NCBI RefSeq assembly: GCF_002929745.1
Contig: NZ_PJIQ01000008.1
Coordinates: 62,001-126,000, forward strand
Reading direction: 5' to 3'
DNA: 64,000 nt
Origin: Arthrobacter sp. B1805
GTDB taxonomy: Bacteria; Actinomycetota; Actinomycetes; Actinomycetales; Micrococcaceae
Shown: one piece after another, positions 1-64,000 of the stretch
Layout of the letters: every line of letters begins with the position of its first letter
How positions within the stretch are numbered: position 1 is the stretch's first letter
Notes under the pieces: generated by a model
The model's input: only the letters and a program-made list of their open reading frames with translations
Told to the model about the DNA's origin: nothing
Databases searched by the model: none
Program-made: the position numbers and the translations under genes

Positions 1-949
1 GGAGATCCGCCTGCTGCAGCGCCGTCACGGCGGACACCGAGCCGTGCATGCCCGGCATTCCCACATGCTGGTCGTGCGAGTCGGGGAACACACCCCGCGC
101 CATGAGGGTCGTGACCACCGGGGCGCCGACGAGCTCGGCGAGCTCCTTCAGCTCGACCGAGGCATGCGCCTTGACCACGCCGCCGCCGACGTAGAACACG
201 GGGCGCTGCGAGGCACCGATGAGGCGTGCGGCCTCGCGCACCTGCTTGGAGTGCCCGCGGACGACGGGCCGGTAACCGGGGATGTCCACCTTGGGCGGCC
301 AGGAGAACGTCATGGACGACTGCTGGGCGTCCTTGGCGACGTCGACCAGCACGGGTCCGGGACGTCCGGTCGTGGCGATGTGGAACGCCTCGGCCAGGAC
401 GCGCGGGATGTCCTCGGCCTTGGTGACGAGGTACGAGTGCTTCGTGATCGGCATCGTGATGCCGACGATGTCCGCCTCCTGAAACGCATCCGACCCGATG
501 AAGGCGCTGGAGACCTGGCCGGTGATGGCGACCATGGGCACCGAGTCCATGTGGGCGTCGGCGATCGCCGTCACGAGGTTGGTGGCGCCGGGACCCGACG
601 TGGCGATGCAGACACCGGGACGCCCTGTCACCATGGCGTACCCCTGTGCCGCGTGGCCGGCTCCCTGCTCGTGGCGGACGAGGATGTGACGGAGCTTCGT
701 CGACGCCAGCAGCGGGTCGTAGGTCGGGAGGATGGCTCCGCCGGGGAGGCCGAAGACGTCGTCGACGCCGAGCTCCTCGAGGGATCGGACGATCGCCGCC
801 GAGCCGAGCATCTCGGTGGGCGGGACGACCCTGTTCGGGCCGCGAACCGCGCTCACAGGGACGACGGAGGCCGTCTCACGCGCGGGTGCTGCGGGAGGTG
901 CTGGCCTTGCTGCCAGCAGCGCTGGGCTGATGGGCGATCCCTTGGACAT
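1..949 (-). CDS. ilvB: Acetolactate synthase large subunit (3' end beyond window)
   Basis: Thiamine-diphosphate enzyme that condenses two pyruvates, or pyruvate and 2-oxobutyrate, in the first shared step of valine, leucine and isoleucine synthesis. About 316 N-terminal residues are visible; the C-terminal part lies beyond position 1. After a roughly 35-residue Ala/Pro-rich lead, the ThDP-binding N-terminal domain shows [14 protein letters not shown], the catalytic-Glu segment [14 protein letters not shown], and [16 protein letters not shown]. The ATG at 949 is preceded by AAAGGAAG at a good spacing. It is transcribed behind a leader peptide and attenuator (see 1041-1195), so expression is expected to respond to branched-chain amino acid supply. 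ilvN and ilvC would be expected beyond the edge. Identification is firm; only the C-terminus is unseen. Confidence 0.95.
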
Positions 950-1040
950 CTGAGACTTCCTTTGGAACGGGTGCTGCACTGCTGCAGCGATGACTGCGGA
1001 CGGACTTCCACGGGCTTCCCTGCCGACAGGTTGTGTCAAC

Positions 1041-1080
1041 AAAAAAACCCCTCAGCCGTATGAGGCTCTGCGAGGGGTTG
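1041..1080 (-). terminator. ilvB transcription attenuator hairpin
   Basis: On the minus strand the arm AACCCCTC (1079-1072) pairs perfectly with GAGGGGTT (1053-1046). A nested AGCC/GGCT stem lies inside, and seven T follow (1047-1041). This is an intrinsic terminator placed between a leader peptide rich in Val/Leu/Ile and the ilvB start, about 90 bases before it. The combination fits classical attenuation. Confidence 0.85.
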
Positions 1081-1111
1081 CGCGTGACTGTAGTCGTCTA
1101 CCGGACGGGGT

Positions 1112-1159
1112 TCAGGCCACGCGCTGTATAAGGACGACGACTACGGGTTCGAGCTGCAT
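1112..1159 (-). CDS. ilvB leader peptide (15 aa)
   Basis: A 15-codon ORF reading MQLEPVVVVLIQRVA then TGA. It has five Val, two Leu and one Ile, including four Val in a row followed by Leu-Ile, with codons GTA, CTT and ATA that are rare in such G+C-rich DNA. It ends 32 bases before the attenuator hairpin. Its Val codons (GTAGTCGTC) can pair with GACGACTAC just after the stop codon, the expected alternative or pause stem. Ribosome stalling on these codons when charged branched-chain tRNAs are scarce would favour read-through into ilvB. Corynebacterium and Streptomyces ilvB operons are known to have comparable leader peptides; the mechanism here is inferred from sequence. Confidence 0.8.
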   Translation of the reverse strand: MQLEPVVVVLIQRVA

Positions 1160-1165
1160 ACCTGT

Positions 1166-1195
1166 AGTTTCCACGCCCCGTCGAAACGGTGTCAA
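1166..1195 (-). promoter_or_regulatory. ilvB leader promoter
   Basis: TTGACA (1195-1190) and GAAACT (1171-1166) are separated by 18 bases. The ATG of the leader peptide lies 6 bases after the -10, so the transcript would be leaderless and begin at or next to that ATG. The -10 is a weak match (A2 and T6 only). Confidence 0.55.
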
Positions 1196-1265
1196 CCGCA
1201 CCTGTCCCCGTCTCGCATCGTGGACAGGCTGTCCGACCAGTGGACGTCACCCTCCTGGTCGGCAC

Positions 1266-1299
1266 GATCCGGGCCGGAGTTCCTCCTCCGGCCCGGATC
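1266..1299 (-). terminator. ilvD terminator
   Basis: A perfect 14-bp stem (1266-1279 with 1286-1299) with a 6-base loop lies 15 bases past the ilvD stop on the minus strand. It has no T-run, as is common in actinobacteria. It isolates ilvD from the ilvB leader. Confidence 0.7.
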
Positions 1300-1313
1300 C
1301 CCCTCTGCCACCC

Positions 1314-3017
1314 CTAGCCCGTGTACGCACCCTTGGACGCGGAGTGCACGAGCTTTGCATACTTCGACAGGACGCCTTTCGTATAGCGGGCCGGCAGGGG
1401 CGCCCAGCCCTCCTTGCGCCGCTCGAGCTCCGCTTCGTCGACCAGGAGGTCGAAGCTCTTGGCTGCGATGTCGACGCGGATGCGGTCGCCGTCACGGACG
1501 AAGGCGATGGGACCGCCGTCGACCGCCTCCGGGGCCACATGGCCGATGCAGAGGCCGGTCGTTCCTCCGGAGAAGCGGCCGTCGGTCAGCAGGAGCACGT
1601 CCTTGCCCAGACCGGCACCCTTGATCGCGCCGGTGATCGCGAGCATCTCCCGCATGCCGGGCCCGCCCTTCGGCCCCTCGTAGCGGATCACGACGACGTC
1701 GCCCGCGTGGATCCCGCCGGCGTCGAGTGCGTCGAGCGCCCCCTGCTCGCGCTCGAAGACGCGCGCGGTGCCCTCGAAGACGTCGGCATCGAAACCCGCG
1801 CTCTTGACGACGGCGCCCTCGGGAGCCATCGAACCGTGCAGGATCGTGATGCCACCGGTCTTGTGCATCGGGTTGTCGAGCGCGCGGAGGATCTTGCCAT
1901 CGAGGTCCGGCGGATCGATCTCCGCGAGGTTCTCCGCAAGGGTCTTGCCGGTCACCGTCAGGCAGTCCCCGTGCAGCAAGCCGGCCTCGAGCAGTGCCTT
2001 CATGATGACCGGCACGCCGCCCACCTTATCGACGTCGAACATGACGTAGCGGCCGAAGGGCTTGAGGTCGCCGAGGTGCGGGATCCGGTCACCGATCCGC
2101 GTGAAGTCGTCGAGCGTCAGTTCGACCTCGGCCTCGCGGGCGATCGCCAGCAGGTGCAGCACCGCGTTCGTCGAGCCGCCGAACGCCATGGTGACTGCGA
2201 TGGCGTTCTCGAACGCCTTTTTCGTCATGATGTCGCGGGCCGTGATGCCGAGGCGCAGCAGGTTCACGACCGCCTCGCCCGACTTCTGCGCGAACGTGTC
2301 GCGACGGCGGTCGACCGAGGGCGGCGCTGCCGAGCCCGGCAGGGACATCCCGAGGGCCTCGCCGATGCAGGCCATCGTGTTCGCCGTGTACATCCCACCG
2401 CACGCGCCCTCGCCCGGGCAGACGGCGCGCTCGATGCTGTCGAGGTCCTTGAGGCTCATCCTGCCTGCAGCGCAGGCTCCGACCGCCTCGAAGGCGTCGA
2501 TGAGGGTGACCTCCTTCTCGGTGCCGTCCTCGAGTTTCGCGAAGCCGGGCATGATGGTGCCCGCGTACAGGAACACGGAGGCGAGGTCGAGGCGGGCCGC
2601 CGCCATGAGCATGCCCGGAAGCGATTTGTCACACCCGGCGAGGAGCACCGACCCGTCGATGCGTTCGGCCTGCATAACCGTCTCCACCGAATCAGCGATG
2701 ACCTCACGGGAAACGAGCGAGAAATGCATTCCCTCGTGGCCCATCGAGATGCCGTCGGACACCGAGATCGTACCGAACTGCATGGGGAACCCGCCCGCGT
2801 CACGCACGCCCTCCTTGGCGCCTTCCGCCAGGCGGTTGAGCGACAGGTTGCAGGGAGTGATCTCGTTCCAGGAGCTTGCCACGCCGACCTGCGGCTTCGC
2901 GAAGTCGTCGTCGCCCATGCCCACGGCTCGCAGCATCCCGCGGGACGGTGCCGCATGGATGCCGTCCGTGACGACCCGGCTTCTTGGCTTGATGTCTGGG
3001 GTTGTTTCCGCGCTCAT
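1314..3017 (-). CDS. ilvD: Dihydroxy-acid dehydratase
   Basis: Fe-S dehydratase converting 2,3-dihydroxy-isovalerate and 2,3-dihydroxy-3-methylvalerate to the 2-oxo acids of valine and isoleucine. At 567 residues it has the usual family length. Family signatures are present: [16 protein letters not shown] near residue 128, [19 protein letters not shown] near 195 and the C-terminal [21 protein letters not shown] near 480. Cys at about 128 and 200 are candidate cluster ligands. The ATG at 3017 sits 7 bases after a TAGACT box, so the mRNA is probably leaderless. It points the same way as ilvB but has its own promoter and a strong terminator, so it is a separate unit in the same pathway. Confidence 0.97.
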
Positions 3018-3024
3018 GGGTCCA

Positions 3025-3030
3025 AGTCTA
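3025..3030 (-). promoter_or_regulatory. ilvD -10 box (leaderless)
   Basis: TAGACT on the minus strand, then 7 bases, then the ilvD ATG. This is the spacing expected when transcription starts at the A of the start codon. No convincing -35 is seen. Confidence 0.55.
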
Positions 3031-3247
3031 GGCCCGCGTTACAGGCCCGTTTCGCCGTATGACCCTCCTGTTACAACCCCCCCGCGACGGAGACAGAAGC
3101 CCGGAGCTCCCGCGCGGCTCCTCGTGCCGTGGGTCGAGCCTCCGGTACAGTGTGGGTTTCGCGGGCGATTCCGGCCCGCCGGCCGAGCGCACCGCGAGCA
3201 GTCCCCGAGGGGACGCGTCCGACAGCCTCCTACCGCAACGGCGTGAC

Positions 3248-3715
3248 ATGACTCCTGACGAGCCCCGCGACCCCGCTCCACCGCTCGACGGCGGGCAGGG
3301 ACTGAAGAACGCCCTCCGGCGCGTGTTCGACGCCCAGATTCCCAACTACGGCGACTACAACCTCGTGTTCGCAGCACGCCATCCCGGGCGGGGGGAAGCA
3401 GTCACGACGGATACCGGCTATGTGATCGGGTACAGGTGGAAGCCCGTCGAGCTCATGATCGCGCCCGTCGACCTCACCGCCATCACCAGCGCCGGTGTGC
3501 CCATCGAGGTCAACATGACGAACCTCGCCCACGCACTGCAGTGGGACGGCGATGACAGCTACGAGGTGGGCACGAGCACCGGGCGCGCCTTCCGTTTCGG
3601 TGTCTCGGAAGCCCCCGTGCTCGACATCGGTCCCGGCAGTCCCCTGCGGCTTGCGCAGGACGACGACGTGACCGACTTCAGGGCGTTCATGGAGTCGTTC
3701 ATCTCGATGGCATGA
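3248..3715 (+). CDS. Hypothetical protein, 155 aa
   Basis: I do not recognise a named family. The 155-residue soluble protein starts MTPDEPRDPAPP and has no signal peptide or membrane segment. It mixes short beta-like stretches (YVIGYRWKPVELMIAPV, AFRFGVSEAPVLDIG) and has an acidic C-terminal helix (DDDVTDFRAFMESFISMA). The reading frame stays open upstream to 3059, but that part is Pro/Arg/Ser-rich and unlike a protein N-terminus, so ATG 3248 was chosen. It is divergent from ilvD and convergent with the dehydrogenase at 3744. Codon use matches its neighbours, so it is a likely real gene of unknown role. Confidence 0.7.
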   Translation: MTPDEPRDPAPPLDGGQGLKNALRRVFDAQIPNYGDYNLVFAARHPGRGEAVTTDTGYVIGYRWKPVELMIAPVDLTAITSAGVPIEVNMTNLAHALQWDGDDSYEVGTSTGRAFRFGVSEAPVLDIGPGSPLRLAQDDDVTDFRAFMESFISMA

Positions 3716-3743
3716 GCCCCGCGGCCCTGTGAGCCGGACTGCG

Positions 3744-4733
3744 CTATTCCCAGGGGCCCCGCCGCACGAGGTTCAGCGGCTCCCGGCCGCTTCCGAGCCG
3801 TTCGACCTGACGCTTGAGCAGCGCGAGGATCCGCGGCGGGAAGGCCTCCGTGTTCCCTCCGACGTGCGGTGTGATGAGAACACCGGGCGCGCTCCACAGC
3901 GGATGTCCCTCGGGCAGTGGTTCAGGATCCACGACGTCGAGAGCCGCCATGAGGCGCCCTGCCACCACCTCCGCCGTGAGCGCCCCGGTGTCCACCACCG
4001 CACCCCTGGCCACGTTGACCACGAGCGCTCCGTCCGGCAGAGCCGCGAGCACGTCCCGGCCGATGAGGCCCCTCGTCGCCTCGGTCAGCGGCGTGATGAC
4101 GATGACGACGTCGTGGTGCGGAGCGAGCGCCACGAGTTCGTCGGAGCCGTGGACGTGCCCGAACTCGTCGTCGCGCGCCGCGCTGCCGACGCGCGTCACG
4201 GTCGCTTCGAACGGCGCGAGTCTCTTGCGGATCTCCTCGCCGATTCCACCCACACCCACGAGGAGGACCCGACGGTCGGCCAGCCCGGGATAGCGGGCGC
4301 TGTGCCATCGGCCCTCCCCCTGCTGGCGCACGGCGTCGTCGATGCCACGCAGCGAGGCGAGGGCGAGTCCGACGGCCAGCTCCGCGGTCGCCGCCGCATG
4401 CACCCCTGCCGCCGTCGCTATCGCTACCTCCGGGGCCACCAGGTCCGCGACCCCGTCGTAGCCCGTGGACTGCGTCTGGACCAGCATCAGATTGGGAGCG
4501 GAGTCCAGCGCGCCATCCAGGTGGGCGCGGCCGGTGTAGGGCAGGACGGCGGCGTCGAGCTCCGTCAGATCGAACTCCTCTGGCGCGTCGAGGAAGTCCC
4601 AGAGGACGACCTCGACAAAAGGCGAGACGCCCGCCAGTTCATTCCGCAACTCAGCGGACGGGACGCTCAGGGTTCGGACCTCCTGGCGTGCCGTGTCCGA
4701 GTAGTCGTGTCTGGCCGGAGCGGGATTCGTCAT
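3744..4733 (-). CDS. D-isomer-specific 2-hydroxyacid dehydrogenase
   Basis: NAD(P)-dependent oxidoreductase of the D-2-hydroxyacid dehydrogenase family, 329 residues as usual. The Rossmann glycine motif is VLLVGVGGIGEEIRKRL near residue 155. The catalytic Arg lies in NVARGAVVDTGAL near 240, the Glu in DVVDPEPLPEGHPLW near 265, and the His in ITPHVGGNTEAFPP near 288. The substrate cannot be told from sequence; glyoxylate/hydroxypyruvate or other 2-oxo acids are possible. It lacks the ACT domain of SerA. It stands alone, and a TAGGCT box 6 bases before the ATG suggests leaderless expression. Confidence 0.88.
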   Translation of the reverse strand: MTNPAPARHDYSDTARQEVRTLSVPSAELRNELAGVSPFVEVVLWDFLDAPEEFDLTELDAAVLPYTGRAHLDGALDSAPNLMLVQTQSTGYDGVADLVAPEVAIATAAGVHAAATAELAVGLALASLRGIDDAVRQQGEGRWHSARYPGLADRRVLLVGVGGIGEEIRKRLAPFEATVTRVGSAARDDEFGHVHGSDELVALAPHHDVVIVITPLTEATRGLIGRDVLAALPDGALVVNVARGAVVDTGALTAEVVAGRLMAALDVVDPEPLPEGHPLWSAPGVLITPHVGGNTEAFPPRILALLKRQVERLGSGREPLNLVRRGPWE

Positions 4734-4739
4734 GGCGCC

Positions 4740-4745
4740 AGCCTA
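4740..4745 (-). promoter_or_regulatory. -10 box of 2-hydroxyacid dehydrogenase gene
   Basis: TAGGCT on the minus strand, 6 bases before the ATG at 4733. It matches the leaderless pattern seen at many genes in this window. Confidence 0.45.
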
Positions 4746-4928
4746 GCGCCGGGGCGTCGTGGCGTCCGTCGATTCCACAGAGTGGACACCGCGGGGTCTG
4801 CCACCATCGATCTGGGACCCTACGGACCGGCAGAGCCACCCCGATTTAAGGTTTCGGCTCAAGTACTGGTAGAGTTTCATGCTGTTGCGGATGACCCGAG
4901 CGAGTGAAATCGGGAGGGAAAACGCCAC

Positions 4929-5001
4929 GCACCTCTAGCTCAATTGGCAGAGCAATTGACTCTTAATCAATGGGTTTCGGGTTCAAGTCCCGAGGGGTGC
5001 A
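4929..5001 (+). tRNA. tRNA-Lys (anticodon CTT)
   Basis: A full cloverleaf of 73 bases. The acceptor GCACCTC pairs with GGGGTGC, with one G-T pair. The D stem is GCTC/GAGC, the anticodon stem ATTGA/TCAAT holds loop CTCTTAA (anticodon CTT), and the T arm is TCGGG TTCAAGT CCCGA. The CCA end is not encoded. A TAGAGT box at 4870-4875 is a possible promoter -10. A strong terminator follows at 5031. Confidence 0.97.
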
Positions 5002-5030
5002 CCTCGAATCCCCGTTCATCAGGTCTCGCC

Positions 5031-5071
5031 GCCTGGAGGACGGGGATTCGTCTTTTCTCCGTCCTCCAGGC
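5031..5071 (+). terminator. Terminator of tRNA-Lys
   Basis: A perfect 13-bp stem, GCCTGGAGGACGG (5031-5043) with its complement (5059-5071), followed by GATTTT. It lies 30 bases past the tRNA. Confidence 0.8.
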
Positions 5072-5172
5072 GATTTTCCGGTCCGGTCAAGCCCGCAGGG
5101 CGTGCTGGATACCCGTTGCCCGGGCGCCGTGGATTCCTGCACGATGGCAGGTATCCGACTCCGGAGGACACC

Positions 5173-5415
5173 ATGTTCAGGAAGGCCGCCGACGCGCCGC
5201 CCACCATCGAATTCCATCCGTGGCCCCGACCCATCCCGGCCCACTACCTCTCGTTCCTGCAGGTCGCGGTCCTGCTGGGCCTCGTCACCGCCCTGCTCCT
5301 GACGGTACTTCCGTCCCTTTCGGTCCTGCATCTCCTCGTCAGCGGGCTGATCCTGGCGGCGCTCCTCCGGAGGACGCGAAGGCAGCATCCGGGCCGCGAG
5401 CGGACCGGGGACTGA
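5173..5415 (+). CDS. Small membrane protein, 80 aa
   Basis: Unrecognised small integral membrane protein. After a soluble N-terminus ending FHPWPRPIPAHYLSF come two closely spaced hydrophobic helices (about residues 26-45 and 48-65, for example LQVAVLLGLVTALLLTVL). A basic tail RRTRRQHPGRERTGD should face the cytoplasm. The ATG at 5173 is chosen over an upstream one at 5116 because GGAGGACACC places a ribosome site directly before it. The next gene also encodes a membrane-anchored unknown protein. Function unknown. Confidence 0.7.
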   Translation: MFRKAADAPPTIEFHPWPRPIPAHYLSFLQVAVLLGLVTALLLTVLPSLSVLHLLVSGLILAALLRRTRRQHPGRERTGD

Positions 5416-5445
5416 TCGGCCCGGCGCCCCGCCGGTATCCGGGCC

Positions 5446-5451
5446 TACCAT
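5446..5451 (+). promoter_or_regulatory. -10 box before the 5458 gene
   Basis: TACCAT followed by 6 bases and the GTG start at 5458. It fits the leaderless spacing used elsewhere in the window. Confidence 0.35.
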
Positions 5452-5457
5452 GGACGC

Positions 5458-6177
5458 GTGAACGAAATCCTGTCCTTCGCCGGTCACTACTGGTGGCTCG
5501 TCTTCCCGCTCTCGGGCGTGTTCGCCGTGTGGGGACGGTCCTGGACCGAGGCGAGCGAGCGCCGCCACCAGCGCAGGATGGAGCTGTACCGCCTGAAGCA
5601 TCCGGGTGCCGTCCAGGGGCACGGGTCGACCGAGCACCCCGCGCACGGTCAGGAGCGGCCGGAACGCGGGAACGAACGGAACGTACAGCAGGTCGCGCGT
5701 CTCCACGACGAGATCGACAGGAAATGGCTGTCCTACGAGCTCGACGCGGCGAAGCTCATCGACTACCCGACCATGACCGACGTCAGGGAGCCCCTGACGG
5801 TCGCCTTCCTCCGGGCCAAACGGGAAGCGGACTCCCTCCGGCCCGAGGATCCCACCACGGTCACTGCCGAGGAGCTCTCCGACTACCGGTCCGCCGTCAC
5901 CTCGTACGACGTCGCCTTCCAGGTGGCCGAGACCGAGGCCCGCCGCGTGCGGGCGAGCGGCTTCAGCGTGGAGGAGCGGCAACGGCTGGAGACGGCCCGG
6001 AAGCTCGTGACGGTGGCGATCGACGACGCCGCCACCGCCGCCGAGCGCCAGACGGCCTACCGTCGTGCCCGGCGCGAACTGGACGGCCTCATCGTCCTGC
6101 CGGACGCCACGATCACATCGCTGGAGGAGAAAGTCGCAGGCGCGATCAGCGCGCGCCCCGAGCCGACGCCCTCCTGA
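5458..6177 (+). CDS. Membrane-anchored hypothetical protein, 239 aa
   Basis: Unrecognised. One N-terminal hydrophobic helix (HYWWLVFPLSGVFAVWG, about residues 9-25) is followed by a basic segment (ERRHQRRMELYRLKHP) and then a long, charged, mostly helical cytoplasmic domain rich in Glu/Arg/Ala (residues 75-230), likely coiled-coil in part. Similar N-terminal TM plus helical-domain proteins are common in Micrococcaceae without assigned function. The GTG start at 5458 is supported by the -10 spacing. An array of 8-base repeats follows the gene. Confidence 0.7.
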   Translation: MNEILSFAGHYWWLVFPLSGVFAVWGRSWTEASERRHQRRMELYRLKHPGAVQGHGSTEHPAHGQERPERGNERNVQQVARLHDEIDRKWLSYELDAAKLIDYPTMTDVREPLTVAFLRAKREADSLRPEDPTTVTAEELSDYRSAVTSYDVAFQVAETEARRVRASGFSVEERQRLETARKLVTVAIDDAATAAERQTAYRRARRELDGLIVLPDATITSLEEKVAGAISARPEPTPS

Positions 6178-6195
6178 TCGCCCGGACGCTGCGGA

Positions 6196-6243
6196 CCACG
6201 GCTCCACGGCACCACGGCTCCACGGCTCCACGGCTCCACGCCG
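6196..6243. repeat. Octamer tandem repeat, six units
   Basis: Six head-to-tail 8-base units based on CCACGGCT. Units 1, 3, 4 and 5 are identical, unit 2 differs at its last base, and unit 6 has drifted. It lies 18 bases after the stop of the 5458 gene and before the VOC gene. It encodes nothing obvious. Confidence 0.9.
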
Positions 6244-6378
6244 CCAAGGTTCCCCGGTTGCAGAACCCTGCGGCCCTCGTCGTCCTGCCCTTCCCTGGAC
6301 GGCCCGGCTGGACCATAATCGCAACCATCACCGGCACCCATCGAGCGTGGCGAGAGCCACCGGTCAGAGGCGGACACC

Positions 6379-6861
6379 ATGGCAGCGACGATCAACACCT
6401 ATCTCAGTTTCAAGGACACCGCCGCGCAGGCGATGGAGTTCTACCAGTCCGTGTTCGGCGGGGAACTCCAGAGCAGCACCTTCGCCGAGTACCAGGTGAG
6501 CGAGGACCCCGCGGAGCAGTCCAAGATCATGCACTCGATGCTGACCACTCCCTCCGGTCAGGTCCTGATGGCCGCGGACACGCCGAACAGCATGGAGTAC
6601 TCGGCCCCGGCCGGGCATTCCCTGTCGGTCAGCGGCGACGACGAGGCCGAGTTGCGCCGCTACTGGGAGGCACTCTCGCTCAGCGGCAGCGAGATCGTGC
6701 CCCTCGCCCTGTCACCGTGGGGGGACAGCTTCGGTATGTGCGTCGACCGCTTCGGGATCACCTGGATGGTGAACATCGCCGGCGGGTCCTCGCAGGATGC
6801 GGCGGTGGCAGGGTCGACTCCGGCTCCCGTGGACACGGCCGGGGACGCCACCGGCGTCTGA
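6379..6861 (+). CDS. VOC family protein (PhnB/glyoxalase-like)
   Basis: 160-residue vicinal-oxygen-chelate protein of the PhnB-like group. The N-terminal half has the family pattern INTYLSFKDTAAQAMEFYQS with VFGGEL. The C-terminal half has PWGDSFGMCVDRFGITWMVN, the typical PhnB ending with its FGITWMVN strand. A poorly conserved Ala/Gly/Thr-rich tail of about 25 residues follows. Members bind a metal through paired beta-alpha-beta-beta-beta units, but the substrates of this subgroup are mostly unknown. A CATAAT box at 6314-6319 is a possible -10. The start ATG is preceded by AGAGGCGGACACC. Confidence 0.85.
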   Translation: MAATINTYLSFKDTAAQAMEFYQSVFGGELQSSTFAEYQVSEDPAEQSKIMHSMLTTPSGQVLMAADTPNSMEYSAPAGHSLSVSGDDEAELRRYWEALSLSGSEIVPLALSPWGDSFGMCVDRFGITWMVNIAGGSSQDAAVAGSTPAPVDTAGDATGV

Positions 6862-6893
6862 CACGCCGAGCCGCTGCCGTGTTCCGGGGCGTC

Positions 6894-6916
6894 GGAGCCT
6901 CAGGGCGTCAGGCTCC
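6894..6916. terminator. Short convergent hairpin
   Basis: GGAGCCT/AGGCTCC, a 7-bp stem with a 9-base loop between the convergent VOC gene and the CDF pseudogene. No T-run on either side; weak. Confidence 0.4.
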
Positions 6917-7549
6917 TCCGGCGTCGGCCCCGCTCCCCGCCGGGAAGGAGAGAGCCGGTTCGTCGGGCGTGGACAGCGTGAGAACGGCTTCCTCGATCCG
7001 TTCGTGCTGCTCGATGTCGCGCTCCACGGCCCTGAGTGACACCGCGACGTCGTGCTCCCGGCGGTCGCCCACCAGGTCTACCTGGGCCACGAGGTAGAGG
7101 CCCTCGGGGCCCACGTACTCGAGGTGCAGGTAGGTCACCCGCTCGATGCTGCTGTGGGCCGTCAGCCGGGCGGCGACGGCTTCCAGCGTCGACGGCGACA
7201 CGGCCTGGCCGACGAGGAAGCGGCGGTTGCGGTCGATGAGGACGAGGGCGATCACGCCGAGGAGAACCCCCACGAGGATCGAACCGACGGCATCCGGCAC
7301 CGGGGATCCGGTCAGCTGGTGCAGCAGGATCCCGAGGAACGCGATCACGAGGCCGATCAGCGCCGCCGCGTCCTCCGCGAACACCGCACGCAGCGTGGGG
7401 TTCGACGTGGTTGAGACGCTCTGCAACGTGGTGGTGCCCCGCTCGCGCCCGGCCTTCTTCGCCCACCGGAAGGCCTGCGTGAAGGAGATCCCCTCGAGGA
7501 CGAAGGCGACCGCGAGGATGGTGACGGACAGCACGGCCTCCCCGCCCGA
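6908..7549 (-). pseudogene. Cation diffusion facilitator transporter, 5'-truncated
   Basis: About 210 residues match the C-terminal two thirds of a CDF metal/H+ antiporter: the VLEGISFTQAF helix, RAVFAEDAAALIGLVIAF (which keeps the Asp of the metal-binding helix TM5), SPVPDAVGSILVGVLLG, LIDRNRRFLVG and a cytoplasmic ferredoxin-like domain. Members normally run about 300 residues. The first three or so membrane helices, with the H/D metal ligands of TM2, are missing. Upstream of about 7549 the frame is open to 7681 but reads a Gly/Asp/Arg-rich stretch unlike any transporter, and then meets the terminator at 7638. No ribosome site or start fits. Probably a deletion remnant with no activity. Confidence 0.75.
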
Positions 7550-7637
7550 CGCTCCCGTCCGGTCCCCGTGGTCCTCGGGCCCGGCCTGCCGGCCATCGTG
7601 CGATGCCTGGTTCTTTATGCCGTCATTCCCGCCCCCG

Positions 7638-7684
7638 CCGATGACGGCACTTCCCCGGCAGTGCGTCGGAAGTGCCGTCATCGG
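7638..7684. terminator. Strong hairpin after the DUF2795 gene
   Basis: A perfect 17-bp inverted repeat, CCGATGACGGCACTTCC (7638-7654) with its complement (7668-7684), and a 13-base loop. It begins 8 bases past the stop of the DUF2795 gene on the minus strand. Confidence 0.8.
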
Positions 7685-7691
7685 TGCGGTT

Positions 7692-7880
7692 CTACTTGGA
7701 CGCTTCCTTGTTCACATCCGTCGGCGAGTCGAACTCGCGGTCAGGCAGGCCGTTGAGCGTGTCCACGACCGCATCGTCGGCGCCCTTGTCCTTCGCGTGC
7801 TGGACGAGGTCCTCCTTCGATGCCGGATACTCCATGCCGCCCAGTGCCTTCTGGATGTCGATCGGGCTCGGATCTGCCAT
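7692..7880 (-). CDS. DUF2795 domain protein
   Basis: 62-residue acidic soluble protein that is almost wholly a DUF2795 domain: the start SPIDIQKALGGMEYPASKED, then LVQHAKDKGADDAVVDTLNGLP and the ending DREFDSPTDVNKE are characteristic. The family is common in actinobacteria and has no proven function; a nucleic-acid or stress role has been guessed from its small helical fold. AAGGAG lies 7 bases before the ATG. It is a single-gene unit closed by a strong hairpin. Confidence 0.85.
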   Translation of the reverse strand: MADPSPIDIQKALGGMEYPASKEDLVQHAKDKGADDAVVDTLNGLPDREFDSPTDVNKEASK

Positions 7881-7938
7881 GTGGTGCTCCTTCGTATCGG
7901 TTACCTTGCACGGTGGTGCTCCCGGTCGGAGAGCACCG

Positions 7939-8802
7939 TCACTGGCCCAGGATCACGTGGGCAGCGTCTATCTCACGGTCCGTCACCGTGGTGGGCGCCT
8001 CGAGGTGGACGGCTCCCGACGGGATGATGCCCGCCCCTCCGTAGCGCTCCATGACGCGCCACTGCGCGGCGACGTCCTCCCCGGCATGCTCCGGAGGCAG
8101 TCGGTCCCAGAAGTCGAACCCACCGCACTCCACGAGGGACTCCCTGTCGAACAGGACGCACCCGCCGACCCAGGCGACCCTGTACAGCAGCCACTCACCG
8201 GGCGGTACCGCGAGGTCGGCGGCGGCATGCGCCAGGTTCGCCGCGTTGTGGAGCGGCCACCGGGCGAACCCTGCGGTTCCCGGGCGGATCCGCTCGGGCT
8301 GCACCCTGTTGCCGGGCCACAGCGCCAACTCGGTCCGCTCATGGGGCCGACGGTCGTCGAGGTAGGACAAACCCTGCACGGCGGACCCCACGAAGCCGCA
8401 GCCGGCAGCCTGCAGTGCCTTGCACATGCGGCCGAGGGACCCGGGCTCGAGCCAGACGTCGTTGTCGAGGAAGAGGACGAACGGAGCGCGTGCCAGTCCC
8501 AGGAGGTACTCGCGGTGTTCGGCCAGCCCCCTGCGCGGCAGGTGCCGCTCGAGGCGGACGTGCCGTCCCTGGGCTTCGAGCACCCGCACCATGGCACGCA
8601 CGGCCGGCGCCGTGAAGGATGCCACTTCCCCTTCGGTCTGGTCGCTCACGATCACGCGGAACGGTACGCCCTCCTGCGCGGCGAGCCCCGACAGCGTGAC
8701 GGCGAGTTCCGCGGGACGCCCGAAGGAGGGGATCAGCACATCCACGAGGGGCTCCTCGGCGGGCGCTTCGACGGCCCACTCCCCCGACCAGCGCAGTGTC
8801 AC
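7939..8802 (-). CDS. Glycosyltransferase family 2
   Basis: Inverting GT-A glycosyltransferase of 287 residues. VDVLIPSFGRPAELAVTL opens the nucleotide-binding fold (residues 20-37). The metal-binding DxD is LFLDNDVWLEPGS near residue 112. The second-half motif GGFDFWDRLPPEHAGEDVAAQ near 230 carries the ED acid pair typical of GT2. No membrane helix is seen, so it acts at the cytoplasmic face. Its start overlaps the stop of the preceding HldE-type gene by 4 bases (ATGA), so it is the third gene of a transcript ALDH-hldE-GT2. It probably adds a sugar in the heptose glycan; the donor is unknown. Confidence 0.85.
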   Translation of the reverse strand: MTLRWSGEWAVEAPAEEPLVDVLIPSFGRPAELAVTLSGLAAQEGVPFRVIVSDQTEGEVASFTAPAVRAMVRVLEAQGRHVRLERHLPRRGLAEHREYLLGLARAPFVLFLDNDVWLEPGSLGRMCKALQAAGCGFVGSAVQGLSYLDDRRPHERTELALWPGNRVQPERIRPGTAGFARWPLHNAANLAHAAADLAVPPGEWLLYRVAWVGGCVLFDRESLVECGGFDFWDRLPPEHAGEDVAAQWRVMERYGGAGIIPSGAVHLEAPTTVTDREIDAAHVILGQ

Positions 8803-10391
8803 GACGCGTCCCCCGCCACGGGCGTCGACCGGATCCTCCGGACCACGGCCGCGGTGGACCGTTCCGGCACGTAGTCGAGGATGCTGACCCTCCCGCCGCA
8901 GGCCTCGACGGCCGGCGCCTCCTCCAGCATCTGGGCGGTGTAGTCACCGCCCTTCGCATAGACGTCCGGCTTCAGCAGCTCGATGAGCGGGACCAGGGTG
9001 TCGGTCCCGAAGACGGTGACGTAGTCGACGCAGCTCAGCGACGCGATGATGCCCGCGCGGTCGGCGATCGGGTTGATGGGGCGATCGGGGCCCTTGAGCC
9101 TGCGGACGCCGTCGTCGTCGTTCAGCGCCACCACGAGGACGTCGCCGAGCTGCTTCGCCTGGTTGAGGTAGCGGGTGTGGCCCCGGTGCAGCACGTCGAA
9201 GCAGCCGTTCGTGAGCACGATGCGCTTGCCGGCCGCGCGGTCCTCCTCGACCCTGCGCAGGAGGTCGGCCGTCGCCAGGGCCGTGTCCGCGAACTGCTGG
9301 AGATGACCCGTCAGGTCGGCCGTCGTGCAGACGGAGGTGCCGGGCCGGTGCACGACGACGTCGGCGGCGGCCTGCGCGAGGTCGAGGCTCGTGGTGAGCG
9401 GCAAGCCGACCGCGCGTGCAGCCGTGAGGCTCGCCACGAAGGTGTCCCCCGCGCCGGAGGCCTGCTTCTCGGTGGCGGGCTTGGCCCAGGTGCGGTGTTC
9501 CTCGCCGTCCTGCCCGAGCAGCACCGTGCCGTCACGGTCCAGGGTGACGACGACGGCGGCGGCGTTCGTGGCCGCGAGGAGCTCGGTCCGCCGTTCCGCC
9601 ACCGTCGCAGCCCTGTCGGACCGCGGATCGAGGCGCGTCGCGAGGACCTGCGCGGCCTCCTGCGCATTCGGGGTGACGATGTCCGGCTCCAGGGCGGACC
9701 ACACGGCGGTGTCATGCGCGTCGACGACGACGAGCATGCCTGGATCCAGCCTCGAGGCGTGCCCGAGTGCCTCGCGGACCTCGTCGCCCAGAGCGCCGGA
9801 CCCGTAGTCGCACACGACGACGGCATCAACCCCCGCGACCGCGTCCGGAATTCTTGCGGCGAGCGACGTGATGGCGGACGGTGGAAGGCCGTCGTGCGTG
9901 TCGTCGAGCCTGAGCATGACCTGGTCCCCACCGAGGATCCGGTACTTCGTGGTGGTGCTGACCCGCTCGTCCTGCACGAGGTCCGTGGTGTCCACGCCCG
10001 CGGCGTCGAGGATTCCCCGCAGGCGGCGCCCGGCGTCGTCGGTTCCGATCAGGCCGCACATCCGGACCCTCGCCCCCAGGGCGGCGAGGTTCATCGCCGT
10101 GTTCGCCGCGCCTCCCGCGGCATAGTCCCGCCGGGTGATGTCCACGACGGGCGCGGGCGCCTCACGGCAGAACCGTTCGATGGTTCCGCTCCACCAGCCG
10201 TCCAGCATCGCGTCGCCGACGACCGTCACACGCGGCGACCGGTCGGCGATGGCTGCGGGGACCCACGCCGCGAGGCCGCGTACCTCCGAGAGGTCTCCGG
10301 CGATGTCGTCCGCGTCGTGTACGCCCGGCACCCGCTCGTCCGGCAGGAGCTCGGGACGGTCCGCCTGGTCGTTCCGTCGCGCGTCGTCCAT
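8799..10391 (-). CDS. hldE: Bifunctional heptose kinase / heptose-1-P nucleotidyltransferase, copy 1
   Basis: 530-residue fusion of a PfkB sugar kinase (about residues 50-365) and a cytidylyltransferase-like domain (about 385-520), the HldE (RfaE) architecture. Kinase marks are VTVVGDAMLDGWWSG, YAAGGAANTAMNLAALG and the catalytic-Asp loop ASGAGDTFVASL. The nucleotidyltransferase has TNGCFDVLHRGHTRYL with its HxGH and KGGDYTAQMLEEA. In HldE the kinase makes heptose 1,7-bisphosphate and the second domain charges heptose 1-phosphate with ATP. About 50 extra N-terminal residues have no counterpart in the 477-residue E. coli enzyme. The ATG overlaps the ALDH stop by one base. It is clearly different from the copy at 13968, so the two may take different sugars. 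Confidence 0.88.
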   Translation of the reverse strand: MDDARRNDQADRPELLPDERVPGVHDADDIAGDLSEVRGLAAWVPAAIADRSPRVTVVGDAMLDGWWSGTIERFCREAPAPVVDITRRDYAAGGAANTAMNLAALGARVRMCGLIGTDDAGRRLRGILDAAGVDTTDLVQDERVSTTTKYRILGGDQVMLRLDDTHDGLPPSAITSLAARIPDAVAGVDAVVVCDYGSGALGDEVREALGHASRLDPGMLVVVDAHDTAVWSALEPDIVTPNAQEAAQVLATRLDPRSDRAATVAERRTELLAATNAAAVVVTLDRDGTVLLGQDGEEHRTWAKPATEKQASGAGDTFVASLTAARAVGLPLTTSLDLAQAAADVVVHRPGTSVCTTADLTGHLQQFADTALATADLLRRVEEDRAAGKRIVLTNGCFDVLHRGHTRYLNQAKQLGDVLVVALNDDDGVRRLKGPDRPINPIADRAGIIASLSCVDYVTVFGTDTLVPLIELLKPDVYAKGGDYTAQMLEEAPAVEACGGRVSILDYVPERSTAAVVRRIRSTPVAGDAS

Positions 10392-11800
10392 CAGGCACCC
10401 TCCTGCGGCGCACTGATGTGCACGACCTTCACGAGGGCGAACTCGTCCAGCAGTTCCGGTCCGTAGCCGAAGCCCGCCCCGCTGATGCCCCGCGGCTGCG
10501 CGGACCCGCCCGGCGCACCGCCGAAGACGGCGTTCACCTTGACCGTGCCCACCGGGAGCCGGGCGATCGCCTGCTGGGCGTGCGCGATGCTGCCCGTCAG
10601 CACGGAGGCGGCGAGGCCGTAGGGGCCGCCCGCGGCAAGCCGGAGGCCCTCATCGAAGCTCTCCACGACGGTCACCGGTGCGACCGGTCCGAACGTCTCC
10701 TCCGTCATGACGTTCATCGCCTCGGTGCACCCGGCAAGGACGGTCGCCGGGTAGTGGGCGCCCGGCCCGTCCGGCACCGAACCACCCTCGAGGCATTCCG
10801 CGCCGAGCCGGATGGCTTCGCCGACCTGCCCGTCCACGATGTCCCGCATGCGGCGGTCGACGAGGGGCTGGCGATTTCCGCCGGCGTTCCGCCGCCGTGC
10901 CTCGTCGACGAGCGCGGCCAGGAACGGCTCGGCGATTCCCCGGTGGACGTAGATCCGTTCGACCGAGGTGCAGATCTGGCCGCTGTTGGCGAAGGCACCC
11001 AGTGCTGCCTGTGAGGCCGCCCAGACGGGATCGACATCGGCGTCGACGATCAGCGGGTCGTTGCCGCCGTTCTCCCGGATGACGTGTGCACCGGTGAGTG
11101 ACGCCGTCCGCGCGATGCGTGCTCCCGTAGCGCTGGAGCCGACGTGGGCGAAGACGTCCACGCCGGTCTCCATGGTCAGCATCTGGCCCACCTCGGCGCC
11201 ACCGGTCAGCGTGGTGAGGACTCCCTCCGGGAAGGCGGGCTGGAGCAGGCGCCCCAGCAGTTCGCCGACGTGGGGGCAGCGCTCGCTCGGCTTGTGGATG
11301 ACGACGTTGCCGGTGACCAGGGCTGCACCGATGAGTCCGGCGGCGACGGCCACCGGATCGTTCCACGGCGTCAGGAGCACGGCTACGCCGCGCGGCTCCG
11401 CGACGGTGTAGTCGGTCGCAGTGACCGCGCCACGGAGGCTCAGCCCACGGTGCACCGGGCCCAGTTCCGCATACTGCTCGAGGGTCGAGATCCCGGCCTC
11501 GATGCCGCCCAGCGAGTCCTCGAGCAGCTTGCCGGTCTCCCGCGTGTTCAACTCCGCCAGTTCCTGCGCGCCGTTCCGCAGCGCGGCGGCAGCTCGGCGC
11601 AGGGCCGCACCGCGGTCCGCCGGGCTCGTCGCGGCCCATTCCGGCTGCACGGTCCGCGCCAGTGAGATGGCGAGTGCCACCTGCTCGCGAGCGACGCAGG
11701 GCAAGGTGCCGACCTCACTGCCGTCCCGCGGGTCATGGATCGTGATCGATCGATCGGCCTGCACATCAAGCAGAGTGTCTGCCTGGGAGTTGATGGACAT
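10391..11800 (-). CDS. Aldehyde dehydrogenase family protein
   Basis: 469-residue NAD(P)-dependent aldehyde dehydrogenase. It shows the substrate-channel region AVLLTPWNDPVAVAAGLIGA near residue 135, the coenzyme-site Lys in VIHKPSERCP, the catalytic Glu in IRENGGNDPLIVDADV near 243 and the catalytic Cys in FANSGQICTSVERIYV near 277, followed by EETFGPVAPVTVV. It is first in a run with the HldE copy and the GT2 gene, divergent from a family-9 glycosyltransferase. That placement suggests it oxidises a sugar aldehyde or aglycone of the glycan, but no substrate can be read from sequence. AAGGAG lies 5 bases before the ATG. Confidence 0.85.
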   Translation of the reverse strand: MSINSQADTLLDVQADRSITIHDPRDGSEVGTLPCVAREQVALAISLARTVQPEWAATSPADRGAALRRAAAALRNGAQELAELNTRETGKLLEDSLGGIEAGISTLEQYAELGPVHRGLSLRGAVTATDYTVAEPRGVAVLLTPWNDPVAVAAGLIGAALVTGNVVIHKPSERCPHVGELLGRLLQPAFPEGVLTTLTGGAEVGQMLTMETGVDVFAHVGSSATGARIARTASLTGAHVIRENGGNDPLIVDADVDPVWAASQAALGAFANSGQICTSVERIYVHRGIAEPFLAALVDEARRRNAGGNRQPLVDRRMRDIVDGQVGEAIRLGAECLEGGSVPDGPGAHYPATVLAGCTEAMNVMTEETFGPVAPVTVVESFDEGLRLAAGGPYGLAASVLTGSIAHAQQAIARLPVGTVKVNAVFGGAPGGSAQPRGISGAGFGYGPELLDEFALVKVVHISAPQEGA

Positions 11801-11931
11801 TGCGCTCCTTGATGTCGAGTACCGGCGCGGCTCGTTCCCACCGCGCGGCTAGTGATTCCGTACCCAGCGTGCGCCCGTTCACACACGTCACCGTCCGATT
11901 TCTACGCCGCTCACGCAACCATCAGCACGCT

Positions 11932-12011
11932 TAGCATAGTGTGGCACCAGGAGAAGAGGCGGCCGCCCACCCGCAGCGAAAAAGGCATGGACAGCAGGAG
12001 CACTGCTGTCC
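11932..12011 (+). promoter_or_regulatory. Possible promoter and leader hairpin of the 12062 gene
   Basis: TAGCAT (11932-11937) may serve as a -10 in the divergent ALDH/GT9 gap. A perfect 9-bp stem, GGACAGCAG/CTGCTGTCC (11989-11997 and 12003-12011) with a 5-base loop, would lie in the leader about 50 bases before the start codon. Role unknown. Confidence 0.3.
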
Positions 12012-12061
12012 GTGCGGGCAGCCGTACCGGCGATGGCACCAGCAGATGAACGGGGAAGAAC

Positions 12062-13216
12062 GTGATGCAGCAGGATACGACGGCGGATTTCGGCGGACGG
12101 CAGGACACCGCGAGGTCGGTCGGACCGGTGCTCGAGCCGTTCGAGGACGTGCGGAGCATCGCCGTCCTGCGCGGCGGAGGGCTCGGCGACCTCATGTTCG
12201 CGATGCCGGCCATCGCCGCCCTGAAGGACACCTACCCGGAGGCGGACATCACCCTCCTCGGTATGCCGGGGCATGCGGCGCTGCTCGCCGGGCGGCCAGG
12301 GCCGGTGTCGGCGGTGCTGGAACTCCCGTTCTCTCCCGGCGTACGCCCGGGGGACGAGGACCCGGAAGCCGTCGAGCGGTTCTTCACCGGAATACGCGGT
12401 TCCTTCGATCTCGCCGTCCAGCTGCACGGCGGCGGGCGGAACTCGAACCCGTTTCTCCTGCGCCTCGGCGCGCGCCACACCGTGGGCACGCGGACGCCGG
12501 ACGCCGTAGCGCTGGAACGCACCATCCCGTACGTCTACTACCAGCACGAGGTGTTCCGTGCACTGGAGGTGGTGGGACTCGCCGGCGCCGTTCCCGTGGA
12601 CCTGGAGCCACGGGTGCACGTGCTGCCGGCCGAAGCAGACCGCGCTGCACAACTCACCGGCGAGGGCGCCGTGATCGCTCTTCACCCAGGCGCCACGGAC
12701 CCCCGCAGGAGATGGCCGTCGTCGTCGTTCGCGGAGGTCGCGGTGCGCGCGGCAGCGGACGGGTGCGAGGTGCTGGTGGTCGGGGACGAGACGGACGTCC
12801 CGACGGCGGAGGACATCGTCCGGCTGGCCCTCCAGGCCGATCCGACGGCGAACGTGCGCTCGCTCGCCGGTCAGCTGACGCTCGGGGAGCTGACCGGCGT
12901 GCTGGACCGCAGTGCCGTCATGGTGGGCAACGACAGCGGGCCGCGTCACCTCGCGCAGGCGGTCGGTACGCCGACGGTCGGCGTCTACTGGATCGGCAAC
13001 GTGATCAACGCCGGGGCGATCGGACGCACACTCCACCGCGTGCACTTCTCGTGGGTGACGCACTGCCCCGTGTGCGGGGTGGACGTGACCCAGGTGGGCT
13101 GGACTGCGGAACGATGCGAGCACGATGACTCGTTCGTCGCGCCGGTCCAGCCCGCCGCCGTCTACACGGACGTGGCCGAACTCAGGGCCACGAGCCTTCT
13201 TCTGCGTGGGCGATGA
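12062..13216 (+). CDS. Glycosyltransferase family 9 (heptosyltransferase-like), copy 1
   Basis: 384-residue GT-B enzyme of the family that transfers heptose from ADP-heptose. The N-terminal domain begins IAVLRGGGLGDLMFAMPAIA near residue 38. The C-terminal donor domain has IALHPGATDPRRRWP near 205, the family Asp motif VGNDSGPRHLAQAVGTPTVG near 285 and a late HCPVCGVDVTQVGWT. No signal or membrane helix. GTG 12062 and ATG 12065 are adjacent in-frame starts after GGGGAAG. It is transcribed away from the ALDH-hldE-GT2 run. Its last 35 bases overlap the end of the convergent SDR gene. Confidence 0.88.
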   Translation: MMQQDTTADFGGRQDTARSVGPVLEPFEDVRSIAVLRGGGLGDLMFAMPAIAALKDTYPEADITLLGMPGHAALLAGRPGPVSAVLELPFSPGVRPGDEDPEAVERFFTGIRGSFDLAVQLHGGGRNSNPFLLRLGARHTVGTRTPDAVALERTIPYVYYQHEVFRALEVVGLAGAVPVDLEPRVHVLPAEADRAAQLTGEGAVIALHPGATDPRRRWPSSSFAEVAVRAAADGCEVLVVGDETDVPTAEDIVRLALQADPTANVRSLAGQLTLGELTGVLDRSAVMVGNDSGPRHLAQAVGTPTVGVYWIGNVINAGAIGRTLHRVHFSWVTHCPVCGVDVTQVGWTAERCEHDDSFVAPVQPAAVYTDVAELRATSLLLRGR

Positions 13217-13904
13217 CCATCTCGCGGATCTCGCAGCTCTTGGGCTGCGACAGCGCGAACAGGATCGCCTCGGCGACGCGCTCGGGGTCGTTCAGCCGTG
13301 AGTCGTCCTGGGGCTTGTACTGCTCGTCGCGATCGTCGAAGAAGCGCGTCTTCATACCGCCCGGGATGATCGTCGTCACGCCGATCTGGCCGGCGGTCTC
13401 CGCTGCCAGGGCCTGCGAGAAGCCCATCACGCCGAATTTCGAGGCACAGTAGGCCGTCGCGTCGCCGACCGCCTTGATGCCGAGCGTCGAGGCGATCGTC
13501 ACGACGCGCCCGTGGGTCTTCTTCAGGTAGGGCAGCGCGGCACGGGCGGTCGACGCCGTGCCCATGAGGTTCACGCCGATCACCTTCTCCCACTGATCCG
13601 CGGGCACCGTGTCGAGCGCTCCGCAGCGGTCGATACCGGCGGCGGTGACAACGGCGTCGAGGCCGTCCATCATCTCTGCCGCCTCGCGCACCGCCGCCTC
13701 CACGGCCGCCCGGTCGGCGACGTCGACCTCGAAGGCCTTGACGCCCGTCACGCGACTGATGTCGCGGTCGAGCACCACCGGTGTGCCACCTGCGGCGATC
13801 ACACCCTGGACGATGGCTGCTCCGAGGCCGGAGCCCCCGCCCGTCACCAGGACGCGTCCCGGGTTGAATCCTGTACCTGCTGTGGTTCCTGCGTTCTCGG
13901 TCAT
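13182..13904 (-). CDS. Short-chain dehydrogenase/reductase
   Basis: 240-residue classical SDR. The NAD(P) motif is LVTGGGSGLGAAIVQG near residue 20. A DVAD acidic loop, then TAAGIDRCGALDT and the catalytic tetrad with Ser in TIASTLGIKA and YCASK (Tyr-x-x-x-Lys) near 152-156 follow. The end of the fold is IPGGMKTRFFDD. It lies 63 bases downstream of the second hldE gene on the same strand and is probably the last gene of the heptose operon. It is too short and of the wrong SDR type for the epimerase HldD. It could reduce or oxidise a sugar intermediate. Confidence 0.85.
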   Translation of the reverse strand: MTENAGTTAGTGFNPGRVLVTGGGSGLGAAIVQGVIAAGGTPVVLDRDISRVTGVKAFEVDVADRAAVEAAVREAAEMMDGLDAVVTAAGIDRCGALDTVPADQWEKVIGVNLMGTASTARAALPYLKKTHGRVVTIASTLGIKAVGDATAYCASKFGVMGFSQALAAETAGQIGVTTIIPGGMKTRFFDDRDEQYKPQDDSRLNDPERVAEAILFALSQPKSCEIREMVIAHAEEGSWP

Positions 13905-13967
13905 GCTGTTCCTTTCGTTGCTTGGTCCCGGCCGGCTGGATCGGTCCGGGCCCGTCTCTGCAGCCCG

Positions 13968-15335
13968 TCAGCCTACTCGGGCGAGCGCGGCTGCAAGTTT
14001 GGTGGTGGAGCGGGCTGGGATGTAGGGGACGGTGACGGTCCTGCCACCCCAGCTGGCGACGAGGGCGGCCTCGGGAAGGTCCTCGGCCGCGTAGTCGCCA
14101 CCCTTGACCCAGATGTCCGGCTGCAGGCGCGAGATGGCATTCTCCGGGGTCGACTCGCCGAAGACGAGGACTGCGTCGACGCACTCGAGAGCCGAGAGCA
14201 GCTCGGCGCGGTCCTCCTGCTTGATGATCGGCCGGGTCTCGCCCTTCAGACCACGCACCGACTCGTCGGAGTTGAGACAGACGATGAGGCAGTCGCCGAG
14301 TCGTCGGGCGGCGGCAAGGGTCCGCGCGTGGCCGGCGTGCAGGAGGTCGAAGCACCCGCCGGTGGCCACCACGGTCCCGCCCGCCTCCCGCGTCCGGCGT
14401 GCCACTGTGAGAGCGTCCAGGCCGTCGACCGGCAACTGTTCCGGAGCTGCAGGCCGCTCCCGGCCCATGGATCCGACGCCACCGGAGCCGAGGAAGTGCG
14501 CCGCGGCCTCCGTCGCCTGCTGGGCCGCGTCGTCGATCGCAGCTCCCCGGGCGAGCCCGACCGCGAGCGCGGAGGCGAAGCGGTCGCCTGCCCCGCAGGG
14601 GTCGGCAGCGGTGACGCGGGGGGCGGGCACCACCTGGGGCAGGAGTCCCCTCGCTCCCACGAGCGCGCCGTGTTCGCCCATGGTCACCAGGACGGCGCGG
14701 CTGCCCCACTTCTCGAGCAGGACGTCGGCGGCGGCCGCTGCGGCCTGGGTGCCCGAACCTGCGATGTCGGCGAAACGCAGTGCCTCACCGATGTTCGGCG
14801 TCACCGCTGCGACTCCCGGCACCGGACGCGCGCCCGATGGATGGGGGTCCCACACCACGGGGACGGACACCGCAAGCGTCTCGAGCCGCGCACGGAGCTC
14901 GTCGTTCCCGAGCAACCCCCTGCCGTAGTCCGCAGCGACGATCGCGTCGGCGTGCTCGAGTGCCGCGAGCATCTCCTCGGTGCAGCCGGGCACGGGCGGC
15001 GTCGCGCAGCCCTCGTCGAAGCGCACCACGGGCTGTCCCGAAGCGCGGACCCTGGTCTTGACCGGGGTCGGCGCGCCTGAAGGCCCGGCGACCACGGTCA
15101 CGCCGTCGAGTTCCGCGCGCAGCAGTCCCGCCGCGTCGTCGTCCCCGAGAACGGTGACCAGGACGGCGTCGTGCCCGTCCGACTGCAGCATGCGGGCCAC
15201 GAGACCGGCTCCGCCCGCCCGGCGCCGCACGGCGTCGACGTCGACGACGGGCACCGGCGCGTCGGGCGAGAGCCGCCCCGCGCCGCCAGAGAGATCGGTA
15301 TCGAGCAGGACGTCGCCCACCACCACGATCCTCAT
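13968..15335 (-). CDS. hldE: Bifunctional heptose kinase / heptose-1-P nucleotidyltransferase, copy 2
   Basis: 455-residue PfkB kinase (residues 1-300) fused to a cytidylyltransferase-like domain (about 320-450). The kinase part carries RIVVVGDVLLDTDLSG, the HldE-like GRLSPDAPVPVVDVD near residue 21 and the catalytic loop DPCGAGDRFASALAVG near 253. The transferase part has ATGGCFDLLHAGHARTLA with HxGH, CLNSDESVRGLKG and VKGGDYAAEDLPEA. The RLSPDAPVPVV box is closer to classical HldE than copy 1. The 4-base overlap with gmhA (15332-15335) ties it to the isomerase that makes its substrate. Product expected: NDP (probably ADP)-D-glycero-beta-D-manno-heptose. Confidence 0.9.
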   Translation of the reverse strand: MRIVVVGDVLLDTDLSGGAGRLSPDAPVPVVDVDAVRRRAGGAGLVARMLQSDGHDAVLVTVLGDDDAAGLLRAELDGVTVVAGPSGAPTPVKTRVRASGQPVVRFDEGCATPPVPGCTEEMLAALEHADAIVAADYGRGLLGNDELRARLETLAVSVPVVWDPHPSGARPVPGVAAVTPNIGEALRFADIAGSGTQAAAAAADVLLEKWGSRAVLVTMGEHGALVGARGLLPQVVPAPRVTAADPCGAGDRFASALAVGLARGAAIDDAAQQATEAAAHFLGSGGVGSMGRERPAAPEQLPVDGLDALTVARRTREAGGTVVATGGCFDLLHAGHARTLAAARRLGDCLIVCLNSDESVRGLKGETRPIIKQEDRAELLSALECVDAVLVFGESTPENAISRLQPDIWVKGGDYAAEDLPEAALVASWGGRTVTVPYIPARSTTKLAAALARVG

Positions 15336-16021
15336 CGCTGTGCCTCCCGCCGGCGGTGTACTTCGGCGTCGAACGCCCGGCAGATCGCGTGGAGTGCAAT
15401 CAGGTGGCCCTCCTGGGCGTTGGCTGACTTCGCGTCGATTGCCACGTAGTCGTCCACGCGGTCGGCCAGCGGGTTGGGGCCAGGCCCTGTGAGCGCCCAG
15501 GTCGTGACGCCTGCCGCCCGGGCGGCGTCGACGGCGTGGAGCAGGTTGGGGCTCTTGCCGCTCGTGCTCAGGAGGATCAGGATGTCACCGTCCCGTCCAT
15601 GGGCGCTGACCTGCCGGGCGAACATGTGGTCGAATCCGTAGTCGTTCGCGATCGCGGTGACCGCGGAGCTCTCGGCGTGGAGCGAGATCGCGGAGAAGGG
15701 CTCGCGCTCGCCATCGAAGCGGCCCACGAGCTCTGCGGTGAGGTGCTGCGCCTCGGCAGCCGAACCACCGTTGCCTGCGGCGAGCAGTCGCTGCCCTGCC
15801 ATGAGCCGATCGGCCATCTCGACACCCCACCCGGCGAGGGTGCCGGCGTTCTGCACCAGGGACTCGAGCGCGGGGGTGACCGCGCGGAGGTGGTCCAGGA
15901 CGAGGCGTCGCGAATCCTCCTGCACCGCATCCGTTGCGCGCTCAGGCTGTCCGGAGGGGATCGTCGGTGCTGGGGTGTCGGTGCGCGTCTGGGTGAAGAC
16001 GTCCGAAAGATGCGTGGTCAC
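15332..16021 (-). CDS. gmhA: Phosphoheptose isomerase (SIS domain)
   Basis: Converts sedoheptulose 7-phosphate to D-glycero-D-manno-heptose 7-phosphate, the entry step of heptose activation. 229 residues; E. coli GmhA has 192, and the extra 35 or so form a Thr/Pro-rich N-terminus. The SIS core is typical: AAGNGGSAAEAQHLTAELVG near residue 82 with the catalytic Glu, then LLSTSGKSPNLLHAVDAA and the C-terminal helix EGHLIALHAICRAFDAEV with the catalytic His. Four-base overlaps join it to the GT4 gene before it and the hldE gene after it, so stoichiometric expression is likely. Confidence 0.92.
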   Translation of the reverse strand: MTTHLSDVFTQTRTDTPAPTIPSGQPERATDAVQEDSRRLVLDHLRAVTPALESLVQNAGTLAGWGVEMADRLMAGQRLLAAGNGGSAAEAQHLTAELVGRFDGEREPFSAISLHAESSAVTAIANDYGFDHMFARQVSAHGRDGDILILLSTSGKSPNLLHAVDAARAAGVTTWALTGPGPNPLADRVDDYVAIDAKSANAQEGHLIALHAICRAFDAEVHRRREAQR

Positions 16022-17310
16022 AGTGCCCTGCCTCCCGTGCTCTCGAGTCGACGCGCGGCGCTCCGCCGCGCGGTGGCCGGTTGTGCGGGCGCTGCCGCAC
16101 CCAGGGCCGTCTGGTATGCCTTTTCCGTGTCCGCAGCAATGCGGCTCCAGGAGTAGCGGGCGCGTACGCGCCGGTAGCCGTTGTCACCGAGTTCGCGCGC
16201 CCATTCGGGGTCCCCCACGATGTCTGCGATGGCTGCCGCGATGGCGGCCGGATCCTGGGGCGGGACATGGAGACCGGTCTTGCCGTCCACGACCGTGTCC
16301 ACCAGTCCGCCGACGGCCGCCGCGATGACCGGGACGCCGCACGCCATCGCCTCCAGCGGCACGATCCCGAACGGTTCGTACCACGGGGCGCAGACGACTG
16401 CGTCGGCACTTCTCAGGACCGCCGGCATCTCGGCGCGGGAGACCTGACCTCGGAGGACGACCCGGTCGGCTACGTCGAGCTCGAGGGCGAGCGCGCGGAG
16501 CCGCTGCGCTTCCGGGTCGTCCTCGAGGCTCGTCGAATTGCCCGCGCCCCCGACGATGACGAGTTCGACGTCGTCCCGCCCCAGCTCTGCGAGGTCACGG
16601 AGGGAACGGATGACGAGGTCCATGCCCTTGCGGGGGACGAGCCGGCCGACACTGACGATGCGATGTGCGCGGCCTCGCTCCTCCACGGGACCCCGTGGCG
16701 TGAACAGTTCGAGGTCGACGCCGCACGGCGCGATCGAGACACGGCTGCCGGGAACACCCATCGCCTTCAACTCGAAGACCTCGTCGGAGCACGTCGCCAC
16801 GATCCGGTCGGCGCTCCGGCCCACCATGGTCTCGAGCATGAGCCGCTCGGACGGGCTCGTGTCCTCCGCCCCCTGGTGCCGGCGCTTCACCGTCCCGAGG
16901 GCGTGGAAGGTCTGGACGACCTGCACCGGGCGGCCTGCTGCCCGCGACTGCCCTGCGGCGTCGAGCGCGGCCAGCCCGGACATCCAGAAGTGCCCGTGCA
17001 CGATGTCCGGCGGCTCCTGGCCCCAGTCCGCCACGATGCCTTCTGCGAGTTCACCCATGTACGGCAGCAGCATGTCCTTCGGGACGCTCCTCACGGGGCC
17101 GGCGGTGATGTGGACGACCTCGAGCCGCGGCTCGGTCCGAACCCGGTCGGGAACGGCAGGATCGTCGCGCCGCGTATATACCGTCACCTCATGACCGCGG
17201 CGCGCGAGTGCGAGGGACAGCTCGGCCACGTGGACGTTCTGCCCGCCGGCATCGACGCCTCCCAACGCCGCAAGGGGGCTTGCATGCTCAGACACCATGG
17301 ATATCCTCAC
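16018..17310 (-). CDS. Glycosyltransferase family 4
   Basis: 430-residue retaining GT-B enzyme. The start RISMVSEHASPLAALGGVDA with GGQNVHVAELSLALARRGHE is that of MshA-like transferases. The donor site has VSVGRLVPRKGMDLVI near residue 217 and the EX7E region CAPWYEPFGIVPLEAMACG near 312. The tail after residue 395 is Ala/Arg-rich and poorly conserved. The GTG start at 17310 overlaps the preceding stop (GTGA). It probably adds a hexose or modified sugar to the heptose-containing product. The donor cannot be assigned; true MshA is not usually found in a heptose operon. Confidence 0.87.
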   Translation of the reverse strand: MRISMVSEHASPLAALGGVDAGGQNVHVAELSLALARRGHEVTVYTRRDDPAVPDRVRTEPRLEVVHITAGPVRSVPKDMLLPYMGELAEGIVADWGQEPPDIVHGHFWMSGLAALDAAGQSRAAGRPVQVVQTFHALGTVKRRHQGAEDTSPSERLMLETMVGRSADRIVATCSDEVFELKAMGVPGSRVSIAPCGVDLELFTPRGPVEERGRAHRIVSVGRLVPRKGMDLVIRSLRDLAELGRDDVELVIVGGAGNSTSLEDDPEAQRLRALALELDVADRVVLRGQVSRAEMPAVLRSADAVVCAPWYEPFGIVPLEAMACGVPVIAAAVGGLVDTVVDGKTGLHVPPQDPAAIAAAIADIVGDPEWARELGDNGYRRVRARYSWSRIAADTEKAYQTALGAAAPAQPATARRSAARRLESTGGRAL

Positions 17311-18308
17311 TGCGCTTTCCTTTCTGTAGCCGCCAGGACGCGGTGCCGCGTCGGTTCCTGCTCCAGGACGTCGTCCCAGTCGGCGAGGAACCGTGCGAGA
17401 CCGTACCGTGCGAGTGCCGCTTCCCGTGCAGCCAGCCCCCGTGCTCTGGCTTCGTCCGGGTTGTCGATGAGGCGTGCCGCCATGCGGACGAGGTCATCGA
17501 TGCTGGTCGAGATGGCTCCGGCCTCCGGTGGCACCGCACGGGCCGCTTCGGTCGTCGCGAGCGCCAGGACGGGGAGTCCGACATGCATGGCTTCCAGGAG
17601 CGAGAGCCCGAGCGATGTCCAGCGCAGCGGGTGGACATAGGCACGCGACCGTCCGAGCCGGGCATGCAGCTCGGCCATGGGCAGGTCGCCGCCGATGCGG
17701 AGCTCCCCCGGCCCGAGGTCGAGCGCGTCGGCGAGCTTGTGCGTCCCCATGCCGAAGACCTCGAGCGGCGCGACGCCCGCGAATCGTGGGAGCAGATCGG
17801 TGCCGGTGATGCGCCCGCGCCGGACGGGCTCGTTGATGACGGCGGCGAGCTGCTCCAGCTCGCCCGTATACAGGTAGCCGGGATCGACGATGCCGTGCTC
17901 GATGACCCTCGTCCGCGCGTTCCCGTTGTCCCAGAAGAGTTCATTGAAGTGGGTGACGTGGATGACGGGGATCCCCGACTGGTCCGCCAGCGGGTGAACG
18001 GTGCCCACGATGTCCCGGCGGGGCGTGTTGTGCTCGAGGAACACCGCGGGCAGGTCCTGGCCCGGTGTCCGCCCGAGGAGGCGCTCGCACTCGGCGATCT
18101 CCTCGAACCGCTGCAGGACGACGACGTCGATGTCTGCGTCCGCGAGGTCCTGAGGAGCTACTTCGATGACGGAGGCGGGCCAGTTCCGGCCGGCCCTGCC
18201 CAGGCCCCAGGCACCACCCTCGGGGGTCGTGGGCAGCACGTAGGTGTGCTCCCCCCTCACGAAGGCGTCCGTCCACCCTCCGTGGACGTGCCATAACAGG
18301 ATCCTCAT
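17307..18308 (-). CDS. Glycosyltransferase (GT-B, group 1-like)
   Basis: 333 residues, starting RILLWHVHGGWTDAFVRG. Further conserved pieces are VVVLQRFEEIAECERLLG, FLEHNTPRRDIVGTVHPLAD with VIHVTHFNELFWDNG, and the donor-side EX7E-like region HPLRWTSLGLSLLEAMHVGL near residue 220. From general family knowledge, proteins of this type recur beside SIS, PfkB and HAD-IIIA genes in actinobacteria. ATG 18308 overlaps the stop of the GT9 gene (ATGA). No membrane segment. Likely one transferase step of the same product. Confidence 0.8.
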   Translation of the reverse strand: MRILLWHVHGGWTDAFVRGEHTYVLPTTPEGGAWGLGRAGRNWPASVIEVAPQDLADADIDVVVLQRFEEIAECERLLGRTPGQDLPAVFLEHNTPRRDIVGTVHPLADQSGIPVIHVTHFNELFWDNGNARTRVIEHGIVDPGYLYTGELEQLAAVINEPVRRGRITGTDLLPRFAGVAPLEVFGMGTHKLADALDLGPGELRIGGDLPMAELHARLGRSRAYVHPLRWTSLGLSLLEAMHVGLPVLALATTEAARAVPPEAGAISTSIDDLVRMAARLIDNPDEARARGLAAREAALARYGLARFLADWDDVLEQEPTRHRVLAATERKAQ

Positions 18309-19408
18309 CGGTTTCCCCTCGTTGTTCGGCGGCCCTCTGTACGGCCGATGGTGCGGCGCGAGCCGAGTGACGATACTCCGGAGCTGAGCCGCAGGGCGGC
18401 ATCCACCACATCCTCCGGGGAGACATTGGACAGGCACGGGTGTCCCTGCACCGGGCAGATGCGGGCGCGGCTGAGCGCGCACGCCGCCTGCTGGTCGCCG
18501 AGCAGTTCGACGGGGACACGGTACGGCGCCCAGCGGATGGCGGGCACCACGGGCGAGAACAGGCAGACGACAGGTGTGCCCACCGCCGCCGCCAGGTGCG
18601 CGGGACCGGTGTTCCCCGTGATGACGACGGTCGCTCCGGCGAGGATGGAGCCCAGCGCCGCCAGATCCGTCCGGCCACCCAGATCGACGGCCTCCGGACC
18701 TGCGACGGTGGAGGTGAGGTCTGTCTCGTTCGGTCCACCTGTGACGACCACGCGGAAGCCCGCCGCGGTCAGCAGTTCGACGGCGGCGGCGTGGTGCAGT
18801 GGCGGCCACGCGCGCGCGGGCACGGAAGCCCCCGGGTGGACGACGACGTAGGGTCCGCGGCCGACGAGATCGGAGGCGTCCGTGAGGTTGGTGACCTGGA
18901 GCCGGCCGTCGTCCCCGGGCGGCAGGGCATAGCCGGCCGCCTCCGCTATGCCGAGGGCGCGTTCCGCTTCCGGCTGGTCCTCGGGGAAGTCCTCCCCCGG
19001 CTTGAGCCGCACGTCGAGGAGCGACCCGGCGTAGTCGACCGATGCACCCGCGATACGCCGCACGCCCGCGAGCCGCAGCAGGAGCGCCAAGGGCAGGGGC
19101 GACTGGTGGAACGAGGTCAGGATCACCGCTTCGTGGACACCTGCCGCCTCGACGGCGTCGTGCAGTTCGCCCAAGAGTTCCGGCGTGACCTCCGGTGGCG
19201 GATCCACGATCCAGGGCGCGGCCCAGGTGAGGACGTCGACGACGCCAGGCAACAGCCTCGCTGCAGCGGCACCCTGCGGGCCGCACAGCATGACGACGTC
19301 GTTCGGCGAGTCGCCGTGGTCGCCGGCCGCGATCGCACGGACGGCGGGGCCTGCGAGCAGGACGTCGCCGGCGCTGTCGAGCCGGACCACCAGCACGCGC
19401 CGCCTCAT
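18305..19408 (-). CDS. Glycosyltransferase family 9 (heptosyltransferase-like), copy 2
   Basis: 367-residue GT-B protein resembling WaaF/WaaC-type heptosyltransferases. It begins RRRVLVVRLDSAGDVLLAGP, and the donor domain shows YVVVHPGASVPARAWPP near residue 186, VITGNTGPAHLAAAVGTPVV near 262 and a late Cys-rich ARICPVQGHPCLSNVSPEDV. The LDSAGDVLL variant replaces the usual LGDVI motif but keeps G-D. The C-terminus (last 30 residues) is Arg/Thr-rich. It overlaps gmhB upstream and the next transferase downstream by 4 bases each. It is the heptosyltransferase most tightly coupled to precursor synthesis. Confidence 0.88.
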   Translation of the reverse strand: MRRRVLVVRLDSAGDVLLAGPAVRAIAAGDHGDSPNDVVMLCGPQGAAAARLLPGVVDVLTWAAPWIVDPPPEVTPELLGELHDAVEAAGVHEAVILTSFHQSPLPLALLLRLAGVRRIAGASVDYAGSLLDVRLKPGEDFPEDQPEAERALGIAEAAGYALPPGDDGRLQVTNLTDASDLVGRGPYVVVHPGASVPARAWPPLHHAAAVELLTAAGFRVVVTGGPNETDLTSTVAGPEAVDLGGRTDLAALGSILAGATVVITGNTGPAHLAAAVGTPVVCLFSPVVPAIRWAPYRVPVELLGDQQAACALSRARICPVQGHPCLSNVSPEDVVDAALRLSSGVSSLGSRRTIGRTEGRRTTRGNR

Positions 19409-19953
19409 GGCGTCCCGGCCCAGAGGAAGTCGACGGCCTCGGCGAGATTCCCGGCGACGGCCGGGGCGGACCGGATCTCCTCCTCGAGCGTGATGTCCGT
19501 GGGCACGAGCACCGCGCGGGCACCGGCGGCGGCGGCGGCACCCATGTCAGCTCCGATGTCGCCGATCACGGCGACGTCCGACGGATCGAGGCCGAGGCGG
19601 GCACTGGCCGAGAGAACCATCCCGGGACCCGGCTTGCGGCATCCGCACCCGTCGTCGTTCCCGTGCGGGCAGAGCTCCCAGACATCGAAGGGGCCGAGCA
19701 GTTCTTCCACGCGGGCATTGACGGCGTCGACCTGCTCCCGCGTCACGAAACCGCGGGCGATGCCGGACTGGTTGGTAACCACGCCGACCGGGACGCCTCG
19801 TGACCGCAGGCCGTCGAGGACCTCGCGGGCTCCGGGCATGGGCTGTACGAGCGACGGGTCGCCGTTGTACGGAACGTCGATGACGATGGTCCCGTCGCGG
19901 TCGAACAGGACCGCCCGGGGAGCTGTCTGCGTCAGTCCGGCCGAAGTGTGCAT
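19405..19953 (-). CDS. gmhB: Heptose 1,7-bisphosphate 7-phosphatase (HAD-IIIA)
   Basis: 182-residue HAD-IIIA phosphatase, the family length, first gene of the six-gene coupled run. Motif I is AVLFDRDGTIVIDVPYNGDP with nucleophile and acid Asp near residues 19-21. Motif II is VVTNQSGIARG near 60, and motif III plus the zinc site is CPHGNDDGCGCRKPGPGM near 95. The metal-binding Cys/His cluster has a shorter loop than E. coli GmhB. IGDIGADMGAA is motif IV. It removes the 7-phosphate so that HldE can activate the 1-phosphate. AACTAA close to the ATG hints at a nearby promoter. Confidence 0.9.
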   Translation of the reverse strand: MHTSAGLTQTAPRAVLFDRDGTIVIDVPYNGDPSLVQPMPGAREVLDGLRSRGVPVGVVTNQSGIARGFVTREQVDAVNARVEELLGPFDVWELCPHGNDDGCGCRKPGPGMVLSASARLGLDPSDVAVIGDIGADMGAAAAAGARAVLVPTDITLEEEIRSAPAVAGNLAEAVDFLWAGTP

Positions 19954-20002
19954 ACAGGCTTAGTTCCCGAGAAGGAGCAGTACTAAACACTTTGTGCAGA
20001 AC

Positions 20003-20038
20003 TTCTTCTCCTGCTTCTTCTCCTGCTTCTTCTCCTGC
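20003..20038. repeat. 12-base tandem repeat, three units
   Basis: Three perfect copies of TTCTTCTCCTGC followed by a degraded TCCTCCTCC tail. It sits in the divergent gap between gmhB and the third GT9 gene. In the forward frame it would read Phe-Phe-Ser-Cys repeats, but that frame has no ribosome site. Confidence 0.9.
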
Positions 20039-20110
20039 TCCTCCTCCGCGCCGTCCCTCGGCCGCGATTCCACCCCCGTGCAGGGCCCCCTGCGGGCCAC
20101 GCGTCGGCCC

Positions 20111-20140
20111 GTGCCGACCCGTGCCGACCCGTGCCGACCC
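20111..20140. repeat. 10-base tandem repeat, three units
   Basis: Three perfect copies of GTGCCGACCC, 72 bases past the 12-base array and 51 bases before the GT9 start codon. The upstream CGTCGGCCC looks like a decayed fourth unit. Confidence 0.88.
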
Positions 20141-20191
20141 ACGGCTCGCGCTGCGACGGGCGCCCGCCGATCCTCTGGCAGGATGATTTGC

Positions 20192-21232
20192 ATGACTTCC
20201 GAGGGCACCAGCGCCGAAAGCGCTCATCAGGCGTTGCAGGGACACCACGAGCACGTATCGGCCGACGCGACCACCCGCGCCATCCCCAGCACGACACCCC
20301 CACCGGACGGGCGGCCCGAGATCCTGGCCCTCCGCGCCCTGAAGCTCGGCGATCTGCTCGTCGCCGTCCCGGCCCTCCGGGGATTGCGTCGCGCGTTCCC
20401 GGAACACCGGATCTTCTACGCCGCGCAGGAGTGGCTACGACCGGTCGTCGCCCTCACCGACGCCGTCGACGACCTGCTGCCCACGCACGGGCTCGACGAC
20501 CCCCTGCCCATCGAGCACGGGCGGATCGACCTGGCCGTGAACCTCCACGGCAACGGCGCGGAGAGCCGGGGACGGCTCGAGGAGATCGGCGCCGGACGCC
20601 TCATGGGCCACAGGGCGCCGGGCTGGGAGGGGCCCGAGTGGGACAACGACGCGCTCGAGCGGCAGCGCTGGGCCTCGCTCGTCAGCTGGCACGGCGTCCC
20701 GGCGGATCCACTGGACTGCCGCCTCCGGGTGCCCGACGGCGACAGCCCCGCTCCTGACGCCGTCGTCGTCCATGTCGGAGCCGCCTATGGCAGCCGTCTC
20801 TGGCCTGTGGAGCGGTTCGCGGCGGTTGCGCGTTCCCTTGCCGCAGCCGGGCACCAGGTGGTGTTCACGGGAAGTGCGAAGGAGCGCCCCCGCGCCCTCG
20901 CGGTCGCCGACGCCGCCGGGCTGACCGAGGAGACCGTCGCGGCGGGGAACCTCCCGCTCGACCGCTTCGCACGACTCATCGCAGGGGCGTCCCTCGTGAT
21001 CTCCGCCGACACGGGAGCCGCCCACCTCGCGTCCGCCTATGCGAGACCGTCGGTCATCCTGTTCGGTCCGGCACCGGTGTCGTCATGGGGTCCCCCGCCG
21101 GGCCCCCACACCGTGCTGACCGACGAGTCGGTACGTGTCGGGGAAACGTTCTCGCCCACACCCGACCCGGCGCTGCTGGCGGTGACCGTGGATCAGGTGC
21201 TGGCAGCCGCAGCCGATCACGGCATCTCCTGA
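20192..21232 (+). CDS. Glycosyltransferase family 9 (heptosyltransferase-like), copy 3
   Basis: 346 residues with the GT9 pattern: ILALRALKLGDLLVAVPALR near residue 44, VVVHVGAAYGSRLWPVERF near 190, and VISADTGAAHLASAYARPSV near 270 with ILFGPAPVSSWGPP. This copy keeps the classic LGD motif. The frame is open back to 19994, but that stretch only translates the tandem repeats. ATG 20192 was chosen because AGGA lies 8 bases upstream. It faces away from gmhB, so the heptose genes are bracketed by two outward GT9 genes. A hairpin closes it at 21243. Confidence 0.87.
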   Translation: MTSEGTSAESAHQALQGHHEHVSADATTRAIPSTTPPPDGRPEILALRALKLGDLLVAVPALRGLRRAFPEHRIFYAAQEWLRPVVALTDAVDDLLPTHGLDDPLPIEHGRIDLAVNLHGNGAESRGRLEEIGAGRLMGHRAPGWEGPEWDNDALERQRWASLVSWHGVPADPLDCRLRVPDGDSPAPDAVVVHVGAAYGSRLWPVERFAAVARSLAAAGHQVVFTGSAKERPRALAVADAAGLTEETVAAGNLPLDRFARLIAGASLVISADTGAAHLASAYARPSVILFGPAPVSSWGPPPGPHTVLTDESVRVGETFSPTPDPALLAVTVDQVLAAAADHGIS

Positions 21233-21242
21233 CGACGCGATA

Positions 21243-21283
21243 CCGGCGGTGGTGGAGCTGCTGACCAAGGGCTCCACCGCCGG
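21243..21283. terminator. Bidirectional hairpin between GT9 and sigma factor genes
   Basis: CCGGCGG..GGAGC pairs with GCTCCACCGCCGG (21271-21283), a 13-bp stem with a 3-base bulge. It lies between two convergent genes. Confidence 0.55.
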
Positions 21284-21333
21284 CCGCACGCTGACGACCA
21301 GGCCGGGATCGGCACGAAGCACCGACGGCGCCC

Positions 21334-22194
21334 TCAGGCGATCCGGGTAGCGGCCTCCCGCCCGTCCTGCTCGGCAGGAGCACCCAGGAGCCTCTTCTGC
21401 AGCTTGACCAGGATCCGCGCCAGTGCCCGGGACACCTGCATCTGTGACATACCCAGTTCATCGCCGATGCTCTGCTGGGTCTGCTCCATGAAGTAGCGGC
21501 GGTACAGCAGTTCCTTCTCGCTGGCGTCGAGCTCGTTGACGGCGCCACGCAGGGAGATCATGTCGTCACTGCGCTCCATGCCGTTGGAGTCGGTCGCGAG
21601 GGTATCGGCCCAGCTCCGGCCCTCGAAGGGGGCATCCAGCGAGTCCGGCCGGAGGCTCGAGTACGATGCCTGGGCTTCGAGGATCTTCTCCTCCGGCCAC
21701 CCGAGCTCGATCCCGAGCTCGCGGGCCGTCGCTTCACGACCGAGCCGCTGGGCCATGGCGGGTGCCGTACGGGCGATCTCGGTGCGGAGGTCCTGCACAT
21801 CCCTGGGCGGCCTCACCACCCAGCACGAGTCCCGCAGGTAGCGCTTGATCTCCCCGTTGATGGTGGGGACGGCGAAGGAAGCGAAGGGAACCCCCCGCGC
21901 AGGATTGAAACGCTGCACCGCCTTGATCAGGCCGAGATAGGCCACCTGCCTGATGTCGGACGCCTCCGGACCGGACACGGCGAAGGAGCGGGCCACCGAC
22001 TCGGCGATGTCCATGTGTCGCAGGGCGATGTCGTCCTGCAGTGCTGCTTTGAGGGGGCGTTCCGAGTAGCCGTCACCCTCGGAGTCACTGCCGCTGCCGC
22101 CGCCCGCAGCCCGGTGATCGACGACGTCCATCGCCTCCACGGTGCGTTGTGCGGGGGCCCCGTGGTTCACGAGGGGTGCGGCGGTACTCGGCAT
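21334..22194 (-). CDS. Sigma-70 family factor, SigB/SigF type
   Basis: 286-residue alternative sigma factor. Region 2 has VARSFAVSGPEASDIRQVAY and GLIKAVQRFNPARGVPFAS, then FAVPTINGEIKRYLRDSCW. Region 3 is RELGIELGWPEEKILEAQAS. Region 4 carries the helix-turn-helix QQSIGDELGMSQMQVSRALA near residue 240. The order and the VRPPRDVQDL linker match the B/F/G stress and sporulation group. An acidic, Gly/Ser-rich N-terminal extension of about 50 residues precedes region 2. No anti-sigma gene (RsbW-like) is next to it, unlike many SigB/SigF loci, so its control must lie elsewhere. Confidence 0.9.
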   Translation of the reverse strand: MPSTAAPLVNHGAPAQRTVEAMDVVDHRAAGGGSGSDSEGDGYSERPLKAALQDDIALRHMDIAESVARSFAVSGPEASDIRQVAYLGLIKAVQRFNPARGVPFASFAVPTINGEIKRYLRDSCWVVRPPRDVQDLRTEIARTAPAMAQRLGREATARELGIELGWPEEKILEAQASYSSLRPDSLDAPFEGRSWADTLATDSNGMERSDDMISLRGAVNELDASEKELLYRRYFMEQTQQSIGDELGMSQMQVSRALARILVKLQKRLLGAPAEQDGREAATRIA

Positions 22195-22360
22195 GCTGTG
22201 TTCTCCGTCTGGCGTTGGGCACTAACGCATCCCAACAAAACAGCAGCCTGCTGAGTACGCAAGCGATTCTTCTCTTTCGAGGAATGTGCGCCGAGGCCTA
22301 CCCATTTCCTGACACCCGTTGTAGGAGCTGTCGACCACATGAGGTCCCCGAGCAGGCAAA

Positions 22361-22388
22361 AGCCCCCTGCCGGAGACGGCAGGGGGCT
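22361..22388 (-). terminator. marR terminator
   Basis: A perfect 12-bp stem, AGCCCCCTGCCG/CGGCAGGGGGCT, with a GAGA-position tetraloop, then TTTT on the minus strand, 25 bases past the MarR stop. Confidence 0.85.
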
Positions 22389-22413
22389 CGATGCATCGTT
22401 CCGGGCGGCCGGA

Positions 22414-22923
22414 TCAGCTCAGGACGGTCGCTGCCGGCCCGGATGCGCCCGGACCATCGAGTGCGGTGTCGTCCTGCCGCGCTCCGCCCGGCGACGTCAC
22501 GCTCCACCGAGGCGCCCCCAGTTCCCTGACGACCGCCTGCAGATGGCTCCGGAGCTCGTCGGACACCAGCCCGCCGCCGGCGACCAGCGTGCGCTCGATG
22601 TCGTCGGCCGCGTCGAGCACCTGACGACCGGCCGGCGAGATGGAGACCATGTGCGAGCGGCGATCGAGGTCGTTCCGAACGCGCGTCACGTGCCCTCTGG
22701 ACTCGAGCCGCGCCAGGGTCTTGCCCATCGTCTGGGCCTGCACCCTCACGATCTGGGCGAGGCTTGCCTGGGTCATGGCGCCCTGGTCCGCGAGGACACC
22801 CAGCGCGATCACGCCCGCGTGGGTCACGCCGATGTCGACAAGGCGCTCATTCCAGGCGTGCTCGACAAGGCGCGCCGCCGTCGTCAGCAGTCGACCGGTG
22901 GGCCATTGCTCCAGATCCGGCAT
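22414..22923 (-). CDS. MarR family transcriptional regulator
   Basis: 169-residue winged-helix repressor type. The recognition region is TQASLAQIVRVQAQTMGKTL near residue 52, followed by the wing LESRGHVTRVRNDLDRRSHM, the hallmark DxRxxxv segment of MarR proteins. Flanking helices would form the dimer. A frame with GTG at 22935 is possible, but AGAGGAAG would then touch the start; ATG 22923 gives a 10-base gap and was preferred. Divergent from bcp across a 180-base gap that holds an AT-rich patch, so control of the peroxiredoxin or itself is plausible. Confidence 0.85.
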   Translation of the reverse strand: MPDLEQWPTGRLLTTAARLVEHAWNERLVDIGVTHAGVIALGVLADQGAMTQASLAQIVRVQAQTMGKTLARLESRGHVTRVRNDLDRRSHMVSISPAGRQVLDAADDIERTLVAGGGLVSDELRSHLQAVVRELGAPRWSVTSPGGARQDDTALDGPGASGPAATVLS

Positions 22924-22986
22924 GAAACAGTGCACTTCCTCTCGCTCAGGACACCGGCGCCCGCGTTCGGGATCGGGTCTTCCACC

Positions 22987-23010
22987 TATGATAGCTAGGC
23001 TTACTAATCA
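22987..23010. promoter_or_regulatory. AT-rich patch in the marR/bcp gap
   Basis: TATGAT (22987-22992) is a good -10 for bcp. Reading the other way, TATCAT in the same place could serve marR. The adjoining TAGCTAGGCTTACTAATC is the most AT-rich stretch of the gap and a candidate operator. No perfect dyad beyond TAGCTA. Confidence 0.35.
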
Positions 23011-23103
23011 CGATCGCTCAGCCCGCGATGAGGGCTTCGCAGCGTCAAGGGTCGCCCTCCGGCCGTCCCCTCAACAACACCAGCGAGAACAACAGGAGTA
23101 TTC

Positions 23104-23577
23104 ATGTCGCAACGACTCGCCGTCGGTGATAGTGCCCCCGACTTTACGCTCAACGACGCCGAAGGCAACGAGGTGTCACTGTCCTCGCTTCGCGGCGGCA
23201 ACGTCGTCGTGTATTTCTACCCGGCAGCTGCGACGCCCGGCTGTACGACCGAAGCGTGTGACTTCCGGGACAACCTGGCATCCCTACGCGCCGCCGGGTA
23301 TCGGGTCCTGGGGATCTCACCCGATCCGGTCGGCAAGCTGGGTGCCTTCACCGAGAAAGAGTCCCTGAACTTCCCGTTGCTGTCCGACGAGGACCACGCC
23401 GTCGCGGAAGCCTACGGCGCCTGGGGAGAGAAGAAGAACTACGGGAAGACCTACGAGGGGCTCATCCGTTCGACGGTCGTCGTCGATCCCGAGGGCACGG
23501 TCGCGCTCGCGCAGTACAACGTGCGGGCAACCGGCCACGTCGCCAAGCTGCGCCGCGACCTCGGCATCGACCAGTAG
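23104..23577 (+). CDS. bcp: Thiol peroxidase Bcp (peroxiredoxin)
   Basis: Reduces hydrogen peroxide and organic hydroperoxides with thioredoxin-type electron donors. 157 residues, as in the Bcp/PrxQ family. LAVGDSAPDFTLNDAEG opens the thioredoxin fold. The peroxidatic Cys lies in YPAAATPGCTTEACDFRD near residue 46, with the PrxQ-type resolving Cys five residues later (CTTEAC). LLSDEDHAVAEAYGAWGEKK is the usual family segment. AGGAG lies just before the ATG. Divergent MarR gene nearby; tRNA-Leu follows. Confidence 0.93.
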   Translation: MSQRLAVGDSAPDFTLNDAEGNEVSLSSLRGGNVVVYFYPAAATPGCTTEACDFRDNLASLRAAGYRVLGISPDPVGKLGAFTEKESLNFPLLSDEDHAVAEAYGAWGEKKNYGKTYEGLIRSTVVVDPEGTVALAQYNVRATGHVAKLRRDLGIDQ

Positions 23578-23646
23578 GGATCGGAAGCGCTGCCTCGTTG
23601 GCGCTAGAGTGAAGGAAAGGGACGCGCTCTGCGGAGCGGCGCCCGA

Positions 23647-23728
<82 letters not shown>

Positions 23729-23770
23729 CTACAAGTACCTGCAGGAGCCGTCCTCGGACGGCTGTTCCAA

Positions 23771-23804
23771 GCCCCGCCGGGTTCCACTCCCGGTGGGGCT
23801 TTTT
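23771..23804 (+). terminator. Terminator after tRNA-Leu
   Basis: GCCCCGCCGGG (23771-23781) pairs with CCCGGTGGGGC (23789-23799), with one G-T pair, followed by five T. An intrinsic terminator 43 bases past the tRNA. Confidence 0.85.
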
Positions 23805-23829
23805 CATGCCCGACGGCAGCCTTCCGCTC

Positions 23830-23865
23830 ATCGACCCGCACATCGACCCGCACATCGTCCCGCAC
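23830..23865. repeat. 12-base tandem repeat, three units plus partial
   Basis: ATCGACCCGCAC twice, then ATCGTCCCGCAC (one change) and a partial ATCGACGCAG. It lies in the 246-base gap between the tRNA-Leu terminator and the fasciclin gene; nothing else recognisable is in that gap. Confidence 0.85.
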
Positions 23866-24050
23866 ATCGACGCAGGTCACGGGGAGGTCACGAAGCAGCA
23901 GCCTTTCAACGAGCCGAGATTTCTTCGCAGATCCAACCCATCCACCCCCGCCGGGTGCCCGAAGTAACTGTGAGACATCGACACGATGTGTTTCATCAAA
24001 CAGTCACCGACCACAGGCACCCGCCGGGTCACATCTATGGAGGAAATCTC

Positions 24051-24776
24051 ATGGAAATCACCAAGCGCAGGAACCTTTCGATCCTCGGAATCGCAGCAGT
24101 CTCGATGTTCGGTCTCGCAGCCTGTGGCGGCGGCGAGGAAGCCTCGTCGGAGGCCGCCCCCAGCAGCATGGCCAGCGAGACCAGCATGGCCAGCGAGTCC
24201 GCATCGCCGGAGGCGTCCGAGAGCATGAGCCCGTCCGCATCGGCATCCGCATCGGCCGACGCCATGGCAGACCCCGCCGCGAACCTCGTCGGACCCGGCT
24301 GCGCCGGATACGCCGAGACGGTCCCCGATGGCGCCGGCTCGGTAGCCGGCATGGCCCTCGATCCCGTGGCAACTGCGGCGTCGAACAACCCCATCCTGAC
24401 CCAGCTGACCGCCGCGGTCTCCGGCGGGATCAACCCTGAGGTCGACCTCGTCGACACGCTCAACGGCGGCGAGTTCACCGTCTTCGCACCGGTCGACGAA
24501 GCCTTCGCCGCACTGCCGGCCGAGACCGTCGAAGGTCTGAAGACGGACACCGCGGGCCTCAGCGGCATCCTGACCTACCACGTCGTGCCCGGCAAGATCC
24601 AGCCTTCCGAGCTCGAGGGCACCATGCAGACGACAGTCCAGGGTGCCGACCTCGAGGTCACCGGCTCCGGCGACGAGCTCATGGTCAACGGCGCCAGTGT
24701 CATCTGCGGTGGCGTCCAGACGGCCAACGCCGTCGTGTACCTGATCGACACCGTCCTCACGCCCCCCGCCGGCTAA
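24051..24776 (+). CDS. Fasciclin domain lipoprotein
   Basis: 241 residues. The signal peptide ends in lipobox LAAC (Cys at about 26), so it should be anchored to the outer face of the membrane. A linker of about 50 residues rich in Ser, Ala, Glu and Met follows, with SMASE-type repeats. One FAS1 domain follows (about 100-240), with [20 protein letters not shown] and [17 protein letters not shown], and the end [17 protein letters not shown]1 proteins bind matrix or other surface partners; MPB70-like actinobacterial members are secreted. ATG 24051 has AGGAAA 6 bases upstream; the frame is open to 23793 but without a ribosome site. Confidence 0.9.
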
Positions 24777-24821
24777 GGAACATCAGCCCCCTGGTTCATG
24801 CCTCTAACCTGCTCCAGGGAC

Positions 24822-24865
24822 CAGGAACGGACCCCTTCACCCCTCGGTGGAGGGGTCCGTTCCTG
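24822..24865. terminator. Terminator after fasciclin gene
   Basis: A perfect 15-bp stem, CAGGAACGGACCCCT (24822-24836) with its complement (24851-24865), and a 14-base loop, 46 bases past the stop. Confidence 0.8.
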
Positions 24866-24910
24866 TAGGTCCTGCTGCCGCGCCTGGACCGCAGCAACAG
24901 GACCATCACC

Positions 24911-24916
24911 TAGACT
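24911..24916 (+). promoter_or_regulatory. -10 box of substrate-binding lipoprotein gene
   Basis: TAGACT about 62 bases before the GTG start. Together with the GGAGA ribosome site it suggests a normal led transcript. Confidence 0.4.
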
Positions 24917-24978
24917 TGGGTCTTCCAGACTCCCGGTTCCCCGGACCGGGGCCCGCCTGCCTTTCGGAGATCCTGCTC

Positions 24979-26715
24979 GTGAACATCCCCGCCGCGTGCC
25001 GAAACCGCCCGGGTCGGTCCGTCCACGGGGGCATCAGAATCGTCGCGGCGCTGGCGTCGGTAGTACTCCTCGCCTCCTGCACCGCACGGGACGTCCCCGC
25101 ACCGCACCCGTCCCCGACCGCATCGGCCACGGCGGAGGTGACGGCGACGCCCGAGGCCTCCACTTTCACTTTCGGTACCGCTGCGGATCCTCGGACGCTC
25201 GACCCGGCACTGGCCAACGACACCGAGTCCTACCGCGTGACGCAGCAGGTCCTGCAGGGTCTCGTCGGAGTCGATCCGCTGACATCGGAGCCGACGGCGC
25301 TGCTGGCCGAATCCTGGGAGGAGAAGGACGACGGCCGCACGTACGCGTTCACGCTCAGGGAGGACGTCGTCTTCCAGGACGGCGAGCCGTTCGACGCCGA
25401 GGCCGTCTGTGCCAATTTCGACCGCTGGTACACGCTGCCCGCCGGTGCCCGTTCCGGAACAGCCAGCCTGCCGTTCAAGGACGTGTTCAGGGCGTTCTCG
25501 GACCAGCCGGAGGTCAGCCTCTACAGCGGGTGCACGGCGACAGGGAAGTACTCCGTCGACCTGAAGCTCACGAGCAGGATCACCGGACTCATCTCCGCGC
25601 TCGCCGCGCCCGCCTTCGCCATCTCCTCGCCCGCTGCCCTCGAAGCCGGCGCAGCGGACGAGCTCAGCGAGAGCCGCGAGGGAGTGGAGATCTCACGGTA
25701 CGGCCAGGCGCCGGTCGGTACCGGCCCGTTCGAACTAGCGTCCTGGCAGCCGGGCACGGTGGAGCTGTCGTTCTTCGACGGGTACTGGGGCGAACGGGGG
25801 GAGATCGACCGCGTCGTCTTCACGACCATCCCCAGTCCCGACTCCCGCGCTCGGGCGCTCACGGCAGGCAGGATCGACGGCTACGACTTCGTCTCGGTCG
25901 ACAGCGCGGTCGACCTCGCTCGTAACGGGCTCCAGTTCCTGCAGCGCGACCCCTACTCGGTGCTGTATCTCGGTCTGAACGAGGACTTCCCGGGTGTCGA
26001 CAACGTGCTCTTCCGCGAAGCGGTCGCGCACGCCATCGACAAGGATTCGCTCATCGACGGCCGCTTCCTGAACGGGACCAAACCCGCTCGCCAGTTCATT
26101 CCGGAGAAACTCGGGGTCAGCGGCGAGAGAGTCGAGGACTACGGCTACGACCTGGATCTCGCCAAGGATCTGCTGACGCGATCCGGCTACGACGGACGCC
26201 CGCTCCCCTTCTACTACCCGCGCAACGTCTCGCGGGCCTACCTGCCCTCGCCCGAGAAGGCGTACGCCGAGCTGAGCCGACAACTGACCGAGGCCGGCTT
26301 CACCATCAAGCCCGTGCCGGTGGAGTGGAGCGACGGCTATGCCGCCACGGTCCAGCAGTCCGGCGACAGGGCGTTCCACCTCCTCGGCTGGAGCGGGAGC
26401 TACGACGACCCGGACAACTTCGTCGGTGCGCTCTTCGGCAGCTACAGCGACGAGTTCGGCTACGACGACCCGCAGTTGGTCAGCAAGATCAATCGAGCGC
26501 GAGGGTTGCCGGACGGTGAGGACCGCTCCGATGCCTATGCGGACATCAGCGCGCAGATCGCCGCCCGGATTCCGGCGGTGCCGCTGGCCTTCCCCATCTC
26601 GGCACTCGCGATGAGCGCCCGCGTCAGCACCTACCCCGTCAGTCCCGTGATGAACGAGGTGTTCAACCGCATCGACCTCGCTGATGTGGAGCCCCGCCCC
26701 ACCCCGTCCGGCTGA
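24979..26715 (+). CDS. ABC transporter substrate-binding lipoprotein, family 5
   Basis: 578-residue SBP_bac_5 protein (Dpp/Opp-like), which captures peptides or nickel-like solutes outside the membrane. The signal peptide ends with LLASC, giving a lipid-anchored Cys near residue 34. The mature domain starts FTFGTAADPRTLDPALAND, with QQVLQGLVGVDPLT, RTYAFTLREDVVFQDGEPFD and AVAHAIDKDSLIDG typical of the family. WSGSYDDPDNFVG is the usual C-terminal lobe pattern. GTG 24979 is preceded by GGAGA at 8 bases. No permease or ATPase genes are adjacent, so it must work with a transporter encoded elsewhere. Confidence 0.9.
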   Translation: MNIPAACRNRPGRSVHGGIRIVAALASVVLLASCTARDVPAPHPSPTASATAEVTATPEASTFTFGTAADPRTLDPALANDTESYRVTQQVLQGLVGVDPLTSEPTALLAESWEEKDDGRTYAFTLREDVVFQDGEPFDAEAVCANFDRWYTLPAGARSGTASLPFKDVFRAFSDQPEVSLYSGCTATGKYSVDLKLTSRITGLISALAAPAFAISSPAALEAGAADELSESREGVEISRYGQAPVGTGPFELASWQPGTVELSFFDGYWGERGEIDRVVFTTIPSPDSRARALTAGRIDGYDFVSVDSAVDLARNGLQFLQRDPYSVLYLGLNEDFPGVDNVLFREAVAHAIDKDSLIDGRFLNGTKPARQFIPEKLGVSGERVEDYGYDLDLAKDLLTRSGYDGRPLPFYYPRNVSRAYLPSPEKAYAELSRQLTEAGFTIKPVPVEWSDGYAATVQQSGDRAFHLLGWSGSYDDPDNFVGALFGSYSDEFGYDDPQLVSKINRARGLPDGEDRSDAYADISAQIAARIPAVPLAFPISALAMSARVSTYPVSPVMNEVFNRIDLADVEPRPTPSG

Positions 26716-26821
26716 GCCACAGGCTCCCGCCTATTCGGGTGATCCGGAGCACCCGGTGGATTTAAGTAAGGTCACTACCAGACGCTAGGCTTTCCCTGCT
26801 AGGACCTCGCGACTGGAGACA

Positions 26822-28318
26822 ATGTTGAGCACTATGAGCCAGGGCACACCCGCCAAGACAACCGACGTCATCCTCATCGGCGGCGGGATCATGAGTGCCA
26901 CGCTCGGCGCTTTCCTGCGGCAGCTCCAGCCCGACTGGGACATCTCACTCTTCGAACGGCTCGACGCCGCCGGGCTCGAAAGCTCCGACCCCTGGAACAA
27001 CGCGGGGACCGGGCACTCCGCACTGTGTGAACTCAACTACTCGCCTGCAGGCAAGGACGGCTCCGTCGATCCGGCCAAGGCGGTCGCCATCAACGAGCAG
27101 TTCCAGGTTTCCCGACAGTTCTGGTCCCACATGGTGTCCGAAGGGCTCGTCGGCGACCCTCGCTCGTTCATCAACCCCGTACCCCACATGAGCTTCGTGT
27201 GGGGCCAGGCGAACGCTGAGTACCTGCGCAAGCGCTATGAGGCGCTCAGCGCCCAGCCGCTCTTCAGCACCATGCAGCACAGCGAGGACCATGACACCAT
27301 CGCCGGGTGGACTCCCCTGGTCATGAAGGGCCGCAACCCCTCCCAGCCCGTCGCGGCCTCGCGCGTGGAGGGCGGGACCGACGTCGATTTCGGCGCACTG
27401 ACGCGGCAGCTCACCAGCTACCTGCAGGGGACCGGCGTCGAGGTCAACTACGGCTTCGACGTACTCGACGTCGCTCGCGCCTCCGACGGACGCTGGGACG
27501 TCAAGGTGAGGAACAAGGCGACCGGCGAGACGAGTACCGTCACCACGAAGTTCGTCTTCATCGGTGCGGGCGGCGGCGCCCTGCACCTCCTCCAGCGCAG
27601 CGGTATCCCGGAAGGCCGCGGTTTCGCCGGCTTCCCGGTATCCGGACAGTTCCTCCGCTGCACGGACCCGGAGCTCGTCGAGCAGCACAATGCGAAGGTG
27701 TACGGCCAGGCCTCGGTCGGCGCTCCCCCGATGTCCGTCCCGCACTTGGACACGCGCTTCGTCAAGGGCGAGCGCTCGCTGCTGTTCGGACCGTACGCGG
27801 GGTTCTCCACCAAGTTCCTGAAGCGGGGCTCCTACCTCGATCTCCCGACGTCCATCCGGACGTCGAACCTGGTGCCGATGCTCGCGGTAGCCAAGGACAA
27901 CATGTCCCTCACGAAGTACCTCATCACCGAGGTCCTCAAGAACCGCGACGCCAAGAACGAGTCGCTCAACGAGTTCCTCCCGACAGCCGAGGGCGGCAGC
28001 TGGGAACTGATCTCTGCCGGGCAGCGTGTACAGGTCATCAAGAAGGCCCCCAAGAAGGGCGGCGTACTGCAGTTCGGCACCGAGGTCATCACCTCGGCTG
28101 ACGGTTCGGTCGGGGCTCTTCTCGGTGCGTCTCCCGGCGCCTCCACGGCCGCACCGATCATGGTGGAGCTGCTGAAGCGCTGCTTCCCGGGCAAGATCTC
28201 GGACTGGGAGCCGAAGCTGAAGGAGATGCTGCCAGGGTACGGGGTCAAACTCAACGAGAACCCGTCGCTGGCCGCAGAGGTGCAGTCCCTGACCGACCGG
28301 GTACTCAAGCTCAAGTAA
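26822..28318 (+). CDS. mqo: Malate:quinone oxidoreductase
   Basis: FAD-dependent peripheral membrane enzyme that oxidises malate to oxaloacetate and passes electrons to quinone, a TCA-cycle step. 498 residues, family length. FAD motif [20 protein letters not shown] near residue 15, then [31 protein letters not shown] and the C-terminal [20 protein letters not shown] are all Mqo signatures. ATG 26822 has GGAG 5 bases upstream; a second ATG lies 12 bases on. Single-gene unit. Confidence 0.96.
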
Positions 28319-28370
28319 CTATCGGCGGAGCCGGCGGGCCGGGCGATCGTCAGCACCGAAGGCAGGTTCC

Positions 28371-31300
28371 TTGTTCCGTCTGGCTCAACTATCCCTAGGT
28401 AATCGGGCGCTCATCGCGCTCATCACGATCCTCGCATCGGTCTTCGGCGTCATCACGCTCGGATCGCTGAAGCAGGAGCTGATCCCGTCACTCGAGTTCC
28501 CCCAGATCACGGTGCTGTCCAACGTACCGGGAGCATCTCCGGAGTACCTCGACGAGCAGGTCAGCGAGCCGCTCGAAGCCGCACTGAGTGGCGTGGAAGG
28601 CCTCGAGTCGTCGTCGTCGACCTCCCGCACGGGCGTGTCGACCGTCAGCCTGGTCTTCATCTACGGCACGAACCTGGACCGTGCGCGTGCGCAGGTCGAC
28701 CGTGCAATCTCTACCGTCCGTCCGGCGCTGCCGGACGACGTCGAGCCCCAGGCCCTCGCCGGGAGTATCAGTGACCTGCCGATCGTCTTCATGGCCGTGT
28801 CGTCGGAGCAGTCGCTCAGCGAGCTGAACGGCGACCTGACGCGACTGACCGTGCCACGCCTGCAGAAGATCGACGGCGTGCGCACCGCCGACATCTCCGG
28901 CGGAACACGGCAGCACGTCGCGATCCTGCCGCGGGACGGCGCGCTGCAGGCGGCTGGACTCACGATCGGGGACGTCACGAGCACGCTCGAGGACAACGGC
29001 GCCCTGTTCCCGGTCGGAACCCTCGAGGAGTCCCCACGGTCGCTCACCATCCAGGCAGGGAGCAGGGTGGGTTCACTCGACGACATCAGGGCCCTGCCCG
29101 TGCTGCCGGCCTCCCCCGCGAATGACACCCCTCCCGATGGCCCGGCGCGGACCGACGGCACGGGCGGCACCGGGTCCGTCGTCACCATCGGGGCCATCGC
29201 CGACGTGAGCCTGGCTGACGACGAGCCGACCTCCGTGACGCGCACCAACGGGGTCGAGACCCTCGCCCTGACCGTGACGAAAGTGCCCGACGCCGACACC
29301 GTCCAGATCTCCCAGCGGATCGTGGACCTGGTTCCCGACCTCGAGGCGGAGCTCGGGAACGCAGCGGAGATCACTGTGGTGTTCGATCAGGCGCCCTTCA
29401 TCGAGCGGTCCATCGACGACCTCACCACCGAGGGGATCCTCGGCCTCGGATTCGCCGTGCTGATCATCCTCGTCTTCCTGCTGTCGGTCCGCTCGACCCT
29501 GGTCACCGCTATCTCGATCCCCCTGTCGCTGCTCGTCACCTTCATCGGGTTGTACGCCGCGGGTTACTCCCTCAACCTGCTGACGCTGGGCGCCCTCACC
29601 ATCGCCATCGGCCGCGTCGTCGACGACTCGATCGTCGTGATCGAGAACATCAAGCGTCACCTCGGGTACGGGGAGGAGAAACGGGAAGCCATCCTGACGG
29701 CGGTCCGGGAGGTAGCGGGAGCCATCACGGCGTCCACGCTCACCACGGTGGCCGTTTTCGCGCCCATCGCGTTCGTGGGCGGTCTCGCGGGCGAACTCTT
29801 CCGCCCCTTCGCGGTGACGACCGGCATCGCGCTGCTGGCCTCCCTCGCGGTGTCCCTGACGATCATCCCCGTCCTCGCCTACTGGTTCCTCCCGCGGGCC
29901 TCGTCTCCCGCCGGTCGGCGCGGAGCGCGTCACACCGCAGCCGCCCAGGCCGGACAGACAGGGGACGGAGCCGAGCACGCCTCGGTCCCGGACAGGCCGT
30001 CACTCCTGCAGCGAGGCTACCTTCCTGTCCTGGCCGGGACGCAGCGCCACCCGGTCGTCACGCTGATCAGTGGGGTGATCGTCCTCGGTGCGACCGCGGC
30101 CATGGTTCCGTTCCTCCCGACGAACCTCCTCGGCGCGTCGGGCCAGAACAGCTTCTCCATCACACAGACCCTCGCTCCGGGGTCCAGCCTTGCGACGACG
30201 ACGGAAGCTGCCGGCCGAACTGAGGCGATCCTGGCGGACGTTCCGGAGGTCCGGGACGTGCAACTGACGGTCGGCACGGCGGACGGCGCCTTCGCGGCGC
30301 AGTTCTCCGGCGGGGCCTCCGTGGCGACCTTCACGGTCACCACGGACGAGGACGCCGACCAGGAGGCCCTGCAGGCGTCCGTGCGCCAGGAACTCGAGGG
30401 ACTCGAGGAGGCGGGGACGTTCTCCCTGTCGAGCCAGCAGGGCGGGTTCGGCACCTCCAGCACCATAGACATCGACATCACCGCACCGGTCAGCGACGAC
30501 CTGGCAGCGGCGAACGCCGCTGTCCTCGACGGCATGCAGGGCCTCGAGGGGGCCGGCGAGGTCTCCAGCAATCTCTCGGCCGCGCAGCCGCAGGTCCAGA
30601 TCGACGTGGACCGGACCGCCGCCGTGGAAGCGGGACTGAGCGAGGGCCAGATCGCCGCACTTCTCGGTGGCAGTATCAGCCCTGTTCCGGCCGGCTCCGT
30701 CCGTTTCGATGCGGAAGACCTACCGGTCCTCGTGGGAGAAGGGACACCGATCACGAGTCTGGACCAGCTTCGGAACCTCCAGATCCCCACCGCGCAGGGT
30801 CCCATTGCGTTGACCGAGGTGGCGTCCGTCCAGGAGGTCCAGGTCCCAACCTCCGTCACGAGCTCGAACGGGGAGCGGACGGCGCGTGTCTCCGTCACGC
30901 CGTCGGCGGATGATCTCGGTACCCTCACGACCGCGGTCGATGAGCGCCTCGACGCCATCGCGCTGCCTCCGGGGACGACCGCGACCGTGGGCGGCGCGTC
31001 CAGCCAGCAGGCGGAGTCCTTCGACCAGTTGTTCCTGGCCCTGTGGGCGGCGGTCGCCATCGTCTATGTTATCATGGTCGCGACGTTCAAGAGCCTCGTG
31101 CAGCCCCTGATCCTGCTCGTGTCGATCCCGTTCGCCGCCACCGGTGCGGTCGCCCTGCTGCTGATCACGGGTATCCCGCTCGGGCTGCCCTCGCTGATCG
31201 GGCTGCTGATGCTCGTGGGCATCGTGGTCACCAATGCGATCGTCCTCATCGATCTCATCAACCAGTACCGGCTCCCGCGTGACGGCGCACCCGGTCTGCG

Positions 31301-31568
31301 GGTCGAGGACGCGATCCGCGAGGGAGCGCGGCAGCGTCTTCGCCCCATCCTCATGACGGCTCTGGCCACGATCTTCGCCCTGACCCCGATGGCACTGGGC
31401 CTGACCGGCCAGGGGGGCTTCATCTCGCAGCCCCTCGCGGTCGTCGTGATCGGTGGGCTCGTCTCTTCGACGGCATTGACGCTCGTACTCGTCCCGGTCC
31501 TGTATCGGCTGGTCGAGGGTGGCCGGGAAAGGCGGACGCTGCGCCGCGCGTCCACGGCGGGAGCCTGA
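28371..31568 (+). CDS. RND family efflux permease (AcrB/HAE1-like)
   Basis: 1065-residue proton-driven transporter with the two-fold RND layout: a membrane helix at the N-terminus, a large extracytoplasmic loop (about 40-330), six helices (about 335-510), a second loop (about 565-875) and a final helix bundle. Family marks are FPQITVLSNVPGASPEYLDE, the TM4-like TLGALTIAIGRVVDDSIVVIE with the paired Asp of the proton relay, and LVGIVVTNAIVLIDL with RLRPILMTALATIFALTPMA. The start is TTG 28371 with GGCAGG upstream. No adaptor or outer-membrane partner is present, as expected for a single-membrane cell. A MarR gene follows 87 bases later. Confidence 0.92.
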   Translation: MFRLAQLSLGNRALIALITILASVFGVITLGSLKQELIPSLEFPQITVLSNVPGASPEYLDEQVSEPLEAALSGVEGLESSSSTSRTGVSTVSLVFIYGTNLDRARAQVDRAISTVRPALPDDVEPQALAGSISDLPIVFMAVSSEQSLSELNGDLTRLTVPRLQKIDGVRTADISGGTRQHVAILPRDGALQAAGLTIGDVTSTLEDNGALFPVGTLEESPRSLTIQAGSRVGSLDDIRALPVLPASPANDTPPDGPARTDGTGGTGSVVTIGAIADVSLADDEPTSVTRTNGVETLALTVTKVPDADTVQISQRIVDLVPDLEAELGNAAEITVVFDQAPFIERSIDDLTTEGILGLGFAVLIILVFLLSVRSTLVTAISIPLSLLVTFIGLYAAGYSLNLLTLGALTIAIGRVVDDSIVVIENIKRHLGYGEEKREAILTAVREVAGAITASTLTTVAVFAPIAFVGGLAGELFRPFAVTTGIALLASLAVSLTIIPVLAYWFLPRASSPAGRRGARHTAAAQAGQTGDGAEHASVPDRPSLLQRGYLPVLAGTQRHPVVTLISGVIVLGATAAMVPFLPTNLLGASGQNSFSITQTLAPGSSLATTTEAAGRTEAILADVPEVRDVQLTVGTADGAFAAQFSGGASVATFTVTTDEDADQEALQASVRQELEGLEEAGTFSLSSQQGGFGTSSTIDIDITAPVSDDLAAANAAVLDGMQGLEGAGEVSSNLSAAQPQVQIDVDRTAAVEAGLSEGQIAALLGGSISPVPAGSVRFDAEDLPVLVGEGTPITSLDQLRNLQIPTAQGPIALTEVASVQEVQVPTSVTSSNGERTARVSVTPSADDLGTLTTAVDERLDAIALPPGTTATVGGASSQQAESFDQLFLALWAAVAIVYVIMVATFKSLVQPLILLVSIPFAATGAVALLLITGIPLGLPSLIGLLMLVGIVVTNAIVLIDLINQYRLPRDGAPGLRVEDAIREGARQRLRPILMTALATIFALTPMALGLTGQGGFISQPLAVVVIGGLVSSTALTLVLVPVLYRLVEGGRERRTLRRASTAGA

Positions 31569-31597
31569 CCCGTCCGTGAGGAAGGGGTACTACGGCG

Positions 31598-31618
31598 TAT
31601 ACTAGATGCATATGTATA
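31598..31618. promoter_or_regulatory. AT-rich dyad before marR
   Basis: TATAC (31598-31602) and GTATA (31614-31618) flank the palindrome ATGCAT (31606-31611) in otherwise G+C-rich DNA, 38 bases before the MarR start. A MarR-type operator and/or promoter is the natural reading. Confidence 0.5.
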
Positions 31619-31655
31619 TAGTTGCCGGTCTTCCGGCAGGAGGCCGGGAGCGACC

Positions 31656-32162
31656 ATGGCACAGAACGTGGAATCCGCCGTCGAACAGGACGAGAACCAG
31701 GGCAGAAGCGATGATGCTGCCGGCAGGCCGTCGGTGCGTCAGGCCTCCGAGACGTGGGAGTCCCTCTTCCGGGCGCAGGTGGGGGTCATGCGTCGGATCC
31801 GGAAGGATCCGGTCTTCCGCGAGCTGGCCGTCGCCGAGTACGACGTCCTGTTCAACCTCAGCCGCTGCCCGACGGGCTGGACCCGCCTGAACGAACTCAA
31901 CAACCACCTGTTGATCAGCCAGCCCAGCCTCAGTCGCATGGTGGATCGGCTTGAGGCGAAGAACCTGGTGCAGAAGCGCCCGGCCCAGAACGACCAGCGG
32001 GGTGTCGAGCTCGCGTTGACGGACGAGGGCAAGGCCCTGCAGCGGCGCATCGGCTCTGCCCATGTGCGCCGTATCCAGGAGGTACTGGCGCCAGTCCTGG
32101 ACAGCGACGAGATGGAGCAGCTGAAGGCGCTCACGGACAAGATCAACGCTCGCCTGGGCTAG
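31656..32162 (+). CDS. MarR family transcriptional regulator
   Basis: 168 residues. After a 50-residue acidic N-terminus comes the winged helix: EYDVLFNLSRCPTGWTRLNE, the recognition segment NNHLLISQPSLSRMVDRLEA near residue 92, and the wing NLVQKRPAQNDQRGVELALT with the DQRG tip typical of MarR. It directly follows the RND permease and has an AT-rich dyad before it, so self-control, and possibly control of efflux, is likely. AGGAGG lies upstream but about 18 bases from the ATG; GGGAG is closer. Confidence 0.87.
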   Translation: MAQNVESAVEQDENQGRSDDAAGRPSVRQASETWESLFRAQVGVMRRIRKDPVFRELAVAEYDVLFNLSRCPTGWTRLNELNNHLLISQPSLSRMVDRLEAKNLVQKRPAQNDQRGVELALTDEGKALQRRIGSAHVRRIQEVLAPVLDSDEMEQLKALTDKINARLG

Positions 32163-32194
32163 CTCCTGTGTTGGGAGACCCGGGACCGCCCCGC

Positions 32195-32998
32195 TTAGCG
32201 CAGCGGCAGGTGCTGGGCGCTGTCCTCCATGGGCAGATCGTCGACCGTGGCCGTCACCACCAGGCTCGAGAGCTGCAGTGACCCGCCGACCGTCGACAGG
32301 AACGCGGTGTCAGCGGCGTCCCGGCCGGTCCCGATGCGCAGCATGGAGGCCCGCGGCGCCAGGCCGGTCGCGTCCACCAGGTGCCACGCCCCGTCCACCC
32401 AGGCCTCGACGACAGCGTGGAAATCCATCGGGTTCAGACCCGGCGCGTACACGGACGCGAGCCGCGCCGGAACGTCACGCGCCCTCAGCAGCGCGATCAC
32501 GAGATGAGCGTAGTCCCGGCAGACACCCCTGCGTGCGAGGAGTGTATCGGCCGCGCCATCGGTGAAGCGGGAGGACCCGGGCACATAGGACAGTTCGCGC
32601 GATACCCAGTCCCGCACGCCGTGAACGAGATCCAGGCCCCGCAGGTGGGGAAACTGCGCGTAGGCCGTCGGCAGGATCTTGTCCGATTCGCAGTAGCGGC
32701 TGGGCCGGACGTACCGCACCAGGTCGAGGTCGTCCCCCGACGCAGGGGCCGCTACACCCGTGACGTTCGCGCGGTAGTGGACCTGGAGCGTCGATGCTCT
32801 TGCCGTCGTCAGCAGGTGCAGCCTCGTGCCGTCCCCGTCCTGTCGCTCGCGGACCTGCGCCGGTTCCCCGTCGACCAGCACGGACAGGTCCTCCTCCACC
32901 GACCGGTAAGCGCCCGGGCCTGCGACGGCGATCGACAGGACCACCGCCGTTCCCGCGACGGTGGTGGCACTGAGGTCTGCGGAGACAGTGCGTTGCAT
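32195..32998 (-). CDS. Transglutaminase-like cysteine peptidase-fold protein
   Basis: 267 residues with the bacterial transglutaminase N-terminal beta domain (about 1-110) and a transglutaminase core. The catalytic triad is visible: Cys in LLARRGVCRDYAHLVIALLR near residue 168, His in LNPMDFHAVVEAWVDG near 202, Asp in WHLVDATGLAPR near 217. No signal peptide or membrane helix. Such stand-alone cytoplasmic members are widespread in actinobacteria, with no settled role; protease or amidase activity is possible. ATG 32998 was chosen because upstream sequence in the open frame is Arg/Pro-rich and runs into the divergent gene. Confidence 0.83.
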   Translation of the reverse strand: MQRTVSADLSATTVAGTAVVLSIAVAGPGAYRSVEEDLSVLVDGEPAQVRERQDGDGTRLHLLTTARASTLQVHYRANVTGVAAPASGDDLDLVRYVRPSRYCESDKILPTAYAQFPHLRGLDLVHGVRDWVSRELSYVPGSSRFTDGAADTLLARRGVCRDYAHLVIALLRARDVPARLASVYAPGLNPMDFHAVVEAWVDGAWHLVDATGLAPRASMLRIGTGRDAADTAFLSTVGGSLQLSSLVVTATVDDLPMEDSAQHLPLR

Positions 32999-33118
32999 GG
33001 TTCGTTGCTCCCGGTAGACAACTGGATCGCCTCCAACTCTAAGCTGAGGTGGGCGGCAACCCTCGACGCCGGCGGGCGCCATCCTGCCGGGCAGGATGAC
33101 CGGCTGGAAAGGACCACC

Positions 33119-34039
33119 ATGAGCGACTTCACTGCGGAGGCGATCGGCGACCTGACGGGTCGTCGTGCCGTCATCACCGGGGCCAACAGCGGGCTCGGCC
33201 TGCAGACCGCCGTCGGACTGGCGAGGAAGGGTGCCGACGTCGTGCTTGCCTGCCGGAACGAGCAGCGGGGGCGCGACGCCGAGCAGAGGATCCGGGCCCT
33301 GACGGGTAGCGACCGGCTCCATGTGCACGTCCTGGACCTCGCGAGCCTGGCGTCCATCCGGGCTTTCGCGGCCGCCCTGACCGGGCCGGTCCACATCCTC
33401 GTGAACAACGCAGGGATCATGGCGACACCCAAGGGCACCACCGCGGACGGCTTCGAGCTGCAGTTCGGCACGAACCACCTGGGCCACTTCGCGCTGACCG
33501 GTCTCCTGCTGCCGAACCTGCAGGAAGCGCGGACGGCCCGGGTCGTCACCCTCTCCAGCGTTGCCCACAAGGGGGGCCGCATCAACTTCGACGACCTCCA
33601 GTCCGAGCGCGGGTACCGGCGGTGGAGGGCCTACGGACAGAGCAAGATCGCCAACCTGTACTTCATGGTCGAACTCGACCGTCGGGCGCGCGCGGCCGGG
33701 TGGGATCTGCTGTCTGTCGCTGCCCATCCTGGCCTCGCCAACACGAACCTGACAGCCGGCATGCGGGCTCCGGCCATGCTCGACGTCGTCGGCGGCTTCT
33801 TCAAGCTGATGAGCCAGTCCGACGCCGCGGGTGCGCTGCCGACCCTGTACGCCGCGACGCATCCGGACGTCAGGGGCGGCGATTTCTATGGTCCGTCCGG
33901 GCCCGGCGAGACCCGCGGAGCGCCGCGTCTCGTCGCGCCTGCCGCCCGCGTGCTGGACCGCGACATCGCCGTCCGGCTGTGGGATCGAAGCGTCGAGCTG
34001 ACCGGCGTCGATTACGCGGCACTGGCACCCGCCGGCTAA
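33119..34039 (+). CDS. Short-chain dehydrogenase/reductase (WWOX/retinol-DH-like)
   Basis: 306-residue SDR. NAD(P) motif AVITGANSGLGLQTAVGLAR near residue 20, LDLASLASIRAFA, then ILVNNAGIMATP, the catalytic Ser in VVTLSSVAHKGG and Tyr-Lys in YGQSKIANL near 183-187. HPGLANTNLT closes the fold. The long insert and C-terminus match the oxidoreductases close to retinol dehydrogenases. The substrate is unknown. The gene ends exactly where the convergent lipoprotein gene ends, with no spacer. Confidence 0.88.
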   Translation: MSDFTAEAIGDLTGRRAVITGANSGLGLQTAVGLARKGADVVLACRNEQRGRDAEQRIRALTGSDRLHVHVLDLASLASIRAFAAALTGPVHILVNNAGIMATPKGTTADGFELQFGTNHLGHFALTGLLLPNLQEARTARVVTLSSVAHKGGRINFDDLQSERGYRRWRAYGQSKIANLYFMVELDRRARAAGWDLLSVAAHPGLANTNLTAGMRAPAMLDVVGGFFKLMSQSDAAGALPTLYAATHPDVRGGDFYGPSGPGETRGAPRLVAPAARVLDRDIAVRLWDRSVELTGVDYAALAPAG

Positions 34040-34828
34040 TCATCCACCCTGGCCGGGAGGATCGGTCGCGATCTGCACCGACTGAATCATGGAGCGGATG
34101 CTGGCGAACTCAGGAGTCCCGTAGTACGCCTCCGCTTCGCCGATGGTGCCGAAGGACACCGTGGCCGGTCCGGTGTTCGCCGGAGCTTTCGGTGCGAGCA
34201 CCTCGAGATCACCGAAGCTGAAGCGTCCCAGGGCCTCACTGCCCTGGACGGTATTGGACAGGGAGCACGCCAGGGCGTCCGCTCCGCCCACCTGGTCCGT
34301 GATGCCGTAGGAGCCGAAGAAGCGGAAGCCCGTGATGAGCCGGATCACGAAGCGGGGCTCGATGTCCGTCGCGGCGGGGGGCTGACCGGTCAACTCGAGC
34401 GGCTCACTGCCGATGACGTAGTACGGCGTGCGGTCTGCATCGGGACACGGCGCCTCCTGCGTCAGGATGCCGGAATGCAGTTCCGCGGCGGTCGTCCCCT
34501 CCGGCGTGCGGACGGCATAGTGCAGCGAGTCCGGCGCGTAGGCACCGGGTTCGGGCTGCAGCGGCTGCACCACCCAGGCCTCGGGCAATTCGAAGCTCAC
34601 GAGCCTGCTCGGATCGGTGAAAACCTTCCACCCCTCGCGTGCCTCCCGCAGTGGAGCCGTGGTGGGCTCCGGCGTGGGACTCGCAGCGGGCACCGAGGAT
34701 TCCACCGCTCCCCCTTCGCCCTCCTGCGTACCGGTGCACGACGCCAGCACCAGGCAGGCGAGCACAGCCGCCACAACCGTGTGCACGTGGCGCTGCCCGT
34801 CCGCACGTGGGGATGATCTCCTGCGCAT
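34040..34828 (-). CDS. Hypothetical lipoprotein, 262 aa
   Basis: A basic start (MRRRSSPRADGQRH) is followed by the hydrophobic helix VHTVVAAVLACLVLASC, whose LASC is a lipobox (Cys near 31). The mature part begins with a Ser/Pro/Thr/Glu linker and then a globular domain with WKVFTDPSRLVSFELPEAW and VIRLITGFRFFGSYGITDQV. I do not recognise the fold; similar unnamed lipoproteins occur in Micrococcaceae. TAGACT sits about 37 bases before the ATG, and GAGGGAGGGAC forms the ribosome site. Confidence 0.75.
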   Translation of the reverse strand: MRRRSSPRADGQRHVHTVVAAVLACLVLASCTGTQEGEGGAVESSVPAASPTPEPTTAPLREAREGWKVFTDPSRLVSFELPEAWVVQPLQPEPGAYAPDSLHYAVRTPEGTTAAELHSGILTQEAPCPDADRTPYYVIGSEPLELTGQPPAATDIEPRFVIRLITGFRFFGSYGITDQVGGADALACSLSNTVQGSEALGRFSFGDLEVLAPKAPANTGPATVSFGTIGEAEAYYGTPEFASIRSMIQSVQIATDPPGQGG

Positions 34829-34871
34829 GGTGTCCCTCCCTCGCAACGCTGGGTGCCGCCAGTCTAGGCCT

Positions 34872-36035
34872 TCATCGAGCTCCCGACCCCTGTATTGCAC
34901 CGAGGGAGCGGGCGGCGCGGACCGCATCGGCGACAGCTCGGGCCGCCTCCTCCAGATCGCCGGGCGTGGTGTCCTGCGTCCAGGAGAATCGGACGGCGCT
35001 GGAAGCAGTCTCGGCATCGATTCCCAGCGCCAGGAGCACGGCCGACGGCTCTGAGGACGCGGCCGCACAGGCGGAACCGCTGGAACAGACCACTCCCCTG
35101 CGGTCGAGCTCCAGGAGGACCGACTCGCCGCTGACACCCGGGAAACAGAAGGACGCGAGGTTGGGGAGCCGGTGATGGGCATCGCCCGTCAGCACCGCCT
35201 CCGGAACATCGGCCAGAATCGCGCCGATGAAGGAGGCCCGTGCTTCACTCGCGAGCGCGGCTGCGGCGGGGAGTGCCCGCTGTGCGAGTTCGAGCGCCCG
35301 TGCCACTCCGACGGCCCCGGCCACGTTCTCCGTGCCGGACCTTCGCCCGCGTTCCTGTCCGCCGCCGTGCAGCACGGGCTCGCAGGGCGTGCCCGACCTG
35401 AGGTACAGCAGACCGATCCCCTTGGGCGTACCCAGCTTGTGGCCCGAGATGCTGAGCGCACTGACGCCCAGCGCGTCGACGTCGAGTGGAAGCCAGCCCG
35501 CGGCCTGCACCGCGTCCGAGTGTAGAGGGACGCCGGCTCTCCTGCAGACGTCCGACAGCGCCGCGATGTCCTGAAGGGTACCCACCTCGTTGTTCGCGTA
35601 CATCAAGGTGCACAGCGTCGTCCCGACCTCGAGCGCGGCTTCCAGGGCTTCGGGCGTGATCCGGCCCGTGGCCGATACGGGCATGACCGTGAGCCGGAAG
35701 CCGTGGAAATCCCGGAGGTAGGCCAGCGTCTCGAGGACCGCCGGGTGCTCGATCGCGCTGGTCACGATGTGCCGGCCCCTGGGCGCTGCAAGGGCCATAC
35801 CCTTGAGCGCGAGGTTGTTGGCCTCGGTGCCGCCGGAGGTGAACACCACCTCGGAGGGACGGCACCCGAGCAGGGCGGCTACACCCGCTCGTGCCCGCGC
35901 CAGTTCTGCCGCGGCGGCTTCACCGATCGCGTGATGGCTGGAGGGATTCCCGAAGACGGAGGTCAGGAGGGGCCACATCTCCTCCAGGACCTCGCGCCGG
36001 GCAGGTGCAGTGGCTGCGGCGTCGAGGTAGATCAT
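34872..36035 (-). CDS. nifS: Cysteine desulfurase, NifS/IscS family
   Basis: PLP enzyme that moves sulfur from cysteine onto its own Cys for Fe-S cluster assembly. 387 residues. The PLP Lys lies in ALSISGHKLGTPKG near residue 200, HIVTSAIEHPAVLETL has the substrate His, and the mobile-loop Cys is in VVCSSGSACAAASSEPSAV near 324. It is last in the nad operon, overlapping nadC by 4 bases. NadA needs a [4Fe-4S] cluster, so this copy probably serves NadA; such nad-linked desulfurases are known in other bacteria. No IscU or SufU partner is nearby. Confidence 0.92.
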   Translation of the reverse strand: MIYLDAAATAPARREVLEEMWPLLTSVFGNPSSHHAIGEAAAAELARARAGVAALLGCRPSEVVFTSGGTEANNLALKGMALAAPRGRHIVTSAIEHPAVLETLAYLRDFHGFRLTVMPVSATGRITPEALEAALEVGTTLCTLMYANNEVGTLQDIAALSDVCRRAGVPLHSDAVQAAGWLPLDVDALGVSALSISGHKLGTPKGIGLLYLRSGTPCEPVLHGGGQERGRRSGTENVAGAVGVARALELAQRALPAAAALASEARASFIGAILADVPEAVLTGDAHHRLPNLASFCFPGVSGESVLLELDRRGVVCSSGSACAAASSEPSAVLLALGIDAETASSAVRFSWTQDTTPGDLEEAARAVADAVRAARSLGAIQGSGAR

Positions 36036-36970
36036 GCTCGGGACCCGGTGCGGTCGGGCTGCAGGACGAAGTCGAGGCCGAGGTCGAGGGACCGGACGCT
36101 GTGCGTGAGCGCGCCTGCGGAGATGATGTCCACGCCGGTCGCCGCGATGGCCGCCACCGTGTCGAGGCGGACGTTTCCGCTGGCTTCGACGAGCGCCCGG
36201 CCACCGATGACCCTCACTCCCTCGGCGAGGTCGTCGAGGGAAAAGTTGTCCAGCATGATCGTGTCCACTCCCGCTGCGAGGACCGGCCCGATCTGCTCGA
36301 GCCTGTCCACCTCCACCTCAACGTGCACGGTGTGCGGCAGTCGTGACCTGACGTCCCGCAATGCCTGCGTCAGGGCTTCAGGCCCGTCGAGGGCCAGCAA
36401 CGCGAGGTGGTTGTCCTTGACCATGACTGCGTCGGAGAGGCTCGATCGGTGATTGGACCCTCCGCCGCAGCGCACTGCCCAGCGCTCGAGCACCCGGAGT
36501 CCCGGGGTGGTCTTGCGCGTATCGACGATCCGCGCGGGGGCGCCGTCCACCGCGTCGACGAACGCCTTCGTCATGGTCGCGATACCACTGAGCCTCTGTG
36601 CGATGTTGAGCGCGGTCCGCTCCGCCGTGAGGATGCCGGACGCCGGACCGCTGATGTCCGCGATCGTGTCCCCGGCGTCGAACCGGGTACCGTCCGGCCG
36701 TGGGAACGTCACGCTGATGCGCTCGTCCGTGAGCCTCATCGCCGCTTCGATCGCGGTCGTCCCGCAGAGGATGCCGGGTTCGCGTGCGGTGATCGCAGCC
36801 GTCGTCCGGAGGTCGGGGTCGATCAGCGCCTGGCAGGTGATGTCCCCCCACGGCGCATCCTCGGCGAGCGCGGACGCGACGACCGCATCGACCAGGTGCT
36901 GCGGAGGTGGCGCCAGGACGACGACGGTGCTTGGGGCGGCGGATGCAGTACCGGATGCGGCGGGAGTCAT
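36032..36970 (-). CDS. nadC: Nicotinate-nucleotide pyrophosphorylase (quinolinate PRTase)
   Basis: Converts quinolinate and PRPP to nicotinate mononucleotide. 312 residues from ATG 36970, which GAAGGAAC precedes; an upstream start at 36991 would lie inside nadB. Signatures are EDAPWGDITCQAL near residue 33, LSGIATMTKAF, the active-site run ARIVDTRKTTPGLRVLERWA near 140, and VEVEVDRLEQ, MLDNFSLDDL, VEASGNVRLD of the barrel. It overlaps nadB and nifS by 4 bases each, so the three are translated together. Confidence 0.95.
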   Translation of the reverse strand: MTPAASGTASAAPSTVVVLAPPPQHLVDAVVASALAEDAPWGDITCQALIDPDLRTTAAITAREPGILCGTTAIEAAMRLTDERISVTFPRPDGTRFDAGDTIADISGPASGILTAERTALNIAQRLSGIATMTKAFVDAVDGAPARIVDTRKTTPGLRVLERWAVRCGGGSNHRSSLSDAVMVKDNHLALLALDGPEALTQALRDVRSRLPHTVHVEVEVDRLEQIGPVLAAGVDTIMLDNFSLDDLAEGVRVIGGRALVEASGNVRLDTVAAIAATGVDIISAGALTHSVRSLDLGLDFVLQPDRTGSRA

Positions 36971-38619
36971 CGGGTTCCTTCGATGGAGCATGCGTAGGTC
37001 CTGCTCGGGGCTGGAATGCGGGGACCGGCTTGGGGGTGGTCGGAGCGGTAGTGCGCTCCGCAGGACATCGGGCGCTCGAGGGCGGCATGCACGAGCAACC
37101 GCGCGCAGAGCAGCAGGTTCGCCATCTCGGCGTCCGCCGGTTCCCGATAGGAGGCGAGGTGTTTCAGCGCGAGGACCAAACCATCCCCGGAGCGCAGGAT
37201 CCCCGCGTGGTCGGTCATCAGCGCCTGCAGATCACGTCGCGTGAAGGACTGCGTACCGCTGCCGGAAGCGGCCAGGTCGAGGTGCTCGATGTCGAACCGG
37301 GGTGCTGCTCCTCCCCCCGCGGCGATCGCCGCCGCGCACCGCGCCCCGAAGACCACGCCTTCGAGCAGGCTGTTGGAGGCGAGCCGGTTGGCGCCGTGCA
37401 CACCCGTCCGGGCAACCTCCCCGACCGCGAAGAGGTTTGGCACCGACGTCCGACCCTCCGTGTCCGTCCACACCCCACCCATCCAGTAGTGCGCAGCCGG
37501 AACGACGGGCACGACGTCGGACGACCAGTCGTAGCCGTGCAGCGCAGTGAGTGCGCTGAGCGATGGGAAACGTGTCGACAGGAACTCTCTGCCGAGCGCC
37601 GTCGCATCGAGGTACACCTGGCTCCCACGGCCGTCCGATGCGCTCGATGCCCGGCGGGAGAGGTGGCGCGCGATGCTGCGGGAGACGACGTCACGCGGCG
37701 CGAGGTCCCCCTCCGGGTGGTAGTCGGTCATGAAGCGGTGTCCAGCGGCGTCGACGAGCCGAGCGCCCTCGCCCCGGACGGCCTCCGAGATCAGCGGATT
37801 GCCCGGTACGTCGAGCGACGTCGGGTGGAACTGGAAGAACTCCAGGTCCGCCACGGCCGCGCCCGCGCGCCAGGCGAGTGCCACGCCGTCGCCTGTGGCG
37901 ATCGAAGGGTTGGTCGTGTGCTCGAAGAGCTGCCCTGCTCCCCCGGTGGCGAGAACGACGGCGTCGGCCGGGAGCTCGCGCCGAACGCCGCCCTCGAGCA
38001 CCTCGACGCCGGTCGCGCGCCGAGGAGCGGTCCGGGAGTCCTCGAGCAGCACCCGTGTCACGAGCGTCTCCTCGAGCACGCGTATACCGGCGTCGCGCCG
38101 GACGTCGGCAGTCAGGGTGTCCACGAGTCCGGCCCCGGTGGCATCACCACCCAGATGGAGGATCCGTGCTGCGGAATGTGCTGCTTCCCGCCCGCGCGCC
38201 GGCATTCCGGGATCGGCCGCATCGGCGTCGAAGACGATCCCTGCCCGTTGCAGCTCACCGATTCCGCTCTCTGCACCGTGGCAGAGCACTGCAACGGCGT
38301 CCGGGTCGCCGAGCCCGGCGCCGGCTGCGAGCGTGTCGGCGATGTGCGCGTCGACGGTGTCGTGCTGCAGGTGCTTCCGCCCGTCACCGCCGATGCTGAC
38401 GGCCGACGCTCCAGGAACGACGGCGGCGATGCCACCCTGCGCGTAGCGCGTGTTGCTCTCCGCGAGCGCAGCCTTCGACACCAGGACCACTTCGAACCCC
38501 GGAGCGAGGCGTCGGAGCACCAGGGCGGTCTGCAGCCCGGCGATGCCGGCACCGACGACGACGACGCGGTGCGTGCCGCCCGCCACCGAACGGCGGGCAC
38601 CCGGACGCTCGGGTGTCAT
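36967..38619 (-). CDS. nadB: L-aspartate oxidase
   Basis: FAD enzyme that oxidises L-aspartate to iminoaspartate for NadA. 550 residues. The FAD motif is VVVVGAGIAGLQTALVLRRL near residue 19, then ESNTRYAQGGIAAVV, the active-site region FFQFHPTSLDVPGNPLISEA near 265, RGEGARLVDAAGHRFM, and AHYWMGGVWTDTEGRTSVPN with LFAVGEVARTGVHGANRLAS near 390. The C-terminal helical domain ends with PMSCGAHYRSDHPQ. Four-base overlaps connect it to nadA and nadC. Confidence 0.96.
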   Translation of the reverse strand: MTPERPGARRSVAGGTHRVVVVGAGIAGLQTALVLRRLAPGFEVVLVSKAALAESNTRYAQGGIAAVVPGASAVSIGGDGRKHLQHDTVDAHIADTLAAGAGLGDPDAVAVLCHGAESGIGELQRAGIVFDADAADPGMPARGREAAHSAARILHLGGDATGAGLVDTLTADVRRDAGIRVLEETLVTRVLLEDSRTAPRRATGVEVLEGGVRRELPADAVVLATGGAGQLFEHTTNPSIATGDGVALAWRAGAAVADLEFFQFHPTSLDVPGNPLISEAVRGEGARLVDAAGHRFMTDYHPEGDLAPRDVVSRSIARHLSRRASSASDGRGSQVYLDATALGREFLSTRFPSLSALTALHGYDWSSDVVPVVPAAHYWMGGVWTDTEGRTSVPNLFAVGEVARTGVHGANRLASNSLLEGVVFGARCAAAIAAGGGAAPRFDIEHLDLAASGSGTQSFTRRDLQALMTDHAGILRSGDGLVLALKHLASYREPADAEMANLLLCARLLVHAALERPMSCGAHYRSDHPQAGPRIPAPSRTYACSIEGTR

Positions 38620-39899
38620 GGCTGGACCGCGAGCATCCGGTTCAGGGCTACGCGGGCGTGCTCGGTCACGTTCGCGGACACGGTGATCCGGTTCAGCACC
38701 TGCCCGTCAACGAGTCCCTCGAGCACCCAGGCGAGATACCCCGGGTGGATCCGGTACATCGTCGAACACGGACAGATGACGGGATCCAGGCAGAAGATGG
38801 CGTGCTCCGGGTACTGGGCGGCAAGCCGGTTCACCATGTTGATCTCCGTGCCGATCGCGAAGGTGCTGCCCGGCTCGGCTGCCGCGATCGCTTTCCGGAT
38901 GTAGTCCGTGGATCCCGACTCGTCCGCGGAGTCGACCACGGGCATGGGGCACTCGGGGTGGACGATCACGCGGACGCCGGGGAACTCCGCCCGCGCCTTC
39001 TCGATCTGCGCGACGGTGAAGCGCTTGTGCACCGAGCAGAAGCCGTGCCACAGGATCACGCGGGAATCGATGAGGGTCTGCTCGTCGGTGCCGCCCCAGG
39101 GCTTGCGCGGATTCCACATGGGCATCTGTTCGAGCGGCACGCCCATGGCTTTGGCGGTGTTGCGCCCGAGGTGCTGGTCGGGGAAGAACAGGACGCGCTG
39201 GCCGCGTTCGATGGCCCATTCGAGGACCGCGGCCGCGTTCGAGGACGTGCAGACGATGCCGCCGTTCTCGCCGCAGAAGCCCTTGAGCGCCGCGGAGGAA
39301 TTCATGTAGGTGACAGGGATGACCGGCTGGCGGCCGTCGACGTCGGGTTCCGAGCCGAAGAGTGCTGTCAACTGGTCCCAACACTCCGACACCGAGTCGA
39401 TGTCGGCCATGTCCGCCATCGAGCAGCCGGCCGCGAGGTTCGGGAGGATCACCGCCTGCTCCGGGGTCGACAGCATGGCGGCTGTCTCCGCCATGAAGTG
39501 GACGCCGCAGAAGATGATGGCCTCCGCTGCGGTGCGCTCCGTGGCGGCGCGGGCGAGCTGGTAGCTGTCCCCCACGAAGTCGGCGTACTGCACCACTTCG
39601 TCGCGCTGGTAGAAGTGTCCGAGGATGACGACCGATTCTCCGAGTGTCTTCTTCGCGGCGAGGATCCGCCTGTCCAGCTCGTCGGCCGGAGCGGCTCGAT
39701 ACTCCTCGGGAAGTTCGCCCTGGCGCGGAGTCGCGGACGGGGCTTGGTCGTGCATGGAGGCACCGGGGCCGTAGTCGGGCATGGGAAGGGCGTCGAAGGC
39801 CCAGGGATCGCGCGCGAGGTTCGGCGAGCACGTTGCAGTCGCCGCGGCGGCTCCTGCCTCGCCGCGCGAGATCAGCTTGATGGCGGTCGTGACGGACAC
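38616..39899 (-). CDS. nadA: Quinolinate synthase
   Basis: [4Fe-4S] enzyme that joins iminoaspartate and dihydroxyacetone phosphate. 427 residues, the longer actinobacterial form, with about 70 extra N-terminal residues before LDRRILAAKKTLGESVVILG. Cluster Cys candidates sit in AIIFCGVHFMAETAAM near residue 130, ENGGIVCTSSNAAAV near 230 and CLDPVICPCSTMYRIHPGYL near 375. HPECPMPVVDSADESGSTDY is a family segment. The ATG lies 78 bases after nrtR on the same strand, with a perfect hairpin between them. Confidence 0.96.
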   Translation of the reverse strand: MSVTTAIKLISRGEAGAAAATATCSPNLARDPWAFDALPMPDYGPGASMHDQAPSATPRQGELPEEYRAAPADELDRRILAAKKTLGESVVILGHFYQRDEVVQYADFVGDSYQLARAATERTAAEAIIFCGVHFMAETAAMLSTPEQAVILPNLAAGCSMADMADIDSVSECWDQLTALFGSEPDVDGRQPVIPVTYMNSSAALKGFCGENGGIVCTSSNAAAVLEWAIERGQRVLFFPDQHLGRNTAKAMGVPLEQMPMWNPRKPWGGTDEQTLIDSRVILWHGFCSVHKRFTVAQIEKARAEFPGVRVIVHPECPMPVVDSADESGSTDYIRKAIAAAEPGSTFAIGTEINMVNRLAAQYPEHAIFCLDPVICPCSTMYRIHPGYLAWVLEGLVDGQVLNRITVSANVTEHARVALNRMLAVQP

Positions 39900-39918
39900 T
39901 GGTTCTCCCTGGGGTGGG

Positions 39919-39945
39919 GACCGCCGCTCTGTGATCGCGGCGGTC
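39919..39945 (-). other. Hairpin in the nrtR-nadA gap
   Basis: A perfect 9-bp stem, GACCGCCGC/GCGGCGGTC, with a 9-base loop, starting 20 bases before the nadA ATG. No T-run. It may set the relative expression of the regulator and nadA. Confidence 0.5.
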
Positions 39946-39977
39946 GGGTTCGGGTCGGGGGTGATGACGCTGCTGGG

Positions 39978-40727
39978 TTAGGGCGGAGCATCCGGAGCGG
40001 GCCATTCGGCGGATCCGGATGCTTGCGGAGCCTCTCGGGGAGGGGTACCGGCGTCCGGTCCGGTGTACCGGTAGAGGCGGGGCGGCCGGTTCCGCCCGCC
40101 CTGGAGTACCTCGTCCGTTGCGGAGATGTCCTTCGCCGAGCGGAGCTGGCGCCTGAAGTTCGCCGGGTCGAGGTGCCTGCCGAGCACCGCTTCGTAGACG
40201 CCCCTCAGTTGCGCAAGCGTGAAACGCTCACCCAGGAAGTGGTAGGCGACGGAACCGTACTCGATCTTGCCGCGGAGGCGTTCCAATGCGTAGGCGACGA
40301 TCTCGTCGTGGTCGAAGGCGAGGCCGACCGCTTCGGCGGCGCGGAACCACCGGACGTTCTCCGACTCCTGCGCCAGATCCGCCTGGTCCGGCCGAACGAG
40401 GGCCCAGTAGACGATCGACACCAGACGCTGCGTCGCCGATCGATCGAGTCCCCCGAAGGCGTAGAGCTGCTCGAGGTAGGTCGGGTCCAGGTTCGTCGTC
40501 TCCCTGAGATTCCGCGCTGCAGCGTCATGGAGCGACTCGCGACCGCCGAGGGGTCCACCGGGAAGAGCCCACTTGCCGAGGTGCGGCTGTCGGACCCGGC
40601 GCACGAGCGGGAGCCATATCTCGAGACGGCCCGATCCGGCGTCGGGACGGAGCGCGAAGATGACCGTCGAGATGGCGAGCGACGGCGGTTGCACCTGCCG
40701 TTCGGAGACGTTGGCCGAACTGTACAT
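39978..40727 (-). CDS. nrtR: NrtR-type Nudix-fold transcriptional regulator of NAD synthesis
   Basis: 249 residues: an N-terminal Nudix-like domain (about 15-150) and a C-terminal winged helix (about 155-225) with YGSVAYHFLGERFTLAQLRG and DPANFRRQLRSAKDIS. The Nudix box reads GGPLGGRESLHDAAARNLRE, followed by TTNLD. It keeps G and R-E positions but lacks the EExG metal-binding core, as in NrtR proteins that sense ADP-ribose or related NAD metabolites instead of cleaving them. It heads the nadA-nadB-nadC-nifS run, the known NrtR context. AGGAGGAAGG precedes the ATG. A 23-base dyad 33 bases before the start suggests self-control of the whole operon. Confidence 0.87.
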   Translation of the reverse strand: MYSSANVSERQVQPPSLAISTVIFALRPDAGSGRLEIWLPLVRRVRQPHLGKWALPGGPLGGRESLHDAAARNLRETTNLDPTYLEQLYAFGGLDRSATQRLVSIVYWALVRPDQADLAQESENVRWFRAAEAVGLAFDHDEIVAYALERLRGKIEYGSVAYHFLGERFTLAQLRGVYEAVLGRHLDPANFRRQLRSAKDISATDEVLQGGRNRPPRLYRYTGPDAGTPPREAPQASGSAEWPAPDAPP

Positions 40728-40759
40728 GCCGGCCTTCCTCCTGCTCCGCTGGGGCCATT

Positions 40760-40782
40760 GTTAGGGTCATGATGACTGTAAC
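40760..40782. promoter_or_regulatory. Candidate NrtR operator
   Basis: A dyad with a perfect 11-base core GTCATGATGAC and matching outer GTTA/TAAC arms, at -33 to -55 relative to the nrtR start codon. Position and symmetry fit an autoregulatory site; the match to any known NrtR motif was not tested. Confidence 0.5.
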
Positions 40783-40944
40783 TCATCGGAACCGGTCGTC
40801 CAAGGCGGCCGCTCTCCATGACGCGGGCCGTCATACAGGCACTCGGCTTGCCCCTGACGCCAGAAGTGCCTAAAGTCACACCGTCGGCCGTTCGAGGCCG
40901 CGCGGCGGGGATGTGTTCAACGGTGCACACGTCTCTGCCGCCCT

Positions 40945-40950
40945 TACGAT
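40945..40950 (+). promoter_or_regulatory. -10 box of hydrolase gene (leaderless)
   Basis: TACGAT, 6 bases, then ATG 40957. Confidence 0.5.
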
Positions 40951-40956
40951 GGGGAC

Positions 40957-41754
40957 ATGGACCACCACGCTGTACACGAGGTCGAAGGCGTCGACCCCCA
41001 TCTGGCCATCTCCCGCAGCGATGCGACCGGCGACATCGGCCTCCGGCCCATCCTGCTGCTGCACGGCTTCGGGTCCTCCTCCAGTCGGAACTGGGTGGAC
41101 TCGGGCTGGGTCCGGTTCCTCAATGACGCGGGCCGCTCGGTGATCATGGTGGATCTGCCTGCCCACGGGGACAGCGCCGCGCCGGCGGATGCAGGCGCCT
41201 ACGCCCCGAGCCGTATGCGCGCAGACATCCTCCAGGCCCTGTTCGACGAACGCGTCCTGCCGATCACCGAGGGCCGGCCCGACTCCGGCGTCGACGTCAT
41301 CGGATATTCGCTCGGGGCTCGCCTGGCCTGGGAATTCGGTGCCACGCAGCCGGAGCTGGTGCGCAGGATGGTGCTCGGCGGGCCGGGGACAGCGGATCCG
41401 CTGGCCGGTTTCGACCTCGAAGGCGCCGAGCGATTCCTCGCAGGCGGACCGGCGCCGGAGGACCCGACGACGGCGGACCTCCTGCGCATGGCAGAGGCAC
41501 TACCCGGCAACGACCTGCCGTCACTCCTGGCAATGGTGTCGGCGGTCAAGACCGAGCCGTTCGACCCGGCGGGCGCCGTCCCGAAAATGCCGCTGCTCCT
41601 CGTCGCCGGGGACCAGGACGAGTATGCCGCCGGCATCCAGGATCTCAGGAACCTGGCTCCGCGCGCCGAGATCGCCGTCCTTCCTGGCAGAAACCACACG
41701 AACGCCGTCACCTCGAGGGCCTTCAAGGACGCCGCCCTCGCCTTCCTGGCCTGA
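40957..41754 (+). CDS. Alpha/beta hydrolase
   Basis: 265-residue hydrolase. Oxyanion region PILLLHGFGSSSSRNWV near residue 31, nucleophile Ser in the elbow DVIGYSLGARLAWEFG near 117, acid in LLLVAGDQDEYAAG near 218 and His in LPGRNHTNAVTSRAF near 249, so the triad is complete. VMVDLPAHGDSAAP is the usual turn before the elbow. A lid segment (about 145-200) is acidic. No signal peptide. Substrate unknown; esterase or C-C hydrolase are options. Divergent from nrtR. Confidence 0.87.
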   Translation: MDHHAVHEVEGVDPHLAISRSDATGDIGLRPILLLHGFGSSSSRNWVDSGWVRFLNDAGRSVIMVDLPAHGDSAAPADAGAYAPSRMRADILQALFDERVLPITEGRPDSGVDVIGYSLGARLAWEFGATQPELVRRMVLGGPGTADPLAGFDLEGAERFLAGGPAPEDPTTADLLRMAEALPGNDLPSLLAMVSAVKTEPFDPAGAVPKMPLLLVAGDQDEYAAGIQDLRNLAPRAEIAVLPGRNHTNAVTSRAFKDAALAFLA

Positions 41755-41898
41755 GGATGTAGCACTGTCTGAAGGTGCGGTACACCGCGTGGCTAAGCGG
41801 CGGAAGGACCCACCGGCCGCGTTATACTGACAACTGATCAGCAGCCTTATCAAGAGGTTCAGCGATCGACACCCACAACCCGTCGCAGGAGGACACGC

Positions 41899-42876
41899 AT
41901 GGATGTGCTCCTTGCTGACCGGTACCAGACAACCGGCCTTCTCGGCGTCGGCGGAACCGCCTCGGTCTACCGAGCCGTCGATCGCAACCTCGGACGCGAC
42001 GTCGCCATCAAGATCTTCAACCCGACGACGGCGGACGACGACAACTACCGACGCCAGCACACCGAGACCATGCTGCTGTCCACACTGAACCATCCCGGGC
42101 TCGTGACGCTGCATGATGCAGGGATCCATGAGGACGACGACGGCCGCACGACGGGTTTCCTGGTCATGGAGCTCGTCGACGGCGAGGACCTCCGCCACCT
42201 GCTGAAGCGTGGCGCCCTTCCCGCCGAGGACGTCGCCCAACTGGGAGCGGATCTCGCCGACGCCCTGGCCTATATCCACTCCGAAGGCGTCGTCCACCGC
42301 GACGTGAAACCCGCCAACATCCTGATGTTCCACAGCCGGGACAACGAGACGCGCCTGTATCCGAAGCTCACCGACTTCGGCATCGCGCGCATGGTCGAGG
42401 CGACCATGGCCACGGCCGTGGGTGCGACGATCGGAACGGCCAACTACCTCAGCCCCGAGCAGGCCAAGGGCGATCCGCTCGATGAACGCAGCGACATCTA
42501 CTCGCTCGGACTCGTGCTCCTCGAGTGCCTGACGGGCGAGAAGGCTTTTCCCGGACCCGTGGTGGAGGCCGCCCTGGCGCGGCTCCTGCGCAATCCCGAG
42601 GTCCCTGATTCGCTCGGCCCCGAGTGGAGCGACCTGCTCCGGCGGATGACATCGAGGGATCCCTCGATGCGGCCCTATGCCCACGACGTCGCGCTCCAGC
42701 TACGCAGCCACGCGGACGAGCAGGCTCCTGCCGTGCCGTCGGGGGCGGAACCGGGTAACGCCAATGTTCCCGTGACCGGTCGCGGAAGGGATGAGGCGGA
42801 CGCCGTGACCGGTGGGGTCTTCACGGGCAACGTCCGCATTCCCGACCCGCCTGACCGCGCTCCCCGCATCAGCTGA
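41899..42876 (+). CDS. Serine/threonine protein kinase, soluble
   Basis: 325-residue Hanks-type kinase. The kinase domain spans about residues 8-272: Gly loop LLGVGGTASVYRAVD, Lys in DVAIKIF near 38, catalytic loop VVHRDVKPANILM near 137, DFG in KLTDFGIARM near 160 and the SPE segment TIGTANYLSPEQAKGD. SDIYSLGLVLLECLTG follows. It stops after a 50-residue Pro/Gly/Asp-rich tail, with no membrane helix and no PASTA repeats, unlike PknB. The target is unknown. AGGAGG lies before the ATG. Confidence 0.92.
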   Translation: MDVLLADRYQTTGLLGVGGTASVYRAVDRNLGRDVAIKIFNPTTADDDNYRRQHTETMLLSTLNHPGLVTLHDAGIHEDDDGRTTGFLVMELVDGEDLRHLLKRGALPAEDVAQLGADLADALAYIHSEGVVHRDVKPANILMFHSRDNETRLYPKLTDFGIARMVEATMATAVGATIGTANYLSPEQAKGDPLDERSDIYSLGLVLLECLTGEKAFPGPVVEAALARLLRNPEVPDSLGPEWSDLLRRMTSRDPSMRPYAHDVALQLRSHADEQAPAVPSGAEPGNANVPVTGRGRDEADAVTGGVFTGNVRIPDPPDRAPRIS

Positions 42877-43062
42877 TCGCCCCGGCGCGGCCGGACTCTC
42901 CGACCCCGGAACGAGCTGGAGGTTCCCCCAGGAATTCCTGGCGGGACCTGCAGCCGTGGGCCGGTGAGGCAGGTGCACGCCCAGGCAGGGCGCCTGCCTG
43001 GACAGTGCCGCCGTCGAGGGGGATTCCCGCTCCTCCCCCACCCGCGGCACGTCGCCCGGGCG

Positions 43063-43245
43063 CTAGTCGTTCTTGCTGCCGCCGTCGTCTTCCTCGGGCT
43101 CGAAGTTGCTCGGCTCCGCCGTCGAACCCGCCGCTACTCCGTCATCGCTCGCGGGAATGGTGCCGTCCGGCCCTACGCCGTCCGCCGCGTCGGTACTGTC
43201 GTTTCGCTCGGTACTGTCGTCTCGCTCGGTGCCTTCGGTGCTCAT
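43063..43245 (-). CDS. Small acidic low-complexity protein, 60 aa
   Basis: Starts MSTEGTERDDSTERNDST at ATG 43245 with AGGAGG 5 bases upstream. It is dominated by Asp, Glu, Ser, Thr and Gly, carries a near-perfect 18-base DNA repeat (ERxDST units), and ends EPEEDDGGSKND. Likely disordered. No family recognised; it could be real given the strong ribosome site, but coding is not certain. Confidence 0.5.
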   Translation of the reverse strand: MSTEGTERDDSTERNDSTDAADGVGPDGTIPASDDGVAAGSTAEPSNFEPEEDDGGSKND

Positions 43246-43330
43246 GGATCCTCCTGCGTCTCGATGTCTTCCGATCCTATGCTCGGGACCTGCCAATTGA
43301 CAGCAGGCTGATCATCGACGGTCGGATGCG

Positions 43331-44644
43331 TCAACTCCTGGTGGACCGCAGGGCGAGGGCGGACAGGGTTCCGAGGATGAACAGAACGACGGCGGCGAGT
43401 GCGGGCACGACCGACGCTCCGGCAGCCCCTCCGGACTCCGCAAGGGTGCCGGCGAGCGCGGAGCCGATGGCGGTGCCGGCCACGATGCCGCTGGCGAGGA
43501 ACGTCATGACGGTGCCCAGGCGATGCGCCGGCGCGACGGCCGAACCGATCGAGAAGATGGTCACCATGGTGGGACCGACGAAGATGCCGAGGAGGAACAG
43601 CACCACCAGCATTGCGGGAAGAGAACTCGGCAGGGCCAGGGCGCACGCCGCCAGTGCCATCGCGCCTGCAGACGCGACCCACCGGCTCGTGTGCCTGAAG
43701 CGCGGGGACCAGTACGCCACGGTCAGCGCGGCGATGGCGGAACTCGATCCCATGACCGCATAGAGCAGCCCGGAGGATTCGGCGGCACCGAAAGTGCCTG
43801 CGTACGCGGTGAGGAAGGTCTGGGTGGACCCGAAGAACGTCCCGATGGCGATCATTCCCGCCACGGGCAGCAGGACCAGCCCGAACGTGCGTGCGCGCGG
43901 AACCCCCTGCGAACTGCCTTCCTCATCGCCGCCGACGGGGGCCGGGCCCGCGTCACTGTGGGCGACGGTCGGATGCACGGCGAAGGCGCTGACGAGGGTG
44001 ATGGTCAGGGCCGCCGCGAGCGCCAGCGGGAGCCACGGTGCGATCAGGCTGGCGAGCAGCCCTACGAGCGCCGGCCCGAGGACGAATGTCAGTTCGTCGG
44101 CTGTTCCTTCGTACGACAGCGCCGTGTCCAGCGCGCTCCGCGGACTCCGACGGGTCATGGCCATCCAGCGGACCCGGGCGAAGGGACCGATCTGCGGGCA
44201 GGTGAAGCCCATGGCGAGGGAGGCGACGAGCACGAGGACGAGGGCGCTGCCCGTGAATCGTTCTGCGGTCAGCGTCATCACGAGCAGGCCTGCGATGGCC
44301 AGCGTGTTCAGGATCGCCGATGCGAGCAGCACGATGCGCTGGCCGCGCTTGTCGGCGAGGATGCCGAGGAGCGGCGCGCCCATGGCCGAGCCTAGGCCGA
44401 CGGCGCCGGCCGCGAAGCCGCCTGCCGCATAGGAGCCGCTGGCAGTCGTGACCAGCGTGAGGGCACCGACGGTGAGCATCGCCAGGGGCAGCCGCGCGAA
44501 GAAGCCGATGATCAGGAAGGAAGAGCCGGCAAGGTGCGGAAGGACACCGAACTTGCCGAGGCGTGACCGGCGCGGGATGCCGAGCTGGGACTGGTCCGGT
44601 GAACGAAGAGGTTCCGGCGTGGCCGGGGAGGGGTTCTTGTACAT
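43331..44644 (-). CDS. MFS transporter
   Basis: 437 residues, about 12 hydrophobic helices, typical of the major facilitator superfamily. The loop 2-3 signature appears as GILADKRGQRIVLLASAIL near residue 100. Helix pairs such as SALVLVLVASLAMGFTC and LPAMLVVLFLLGIFVGPTM are clear. A cytoplasmic loop of 35 residues (SDAGPAPVGGDEEGSSQG) separates the halves near 225. The N-terminal 35 residues are polar. Related proteins are annotated as sugar or drug exporters; no substrate can be assigned. ATG 44644 is used; the open frame above it reads antisense to sbcC. Confidence 0.87.
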   Translation of the reverse strand: MYKNPSPATPEPLRSPDQSQLGIPRRSRLGKFGVLPHLAGSSFLIIGFFARLPLAMLTVGALTLVTTASGSYAAGGFAAGAVGLGSAMGAPLLGILADKRGQRIVLLASAILNTLAIAGLLVMTLTAERFTGSALVLVLVASLAMGFTCPQIGPFARVRWMAMTRRSPRSALDTALSYEGTADELTFVLGPALVGLLASLIAPWLPLALAAALTITLVSAFAVHPTVAHSDAGPAPVGGDEEGSSQGVPRARTFGLVLLPVAGMIAIGTFFGSTQTFLTAYAGTFGAAESSGLLYAVMGSSSAIAALTVAYWSPRFRHTSRWVASAGAMALAACALALPSSLPAMLVVLFLLGIFVGPTMVTIFSIGSAVAPAHRLGTVMTFLASGIVAGTAIGSALAGTLAESGGAAGASVVPALAAVVLFILGTLSALALRSTRS

Positions 44645-44666
44645 GCGCTTTCCGGGTGCATCGAAC

Positions 44667-44692
44667 GCGCATCGTCCCCCCTCCCGATGCGC
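44667..44692 (-). terminator. Hairpin between sbcC and the MFS gene
   Basis: GCGCATCG/CGATGCGC, an 8-bp stem with a 10-base loop and flanking CGGGT/ACCCG that can extend it. It lies 22 bases past the sbcC stop. Confidence 0.5.
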
Positions 44693-44714
44693 CCGACCCG
44701 GTAACGCATCAAGT

Positions 44715-47700
44715 TTACACGCTGGCCGGCTGCTCCACGAAGCGCAGGCTCGACCCTTGCCGGCCCTTGATGACCTGCAACTGCGCCCCCACCCGTTGTT
44801 TGAGCTCGGGCACGTGACTGACCAGTCCCACGACACGCCCGCCGCTCCTGAGTCCTTCCAGCGCGTCCATGACATGTTCGAGCGCCTGATCATCGAGAGA
44901 GCCGAATCCCTCGTCGACGAAGAGCGTCTCGATGTCGAGCCCTCCCGACTCCTGCTGGACGACGTCGGCCAGGCCGAGCGCCAGCGCAAGCGAGGCCATG
45001 AAGGACTCGCCACCCGAGAGCGTGGAGGTATCCCTCCGATTCCCGGTCCAGCCGTCGATGACGTTCAGGCCCAGCCCGGACCGCTTGTTGCCCGCCGTGG
45101 CGTCGCTGTGCACCAGTGCGTAGCGGCCGTCGGACATCTGCAGCAAGCGTTCGGTGGCGGCGGCCGCTACCTGCTCGAGGCGCGAAGCGAGCACATACGT
45201 GGCCAGCGGCATCTTGTACAGGTTCTCTCCTCCTCCTCGCGCAGTGTCAGCAACGGCTGCGACCAGCCGGGCATGCGCGCGCAGCGGCTCGATGACCTGC
45301 TCGAGATCGGCGAACTTCCGCGCGTAGGTCTCGAGCTGCGCCACCGAGTGACCGAGCACTTCGGCGCTGATGCCCGCTCGCTGCGCTCGACCTCGGAGGT
45401 CGTCGGCGGCGCCGGCGGCCAGTCGCTGGTCCTCGTCCGTGGGTCGCTCGATGCCCTCCTGCTCCTCACGCAGGCCCTCACGCACGCTTTCCTCGTCCCA
45501 CGCTGCGTCGAGGCGGTGCGCGCGTGCCTCGTACTCCCGTATCGCGCCGAGGATCCGCGCATGGTCGTCCTCCGCCAGGAGTGCCGCGCGGGCAGCATCA
45601 GCCGATTCGAACGGGGTGTCGCGCAACGCCTCACTCACGCGCCGGCGGCTGTCCTCCTGTCGAGTCTCGGCCCGGGCGAGGGCGTCGAGGGATTCCCGGA
45701 CCGCCTCGAGATCGTCGTCGGCACTCTGCACCGCGCTGATGCGGGCCGCCAGCGACGGCGCGTCCCCGCGCAGCCCCGCAAGTCGGGACGCCAGCGCGTC
45801 CTCCTGGTCGAGCAACGAGGACCGCCGAGCATCGGCGACGGAACGCTTCTCGCGCAGTGAGTCCCGGAGCAGGCACGACCGTTCCTCGTCATCGCTCCCG
45901 CGCTGGATACGCTCCTCGACAGCCGCACGTTCGGCATGTGCCGCTTCGGCGTCCGTCAGCTTCTTCCGTGCAACCCGCGCTGCTGCCGCAGCATCTTCAG
46001 GAGAGGCCCCTCCCCCGCGCGCGGCGAGGTCCGCCACCTCGAGGCGCGCACGATCCCGGAGGTCACGCGCGGCGTGCAGCACCTTCTCGGCTTCCGCTTG
46101 CAGGCGGCGTGCCGCCTGTTCCTCCGCCAGGCTGACCCTGTCACCACCCGGAGAGGCCACGGGCGAGGGGTGCTCGGAGCTGCCGCACACCGGGCACGGC
46201 TCGCCGTCCACCAGACTTTCGGCAAGTTCCTCGGCGGCCTGTTCCAGGCGGAGCTGGAGCTTGGTGAGCCACTGCTCCTTCAGGTCGAGGAACCGCTCCG
46301 AAGCCGCCGCATGATCGGCGTCCGCCGTCACCTGCCGTTTCTGCGCCGCACGGAACTGCCTGGCTGTCTCCTCCGTAGCGACAGCAGCGGCGAGGTCGGC
46401 ACGCAGGTGCGTCAGGCCGTCGGCAGCTTCCCGCAAGGGAGCGAGCCTCTCGGTATCTGCTGCGCGCTCGAGCTGAACCCGGGCGATGACCGCGTCGATA
46501 CCCTCTATCCGCGTGTCCAGCTCCACGAGTTCCTTGCTCCTGGCGTCGAGTTCGGAGCGGACCTCCAGGAGCCTGCGCTCCTCGGGCAGCGCCGCGCGGA
46601 GCACCGCGAGCGTGGACGACGACGACGCACAGGCCGCGGTCAGTCGTTCGCGCGTGAGGTGCGCCGGCTCGTCCTCGGAATCCGCACCGCCCAGGAATTC
46701 GGTGGAGGCCGCGTTGTCCCTCAGGCGGCGGAGCGCCTCGTCGTACCGGGTCCGTGCACTATCCGCTGCCGTGGATGCCTCGTGGTCCAGATGCAGCAGC
46801 GCGGCCAGCCTGTGCGCCTCGTCGTGGCGCCTCGCCAGGTCGGCCATGCGGGCGATGTCCTGAGCCCGCTCCCGGTGGGCGCTCTGCTGAGTCCGGACCC
46901 GTTCGAGAGCATCGAACCGATCCTGTCTCCGTCTGAGCGCCGCGAGCGCCCCGTCTGCGAGTGCACTTCGTTCCGCAAGTTCGGTGCTCTCCCCCGCGGC
47001 GGCATCACGGCGCTCCGCGAGTGCCGCGACGAGCACCCGCATCGATGCCGCCCACTCCTCGGCGGACAGAGGGTCGATGCCGAGGTCCGCCACACCGAGA
47101 TCATGGCGTTCGGCCTCGTCGATCGCCCGCAGGAAGAGATTCCGTTGCTTGCCCTCCTGCTCGGCGAGGGCCCGGACCGCGCGCTGGCTCTCCTCCGCGA
47201 GCAGCCGCTCGAGGTCCTCGAAGCGCGTTGTCGAGAAGAGCTTCTGCAGCAGTTCCCGCCGAACCTTCGCGTCGGCACGGAGGAAAGCGGCGAACTCGCC
47301 CTGAGGCAGCATCACGACCTTGGTGAACTGTTCCTTGTCCATACCGAGGAGTGCCTGCAACTCGAGGCCGGCTTCGTCATTGCGGGCCGACTTCTGTACC
47401 CACTCCGAACCGATCCGCTCGCTGAGGAGAGTGCGGGCCTGCTCGAGCGTGGTGCCGCTGCCGCGTCGCGACGGCCGGTCCCAGGCGGGCGAGCGGACCA
47501 CCCTGAAGCGACGGTCACAGGCCGTGAACTCGAGGGATACCTCGGGAGCGAGGGACGCCGCCGCGTGATCGCTGCGTAGCCGTTTGGCGGCCTGCCGTGC
47601 ACCGGGAACGGAACCGTAGAGGGCGAAGCACACGGCGTCGAGCACGCTGGATTTGCCGGCACCCGTCGGGCCGTTCAGGAGGAACAGGCCCTGACTCGAC

Positions 47701-47774
47701 AGCGCGTCGAAGTCGACGACCTGCCTGTCGGCGAACGGGCCGAAGGCTTGGATCTCGAGGTGATGGAGTCTCAT
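44715..47774 (-). CDS. sbcC: Exonuclease subunit SbcC (Rad50-like)
   Basis: 1019-residue SMC-type ATPase that works with SbcD to open and trim DNA ends and hairpins. Walker A is FLLNGPTGAGKSSVLDAV near residue 32. Long coiled coils (about 170-850) meet at the zinc hook GEPCPVCGSSEHPS near 525. The ABC signature is STLSGGESFMASLALALG near 925 and Walker B is IETLFVDEGFGSLDDQ. Complete. The stop of sbcD lies 9 bases before its ATG, so the two form one transcript. Confidence 0.96.
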   Translation of the reverse strand: MRLHHLEIQAFGPFADRQVVDFDALSSQGLFLLNGPTGAGKSSVLDAVCFALYGSVPGARQAAKRLRSDHAAASLAPEVSLEFTACDRRFRVVRSPAWDRPSRRGSGTTLEQARTLLSERIGSEWVQKSARNDEAGLELQALLGMDKEQFTKVVMLPQGEFAAFLRADAKVRRELLQKLFSTTRFEDLERLLAEESQRAVRALAEQEGKQRNLFLRAIDEAERHDLGVADLGIDPLSAEEWAASMRVLVAALAERRDAAAGESTELAERSALADGALAALRRRQDRFDALERVRTQQSAHRERAQDIARMADLARRHDEAHRLAALLHLDHEASTAADSARTRYDEALRRLRDNAASTEFLGGADSEDEPAHLTRERLTAACASSSSTLAVLRAALPEERRLLEVRSELDARSKELVELDTRIEGIDAVIARVQLERAADTERLAPLREAADGLTHLRADLAAAVATEETARQFRAAQKRQVTADADHAAASERFLDLKEQWLTKLQLRLEQAAEELAESLVDGEPCPVCGSSEHPSPVASPGGDRVSLAEEQAARRLQAEAEKVLHAARDLRDRARLEVADLAARGGGASPEDAAAAARVARKKLTDAEAAHAERAAVEERIQRGSDDEERSCLLRDSLREKRSVADARRSSLLDQEDALASRLAGLRGDAPSLAARISAVQSADDDLEAVRESLDALARAETRQEDSRRRVSEALRDTPFESADAARAALLAEDDHARILGAIREYEARAHRLDAAWDEESVREGLREEQEGIERPTDEDQRLAAGAADDLRGRAQRAGISAEVLGHSVAQLETYARKFADLEQVIEPLRAHARLVAAVADTARGGGENLYKMPLATYVLASRLEQVAAAATERLLQMSDGRYALVHSDATAGNKRSGLGLNVIDGWTGNRRDTSTLSGGESFMASLALALGLADVVQQESGGLDIETLFVDEGFGSLDDQALEHVMDALEGLRSGGRVVGLVSHVPELKQRVGAQLQVIKGRQGSSLRFVEQPASV

Positions 47775-47783
47775 CTGCGCGTC

Positions 47784-48947
47784 CTAGCGCTCGTGGGCCA
47801 GGCTCAGGGCGGCGTCCACCGTGGATTCGACCAGTGCCTGTTCCTCCGGCGACGCCTTGCGCCCCCGGACGTGCTCGAGGAACCCGCAGCAGATCTCCGC
47901 GTCGTCCCGTGCTGCGGCGATGCGCTGGCTGTAGGTGCGGTTGTCCGTGCGTTCGCCGCCCTCGGGCGCGAACGCAAGCACGAGCGTATCGGGGAAGCGT
48001 GCCCTGAGCCGCTCCATCGCCCGAGCGGGCCGCTCCGGATCCGTGAGGGTGACATGGCAATAGGCGGACTCCGCCCATTCCAGGTCATCCCGGCCCAGCA
48101 GGTCCTCGAGCGCACCGTTGAGGACGGCGAGATCACGTGGAGCCGGCCAGTCCACTGTCCGGATCTCCTCCACGCCCTGCGGTGACACCTCCAGGAGCCA
48201 GGCGCCTTTCCTGTGGGTGGCCTCGGAGAAGGAGTACGCGAGGGGCGAGCCCGAGTAGCGCACGGTCTCCGACAGCTTCTGCTTCCCGTGCAGGTGGCCC
48301 AGTGCGCTGTAGTCGAACTCGTCGAACAGGGACAGCGGTACCGCCCCGAGCCCGCCGATCGCGAGGTCCCGCTCGCTGTCGGAACCGGCGCCACCGGCCG
48401 CGAAGGTGTGTGCCATGACGATCGACACGACGCGGCGGCTGCCGCTCCTGCGGCCGATGTCAGCCCGGATGCGGCCGACGGCGGCGCGCGTCACTGCGGT
48501 GTGCGAGCTCGAATCCGCCTGCAGCGTCTCCGCGACGACCCGGGGCTCGAGGTAAGGGATGCCGTACACGGCCAGTTCCGCATCTGCACCGAGTGGAAAG
48601 ACCACGGCGGTTGCGATGTCCTCGACCCGCGTCCGCAGGTGGACTCCGCCCCGGGCCAGGATCCTTCCGCCGAAACCGAGCCGTGTCGCGGAGTCGTGAT
48701 TGCCACTGCTGACGACCACGTGTGCGCCGGCAAGCGTCAGGCGCTCCAGGGCTTCGTCGAAGAGTGCGACGACGTCGACGGGGGGCAACGCGCGATCGTA
48801 GACGTCACCGGCCACGAGGACGACGTCGACGGCCTCCTCACGCACCGTCTTCTCGAGGTTGTCGATGAAGATCCGCTGCGCGTCGATCATCCTGGTGCCG
48901 TGGAACGACCGGCCCAGGTGCCAGTCGGATGTGTGGAGGATCCTCAT
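47784..48947 (-). CDS. sbcD: Exonuclease subunit SbcD (Mre11-like)
   Basis: 387-residue metallophosphoesterase nuclease. Phosphoesterase motifs: MRILHTSDWHLGRSFHG (D-x-H), VLVAGDVYDRALPP (GDxxD), VVSSGNHDSATRLGFGG (GNHD) and VSIVMAHTFAAGG with SALGHLHGKQKL (H-x-H). The last 120 residues form the capping and SbcC-binding part. ATG 48947 starts the first motif directly and lies 7 bases after a TAGCGT box; an upstream start at 48977 is less likely. Confidence 0.95.
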   Translation of the reverse strand: MRILHTSDWHLGRSFHGTRMIDAQRIFIDNLEKTVREEAVDVVLVAGDVYDRALPPVDVVALFDEALERLTLAGAHVVVSSGNHDSATRLGFGGRILARGGVHLRTRVEDIATAVVFPLGADAELAVYGIPYLEPRVVAETLQADSSSHTAVTRAAVGRIRADIGRRSGSRRVVSIVMAHTFAAGGAGSDSERDLAIGGLGAVPLSLFDEFDYSALGHLHGKQKLSETVRYSGSPLAYSFSEATHRKGAWLLEVSPQGVEEIRTVDWPAPRDLAVLNGALEDLLGRDDLEWAESAYCHVTLTDPERPARAMERLRARFPDTLVLAFAPEGGERTDNRTYSQRIAAARDDAEICCGFLEHVRGRKASPEEQALVESTVDAALSLAHER

Positions 48948-48954
48948 GATTTTC

Positions 48955-48960
48955 ACGCTA
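48955..48960 (-). promoter_or_regulatory. sbcD -10 box (leaderless)
   Basis: TAGCGT on the minus strand, 7 bases, then ATG 48947. Sets the sbcD start. Confidence 0.5.
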
Positions 48961-49013
48961 CCGCCGCACGCCGACATTCGATGGATCAGCGCGCGACGGA
49001 CCCTCGATCAGGG

Positions 49014-50045
49014 TCAGCGCATCCGCCCTGACGTGCCGGATCCGGCGTCGCCGTCGCCGTCGCCGGAGGAAAGGTCGCGCCCGTCCGAGGCCGTCGATGC
49101 GAAGAAGGATTGCGCATCGCCGGCTGACGCATCGGCTGAAGTACCGGCTGAGGAACCGGCCGCGGAACCGGTGGCGAGCGACTGCTCGTCGGCATGAACC
49201 CCCAGCTGAACGGCGACGGCGGATGCGGGTGCCTCGGAGTCTGCAGCCTCGAGGCGCTCCGGGCGGGGCGCGCCCCACGAGTCGACGCTCCGGAAGACCA
49301 GCCCTGCAATCAGGCCGCCGATGATCGGAGCGACCCAGAAGAGCCACAGCTGCTCGAGCGCCCAGGTCTCGGCGAAGATGGCCGAGGCCGTCGCCCGCAC
49401 AGGATTGATTCCACCGTTGGTGACGGGGAGGAGGAAGGAGAGCAGACCGGCGAAGGTCAGGCCGACTGCGAACGGCGCGAGGTCGCGCCGGGCGCGCTTC
49501 GAGGTCGCACCGAGGAACACGGCCACCAACAGTGCCGTGGCGACGACCTCCAGCAGGAAGGCGCTCGTCAGGGGGAACTGGACCGGCGAGTGCTCCGCAT
49601 AGCCGTTCGAGGCCGAGCTGAAGAACTCGCGGATGCCCGTGAGCTGCGGGTTGGCGCTGAGCACCAGCCAGATCAGTCCTGATGCCGCGACGGCGCCCAG
49701 GACCTGCGCGACGATGTAGGGGACTACAGCCTTCCAGTCCATCCTGCCGGCCACGGCAGACGCAAGGGTGATGGCGGGATTGAAGTGACCACCCGAGACG
49801 TGACCGAAGGCGATCATGGCCGCGATGACGGCGAAGCCGAAGACCAGGGTGGGCTGCAGCGCCGTCTCCGTGGCCAGCATCGTCGCTCCCAGACCGACGA
49901 GGATGACGAGGAACGAGCCGGCCCCCTCGGCGATGGACCTTGCTGTGAGGCCGGGGGTGCGCAACGCGTCGTCGTGTCCGGCCGTGGCGAGGCCTGCATC
50001 GGCTGACGCTCCTGCCGTCGTCGAGGTGTGATTCATGGGATGCAT
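49014..50045 (-). CDS. Aquaporin (MIP family) with C-terminal tail
   Basis: 343-residue channel with six helices (about residues 38-255). The first pore half-helix is HVSGGHFNPAITLASA (NPA) near 85. The second reads NGGINPVRATASAI, so NPA is replaced by NPV while the selectivity-filter Arg is kept. AqpZ-type spacing suggests a water channel, not a glycerol facilitator. Beyond residue 260 is a polar tail of about 80 residues rich in Ala, Ser, Gly and Asp, absent from most aquaporins. The N-terminal 35 residues are also low-complexity. ATG 50045 and ATG 50036 are both possible. Confidence 0.9.
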   Translation of the reverse strand: MHPMNHTSTTAGASADAGLATAGHDDALRTPGLTARSIAEGAGSFLVILVGLGATMLATETALQPTLVFGFAVIAAMIAFGHVSGGHFNPAITLASAVAGRMDWKAVVPYIVAQVLGAVAASGLIWLVLSANPQLTGIREFFSSASNGYAEHSPVQFPLTSAFLLEVVATALLVAVFLGATSKRARRDLAPFAVGLTFAGLLSFLLPVTNGGINPVRATASAIFAETWALEQLWLFWVAPIIGGLIAGLVFRSVDSWGAPRPERLEAADSEAPASAVAVQLGVHADEQSLATGSAAGSSAGTSADASAGDAQSFFASTASDGRDLSSGDGDGDAGSGTSGRMR

Positions 50046-50163
50046 GTTCCTTCAGTCGTTCCTGCAGAGACCGCCCGGTGGTGCACCGGGCCGCCGACAA
50101 GCCTTCCATCCTAGTCTGCGTGGCGGCTGGGAGGCGCACGCCTCAGGGCCGGTGCCCTGTCCC

Positions 50164-50169
50164 TAGACT
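50164..50169 (+). promoter_or_regulatory. -10 box of the ADP-ribosylglycohydrolase-like gene
   Basis: TAGACT, 7 bases, then GTG 50177 (followed at once by ATG). The spacing selects the GTG for a leaderless transcript. Confidence 0.5.
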
Positions 50170-50176
50170 GGGGGAC

Positions 50177-51268
50177 GTGATGAACGACAGCACTCCCGAC
50201 CACAGCGCGCACGAACCCTCCGGCGGTACGACGACGGGGTCGGGCCCGATCACCTATGAGGACCGCGTCCTCGGTTGCCTCCTCGGCACGATGGCCGGTG
50301 ATGCCTATGGGGTTCTGTACGCCGCGGGAGACGATCCGACGATCGCACTCGGCGATCCGGCAGCGTCGGCTGTCTCCGACGCGACGCAACTCACCCTGTA
50401 CACCGTCGACGCGCTGATCGAGGCACTCGAATGGGCGAACGACGGCGTCGCGGCGGATGAGACCGCCTGCCTGTGGCTGGCCTACCTCCGCTGGCTCGGT
50501 CGCCAGGGCGAGCACCTGCCGTCCAACGCGCCCGCGCCGCCCGCCCGGTGGCTGGATCGGCAGGATGACCTCCTTCCCGTGCACGACGCCGACGCCGACA
50601 CGGTGCGCGCGCTCCTGACCGGCGAGATGGGCACTCAGGCCCGTCCCCTCAATCCCACGGCGCACGGTCCGGGTGCACTGATGCGATCGGCTCCTTTCGG
50701 GCTGGTTCCGCGCATCCCGGCCAGCATGGTCGAACGCCTCACGATCGAGGGCGCCGCGCTGACGCACGGCTCACCGGAAGCGCGGAGCACGGCCGCCCTG
50801 TACAGCGCCGTCATCCGCGCGCTGGCGATCGATGGCCTCACCCTCGAGGAGGCGATCAGCGAGGAGCGCGTCGGCGAGATCCACCTGGCCAGGGAGGCGC
50901 CTCGCGACCCCGCCGGACGCCTCTCGGCCGGAGAACCGGCCACCGATTCGCCTGCGATCGCTGGTTCGGGAAACCCCGCCGGCGGTACGACGGCGGCGGG
51001 GACCTTCGCGGCTGCCCTCCAGGCCGCGCGCGAGGGCGCCGGTGCGCCGGCATCGCCGCGTGGACAGCTGGAGGCCGCCGTGGCGCACGCTGCTTCCGCA
51101 GGCCGGCCCGATGCGTCACCCGTCGTCGCGGCGTCCCTGGCAGGTGGCATCATCGGTGCCCTCCACGGCACAGGGGCCCTTCCTCCCGTGTACCTCACCG
51201 CGCCTGGACTCGCTGACGTGGTGCGCTCGCTCACACGCACATTGCTGAGGGCGACCACCGGCTCCTGA
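50177..51268 (+). CDS. ADP-ribosylglycohydrolase family protein, ligands degenerate
   Basis: 363 residues resembling the DraG/ARH fold, which removes ADP-ribose from proteins. RVLGCLLGTMAGDAYGVLYA near residue 30 and SDATQLTLYTVDALIEALEW near 66 match the N-terminal family pattern; LTHGSPEARSTAALYSAVIR near 195 is the central one. Active members read SDDT for the first metal site and have a second Asp pair (D-x-D-S/T) near the end. Here SDAT and DASPVVAASLAGGIIGAL replace them, so metal binding and catalysis may be lost. A Gly/Ala/Pro-rich insert lies at 245-300. Alternative start ATG 50180. Confidence 0.8.
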   Translation: MMNDSTPDHSAHEPSGGTTTGSGPITYEDRVLGCLLGTMAGDAYGVLYAAGDDPTIALGDPAASAVSDATQLTLYTVDALIEALEWANDGVAADETACLWLAYLRWLGRQGEHLPSNAPAPPARWLDRQDDLLPVHDADADTVRALLTGEMGTQARPLNPTAHGPGALMRSAPFGLVPRIPASMVERLTIEGAALTHGSPEARSTAALYSAVIRALAIDGLTLEEAISEERVGEIHLAREAPRDPAGRLSAGEPATDSPAIAGSGNPAGGTTAAGTFAAALQAAREGAGAPASPRGQLEAAVAHAASAGRPDASPVVAASLAGGIIGALHGTGALPPVYLTAPGLADVVRSLTRTLLRATTGS

Positions 51269-51299
51269 CGGGGACTCGCGGCGATTGCTCGGAGGTCCC

Positions 51300-51305
51300 T
51301 AGTCT
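51300..51305 (+). promoter_or_regulatory. -10 box of the 51313 SDR gene
   Basis: TAGTCT, 7 bases, then ATG 51313. Leaderless pattern. Confidence 0.5.
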
Positions 51306-51312
51306 TGAGGGC

Positions 51313-52227
51313 ATGTGGAGTCCCGTCGCCCTTCCGCCGCTCACCGGCCACCGCGTCCTGGTCACGGGAGGCAATGCCGGCCTCGGCTATTTCGCCTGCG
51401 AGCAACTAGCCGGAGCAGGCGCTGTCGTGGTCATGGCGTCACGCAGCGAGGAGAAGGCGACCTCGGCGATCCGCGCCATCAGGACCAGGGTTCCTGACGC
51501 CGACATCACCTTCCAGCCCCTCGACCTGGCAGATCTGGCCTCGGTCAGGGCTGCAGCGACGACCATCGCCGAAGGACCGCCCCTGACCGGCCTGCTGGCC
51601 AACGCAGGAGTGGTGAGATCGCCCGAGCGAAAAACCACCGCGGAGGGCTACGAGCTCCTGTTCGGGACGAACCATCTGGGGCACTACGCCCTTCTCGCCC
51701 TGCTCCTGCCGAAGCTGTCCGCCGCAGGTACCAGGATCGTCCACCTCGGAAGCATCAGCCGTCGTTGGGCGCAACTGACGTCGTCGTCCCTGCAACCGGC
51801 GACCTACCGCAACACGACCGCGTACGCCACATCGAAGCTCGCCGTCATGGCGTTCGGGTTCGAGCTTGCCCGCCGCCTCGAGCTGACCGGTAGCGCCGCT
51901 ACGAGCGTCGTGGCCCACCCCGGTCTCGCACTAGGCATGTTCACGCCCGTCCGGCAGGGCGTCGCTGCCCATCGGGACGCACCCCGGTGGCGGCAGCGTG
52001 TCATGAAGACCGTCGCGCAGGGCAAGGACGAGGGCGCCTGGCCCCTCGTTCGCGCGGCCGTCGATCCCACCGTCCCGAACGGGGCCTACTGCGGGCCCGA
52101 CGGCTGGTTTCAGCTCAAGGGAAGACCAGTACTCGTGCGGGCGGAGCCACGCGCCCGCGAGGCCAACACCGCGTCGAGGCTCATCGACCTCTCGGCCGAA
52201 CTCACAGGCATCGAGCTCCGATTCTGA
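51313..52227 (+). CDS. Short-chain dehydrogenase/reductase
   Basis: 304-residue SDR of the same broad group as the one at 33119. NAD(P) motif VLVTGGNAGLGYFACEQLAG near residue 15, LDLADLASVRAAAT, LLANAGVVRSPERKT, FGTNHLGHYALLALLLPKL, the catalytic Ser in VHLGSISRRWA and Tyr-Lys in TAYATSKLAVMAFG near 176-180. HPGLALGMFTPVR follows. No partner gene is adjacent; the substrate is unknown. Confidence 0.87.
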   Translation: MWSPVALPPLTGHRVLVTGGNAGLGYFACEQLAGAGAVVVMASRSEEKATSAIRAIRTRVPDADITFQPLDLADLASVRAAATTIAEGPPLTGLLANAGVVRSPERKTTAEGYELLFGTNHLGHYALLALLLPKLSAAGTRIVHLGSISRRWAQLTSSSLQPATYRNTTAYATSKLAVMAFGFELARRLELTGSAATSVVAHPGLALGMFTPVRQGVAAHRDAPRWRQRVMKTVAQGKDEGAWPLVRAAVDPTVPNGAYCGPDGWFQLKGRPVLVRAEPRAREANTASRLIDLSAELTGIELRF

Positions 52228-52248
52228 CGGGGACGGCGGACCTGCGGA

Positions 52249-53241
52249 CTACTGGCTGTCCTCGGGCCAGCGCCCGCCCGTCATCTGCAGGAACTCGGCT
52301 TCCGACAGCACCTCGATCTCCTGGCCGCGTTCGTGCAGCTCCAGGACCCGACGGGCCTTGCCGGTGACGCGCCCGGTGCGCAGGTCCGATGCGACGAACC
52401 CGTCGCCGACGACCAGGACCGTCGTGCGGCGCGTGACCGAGCTTGCAGGCTGGGCACCGAGGCGGGCCGCGCGCTCCTTCGCCTGGGGACGCGGAATGCC
52501 GAGATTCCCGGTGAAGACGACGGTCTGCCCGTAGAGCGGGTGCCGCGGATCAGCCTGCGCATTGGCGTGGGGGTTCTCCCCCTCCTCCGGCCAGCCCGAC
52601 CAGCCCGTAGGGGACGACCCCCGCTGCAGCACCGTGCGGGTGGCCTTCGAGAGCTCGTCGAGGCCCGGCGCGTAGGGCTCGGCGCGGGAGAGCGCGAGGT
52701 TGTGGCATCCGAGCACGTCCTCCACCGACAGAGCGTCGTACCGCCGCGCGATATCGATCATGATGCCTGCGCACGCCCGGGCGTCCTCGACGGCGTCGTG
52801 GTGGTTCACCAGTGGGACACCAGCCGCCTCGGCCACGAACGGCAGGGAGTAGGAGGGGAGCGAATAGCTCTTGCGCGACAGCACCACTGTGCAGGCGTAG
52901 TCCCAGGCCGGGCCGGCCAGCGCCGATACCTCGAGCGCGGAGCGGATGACCCCGAGGTCGAAGGCGGCATTGTGCGCCACCAGCACGTCGGATGCGATGA
53001 ACCCGCCGATTTCCGGGAAGAGCTCTCCGAAGCGCGGGGCGTCCTCGACCATACGCGAGGTGATTCCGTGGATCGCGATGTTGCGCGAATCGAATTGGTC
53101 GTGCCCAACGGGGGGCCGCATCAGCCAGGAGGCCTCGTCCACGATCCGCCCGTCCCTGACCTTCGTCAGTCCGACGGCGCACGGGGAGCCACGGAAGCCG
53201 TTCGCAGTCTCGAAGTCGATGGCCGTGAACGCAATTCCCAC
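52249..53241 (-). CDS. DnaQ-like 3'-5' exonuclease with BRCT domain
   Basis: 330 residues. The DEDDh exonuclease (about 1-170) shows FTAIDFETANGFRGSPCAVG (D-x-E), VLVAHNAAFDLGVIRSALEV (second Asp) and LVNHHDAVEDARACAGI with the His-x4-Asp end. A BRCT domain at about 235-320 has YGQTVVFTGNLGIPRPQAKE and TTVLVVGDGFVASDLRTG. This pairing resembles PolC/epsilon-like exonucleases of Gram-positives and suggests a DNA repair or proofreading role apart from the replicase. The GTG start at 53241 lies 6 bases after TAAACT. Confidence 0.9.
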   Translation of the reverse strand: MGIAFTAIDFETANGFRGSPCAVGLTKVRDGRIVDEASWLMRPPVGHDQFDSRNIAIHGITSRMVEDAPRFGELFPEIGGFIASDVLVAHNAAFDLGVIRSALEVSALAGPAWDYACTVVLSRKSYSLPSYSLPFVAEAAGVPLVNHHDAVEDARACAGIMIDIARRYDALSVEDVLGCHNLALSRAEPYAPGLDELSKATRTVLQRGSSPTGWSGWPEEGENPHANAQADPRHPLYGQTVVFTGNLGIPRPQAKERAARLGAQPASSVTRRTTVLVVGDGFVASDLRTGRVTGKARRVLELHERGQEIEVLSEAEFLQMTGGRWPEDSQ

Positions 53242-53247
53242 GAGTCG

Positions 53248-53253
53248 AGTTTA
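53248..53253 (-). promoter_or_regulatory. -10 box of the exonuclease gene
   Basis: TAAACT on the minus strand, 6 bases, then GTG 53241. Leaderless pattern. Confidence 0.5.
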
Positions 53254-53335
53254 CCGCCGCGGTCCCCGTGCGCCGTTCATGCAACGTTCATCGTCCGCTC
53301 GGCGCGTCCCAGGGGTAGTGGTTCTACCCTGAACC

Positions 53336-54034
53336 ATGGCCCGCACGAACAGCTCCCGCCGGTGGTACCTCTTCGACTACGGCAATGTGATCTCGACTCC
53401 TCCGACGCGCGAGGACTGGGAGGTGCTCGCCGAGGCGACCGGGGTGCCATCGCTGCAGGAGTCCACCTCGCCCTACTGGCAGCACCGCTACGCCTACGAC
53501 GCCGGTGCGCTGACGTCCGACGAGTACTGGTCGCTCGTGTGCGGTGAGCGCACAGGCCCCGCCAGGGCCGCATGGCTCGACGTCCTCGACGGCAACCAAT
53601 GGTCGCACCCGAACCTCGACACCCTGGACGTGCTCGAGGACCTCGATGCACAGGGCGAGCACCTGGCCCTGCTGTCGAACATGCCGGCAGCGATGGTCTC
53701 GCAACTCGGCGACGCCGCGTGGGCGCGACTCTTCGAACACCGCTTCTTCAGTTCGTCCCTCGGGCTGGTCAAACCCTCGGCCGCCATCTTCGAACACGTA
53801 CTGACCGCGCTGTCGGTGGAACCCGGCCTCGTCACCTTCGTCGATGACGCTCCCGCGAACATCGCGACGGCCCGCTCCTTGGGGATCGATGCCCGGTTGT
53901 TCGACGCATCGCTGGATCTGTCCCGCATGCTGGCCCGCGAGCCTGCGGGACCGCCGCGGTCCGCGCAGGCGGCAGGGGTTGCCGCAGGAATGACCGTCAC
54001 GGCTCCGGGCGTCGGTCCTTCGCGCCAGGAGTGA
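53336..54034 (+). CDS. HAD family hydrolase
   Basis: 232 residues, YihX/epoxide-hydrolase-N-like HAD phosphatase. Motif I is RWYLFDYGNVISTP near residue 13; the second Asp is Gly, as in YihX-type FDxGNV proteins. Motif II is LALLSNMPAAMV near 117, motif III Lys in SSLGLVKPSAAIFEHVL near 144, and motif IV VTFVDDAPANIATARSLG near 166. The last 35 residues are Ala/Gly/Pro-rich and overlap a GNAT remnant on the other strand, so the C-terminus may have been altered. Substrate unknown, probably a small phosphate ester. Confidence 0.87.
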   Translation: MARTNSSRRWYLFDYGNVISTPPTREDWEVLAEATGVPSLQESTSPYWQHRYAYDAGALTSDEYWSLVCGERTGPARAAWLDVLDGNQWSHPNLDTLDVLEDLDAQGEHLALLSNMPAAMVSQLGDAAWARLFEHRFFSSSLGLVKPSAAIFEHVLTALSVEPGLVTFVDDAPANIATARSLGIDARLFDASLDLSRMLAREPAGPPRSAQAAGVAAGMTVTAPGVGPSRQE

Positions 54035-54228
54035 GGACTGCCAGCGCTGCCGGAGCTCCCCGCACCTGGACCGTCCACGCCGGCTGTACGAAGTCCTCGC
54101 GCATGAGCAGCACGTTCTGCTGCAGCTGCATTTCGCCCTATCGGGCCTTCACCAGCGCGGTGCCGTTCAACGAGTAGCCAAGCCGTCGCGACACGCCGAG
54201 GGCTGCTCCGTGAGCAAGGCTCCTCCGG
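53997..54228 (-). pseudogene. GNAT acetyltransferase remnant with in-frame stop
   Basis: On the minus strand the translation runs AALGVSRRLGYSLNGTALVK, then Ala-Arg, a TAG stop, and continues in the same frame GEMQLQQNVLLMREDFVQPA with WTVQVRGAPAALAVL to TGA at 53999-53997. The SRRLGY-NGT step and the RGEMQLQQ-REDFV ending look like the C-terminal quarter of a GNAT N-acetyltransferase. The N-terminal part with the acetyl-CoA site is absent; it would lie under the dedA end. Interpreted as a decayed fragment; the family call rests on memory of the pattern. Confidence 0.5.
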
Positions 54229-54939
54229 TCACTGCACCCGCTTCTTCGCGCGGTGCTTGCGCACCTTGGAGACCACGAAGTAGATGGCGAACAGGACGAC
54301 GGCGACGATCACGATCTTCTGAAATGTATTCGCGTACTGCTCGACGATGTGCCAGTTCTCGCCGAGGTAGAACCCGGCCAGCACGAAAATCACGTTCCAG
54401 ATAAGGCTGCCCGCGGTGGTGAGCAACAGGAACTTACCGACCGGCATACGCTCGATCCCCGCCGGGATGGACACGAGACTCCGGAAAAGAGGAATCATCC
54501 TCCCGAAGAAGACGGCACGGTACCCGTGCCGGTTGAACCAGGCCTCCACCCTGTCGACGTCCTCGAGGTCGATGAGCGGGACCTTGGAGACGAGCCGACG
54601 CATCCGGTCTCGACCGAGCCAGGCGCCGAGAGCATACAGGGCGTAGGCTCCGACCACCGATCCGAGTGTCGTCCAGAGGATCGCCTCGAACAGCGAGAAA
54701 TTGCCGCGGCTGGCCGTGAACCCGGCAAGCGGCAGGATCACCTCGCTCGGAAGCGGCGGAAAAAGGTTCTCGAGCGCGATGGCGAGCCCTGCACCGGGAG
54801 CACCGATGGTCTCCATCAGGTTGACCGCCCAGTCCGTGACACTTCCGAGGGCGGAGCCGTCCGACGTCGTGGTCGCCGTTGCGACCTGGACTGCTTCGAC
54901 TGCCTGGATGATGCTCACGGTGGTATCCGTCCCTCTCAT
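54229..54939 (-). CDS. DedA family membrane protein
   Basis: 236-residue DedA/SNARE-associated protein, a family linked to undecaprenyl-phosphate and lipid translocation. Re-entrant region IALENLFPPLPSEVILPLAG near residue 55, with the family Glu; GSVVGAYALYALGAWLGRDR; then the signature RHGYRAVFFGRMIPLFRSLV near 140 with SIPAGIERMP. Four to five hydrophobic helices follow, and a basic C-terminus KVRKHRAKKRVQ. Single gene; its 3' end abuts the GNAT remnant. Confidence 0.92.
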   Translation of the reverse strand: MRGTDTTVSIIQAVEAVQVATATTTSDGSALGSVTDWAVNLMETIGAPGAGLAIALENLFPPLPSEVILPLAGFTASRGNFSLFEAILWTTLGSVVGAYALYALGAWLGRDRMRRLVSKVPLIDLEDVDRVEAWFNRHGYRAVFFGRMIPLFRSLVSIPAGIERMPVGKFLLLTTAGSLIWNVIFVLAGFYLGENWHIVEQYANTFQKIVIVAVVLFAIYFVVSKVRKHRAKKRVQ

Positions 54940-55017
54940 GGTGCGTCCCGATGGGCGCCCGGTGGGTGGTGCTGGGTCTCTGGTGGTCTATGCAGGGTCT
55001 TGATGCTGGTCAGGTGA

Positions 55018-55653
55018 TCAGGTCAGTGCGTCGACGAGGTGCGGCAACAGCGCCCTGAACGCGATGCCCCGGTGGCTGATGGCGTTCTTCTCCTCCGACG
55101 ACAGTTCAGCGCAGCTGCGATCGAGGCCGGTCGGAACGAGGAGGGGGTCGTAGCCGAACCCTCCTGCGCCCCTGGGCGCCGCGAGCAGCGTACCCCTCAG
55201 CTCACCGCGCTCGGTGCGGCTTCCGATCCCGCCGCCCACGGGCAGCGCGAGGGCCGCCGCGCAGACGAAGGCCGCACCCCTGCGCTCCGCAGGGATATCG
55301 GACAGCTGTGCGAGCAGCAGCTCGAGGTTGGCGGCGTCATCCCCGTGCCTGCCCGCCCATCGGGCGGAGAAGATGCCCGGCGCGCCCCCGAGGACGTCGA
55401 CGGCGAGGCCGGAGTCGTCGGCGACAGCGATCATGCCGGTGGCGCGGGCTGTCTGCTCGGCCTTCAGCAACGCATTCTCCTCGAAGGTGGTGCCGGTCTC
55501 GACGACGTCGGGAGCCCCGGCGGTAGCGGCGTCGACCACCTGCGTGTCGACATCGAGCCCCGGCACCTGCCCGCGCAGCAGCTCACGCAGCTCCCGTAGC
55601 TTGCCGGCGTTGCGGGTTGCCAGGACCAGTCGGGGTGCAGGCGCGTCAGGCAC
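55018..55653 (-). CDS. rdgB: Non-canonical purine NTP pyrophosphatase (RdgB/HAM1)
   Basis: Hydrolyses ITP, dITP and XTP to keep them out of nucleic acids. 211 residues. [18 protein letters not shown] near residue 9 binds the substrate; [17 protein letters not shown] and [20 protein letters not shown] with the catalytic Asp near 78; [12 protein letters not shown] near 165; [10 protein letters not shown] at the end. All family marks are present. It overlaps the end of rph by 8 bases, the standard actinobacterial rph-rdgB pairing. Confidence 0.95.
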
Positions 55654-56434
55654 CCTGGGAGTCCCGGAGCGTATCGATCTGGATCTGTGCGAGCTGTGCG
55701 GTACCCAGCAGTGCGAGATCCAGCAGGGCGTCGAGCTCGGCGCGGTCGAAGGGGGCGCCCTCCGCCGTGCCCTGCACCTCGACGAACTTCCCTGAACCGG
55801 TGACGACGACGTTCATGTCGGTCTCCGCGCGGACGTCCTCGACGTACGGGAGGTCGAGCATGGGGACACCGTCGATGATCCCGACACTGATGGCGGCCAC
55901 GGTGTCCGTCAGGGGGGAGGCAGAAGCGGCGATCAGCTTCTTGTCCTTCGCGTAGCGGATCGCGTCCGCGAGCGCCACGTAGGCGCCCGTGATGGCTGCC
56001 GTGCGGGTGCCGCCGTCGGCCTGGAGGACGTCGCAGTCCAGGACGATGGTGTTCTCGCCGAGCGCCTTGGTGTCGATGATGGAGCGCAGTGAGCGACCGA
56101 TGAGGCGCGAGATCTCGTGCGTCCTGCCGCCGATCTTGCCCTTGACCGACTCGCGGTCGGAGCGCGTGTTGGTGGCGCGGGGAAGCATCGCGTACTCGGC
56201 GGTCACCCACCCCTTGCCCTCACCCTTCAGCCAGCGAGGCACGCCAGTCGTGAGGGAGGCGGTGCACAGTACGCGGGTGTTGCCGAATTCGATCAGGGCG
56301 GACCCCTCGGCCTGCTTCGACCACCCGCGGGTGATGCTGATGTTGCGCAACTGGTCCGGCGTCCGGCCGTCCGCCCGCAGCACAGGAGTGTCGGTACTGG
56401 CAGGAGGCACGGGCGTGGAATTCGCGGAGGTCAT
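55646..56434 (-). CDS. rph: Ribonuclease PH
   Basis: Phosphate-dependent 3'-5' exoribonuclease that trims tRNA 3' ends. 262 residues. [60 protein letters not shown] and [20 protein letters not shown] are diagnostic, as is [23 protein letters not shown] 56434 is fixed by TAGACT 7 bases upstream; the ORF extends to 56602 but overlaps the upstream gap without a ribosome site. It has its own promoter although it follows the MBL gene. Confidence 0.96.
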
Positions 56435-56441
56435 GATTTCC

Positions 56442-56447
56442 AGTCTA
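56442..56447 (-). promoter_or_regulatory. rph -10 box (leaderless)
   Basis: TAGACT on the minus strand, 7 bases, then ATG 56434. Confidence 0.55.
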
Positions 56448-56516
56448 GACGGGAGCACTTGGGAGATGGCTGGCAATCGTGTGAGCCCGGTCCCGAAGCC
56501 CTTGCCCGTGAACCGC

Positions 56517-57314
56517 TCACACCGTGTAGGACACACCCGCGACGGCGACCGCGAGGTGCCCGTCATAGCTCTGGCGGGCCTCGCTGACGGCGAGGTTCGC
56601 ATCGTTCCACACAGGAAGGTGCGTCAACAGGAGGCGCTTGGCCGAAGCGCGGGTCGCGACGTCGCCGGCGCGCTTGCCGGTCAGGTGAACGCCAGTGATG
56701 GCGTCATCACGGCCCTCGTGGAAAGCGGCCTCGCAGAGGAAGATGTCGGCGTCGCGGGCTGCATCGACGAGGCCGTCACATGCGTCGGTGTCGCCGGAGT
56801 AGGTCAGGACATGCTGCCGCACGACTCCCTCGGCGTCGGCCTCTGCCACCTCGACCCGCAGTGCGTACGCCTCCTCGATGGGGTGCAGCACCCGGTAGGG
56901 CGTGATCGTGAACGGACCCACCGATACCGGGCCACGTTCGCTCCACGACCGGAAATCGAAGTCCTCGTGCATGCCCGGGTCGAGTTCGAGCCCATAGGCG
57001 CTCGCCATCCGGTCCGCCGTCGCGGCCGGTCCCCACACGGGGATGCGGGGCAATCCCCAGCCGGAGGGGTCCCAGTGCACGGCGACGTGCAGTCCGCAGA
57101 GGTCCATGCAGTGGTCCGGGTGGAGGTGCGACAGGAACACCGCATCGATCTCGCGCAGGTCCATGTAGCGCTGCAGCGCCCCGAGGGACCCGTTGCCGAG
57201 ATCGAGCAGGATCCGCCAGGTGCGTCCCTCCCACTCCGCGCTCAACAGGTAGCAGGACGCCGGGGACTGCGGCCCGGGGAACGATCCACTGCACCCGACG
57301 ATGGTGAGTTTCAT
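56517..57314 (-). CDS. MBL-fold metallohydrolase (Rv1339-like)
   Basis: 265-residue metallo-beta-lactamase-fold enzyme. Start [20 protein letters not shown], metal-binding [18 protein letters not shown] (H-x-H-x-D-H) near residue 62, [38 protein letters not shown] and [11 protein letters not shown] supply the remaining ligands. Its place between murI and rph matches M. tuberculosis Rv1339, reported as an atypical cyclic-nucleotide phosphodiesterase; a cAMP-degrading role is a fair inference. The ATG overlaps the murI stop (57311-57314). Confidence 0.9.
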
Positions 57315-58222
57315 GCGGGCGGGAACCCGGCGGCGGCGATCATCTCCGGCGTGATGCGCGCCAGGCTGCCCGTGGGGTACTGCGCGGCGACGTGGTCCAC
57401 ATGCTGCACGCTCACCACTTCGGGGCCGAGGAATCGGCGCGCGAGCACTTCGAAGCTGGCGGCATCCCCGGTGGCGATGAAACGGTGCTCGGCCCGGGAG
57501 GCGTTGTCCCGCTCGAGCTCGTGCGACACGAGAGCACGGTACACGTCCTTCGCCGTCTCCTCGGCACTGGAGACGAGCGTGACGGCGTCGCCCATGACAT
57601 AGGAGATGACCCCGGTCAACAGGGGATAGTGCGTGCAGCCCAGCACGAGGGTATCGACGTCCGCGGCCTTCAGCGGAGCCAGGTATTCCTCCGCCGTCCT
57701 CAGCAGGGCCGCACCGCCGGTGATACCCGCCTCGACGAACTCGACGAAGGCAGGGCACGCGACCGACGTGACGTCCAGGTGCGGTGCTGCGGCGAAGGTG
57801 TCGTCGTACGCCCGTGACCCCACCGTCGCGGAGGTCCCGATGACGCCGATACGGCCCGAGCGGGTCGAGGCCACGGCACGGCGGACGGCCGGCTGGATGA
57901 CCTCGATGACGGGTATGCCGTACCGGGCGGTGTAGCGTTCCCTCGCGTCCCGAAGGACTGCCGCCGACGCCGAGTTGCAGGCGATCACCAGGAGCTTGAC
58001 GCCGGAGTCGACCAGTTCGTCCATCACATCCAGGGCGTGCGCACGCACCTCGGCGATGGGAAGGGGCCCGTACGGTCCGTTGGCGGTGTCACCCACGTAC
58101 ATGATGGACTCATGCGGCAACTGGTCGATCACCGCGCGCGCCACCGTCAGTCCCCCGACGCCGGAGTCGAAGATGCCGATGGGCGCTTCGCTGCGCTCCC
58201 TATTCGCTGGCTCTGGGCTCAT
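57311..58222 (-). CDS. murI: Glutamate racemase
   Basis: Makes D-glutamate for peptidoglycan. 303 residues. [18 protein letters not shown] near residue 16, the first catalytic Cys in [18 protein letters not shown] near 82, and the second in [15 protein letters not shown] near 195 are all intact. [14 protein letters not shown] is a substrate loop. AGAGGA lies 3 to 4 bases before the ATG and TATTCT before that. First gene of murI-MBL, upstream of rph-rdgB. 106 bases separate it from the DUF2017 gene. Confidence 0.95.
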
Positions 58223-58328
58223 AATCCTCTGAGAATATGACGTGCCGCCGATGAAAACTATTCGCCGATCCGTGGGTTATGTCACAGGGACCCGATGATT
58301 CCGGGCGAGCGGTGCGCTGCTGCAGGAA

Positions 58329-58904
58329 TCAGCGGTCCAGGCGGGTGGCCTTCAGCATGGCCTGGACGAGTGATTCCTGGAGCCACGTGACGAAGTTGTA
58401 GACGAGCGCGAGATAGGACTCGACGTCGTCGACATCCTTCGAATCCGCGATGTCGTGCAGGTGCTCGGCGTCCTCCTCCGTCTCGATGCTCAGCCGGTCG
58501 GCGAGGACGAGGCGGACGTCGTTGAGAGCCTGGGCGAACAACCTCGCCTGCTCGTCGTTGAGCGTCATGGGACTGGATTCGATCAGCAGGGCGGTGCCTC
58601 GCAGGGCCCCGATCTTCTGCTCCCGCAGCGATCGCTCGGTCAGGCGGCGGAAGGCGAGCGCCTCGTCGTCGTCGCCGCGTACGGCGTCGGGCAGCAGGCG
58701 CCGCACGGCGGAGTCATCGGGGGCGGTCGCCTCTGCATCGAGCCCGGACATTCCGACGAGGGCGGCCAGCGGATCCTCGCTGGGCGCCGTGTCGGGCTCG
58801 AGCATCGAGATGACGTCGTCGAGCAGGGCACCGAGGAGGCGCGCCTCGCCTGGCTCCAGCGCACCCGTGATGCCGCGGCGCGTCGATCTGAACGGTTTCG
58901 CCAC
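58329..58904 (-). CDS. DUF2017 domain protein
   Basis: 191-residue helical, acidic protein of the actinobacterial DUF2017 family. Characteristic pieces are EARLLGALLDDVISMLEP near the N-terminus and LTERSLREQKIGALRGTALL, then LVLADRLSIETEEDAEHLHD and YLALVYNFVTWLQESLVQAM at the end. The function is unknown, but it is always next to clpS (Rv1331-Rv1332 order), so a link to Clp proteolysis is possible. GTG 58904 lies 5 bases after the clpS stop and starts VAKPFRSTRRG; the longer frame from 58943 would overlap clpS. Confidence 0.85.
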   Translation of the reverse strand: MAKPFRSTRRGITGALEPGEARLLGALLDDVISMLEPDTAPSEDPLAALVGMSGLDAEATAPDDSAVRRLLPDAVRGDDDEALAFRRLTERSLREQKIGALRGTALLIESSPMTLNDEQARLFAQALNDVRLVLADRLSIETEEDAEHLHDIADSKDVDDVESYLALVYNFVTWLQESLVQAMLKATRLDR

Positions 58905-58909
58905 GGGGA

Positions 58910-59218
58910 CTACTCGCTTCCGGCTTTTTCGAAGGTGGCCCACAGGCCGTACGAGTGGAGAGCGACGGTGTCCTGCTCCACCTTCTCGCGGCTGCCCGAC
59001 ACGACGGCCGAGCGGCCCTGCTCGTGGACCTCCAGCATCAGCGTGCGAGCCTTGGCCTCGCTGTAGCCGAAATAGGTCTGGAACACGTAGCTCACGTAGC
59101 TCATCAGGTTCACGGGATCGTTCCAGACCACCACGACCCAGGGCTGGTCGAGGTCGGTCTTCTCCTCTGTCCGCACCTCTTCCCGGGTATCGGTGCCGGT
59201 CGCAAAGCCTACTGTCAT
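58910..59218 (-). CDS. clpS: ATP-dependent Clp protease adaptor ClpS
   Basis: Delivers N-degron substrates to ClpC/ClpA. 102 residues. PWVVVVWNDPVNLMSYVSYV near residue 28 has the N-D-x-x-N-x-M-x-Y-V motif of ClpS, with the pocket-forming Asn, Asp and Met; then FGYSEAKARTLMLEVHEQGR and EKVEQDTVALHSYGLWATFE. ATG 59218 follows TAGAAT by 7 bases, which argues against longer frames. Same transcript as DUF2017, divergent from pncB. Confidence 0.95.
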   Translation of the reverse strand: MTVGFATGTDTREEVRTEEKTDLDQPWVVVVWNDPVNLMSYVSYVFQTYFGYSEAKARTLMLEVHEQGRSAVVSGSREKVEQDTVALHSYGLWATFEKAGSE

Positions 59219-59225
59219 ACCTGCC

Positions 59226-59243
59226 ATTCTAGGGTTCAACCCT
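59226..59243 (-). promoter_or_regulatory. clpS -10 box and adjoining palindrome
   Basis: TAGAAT (59231-59226 on the minus strand) lies 7 bases before ATG 59218. The perfect dyad AGGGTTCAACCCT (59231-59243) touches its upstream edge, in the gap shared with pncB, so a repressor there could affect clpS or both genes. Confidence 0.45.
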
Positions 59244-59283
59244 CCTGCCCGGAGGCCGGGTACTCCTACAGCGGACGCCCCGC

Positions 59284-59289
59284 TATCGT
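59284..59289 (+). promoter_or_regulatory. pncB -10 box (leaderless)
   Basis: TATCGT, 7 bases, then GTG 59297. Confidence 0.5.
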
Positions 59290-59296
59290 TTTGGGG

Positions 59297-60667
59297 GTGA
59301 CCAATGCCCCCACCACAGACCCGCCTGCCGCCTCGTCGGCGGCTCCCGTCATCAACGTTCCGAACAGCGCGCTGTTCACCGACCAGTACGAGTTGACGAT
59401 GCTCCAGGCCTCGCTGCACTCGGGCGCCGCCCATCGTCGCTCGGTGTTCGAGGCGTTCGCTCGCCGACTGCCCGCGGGCCGCCGCTACGGGATCGTTGCG
59501 GGTACGGGACGCCTGCTCGAGGCGCTTGCCACCTTCCGCTTCGAGGACGCCCAGCTCGCGTTCCTCAGCGACCACCGGATCGTCGACGACACGACTCTCG
59601 CGTGGCTCGCCGACTTCCGCTTCACCGGCTCGATCTCAGGGTACGCGGAGGGCGAGGCCTACTTCCCGAACTCACCCATCCTGACGGTGGAGTCGACGTT
59701 CGCCGAGGCGTGCATCCTGGAAACGCTCATTCTGTCCGTCCTCAACCACGACAGCGCCATCGCCTCCGCCGCGTCCCGCATGACCGGCGCAGCGGCGGGT
59801 CGGCCCTGCATCGAGATGGGCTCGCGCCGCACGCACGAGGAGGCCGCGGTCGCCGCAGCGCGCGCGGCGATCATCGGAGGCTTCGCCAGCACGTCGAACC
59901 TCGAAGCGGGTCGGCGGTACGGCCTGCCGACCGTCGGCACGGCCGCCCACTCCTTCACGCTCCTGCACGACTCCGAACGCGCCGCCTTCGAGGCGCAGGT
60001 CGCCTCGCTCGGTCGCGGAACGTCGCTCCTCGTGGACACGTACGACGTCGAACAGGGCGTCCGCACGGCCGTGGAGGTGGCGGGACCCGAGCTCGGCGCG
60101 GTACGCCTCGATTCCGGTGATCTCGTCGGCCAGGCGCGCTGGGTACGCGAACTCCTCGACGACCTCGGCAACCACAGCACGAAGATCGTGGTGACGTCCG
60201 ACCTCGACGAGTTCGCCATCGGCCTCCTCGCTTCGGCTCCCGTCGACTCCTATGGCGTCGGCACCTCGCTCGTCACAGGATCAGGTGCACCGACCGCAGG
60301 CATGGTCTACAAGCTGGTGAGCCGCCAGGACGACGACGGGACCTTCGTCTCGGTTGCCAAGGCCGCCAAGAACAAGGCCTCGGTAGGCGGCCTCAAGCAC
60401 GCCCTGCGGCGTCTCGACGAGAACGGGGTCGCGCAGGCCGAGGTCGTCGGCATCGGCCTCACTCCGGCCGACGACGGCAACGACCGCCCGCTCATCCAGC
60501 AGTTCGTCCGGGACGGCGTCGTCCTGCCGGGCTGGACCGGTGCCGAGGGTGTGCTCCGCGCCGCGCAACGCCACCAGGAGTCCCTTGCCGAACTGCCGGG
60601 GGCAGTGCGGCGCCTGCAGCGGGGCGAACCAGTCATTCCCACCGAGTACGAGGAGCCAGCACAATGA
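59297..60667 (+). CDS. pncB: Nicotinate phosphoribosyltransferase
   Basis: First committed step of NAD salvage: nicotinate plus PRPP to nicotinate mononucleotide. 456 residues from GTG 59297. SALFTDQYELTMLQASLHSG near residue 25, FEAFARRLPAGRRYGIVAGT, MGSRRTHEEAAVAAARAAII with the active-site His near 180, HSFTLLHDSERAAFEAQ, VDTYDVEQGVRTAVEVA and AVRLDSGDLVGQARWVREL are family marks. It overlaps pncA by 4 bases. The frame extends upstream antisense to clpS, but that is not coding. Confidence 0.95.
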   Translation: MTNAPTTDPPAASSAAPVINVPNSALFTDQYELTMLQASLHSGAAHRRSVFEAFARRLPAGRRYGIVAGTGRLLEALATFRFEDAQLAFLSDHRIVDDTTLAWLADFRFTGSISGYAEGEAYFPNSPILTVESTFAEACILETLILSVLNHDSAIASAASRMTGAAAGRPCIEMGSRRTHEEAAVAAARAAIIGGFASTSNLEAGRRYGLPTVGTAAHSFTLLHDSERAAFEAQVASLGRGTSLLVDTYDVEQGVRTAVEVAGPELGAVRLDSGDLVGQARWVRELLDDLGNHSTKIVVTSDLDEFAIGLLASAPVDSYGVGTSLVTGSGAPTAGMVYKLVSRQDDDGTFVSVAKAAKNKASVGGLKHALRRLDENGVAQAEVVGIGLTPADDGNDRPLIQQFVRDGVVLPGWTGAEGVLRAAQRHQESLAELPGAVRRLQRGEPVIPTEYEEPAQ

Positions 60668-61287
60668 CGCGCGCACTGATCATCGTGGACGTGCAGAACG
60701 ATTTCTGCGAGGGCGGGGCCCTGGCCGTCGAGGGCGGTGCCCAGGTCGCAGCGGACATCAGCGACCACATCGACGAGCAGGCCGGCTCCTACGACTACAT
60801 CGTCGCCACGCAGGACTGGCACATCGATCCGGGAAGCCACTTCTCCGACGAGCCCGACTTCGTCGACTCCTGGCCCGTCCACTGCGTCGCAGACACCAGG
60901 GGCGCCGACTTCCACCGCGACCTCGATACCGAGAGCATCGACGCCATCTTCCGCAAGGGCCAGTTCGAGGCGGCCTACTCCGGCTTCGAGGGCGTCAAGG
61001 CACCCGATGACGAGGTACCGACGGGAGAGCAGAAGCTCGGAGGCGAAGCCGTGGACAACGACGAGGATCCCATGACCCTCGACGACTGGCTCCGGGACCA
61101 CGAGGTCGACGACGTCGTGATCGCAGGCCTCGCGACCGACTACTGCGTGCGGGCGACCGCCCTCGACGCCCTGCAGGCGGGCTACTCCGTCACCGTGATG
61201 GCGGGACTCACGCGCGGTGTCCACGCGGACGGCTCCGAGGACGCCCTCGACGAACTGGAGTCGGCCGGCGTCGAGCTGGTGCGCTAG
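60664..61287 (+). CDS. pncA: Nicotinamidase (isochorismatase family)
   Basis: Deamidates nicotinamide to nicotinate, the substrate of PncB, and is the activator of pyrazinamide in mycobacteria. 207 residues. ALIIVDVQNDFCEGGALAVE with catalytic Asp near residue 9, the metal-binding TQDWHIDPGSHFSDEPDF near 49, Lys in IFRKGQFEAAYSGFEG near 100 and catalytic Cys in IAGLATDYCVRATALDAL near 162. All catalytic residues are present. ATGA overlap with pncB makes a two-gene salvage operon ended by a strong hairpin. Confidence 0.95.
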   Translation: MTRALIIVDVQNDFCEGGALAVEGGAQVAADISDHIDEQAGSYDYIVATQDWHIDPGSHFSDEPDFVDSWPVHCVADTRGADFHRDLDTESIDAIFRKGQFEAAYSGFEGVKAPDDEVPTGEQKLGGEAVDNDEDPMTLDDWLRDHEVDDVVIAGLATDYCVRATALDALQAGYSVTVMAGLTRGVHADGSEDALDELESAGVELVR

Positions 61288-61298
61288 GTCGGAACCAC

Positions 61299-61331
61299 GA
61301 AGGCCGGGCTGGTCGTTCCAGCCCGGCCTTC
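61299..61331. terminator. Terminator between pncA and helicase
   Basis: A perfect 14-bp stem, GAAGGCCGGGCTGG (61299-61312) with its complement (61318-61331), and a 5-base loop, shared by two convergent genes. Confidence 0.8.
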
Positions 61332-61354
61332 GCGTTCCCTGCTACTTCTTCCCG

Positions 61355-63133
61355 CTACTTCTTCCCGATGAACCAGTCCTGCAGCTTCTGCAGCCGGCGC
61401 TGGAGTTGGTCCTCGTTGGCCTGCGCCACCGCGGGTCCGCCGCACTGGCGTCGGAGTTCGGTATGGACCTGGCCGTGGGGCATTCCCGTCCTGGCCGCCC
61501 ACGCGGAGACATTCTTGGCGAGCTGCCCGCGCAGTTCCGTGAGCTGCCGGTGGTCCACCACGAGGGGCTCGGCGGCAGGCGCCGCGGGCGACTTGGCCTT
61601 CCGGCGCGACTGCTGTTCCTGCTGGCGCTGGCGCAACAGCTGCCCCACCTGGTCGGCGTCCAGCAGTCCGGGAATACCGAGGAAATCGAGCTCGTCCTCG
61701 CTCCCCATCTCGCCACCGGTACCGAATTCGCCGCCGTCGAAGAGCACGCGGTCAAACGACGCCTGCGATTCGAGCGCCTCGAACTTCTGCTTGGTCAGGG
61801 AGTCGGAGGCTTTCTCCTCCCGATTCGCGGCCTCCATGAGCCCGTCCTCCGGGCCGAACCCCTCGTCGTCCTTGTCCGGCCGGTCGAGAGCGTGGTCGCG
61901 TTCCATTTCGAGCTGGTTGGCGAGTGCCATCAGGTTCGGGACCGACGGCAGGAAGATCGACGCCGTCTCCCCCCGCCGTCGTGCGCGGACATAGCGGCCG
62001 ACCGCCTGCGCGAAGAACAGCGGCGTGGCAGTCGAGGTCGCGTAGACGCCGACGGCGAGGCGCGGCACGTCGACGCCTTCGGAGACCATGCGCACGGCGA
62101 CCATCCAGCGCTTGTCCCCGTCGGAGAACTCCTCGATCTTCGACGAGGCCTTCGCGTCGTCGGACAGGATGACGGTCGGGGACTCCCCCGTGATCCGCTT
62201 GAGCTGGCCCGCATAGGCGCGTGCGTCGTCGTGGTCCGTCGCGATGACGAGGCCACCGGCGTCGGGCACGGTGCGCCGCACCTCCGTGAGCCGCTTGTCG
62301 GCGGCGGCGAGAACCGCGGGGATCCATTCTCCGGCCGGGTTCAGCGCGGTCCGCCACGCCTGTGCGGTGATGTCCTTGGTGACGGCGGCTTCGCCGAGCG
62401 ACGCTGCCATCTCCTCGCCGCCGCTGGTCCGCCAGCGCATCTGGCCGGAGTAGGCCATGAACATGACCGGGCGGACCACGTGGTCGCGGAGCGCCTGCCC
62501 GTAGCCGTAGGTGTAGTCGGCTCGCGAGCGGCGGATGCCGTCACGGTCCTCGACGTACTCGACGAACGGGATCGCGGCGGTGTCCGATCGGAACGGCGTG
62601 CCGGTGAGGGCGAGGCGGCGGGCAGCAGGCTCGAACGCCTCGCGGATGCCGTCACCCCAGGAGAGAGCGTCGCCGCCGTGGTGGACCTCGTCCAGGATGA
62701 CCAGGGTGCGGGCGGCTTCGGTCTTGGCCCTGTGCAGCATGGGCTTGCTCGCCACCTGGGCATAGGTCACGGCGACGCCGATGAAGGCACCACCGTGCCG
62801 GCCGTCCGCGTTCTTGAAGTTCGGGTCGATGGCAAGGCCGACGCGAGCCGCGGCGTCGGCCCACTGGCGCTTGAGGTGGTCCGTAGGGGCGACGATGGTC
62901 ACCCGGTTGACGACTCCACCGTCGACGAGCTCTGTCGCTACCCGGAGGGCGAAGGTCGTCTTGCCCGCACCGGGGGTGGCCACGGCGAGGAAGTCGGTCG
63001 GGGATTCCCGGAAATACTTCTCCAGCGCTTCGCTCTGCCACTGGCGCAGCTTGGGGGCGGTCCCCCACGCTGCACGCTCCGGATACGCGGGAGGCAGGGC
63101 TGCGCCGGCACCGAACAGGGTGTCATTACTCAC
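61355..63133 (-). CDS. DEAD/DEAH-box helicase
   Basis: 592-residue superfamily 2 helicase. Q-motif-like RQWQSEALEKYFRESP near residue 30, Walker A LAVATPGAGKTTFALR near 52, Walker B TLVILDEVHHGGDALSWG near 145, motif III LALTGTPFRSD, and helicase C motifs VRMVSEGVDVPRLAVGVYA and FFAQAVGRYVRARRR near 395. The C-terminal 170 residues are acidic, then Gln/Arg-rich, and unlike RecG or UvrB. GTG 63133 overlaps the stop of the upstream MFS gene. A DNA- or RNA-remodelling role is probable; the substrate is unknown. Confidence 0.88.
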   Translation of the reverse strand: MSNDTLFGAGAALPPAYPERAAWGTAPKLRQWQSEALEKYFRESPTDFLAVATPGAGKTTFALRVATELVDGGVVNRVTIVAPTDHLKRQWADAAARVGLAIDPNFKNADGRHGGAFIGVAVTYAQVASKPMLHRAKTEAARTLVILDEVHHGGDALSWGDGIREAFEPAARRLALTGTPFRSDTAAIPFVEYVEDRDGIRRSRADYTYGYGQALRDHVVRPVMFMAYSGQMRWRTSGGEEMAASLGEAAVTKDITAQAWRTALNPAGEWIPAVLAAADKRLTEVRRTVPDAGGLVIATDHDDARAYAGQLKRITGESPTVILSDDAKASSKIEEFSDGDKRWMVAVRMVSEGVDVPRLAVGVYATSTATPLFFAQAVGRYVRARRRGETASIFLPSVPNLMALANQLEMERDHALDRPDKDDEGFGPEDGLMEAANREEKASDSLTKQKFEALESQASFDRVLFDGGEFGTGGEMGSEDELDFLGIPGLLDADQVGQLLRQRQQEQQSRRKAKSPAAPAAEPLVVDHRQLTELRGQLAKNVSAWAARTGMPHGQVHTELRRQCGGPAVAQANEDQLQRRLQKLQDWFIGKK

Positions 63134-64000
63134 GCCGAGACAGTACCTTCCATTGACTTGCTGGGGGTGAGGTCGGAGCCGTCAGCTGATGACCTGGCCC
63201 CTCTCAGACCCGAAACTATACCCGCTGCCGTGAACACCCACAGAGCCAGCCAGATCGCAACAAAGGTCGGTACGTGTCCGGGATCCGCGTCGTCGTGGAG
63301 GAGGGCGAACAGCGCACCCGCGCCTGCCGTGCCAACCACTCCGCCGAGCTGGTCGGAGAGTTGAAGGGCCGCCGAATTGCGCCCCTGCTCGCTGCGCTCC
63401 GATAGTTTCAGTACCAGGACCGAGGTGCTCGAGAGCGTCATTCCCATCGCGAACCCGGACAGTCCCCAGACGACCACGAGTACCCAGAGGGGGGCTTCCA
63501 CCGCTGTCGCCAGGGCGAACGCGGCGAGCGATGCCGAGAGGACGGACGATCCCGCGACCAGGAGCCACTGACGTCCGAACGTGACCCGAGCCTGCACGAA
63601 GGATCCCGCGCTCCAGCCGAGCGCTCCGGCGCTCAGTGTGAGCCCGGCGGTTCCGGGATCGATCTCGCGTGAGTTCACGAGCATCAGCGGGATGAAGGCC
63701 TCGGTGCCGAAGAATGCCACGTTCACTATGCCGCGCGTCGCGATGATGCTGGGCAGTCCGCGAGCCAGCATCAGGGTGCCCTTGGGCAGGAGGGCGGGCA
63801 GGACGACCAGGGCGACGACGACGCCGACCGCTGCGATGCCCGTCAGCCCCAGGACCGTTCCCGGCGTGGGGCTATCCCTATCGGCGAGGTGGACGACAGA
63901 CCATTGCGCCGCGAAGACGCCACCCGCGAGCGCGAGACCGCGTAGTACCCGGTCCTTGGCGGGAGACTCGTGCGCAGCGTCGATCGGCCCGAGCTCTCGT
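63130..64000 (-). CDS. MFS transporter (5' end beyond window)
   Basis: About 289 C-terminal residues of a major facilitator transporter. The frame stays open to the window edge; before the internal Met at 63771 it reads RVLRGLALAGGVFAAQWSVV and GIAAVGVVVALVVLPALLP, two more helices. Later helices include VLVVVWGLSGFAMGMTLSS and TFVAIWLALWVFTAAGIVSG. FIPLMLVNSREIDPGTAGLT is like the 12- to 14-helix drug/proton antiporters. The last four bases overlap the helicase start (GTGA), so the two genes are translationally coupled. Confidence 0.85.
   Translation of the reverse strand, partial: RELGPIDAAHESPAKDRVLRGLALAGGVFAAQWSVVHLADRDSPTPGTVLGLTGIAAVGVVVALVVLPALLPKGTLMLARGLPSIIATRGIVNVAFFGTEAFIPLMLVNSREIDPGTAGLTLSAGALGWSAGSFVQARVTFGRQWLLVAGSSVLSASLAAFALATAVEAPLWVLVVVWGLSGFAMGMTLSSTSVLVLKLSERSEQGRNSAALQLSDQLGGVVGTAGAGALFALLHDDADPGHVPTFVAIWLALWVFTAAGIVSGLRGARSSADGSDLTPSKSMEGTVSA

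Follow-up and report, generated by a model that had tools for sequence, protein, structure and literature searches.

A probable extended cwg-type operon in Arthrobacter with a likely route to nucleotide-activated heptose and a predicted general-stress promoter

Results

The 64-kb stretch of the Arthrobacter sp. B1805 genome that we analysed (contig NZ_PJIQ01000008.1, positions 62,001 to 126,000; hereafter the window) carries a gene cluster that is best read as an extended version of the Streptomyces cwg operon. Taking all of the evidence together, this cluster is probably under general stress control, and would make a heptose oligosaccharide or glycoconjugate. Profile searches with Pfam and NCBIfam, together with a comparison with solved structures for GT4a and a motif search for the promoter, identified the following features, given in window coordinates.

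7698..7883, minus strand: DUF2795 small protein, 62 aa, immediately downstream of GT2 (PF11387, 85.3 bits)
7939..8802, minus strand: GT2 glycosyltransferase (PF00535, 41.2 bits)
8799..10391, minus strand: HldE1, PfkB-type heptose-7-phosphate kinase and nucleotidyltransferase fusion (NF008454, 365 bits; TIGR02199, 183.4 bits)
10391..11800, minus strand: aldehyde dehydrogenase (ALDH), Cys277/Glu243 (PF00171, 349 bits)
12062..13216, plus strand: GT9a, heptosyltransferase family, on the strand opposite to its neighbours (PF01075, 89.8 bits in a search of the strain's own genome)
13182..13904, minus strand: short-chain dehydrogenase/reductase (SDR), S139/Y152/K156 (PF00106, 135.7 bits)
13968..15335, minus strand: HldE2, kinase/nucleotidyltransferase, cwgI counterpart, with an STTR5-like Arg before STT (NF008454, 280 bits; TIGR02199, 182.0 bits)
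15332..16021, minus strand: GmhA, sedoheptulose-7-phosphate isomerase, cwgH counterpart (PF13580, 78.8 bits; NF010546, 160.2 bits)
16018..17310, minus strand: GT4a, sucrose-phosphate-synthase/MshA-like, cwgG counterpart (6kih, 237 bits; 3c4q, 176 bits)
17307..18308, minus strand: GT4b, cwgF counterpart, the cluster's marker glycosyltransferase (PF00534, 36.8 bits)
18305..19408, minus strand: GT9b, cwgE counterpart (PF01075, 82.7 bits)
19405..19953, minus strand: GmhB, heptose-bisphosphate phosphatase, cwgD counterpart, heading the operon (NF006506, 115.7 bits)
19963..19988, minus strand: predicted SigB/SigF-type promoter, GTTTAG-N14-GGGAAC, 9 nt upstream of the GmhB ATG
about 20192..21232, plus strand: GT9c, cwgJ counterpart, divergent, start codon uncertain (PF01075, 78.4 bits)
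21334..22194, minus strand: SigB/SigF/SigG-family sigma factor, probable regulator (TIGR02980, 200 bits against a cut-off of 234)

The profiles agree with an earlier note, made from the letters of this DNA, in placing gmhA, gmhB, two hldE fusions, three GT9 genes, two GT4 genes and one GT2 gene here. The ALDH and SDR genes also lie inside the run and were missing from that note's list. Residues of ALDH that we take to be catalytic, Cys277 and Glu243, are each kept in 53/54 relatives, and the presumed functional residues of SDR (S139, Y152 and K156) in 85/85. A minus-strand reading frame at 11888-13123 has no Pfam match and was discarded as the shadow of GT9a, while those at 17288-17944 and 17941-18738 are in the wrong frame and yielded no match in the Pfam scan.

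The window likely encodes a complete route from sedoheptulose 7-phosphate to NDP-heptose together with dedicated glycosyltransferases, as had been suggested for this Gram-positive actinobacterium; the genes are present and their catalytic residues are kept. The substrates are inferred, because the full-length models for HldE, GmhA and GmhB all score under their curated cut-offs. GmhA reaches 160.2 of 276 bits (NF010546) and 144.9 of 209.45 bits with a second model, and its zinc ligands H93, E97, Q203 and H211, assigned as described for N. gonorrhoeae GmhA (PMC5387315), are kept in 97, 97, 96 and 96 of 97 loci. Residue counts throughout refer to the well-matching loci from 103 searched. GmhB scores 115.7 against 178 bits (NF006506), and its HAD DxD pair and Cys/His zinc cluster, which we take to be functional, are present in 96/96 loci.

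Both HldE fusions likewise lie beneath the NF008454 cut-off (365 bits for HldE1 and 280 for HldE2, against 521), so their function is likely rather than certain; the nucleotidyltransferase domain by itself passes (TIGR02199: 183.4 and 182.0 against 181.5 bits). Each has the expected architecture, a PfkB kinase with GAGD joined to a nucleotidyltransferase with HxGH and KGGD. In HldE2, GAGD and the HxGH histidines are kept in 91/91 relatives and KGGD in 84-89 of 91; in HldE1 the corresponding counts are 52/53 for GAGD at its least-kept position, 52/53 and 52/53. These counts exclude 3/94 HldE2 and 36/89 HldE1 matches, at which the other HldE was the better fit. In a tree of 44 hand-picked rows, two of them incomplete at the end of a stretch, HldE1 and HldE2 fall into two separate clades, a split that is new here and led us to reject a recent duplication. 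The STTR5 signature of Tang et al. 2024, as presented in the commentary PMC11461863, has a likeness in HldE2, where Arg442 directly precedes STT in 85/91 relatives; HldE1 of the window has this Arg too, but only 20/53 of its relatives do. Measured against the motif (F/L)XXGXSTT given in that commentary, YIPARSTT of HldE2 differs at positions 1 and 4, and YVPERSTA of HldE1 at positions 1, 4 and the last.

The first four steps, the PfkB-type HldE and the GT9 family are common to this cluster and the Gram-negative LPS-core ADP-heptose pathway (GmhA, HldE, GmhB, HldD; WaaC/WaaF). Unlike that pathway, the window has two HldE proteins, and no HldD epimerase exceeds the cut-off anywhere in the genome (best match 87.7 against 274.6 bits). 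To our knowledge LPS is not to be expected in actinobacteria. As for the GDP-heptose (S-layer) route, which uses HddA/HddC, the enzymes seen in the cluster were of the HldE type only.

The genome has no GT9 match besides GT9a, GT9b and GT9c. Among solved structures, GT4a is best matched by 6kih (Tll1590, the Thermosynechococcus sucrose-phosphate synthase TeSPS; 237 bits), followed by 3c4q, which we take to be MshA (176 bits). It carries GGQN, Lys78, His136, Arg156 and Glu312, and equivalents of TeSPS Q51, R105 (Lys here), H158, R178 and E331 are present in 100/100 loci and of A48 in 99. Thus residues with acceptor or catalytic roles in TeSPS, as assigned in PMC7264703, are kept in at least 99/100 loci, which is a new observation. 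GT4a nevertheless falls far under the cut-off of the sucrose-phosphate synthase model (TIGR02472, 102.9 against 576 bits). An identity as MshA was rejected, since GT4a scores 241.7 against a cut-off of 462.5 bits and the MshA of this genome, at 484.5 bits, is encoded outside the cluster.

The core of the cluster aligns gene for gene, at 47-62% identity, with a 12-gene Streptomyces plasmid locus (L007), GT9b being 60% and GT9c 47% identical to their counterparts. This locus and a further one (L137) share with the window the one-strand order GmhB-GT9-GT4-GT4-GmhA-HldE. Judged via L007 and the product list in PMC5839063, the core corresponds to cwgD-E-F-G-H-I of S. coelicolor SCO6179-6190, with a second GT9 as cwgJ; the letters were assigned by gene order from L007 rather than from S. 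coelicolor sequences. The full cwgA-L set is not present, as cwgA, B, C, K and L have no counterpart in the window cluster, which instead adds SDR, ALDH, GT9a, HldE1 and a GT2 whose likeness to cwgC, K and L is weak (31%). A search of the strain's own genome, run with no positive control, did not find cwgB. In PMC6767563, which cites Hong et al. 2002 for it, SCO6179-6190 bears the name 'putative cell wall glycan operon', and among its products PMC5839063 lists a phosphoheptose isomerase as well as a bifunctional synthase/transferase. As such operons have been known since 2002, and NDP-heptose enzymes were already reported to be widespread (Tang et al. 2024, via the commentary PMC11461863), the cluster has closer precedent than the earlier note supposed.

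Conserved order across actinobacterial genomes, which that note had put forward as a check, was found: GmhB-GT9-GT4-GT4-GmhA-HldE recurs in tens of genomes from many genera. This recurrence makes the cluster more than chance and led us to reject a strain-specific acquired island. The GT4b marker is present in 98/394 sampled genomes of the class (about one quarter of the Actinomycetes sampled). Its nearest named relatives are Arthrobacter species, so that the suggested 'soil or skin' origin is not established. Gene presence within ±10 kb was counted over 63 named loci, 17 of 80 having been left out as short stretches, requiring at least 50% identity for SDR and for GT2, and at least 40% for ALDH. 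By this measure SDR accompanies 61/63 loci, GT2 17/63 and a relative of the sigma gene 38/63, and HldE1 co-occurs with GT9a (p=6e-5, uncorrected for the kinship of these related loci).

The operon appears to be stress-induced, in that a putative promoter of the SigB/SigF type, new here and predicted from its motif, stands at its head. The window's GTTTAG-N14-GGGAAC fits the consensus GTTT(AA)-N12-14-GGG(A/T)A quoted in PMC8346170. The motif lies upstream of GmhB in 55/77 loci including the window (54/76 relatives alone), as against 0.84% of 16,400 random windows, with the loci being related rather than independent samples and the final -10 element, GGG[AT]A, having been chosen after viewing the window sequence and before consulting the published consensus. 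The 77 loci are the 82 given minus five with no usable GmhB; 22 of them have no motif. It was found upstream of the divergent GT9c in 0/77 loci and upstream of the adjacent sigma gene in 0/50. When the pattern is varied slightly, to GTTTA-N12-16-GGG[AT]A[CT], the GmhB-upstream site is the single match in the window. A SigB motif restricted to -10 GGGTA was dropped, having matched 6/77 loci in strict form (background 0.65%) and 8/77 in loose form.

Neighbours that recur in relatives are BrkB/YihY, DUF3618, holin-like PF07332, GAF-ANTAR and FUSC proteins, all of which, like the window's DUF2795, we take to be stress-type. The DUF2795 protein occurs in 19/125 loci or records, counting the window. 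By eye, 21/40 recurrent neighbour families were inspected, six of these with Pfam, so rarer partners may be missed. The S. coelicolor operon differs in being a SigE target: vancomycin raises cwg expression in a partly SigE-dependent manner, as described in PMC6767563. According to PMC13011467 cwgA rises under salt, and PMC4630627 proposes SCO6185, a gene of the S. coelicolor operon, as a steadily expressed reference gene. The responses to salt and vancomycin speak for stress control of such operons; the use of SigE and the steadiness of SCO6185 in S. coelicolor count against general stress control. A SigE pattern search of L007 and the class loci, run with no control, returned SigE-like sites.

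Burkholderiales megaplasmids carry a cwg-like set. In the three of ten matches examined (L161, L162 and L164), relatives of GmhB, GT4a, GT4b, GT9 and cwgA, B, C and L are present at 31-52% identity in 3/3 loci, and neither GmhA nor HldE has a match within the examined stretches. Beside this set, all three loci encode an exporter-like ABC protein that consists of one chain and contains a response-regulator domain; its homologues occur in 8/125 loci or records (27-38% identity over 211-293 residues). The window's DUF2795 is 50.8% identical to that in the Burkholderia multivorans locus L161. These relatives, the promoter and the HldE split lay beyond what the earlier note could see.

No flippase, polymerase, ligase or exporter was recognised among the window cluster genes, and the absence of a recognised exporter, flippase and polymerase is new here. 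Near the clusters of relatives, families that we read as MFS-like occur at 7 and 5 of 81 loci and FUSC/aromatic-acid-exporter-like proteins at 8/81; in one locus (L005) an MFS gene adjoins HldE.

Discussion

While the genes, their catalytic residues, their conserved order and the promoter motif can be read directly in the DNA, the substrates, step order, product and function set out here are our proposal. A SigB/SigF-type sigma factor, probably that of the neighbouring gene, would drive the operon. GmhA would convert sedoheptulose 7-phosphate to heptose 7-phosphate, HldE would phosphorylate this at C1, GmhB would then take off the 7-phosphate, and HldE would add the nucleotide to give NDP-heptose. 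The three GT9 proteins would transfer heptose, GT4a may start or extend a chain on a phosphorylated sugar, and the remaining glycosyltransferases, possibly with SDR and ALDH using the sugar as substrate, would finish a heptose oligosaccharide or glycoconjugate under stress.

As the earlier note had it, the product is not evident from the cluster. A classical glycan, a polymer or oligosaccharide on the wall or membrane whose stress control merely tunes wall repair, is a real possibility that falls somewhat short of an even chance. It would accord with the vancomycin induction and SigE control of cwg (PMC6767563), whose wall-glycan product is called 'predicted' in that source even for the prototype, with the ABC exporter-like protein at 3/3 Burkholderiales loci, and with the possible export proteins (MFS-, FUSC-like) near some relatives. 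The window's cluster, on the other hand, has no recognised flippase, polymerase, ligase or exporter, the MFS- and FUSC-like families are not constant companions, and the Burkholderiales ABC homologues are few. The lack of an export gene in the window cluster would better suit a soluble stress metabolite, for which GT4a would join a sugar to a sugar phosphate and so yield a cytosolic heptose oligosaccharide serving as protectant or reserve. This is rather doubtful, even with the acceptor residues of GT4a, the SigB/SigF-type promoter and the similar sets in Gram-positive and Gram-negative bacteria in its favour: GT4a is distant from true sucrose-phosphate synthase, its relative MshA likewise binds a phosphorylated acceptor, and the ABC, MFS- and FUSC-like neighbours suggest export in the relatives that have them.

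Hygromycin B is a heptose-containing actinobacterial natural product, and septacidin another, as recounted in PMC11461863. A secreted, antibiotic-like glycoside of their kind is nonetheless hardly to be expected from a cluster that is conserved widely across families and in which no aglycone, resistance or transport gene was recognised. That the donors are not heptoses at all, HldE1, HldE2 or both using another sugar phosphate, is very unlikely. The scores beneath curated cut-offs and the divergence of the two clades would fit such a change, whereas the active-site motifs are conserved and the HldE genes cluster with GmhA, GmhB and three GT9 genes. The probable reading remains that of an extended cwg-type operon whose product would be an oligosaccharide or glycoconjugate containing heptose.

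A bolder proposal, which we consider unlikely, is that cwg-type clusters in general make a widespread, general-stress-induced soluble heptose oligosaccharide rather than a wall polymer, started by a sucrose-phosphate-synthase-like GT4 on a sugar phosphate and common to actinobacteria and Burkholderiales whatever their envelope, with NDP-heptose donors that would render many harmless Gram-positives potential ALPK1 agonists.

Since 2002 the cwg operon has gone by the name of a 'putative cell wall glycan' locus; the cwg literature, in the passages cited here, names no product. Among the open-licence PMC papers listed in our searches, no title or abstract beginning concerned heptose in actinobacterial walls, and a term search of PMC13118837 and PMC10950880 did not find heptose. 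Here the operon is linked to what is probably a full heptose pathway, to a predicted promoter of the general-stress type and to a GT4 of the sugar-phosphate type. Together with the spread of its marker gene, through 98/394 genomes and onto Burkholderiales megaplasmids, these features would make it a testable system, that of a stress glycan conserved among bacteria that have no LPS. Should NDP-heptose be formed under stress, actinobacteria from the environment and from plants would be unexpected sources of ALPK1 ligands.

Organization of the cluster

Pfam and NCBIfam bore out the observation: the heptose genes and glycosyltransferases (GT) listed by the earlier note lie at window 7939-21232, in a run of GT2, HldE1, an aldehyde dehydrogenase (ALDH), GT9a (plus strand), a short-chain dehydrogenase (SDR), HldE2, GmhA, GT4a, GT4b, GT9b, GmhB and a divergent GT9c; HldE1 and HldE2 are kinase/nucleotidyltransferase fusions. 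By ORF coordinates, adjacent genes of the minus-strand run headed by GmhB overlap by a few bases or are spaced by at most about 65 bases, except for the opposite-strand GT9a stretch between ALDH and SDR. The cluster and its flanks comprise:

6908-7681, minus strand: CDF-like cation transporter ORF, covering only positions 109-279 of the 285 in the CDF model
7698-7883: DUF2795 gene, downstream of GT2
7939-21232: the cluster
21334-22194: SigB/SigF/SigG-family sigma gene, adjoining the cluster

Since its match is confined to the later part of the model, the CDF-like ORF may be truncated. In 2-kb steps, G+C is 0.699-0.725 across the cluster (window 8001-22000) and 0.655-0.703 in the remaining window. 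The genome holding the window comprises 3.80 Mb in 79 contigs, and its nearest named relatives by GT4b, among the matches listed, are Arthrobacter sp. SX1312 (91%) and A. echini (85%).

Conservation and relation to the cwg operon

When conserved order was checked in actinobacterial genomes, a recurrent set was borne out. GT4b was found in 98/394 genomes and 45/137 genera of the class (E up to 1e-40), and HldE2 in 57/197 same-family genomes, counting its own, and 14/32 genera (E up to 1e-30); 19 of 20 HldE2 loci (stretches up to 20 kb) carry both HldE genes. A scan of named genomes gave at least 574 relatives, and 80 loci were retained from the matches listed. Gene presence was counted in the 63 of these whose stretches reach 20,900 bases or more; a gene scored as absent is one not seen within about 10 kb. 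The core genes are nearly constant (GmhB 61, GT9b 62, GT4a 62, GmhA 62 and HldE2 60 of 63), as are SDR (61/63) and GT9c (53/63); HldE1 (46), GT9a (44), ALDH (38), the sigma gene (38) and GT2 (17) are less so. In one locus of the same genus (L028), GT4b, GT9a, HldE1 and GT2 are each matched in two pieces, the pattern expected from frameshifts, whether these are sequencing errors or gene decay. A Clavibacter californiensis plasmid typed as mobilizable (L163) carries a GT4b (cwgF) relative and a GT9 at 9995-12033, with a SigB-type sigma relative close by and no GmhA, GmhB or HldE match within the 16.8 kb examined.

Compared with the cwg-type operon already described, the putative cell wall glycan operon of Streptomyces coelicolor (SCO6179-6190), the locus is an extended and new variant. 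A Streptomyces plasmid locus (L007) has the 12-gene cwg form, and its genes four to nine align with GmhB, GT9b, GT4b, GT4a, GmhA and HldE2 of the window at 47-62% identity. The S. coelicolor operon fits the order of this plasmid locus and the product names in the available text of PMC5839063 and PMC6767563, a likeness by names and order. Excerpts of published work report that cwgA is raised by salt in S. coelicolor (PMC13011467) and that in Frankia a gene with the annotation ADP-heptose:LPS heptosyltransferase, which may or may not belong to such a cluster, is salt-raised and unique to salt-tolerant strains (PMC5563000). PMC4630627 counts SCO6185 among the genes with the steadiest expression, which speaks against inducibility. 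Two other loci of the class (L134 and L135, family f11; 6.2- and 5.0-Mb genomes) hold a cwg-type set; in each, cwgF and cwgK are preceded by GTTT-N-GGGTA sites, as is cwgA in L134.

A predicted stress-type promoter ahead of GmhB

Of 82 loci supplied, 77 had a usable GmhB start, and 200 bp upstream of it were scanned. An initial pattern with GGGTA was found in 6/77 and was widened once the window sequence had been seen; the relatives, not the window, therefore serve as the test. The widened pattern, GTTT-N13-17-GGG[AT]A, lies upstream of GmhB in 55/77 loci (window counted; the loci are related to one another, not independent samples), compared with 0.84% of 16,400 random 215-bp windows from the same loci. 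It was found ahead of GT9a in 8/56, and ahead of GT9c (0/77), the sigma gene (0/50), SDR (0/76) and each remaining gene in none. The window site, GTTTAG-N14-GGGAAC, may be set beside the SigB consensus GTTTAA-N12-14-GGGA/TAA/T, as worded in part of PMC8346170; a slightly altered pattern matches this site and nothing else in the 64 kb. Because this predicted promoter sits nine bases 5' of the GmhB ATG, the GmhB-headed message may be leaderless. Twenty further loci of the class gave a weaker signal, 7/20 having a site upstream of at least one cluster gene; in the Streptomyces plasmid locus, a site search run without a control instead gave a SigE-like candidate ahead of cwgA.

Separately, the 9-mer AGAAGAAGT (window 20001-20009, minus strand) precedes the GTTT element by 12 bp. 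An exact copy stands ahead of GmhB in 12/77 loci, versus 0.1% of random windows. Nine loci have both elements, and in 8 of them the spacing is exactly 12 bp. The 9-mer is a possible activator site.

Predicted heptose enzymes and the GT4a acceptor

The full-length HldE, GmhA and GmhB models all scored under their cut-offs, the nucleotidyltransferase domain alone passing. GmhA retains all four zinc ligands, GmhB its DxD and Cys/His residues, and both HldE proteins the kinase and nucleotidyltransferase motifs. As a profile search of the genome gave no HldD match at cut-off, the expected sugar is D-glycero-D-manno-heptose. The only three GT9 matches in the genome lie within the cluster, and the signature (D/N)(T/S)G..H is near-universal among aligned relatives of each (49 GT9a, 100 GT9b and 77 GT9c, 4 of the last stopping short of it).

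In a tree of 44 hand-picked rows, HldE1 (16 rows) forms one supported group and HldE2/cwgI (25 rows) another, and midpoint rooting puts three proteobacterial HldE on the side of HldE1. The residue preceding STT is Arg in 85/91 HldE2, whereas in HldE1 it varies (H 23, R 20, Q 5 of 53), which suggests that the two may use different nucleotide donors. Tang et al., in the summary given by PMC11461863, link this residue to nucleotide breadth; according to the same commentary, Arg is not a strict requirement for it.

The best solved relatives of GT4a are Thermosynechococcus sucrose-phosphate synthase (TeSPS; 237 bits) and MshA (176 bits). Through a structure-relative alignment, in which a numbering offset of 3 fits the residues, TeSPS positions A48, Q51, R105, H158, R178 and E331 (roles from PMC7264703, in part) correspond to A, Q, K, H, R and E in 99-100 of 100 loci; the MshA of the same genome has Met in place of the Gln. 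Because these TeSPS-type residues are kept, the GT4a acceptor is likely a phosphorylated sugar.

Neighbours and Burkholderiales relatives

Among the neighbours that recur across relatives are BrkB/YihY, holin-like PF07332, DUF3618, GAF-ANTAR and FUSC/aromatic-acid-exporter-like proteins, which we take to be stress-type company. No flippase or polymerase was seen in the 21 of 40 recurrent neighbour families inspected. Two MFS-like families lie beside 7 and 5 of 81 loci and a FUSC-like family beside 8/81; these proteins could export something.

GT4b relatives occur in 10 records of Burkholderiales megaplasmids. All three loci examined (L161, L162, L164) hold together counterparts of GmhB, GT9, GT4a, GT4b and cwgA, B, C and L, beside an ABC protein that also carries a response-regulator domain. 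Within the stretches examined, none of the three gave a match to GmhA or HldE; the donor there presumably comes from the LPS pathway. Their GT4a keeps Q, K, H, R and E in 3/3, the A position being A, S and S. DUF2795, BON, DUF4142 or manganese catalase genes surround these loci, not all in each.

The cwg-type operon itself was already known; what is novel here is the predicted promoter of stress type, the pair of HldE and the sucrose-phosphate synthase-like GT4a.
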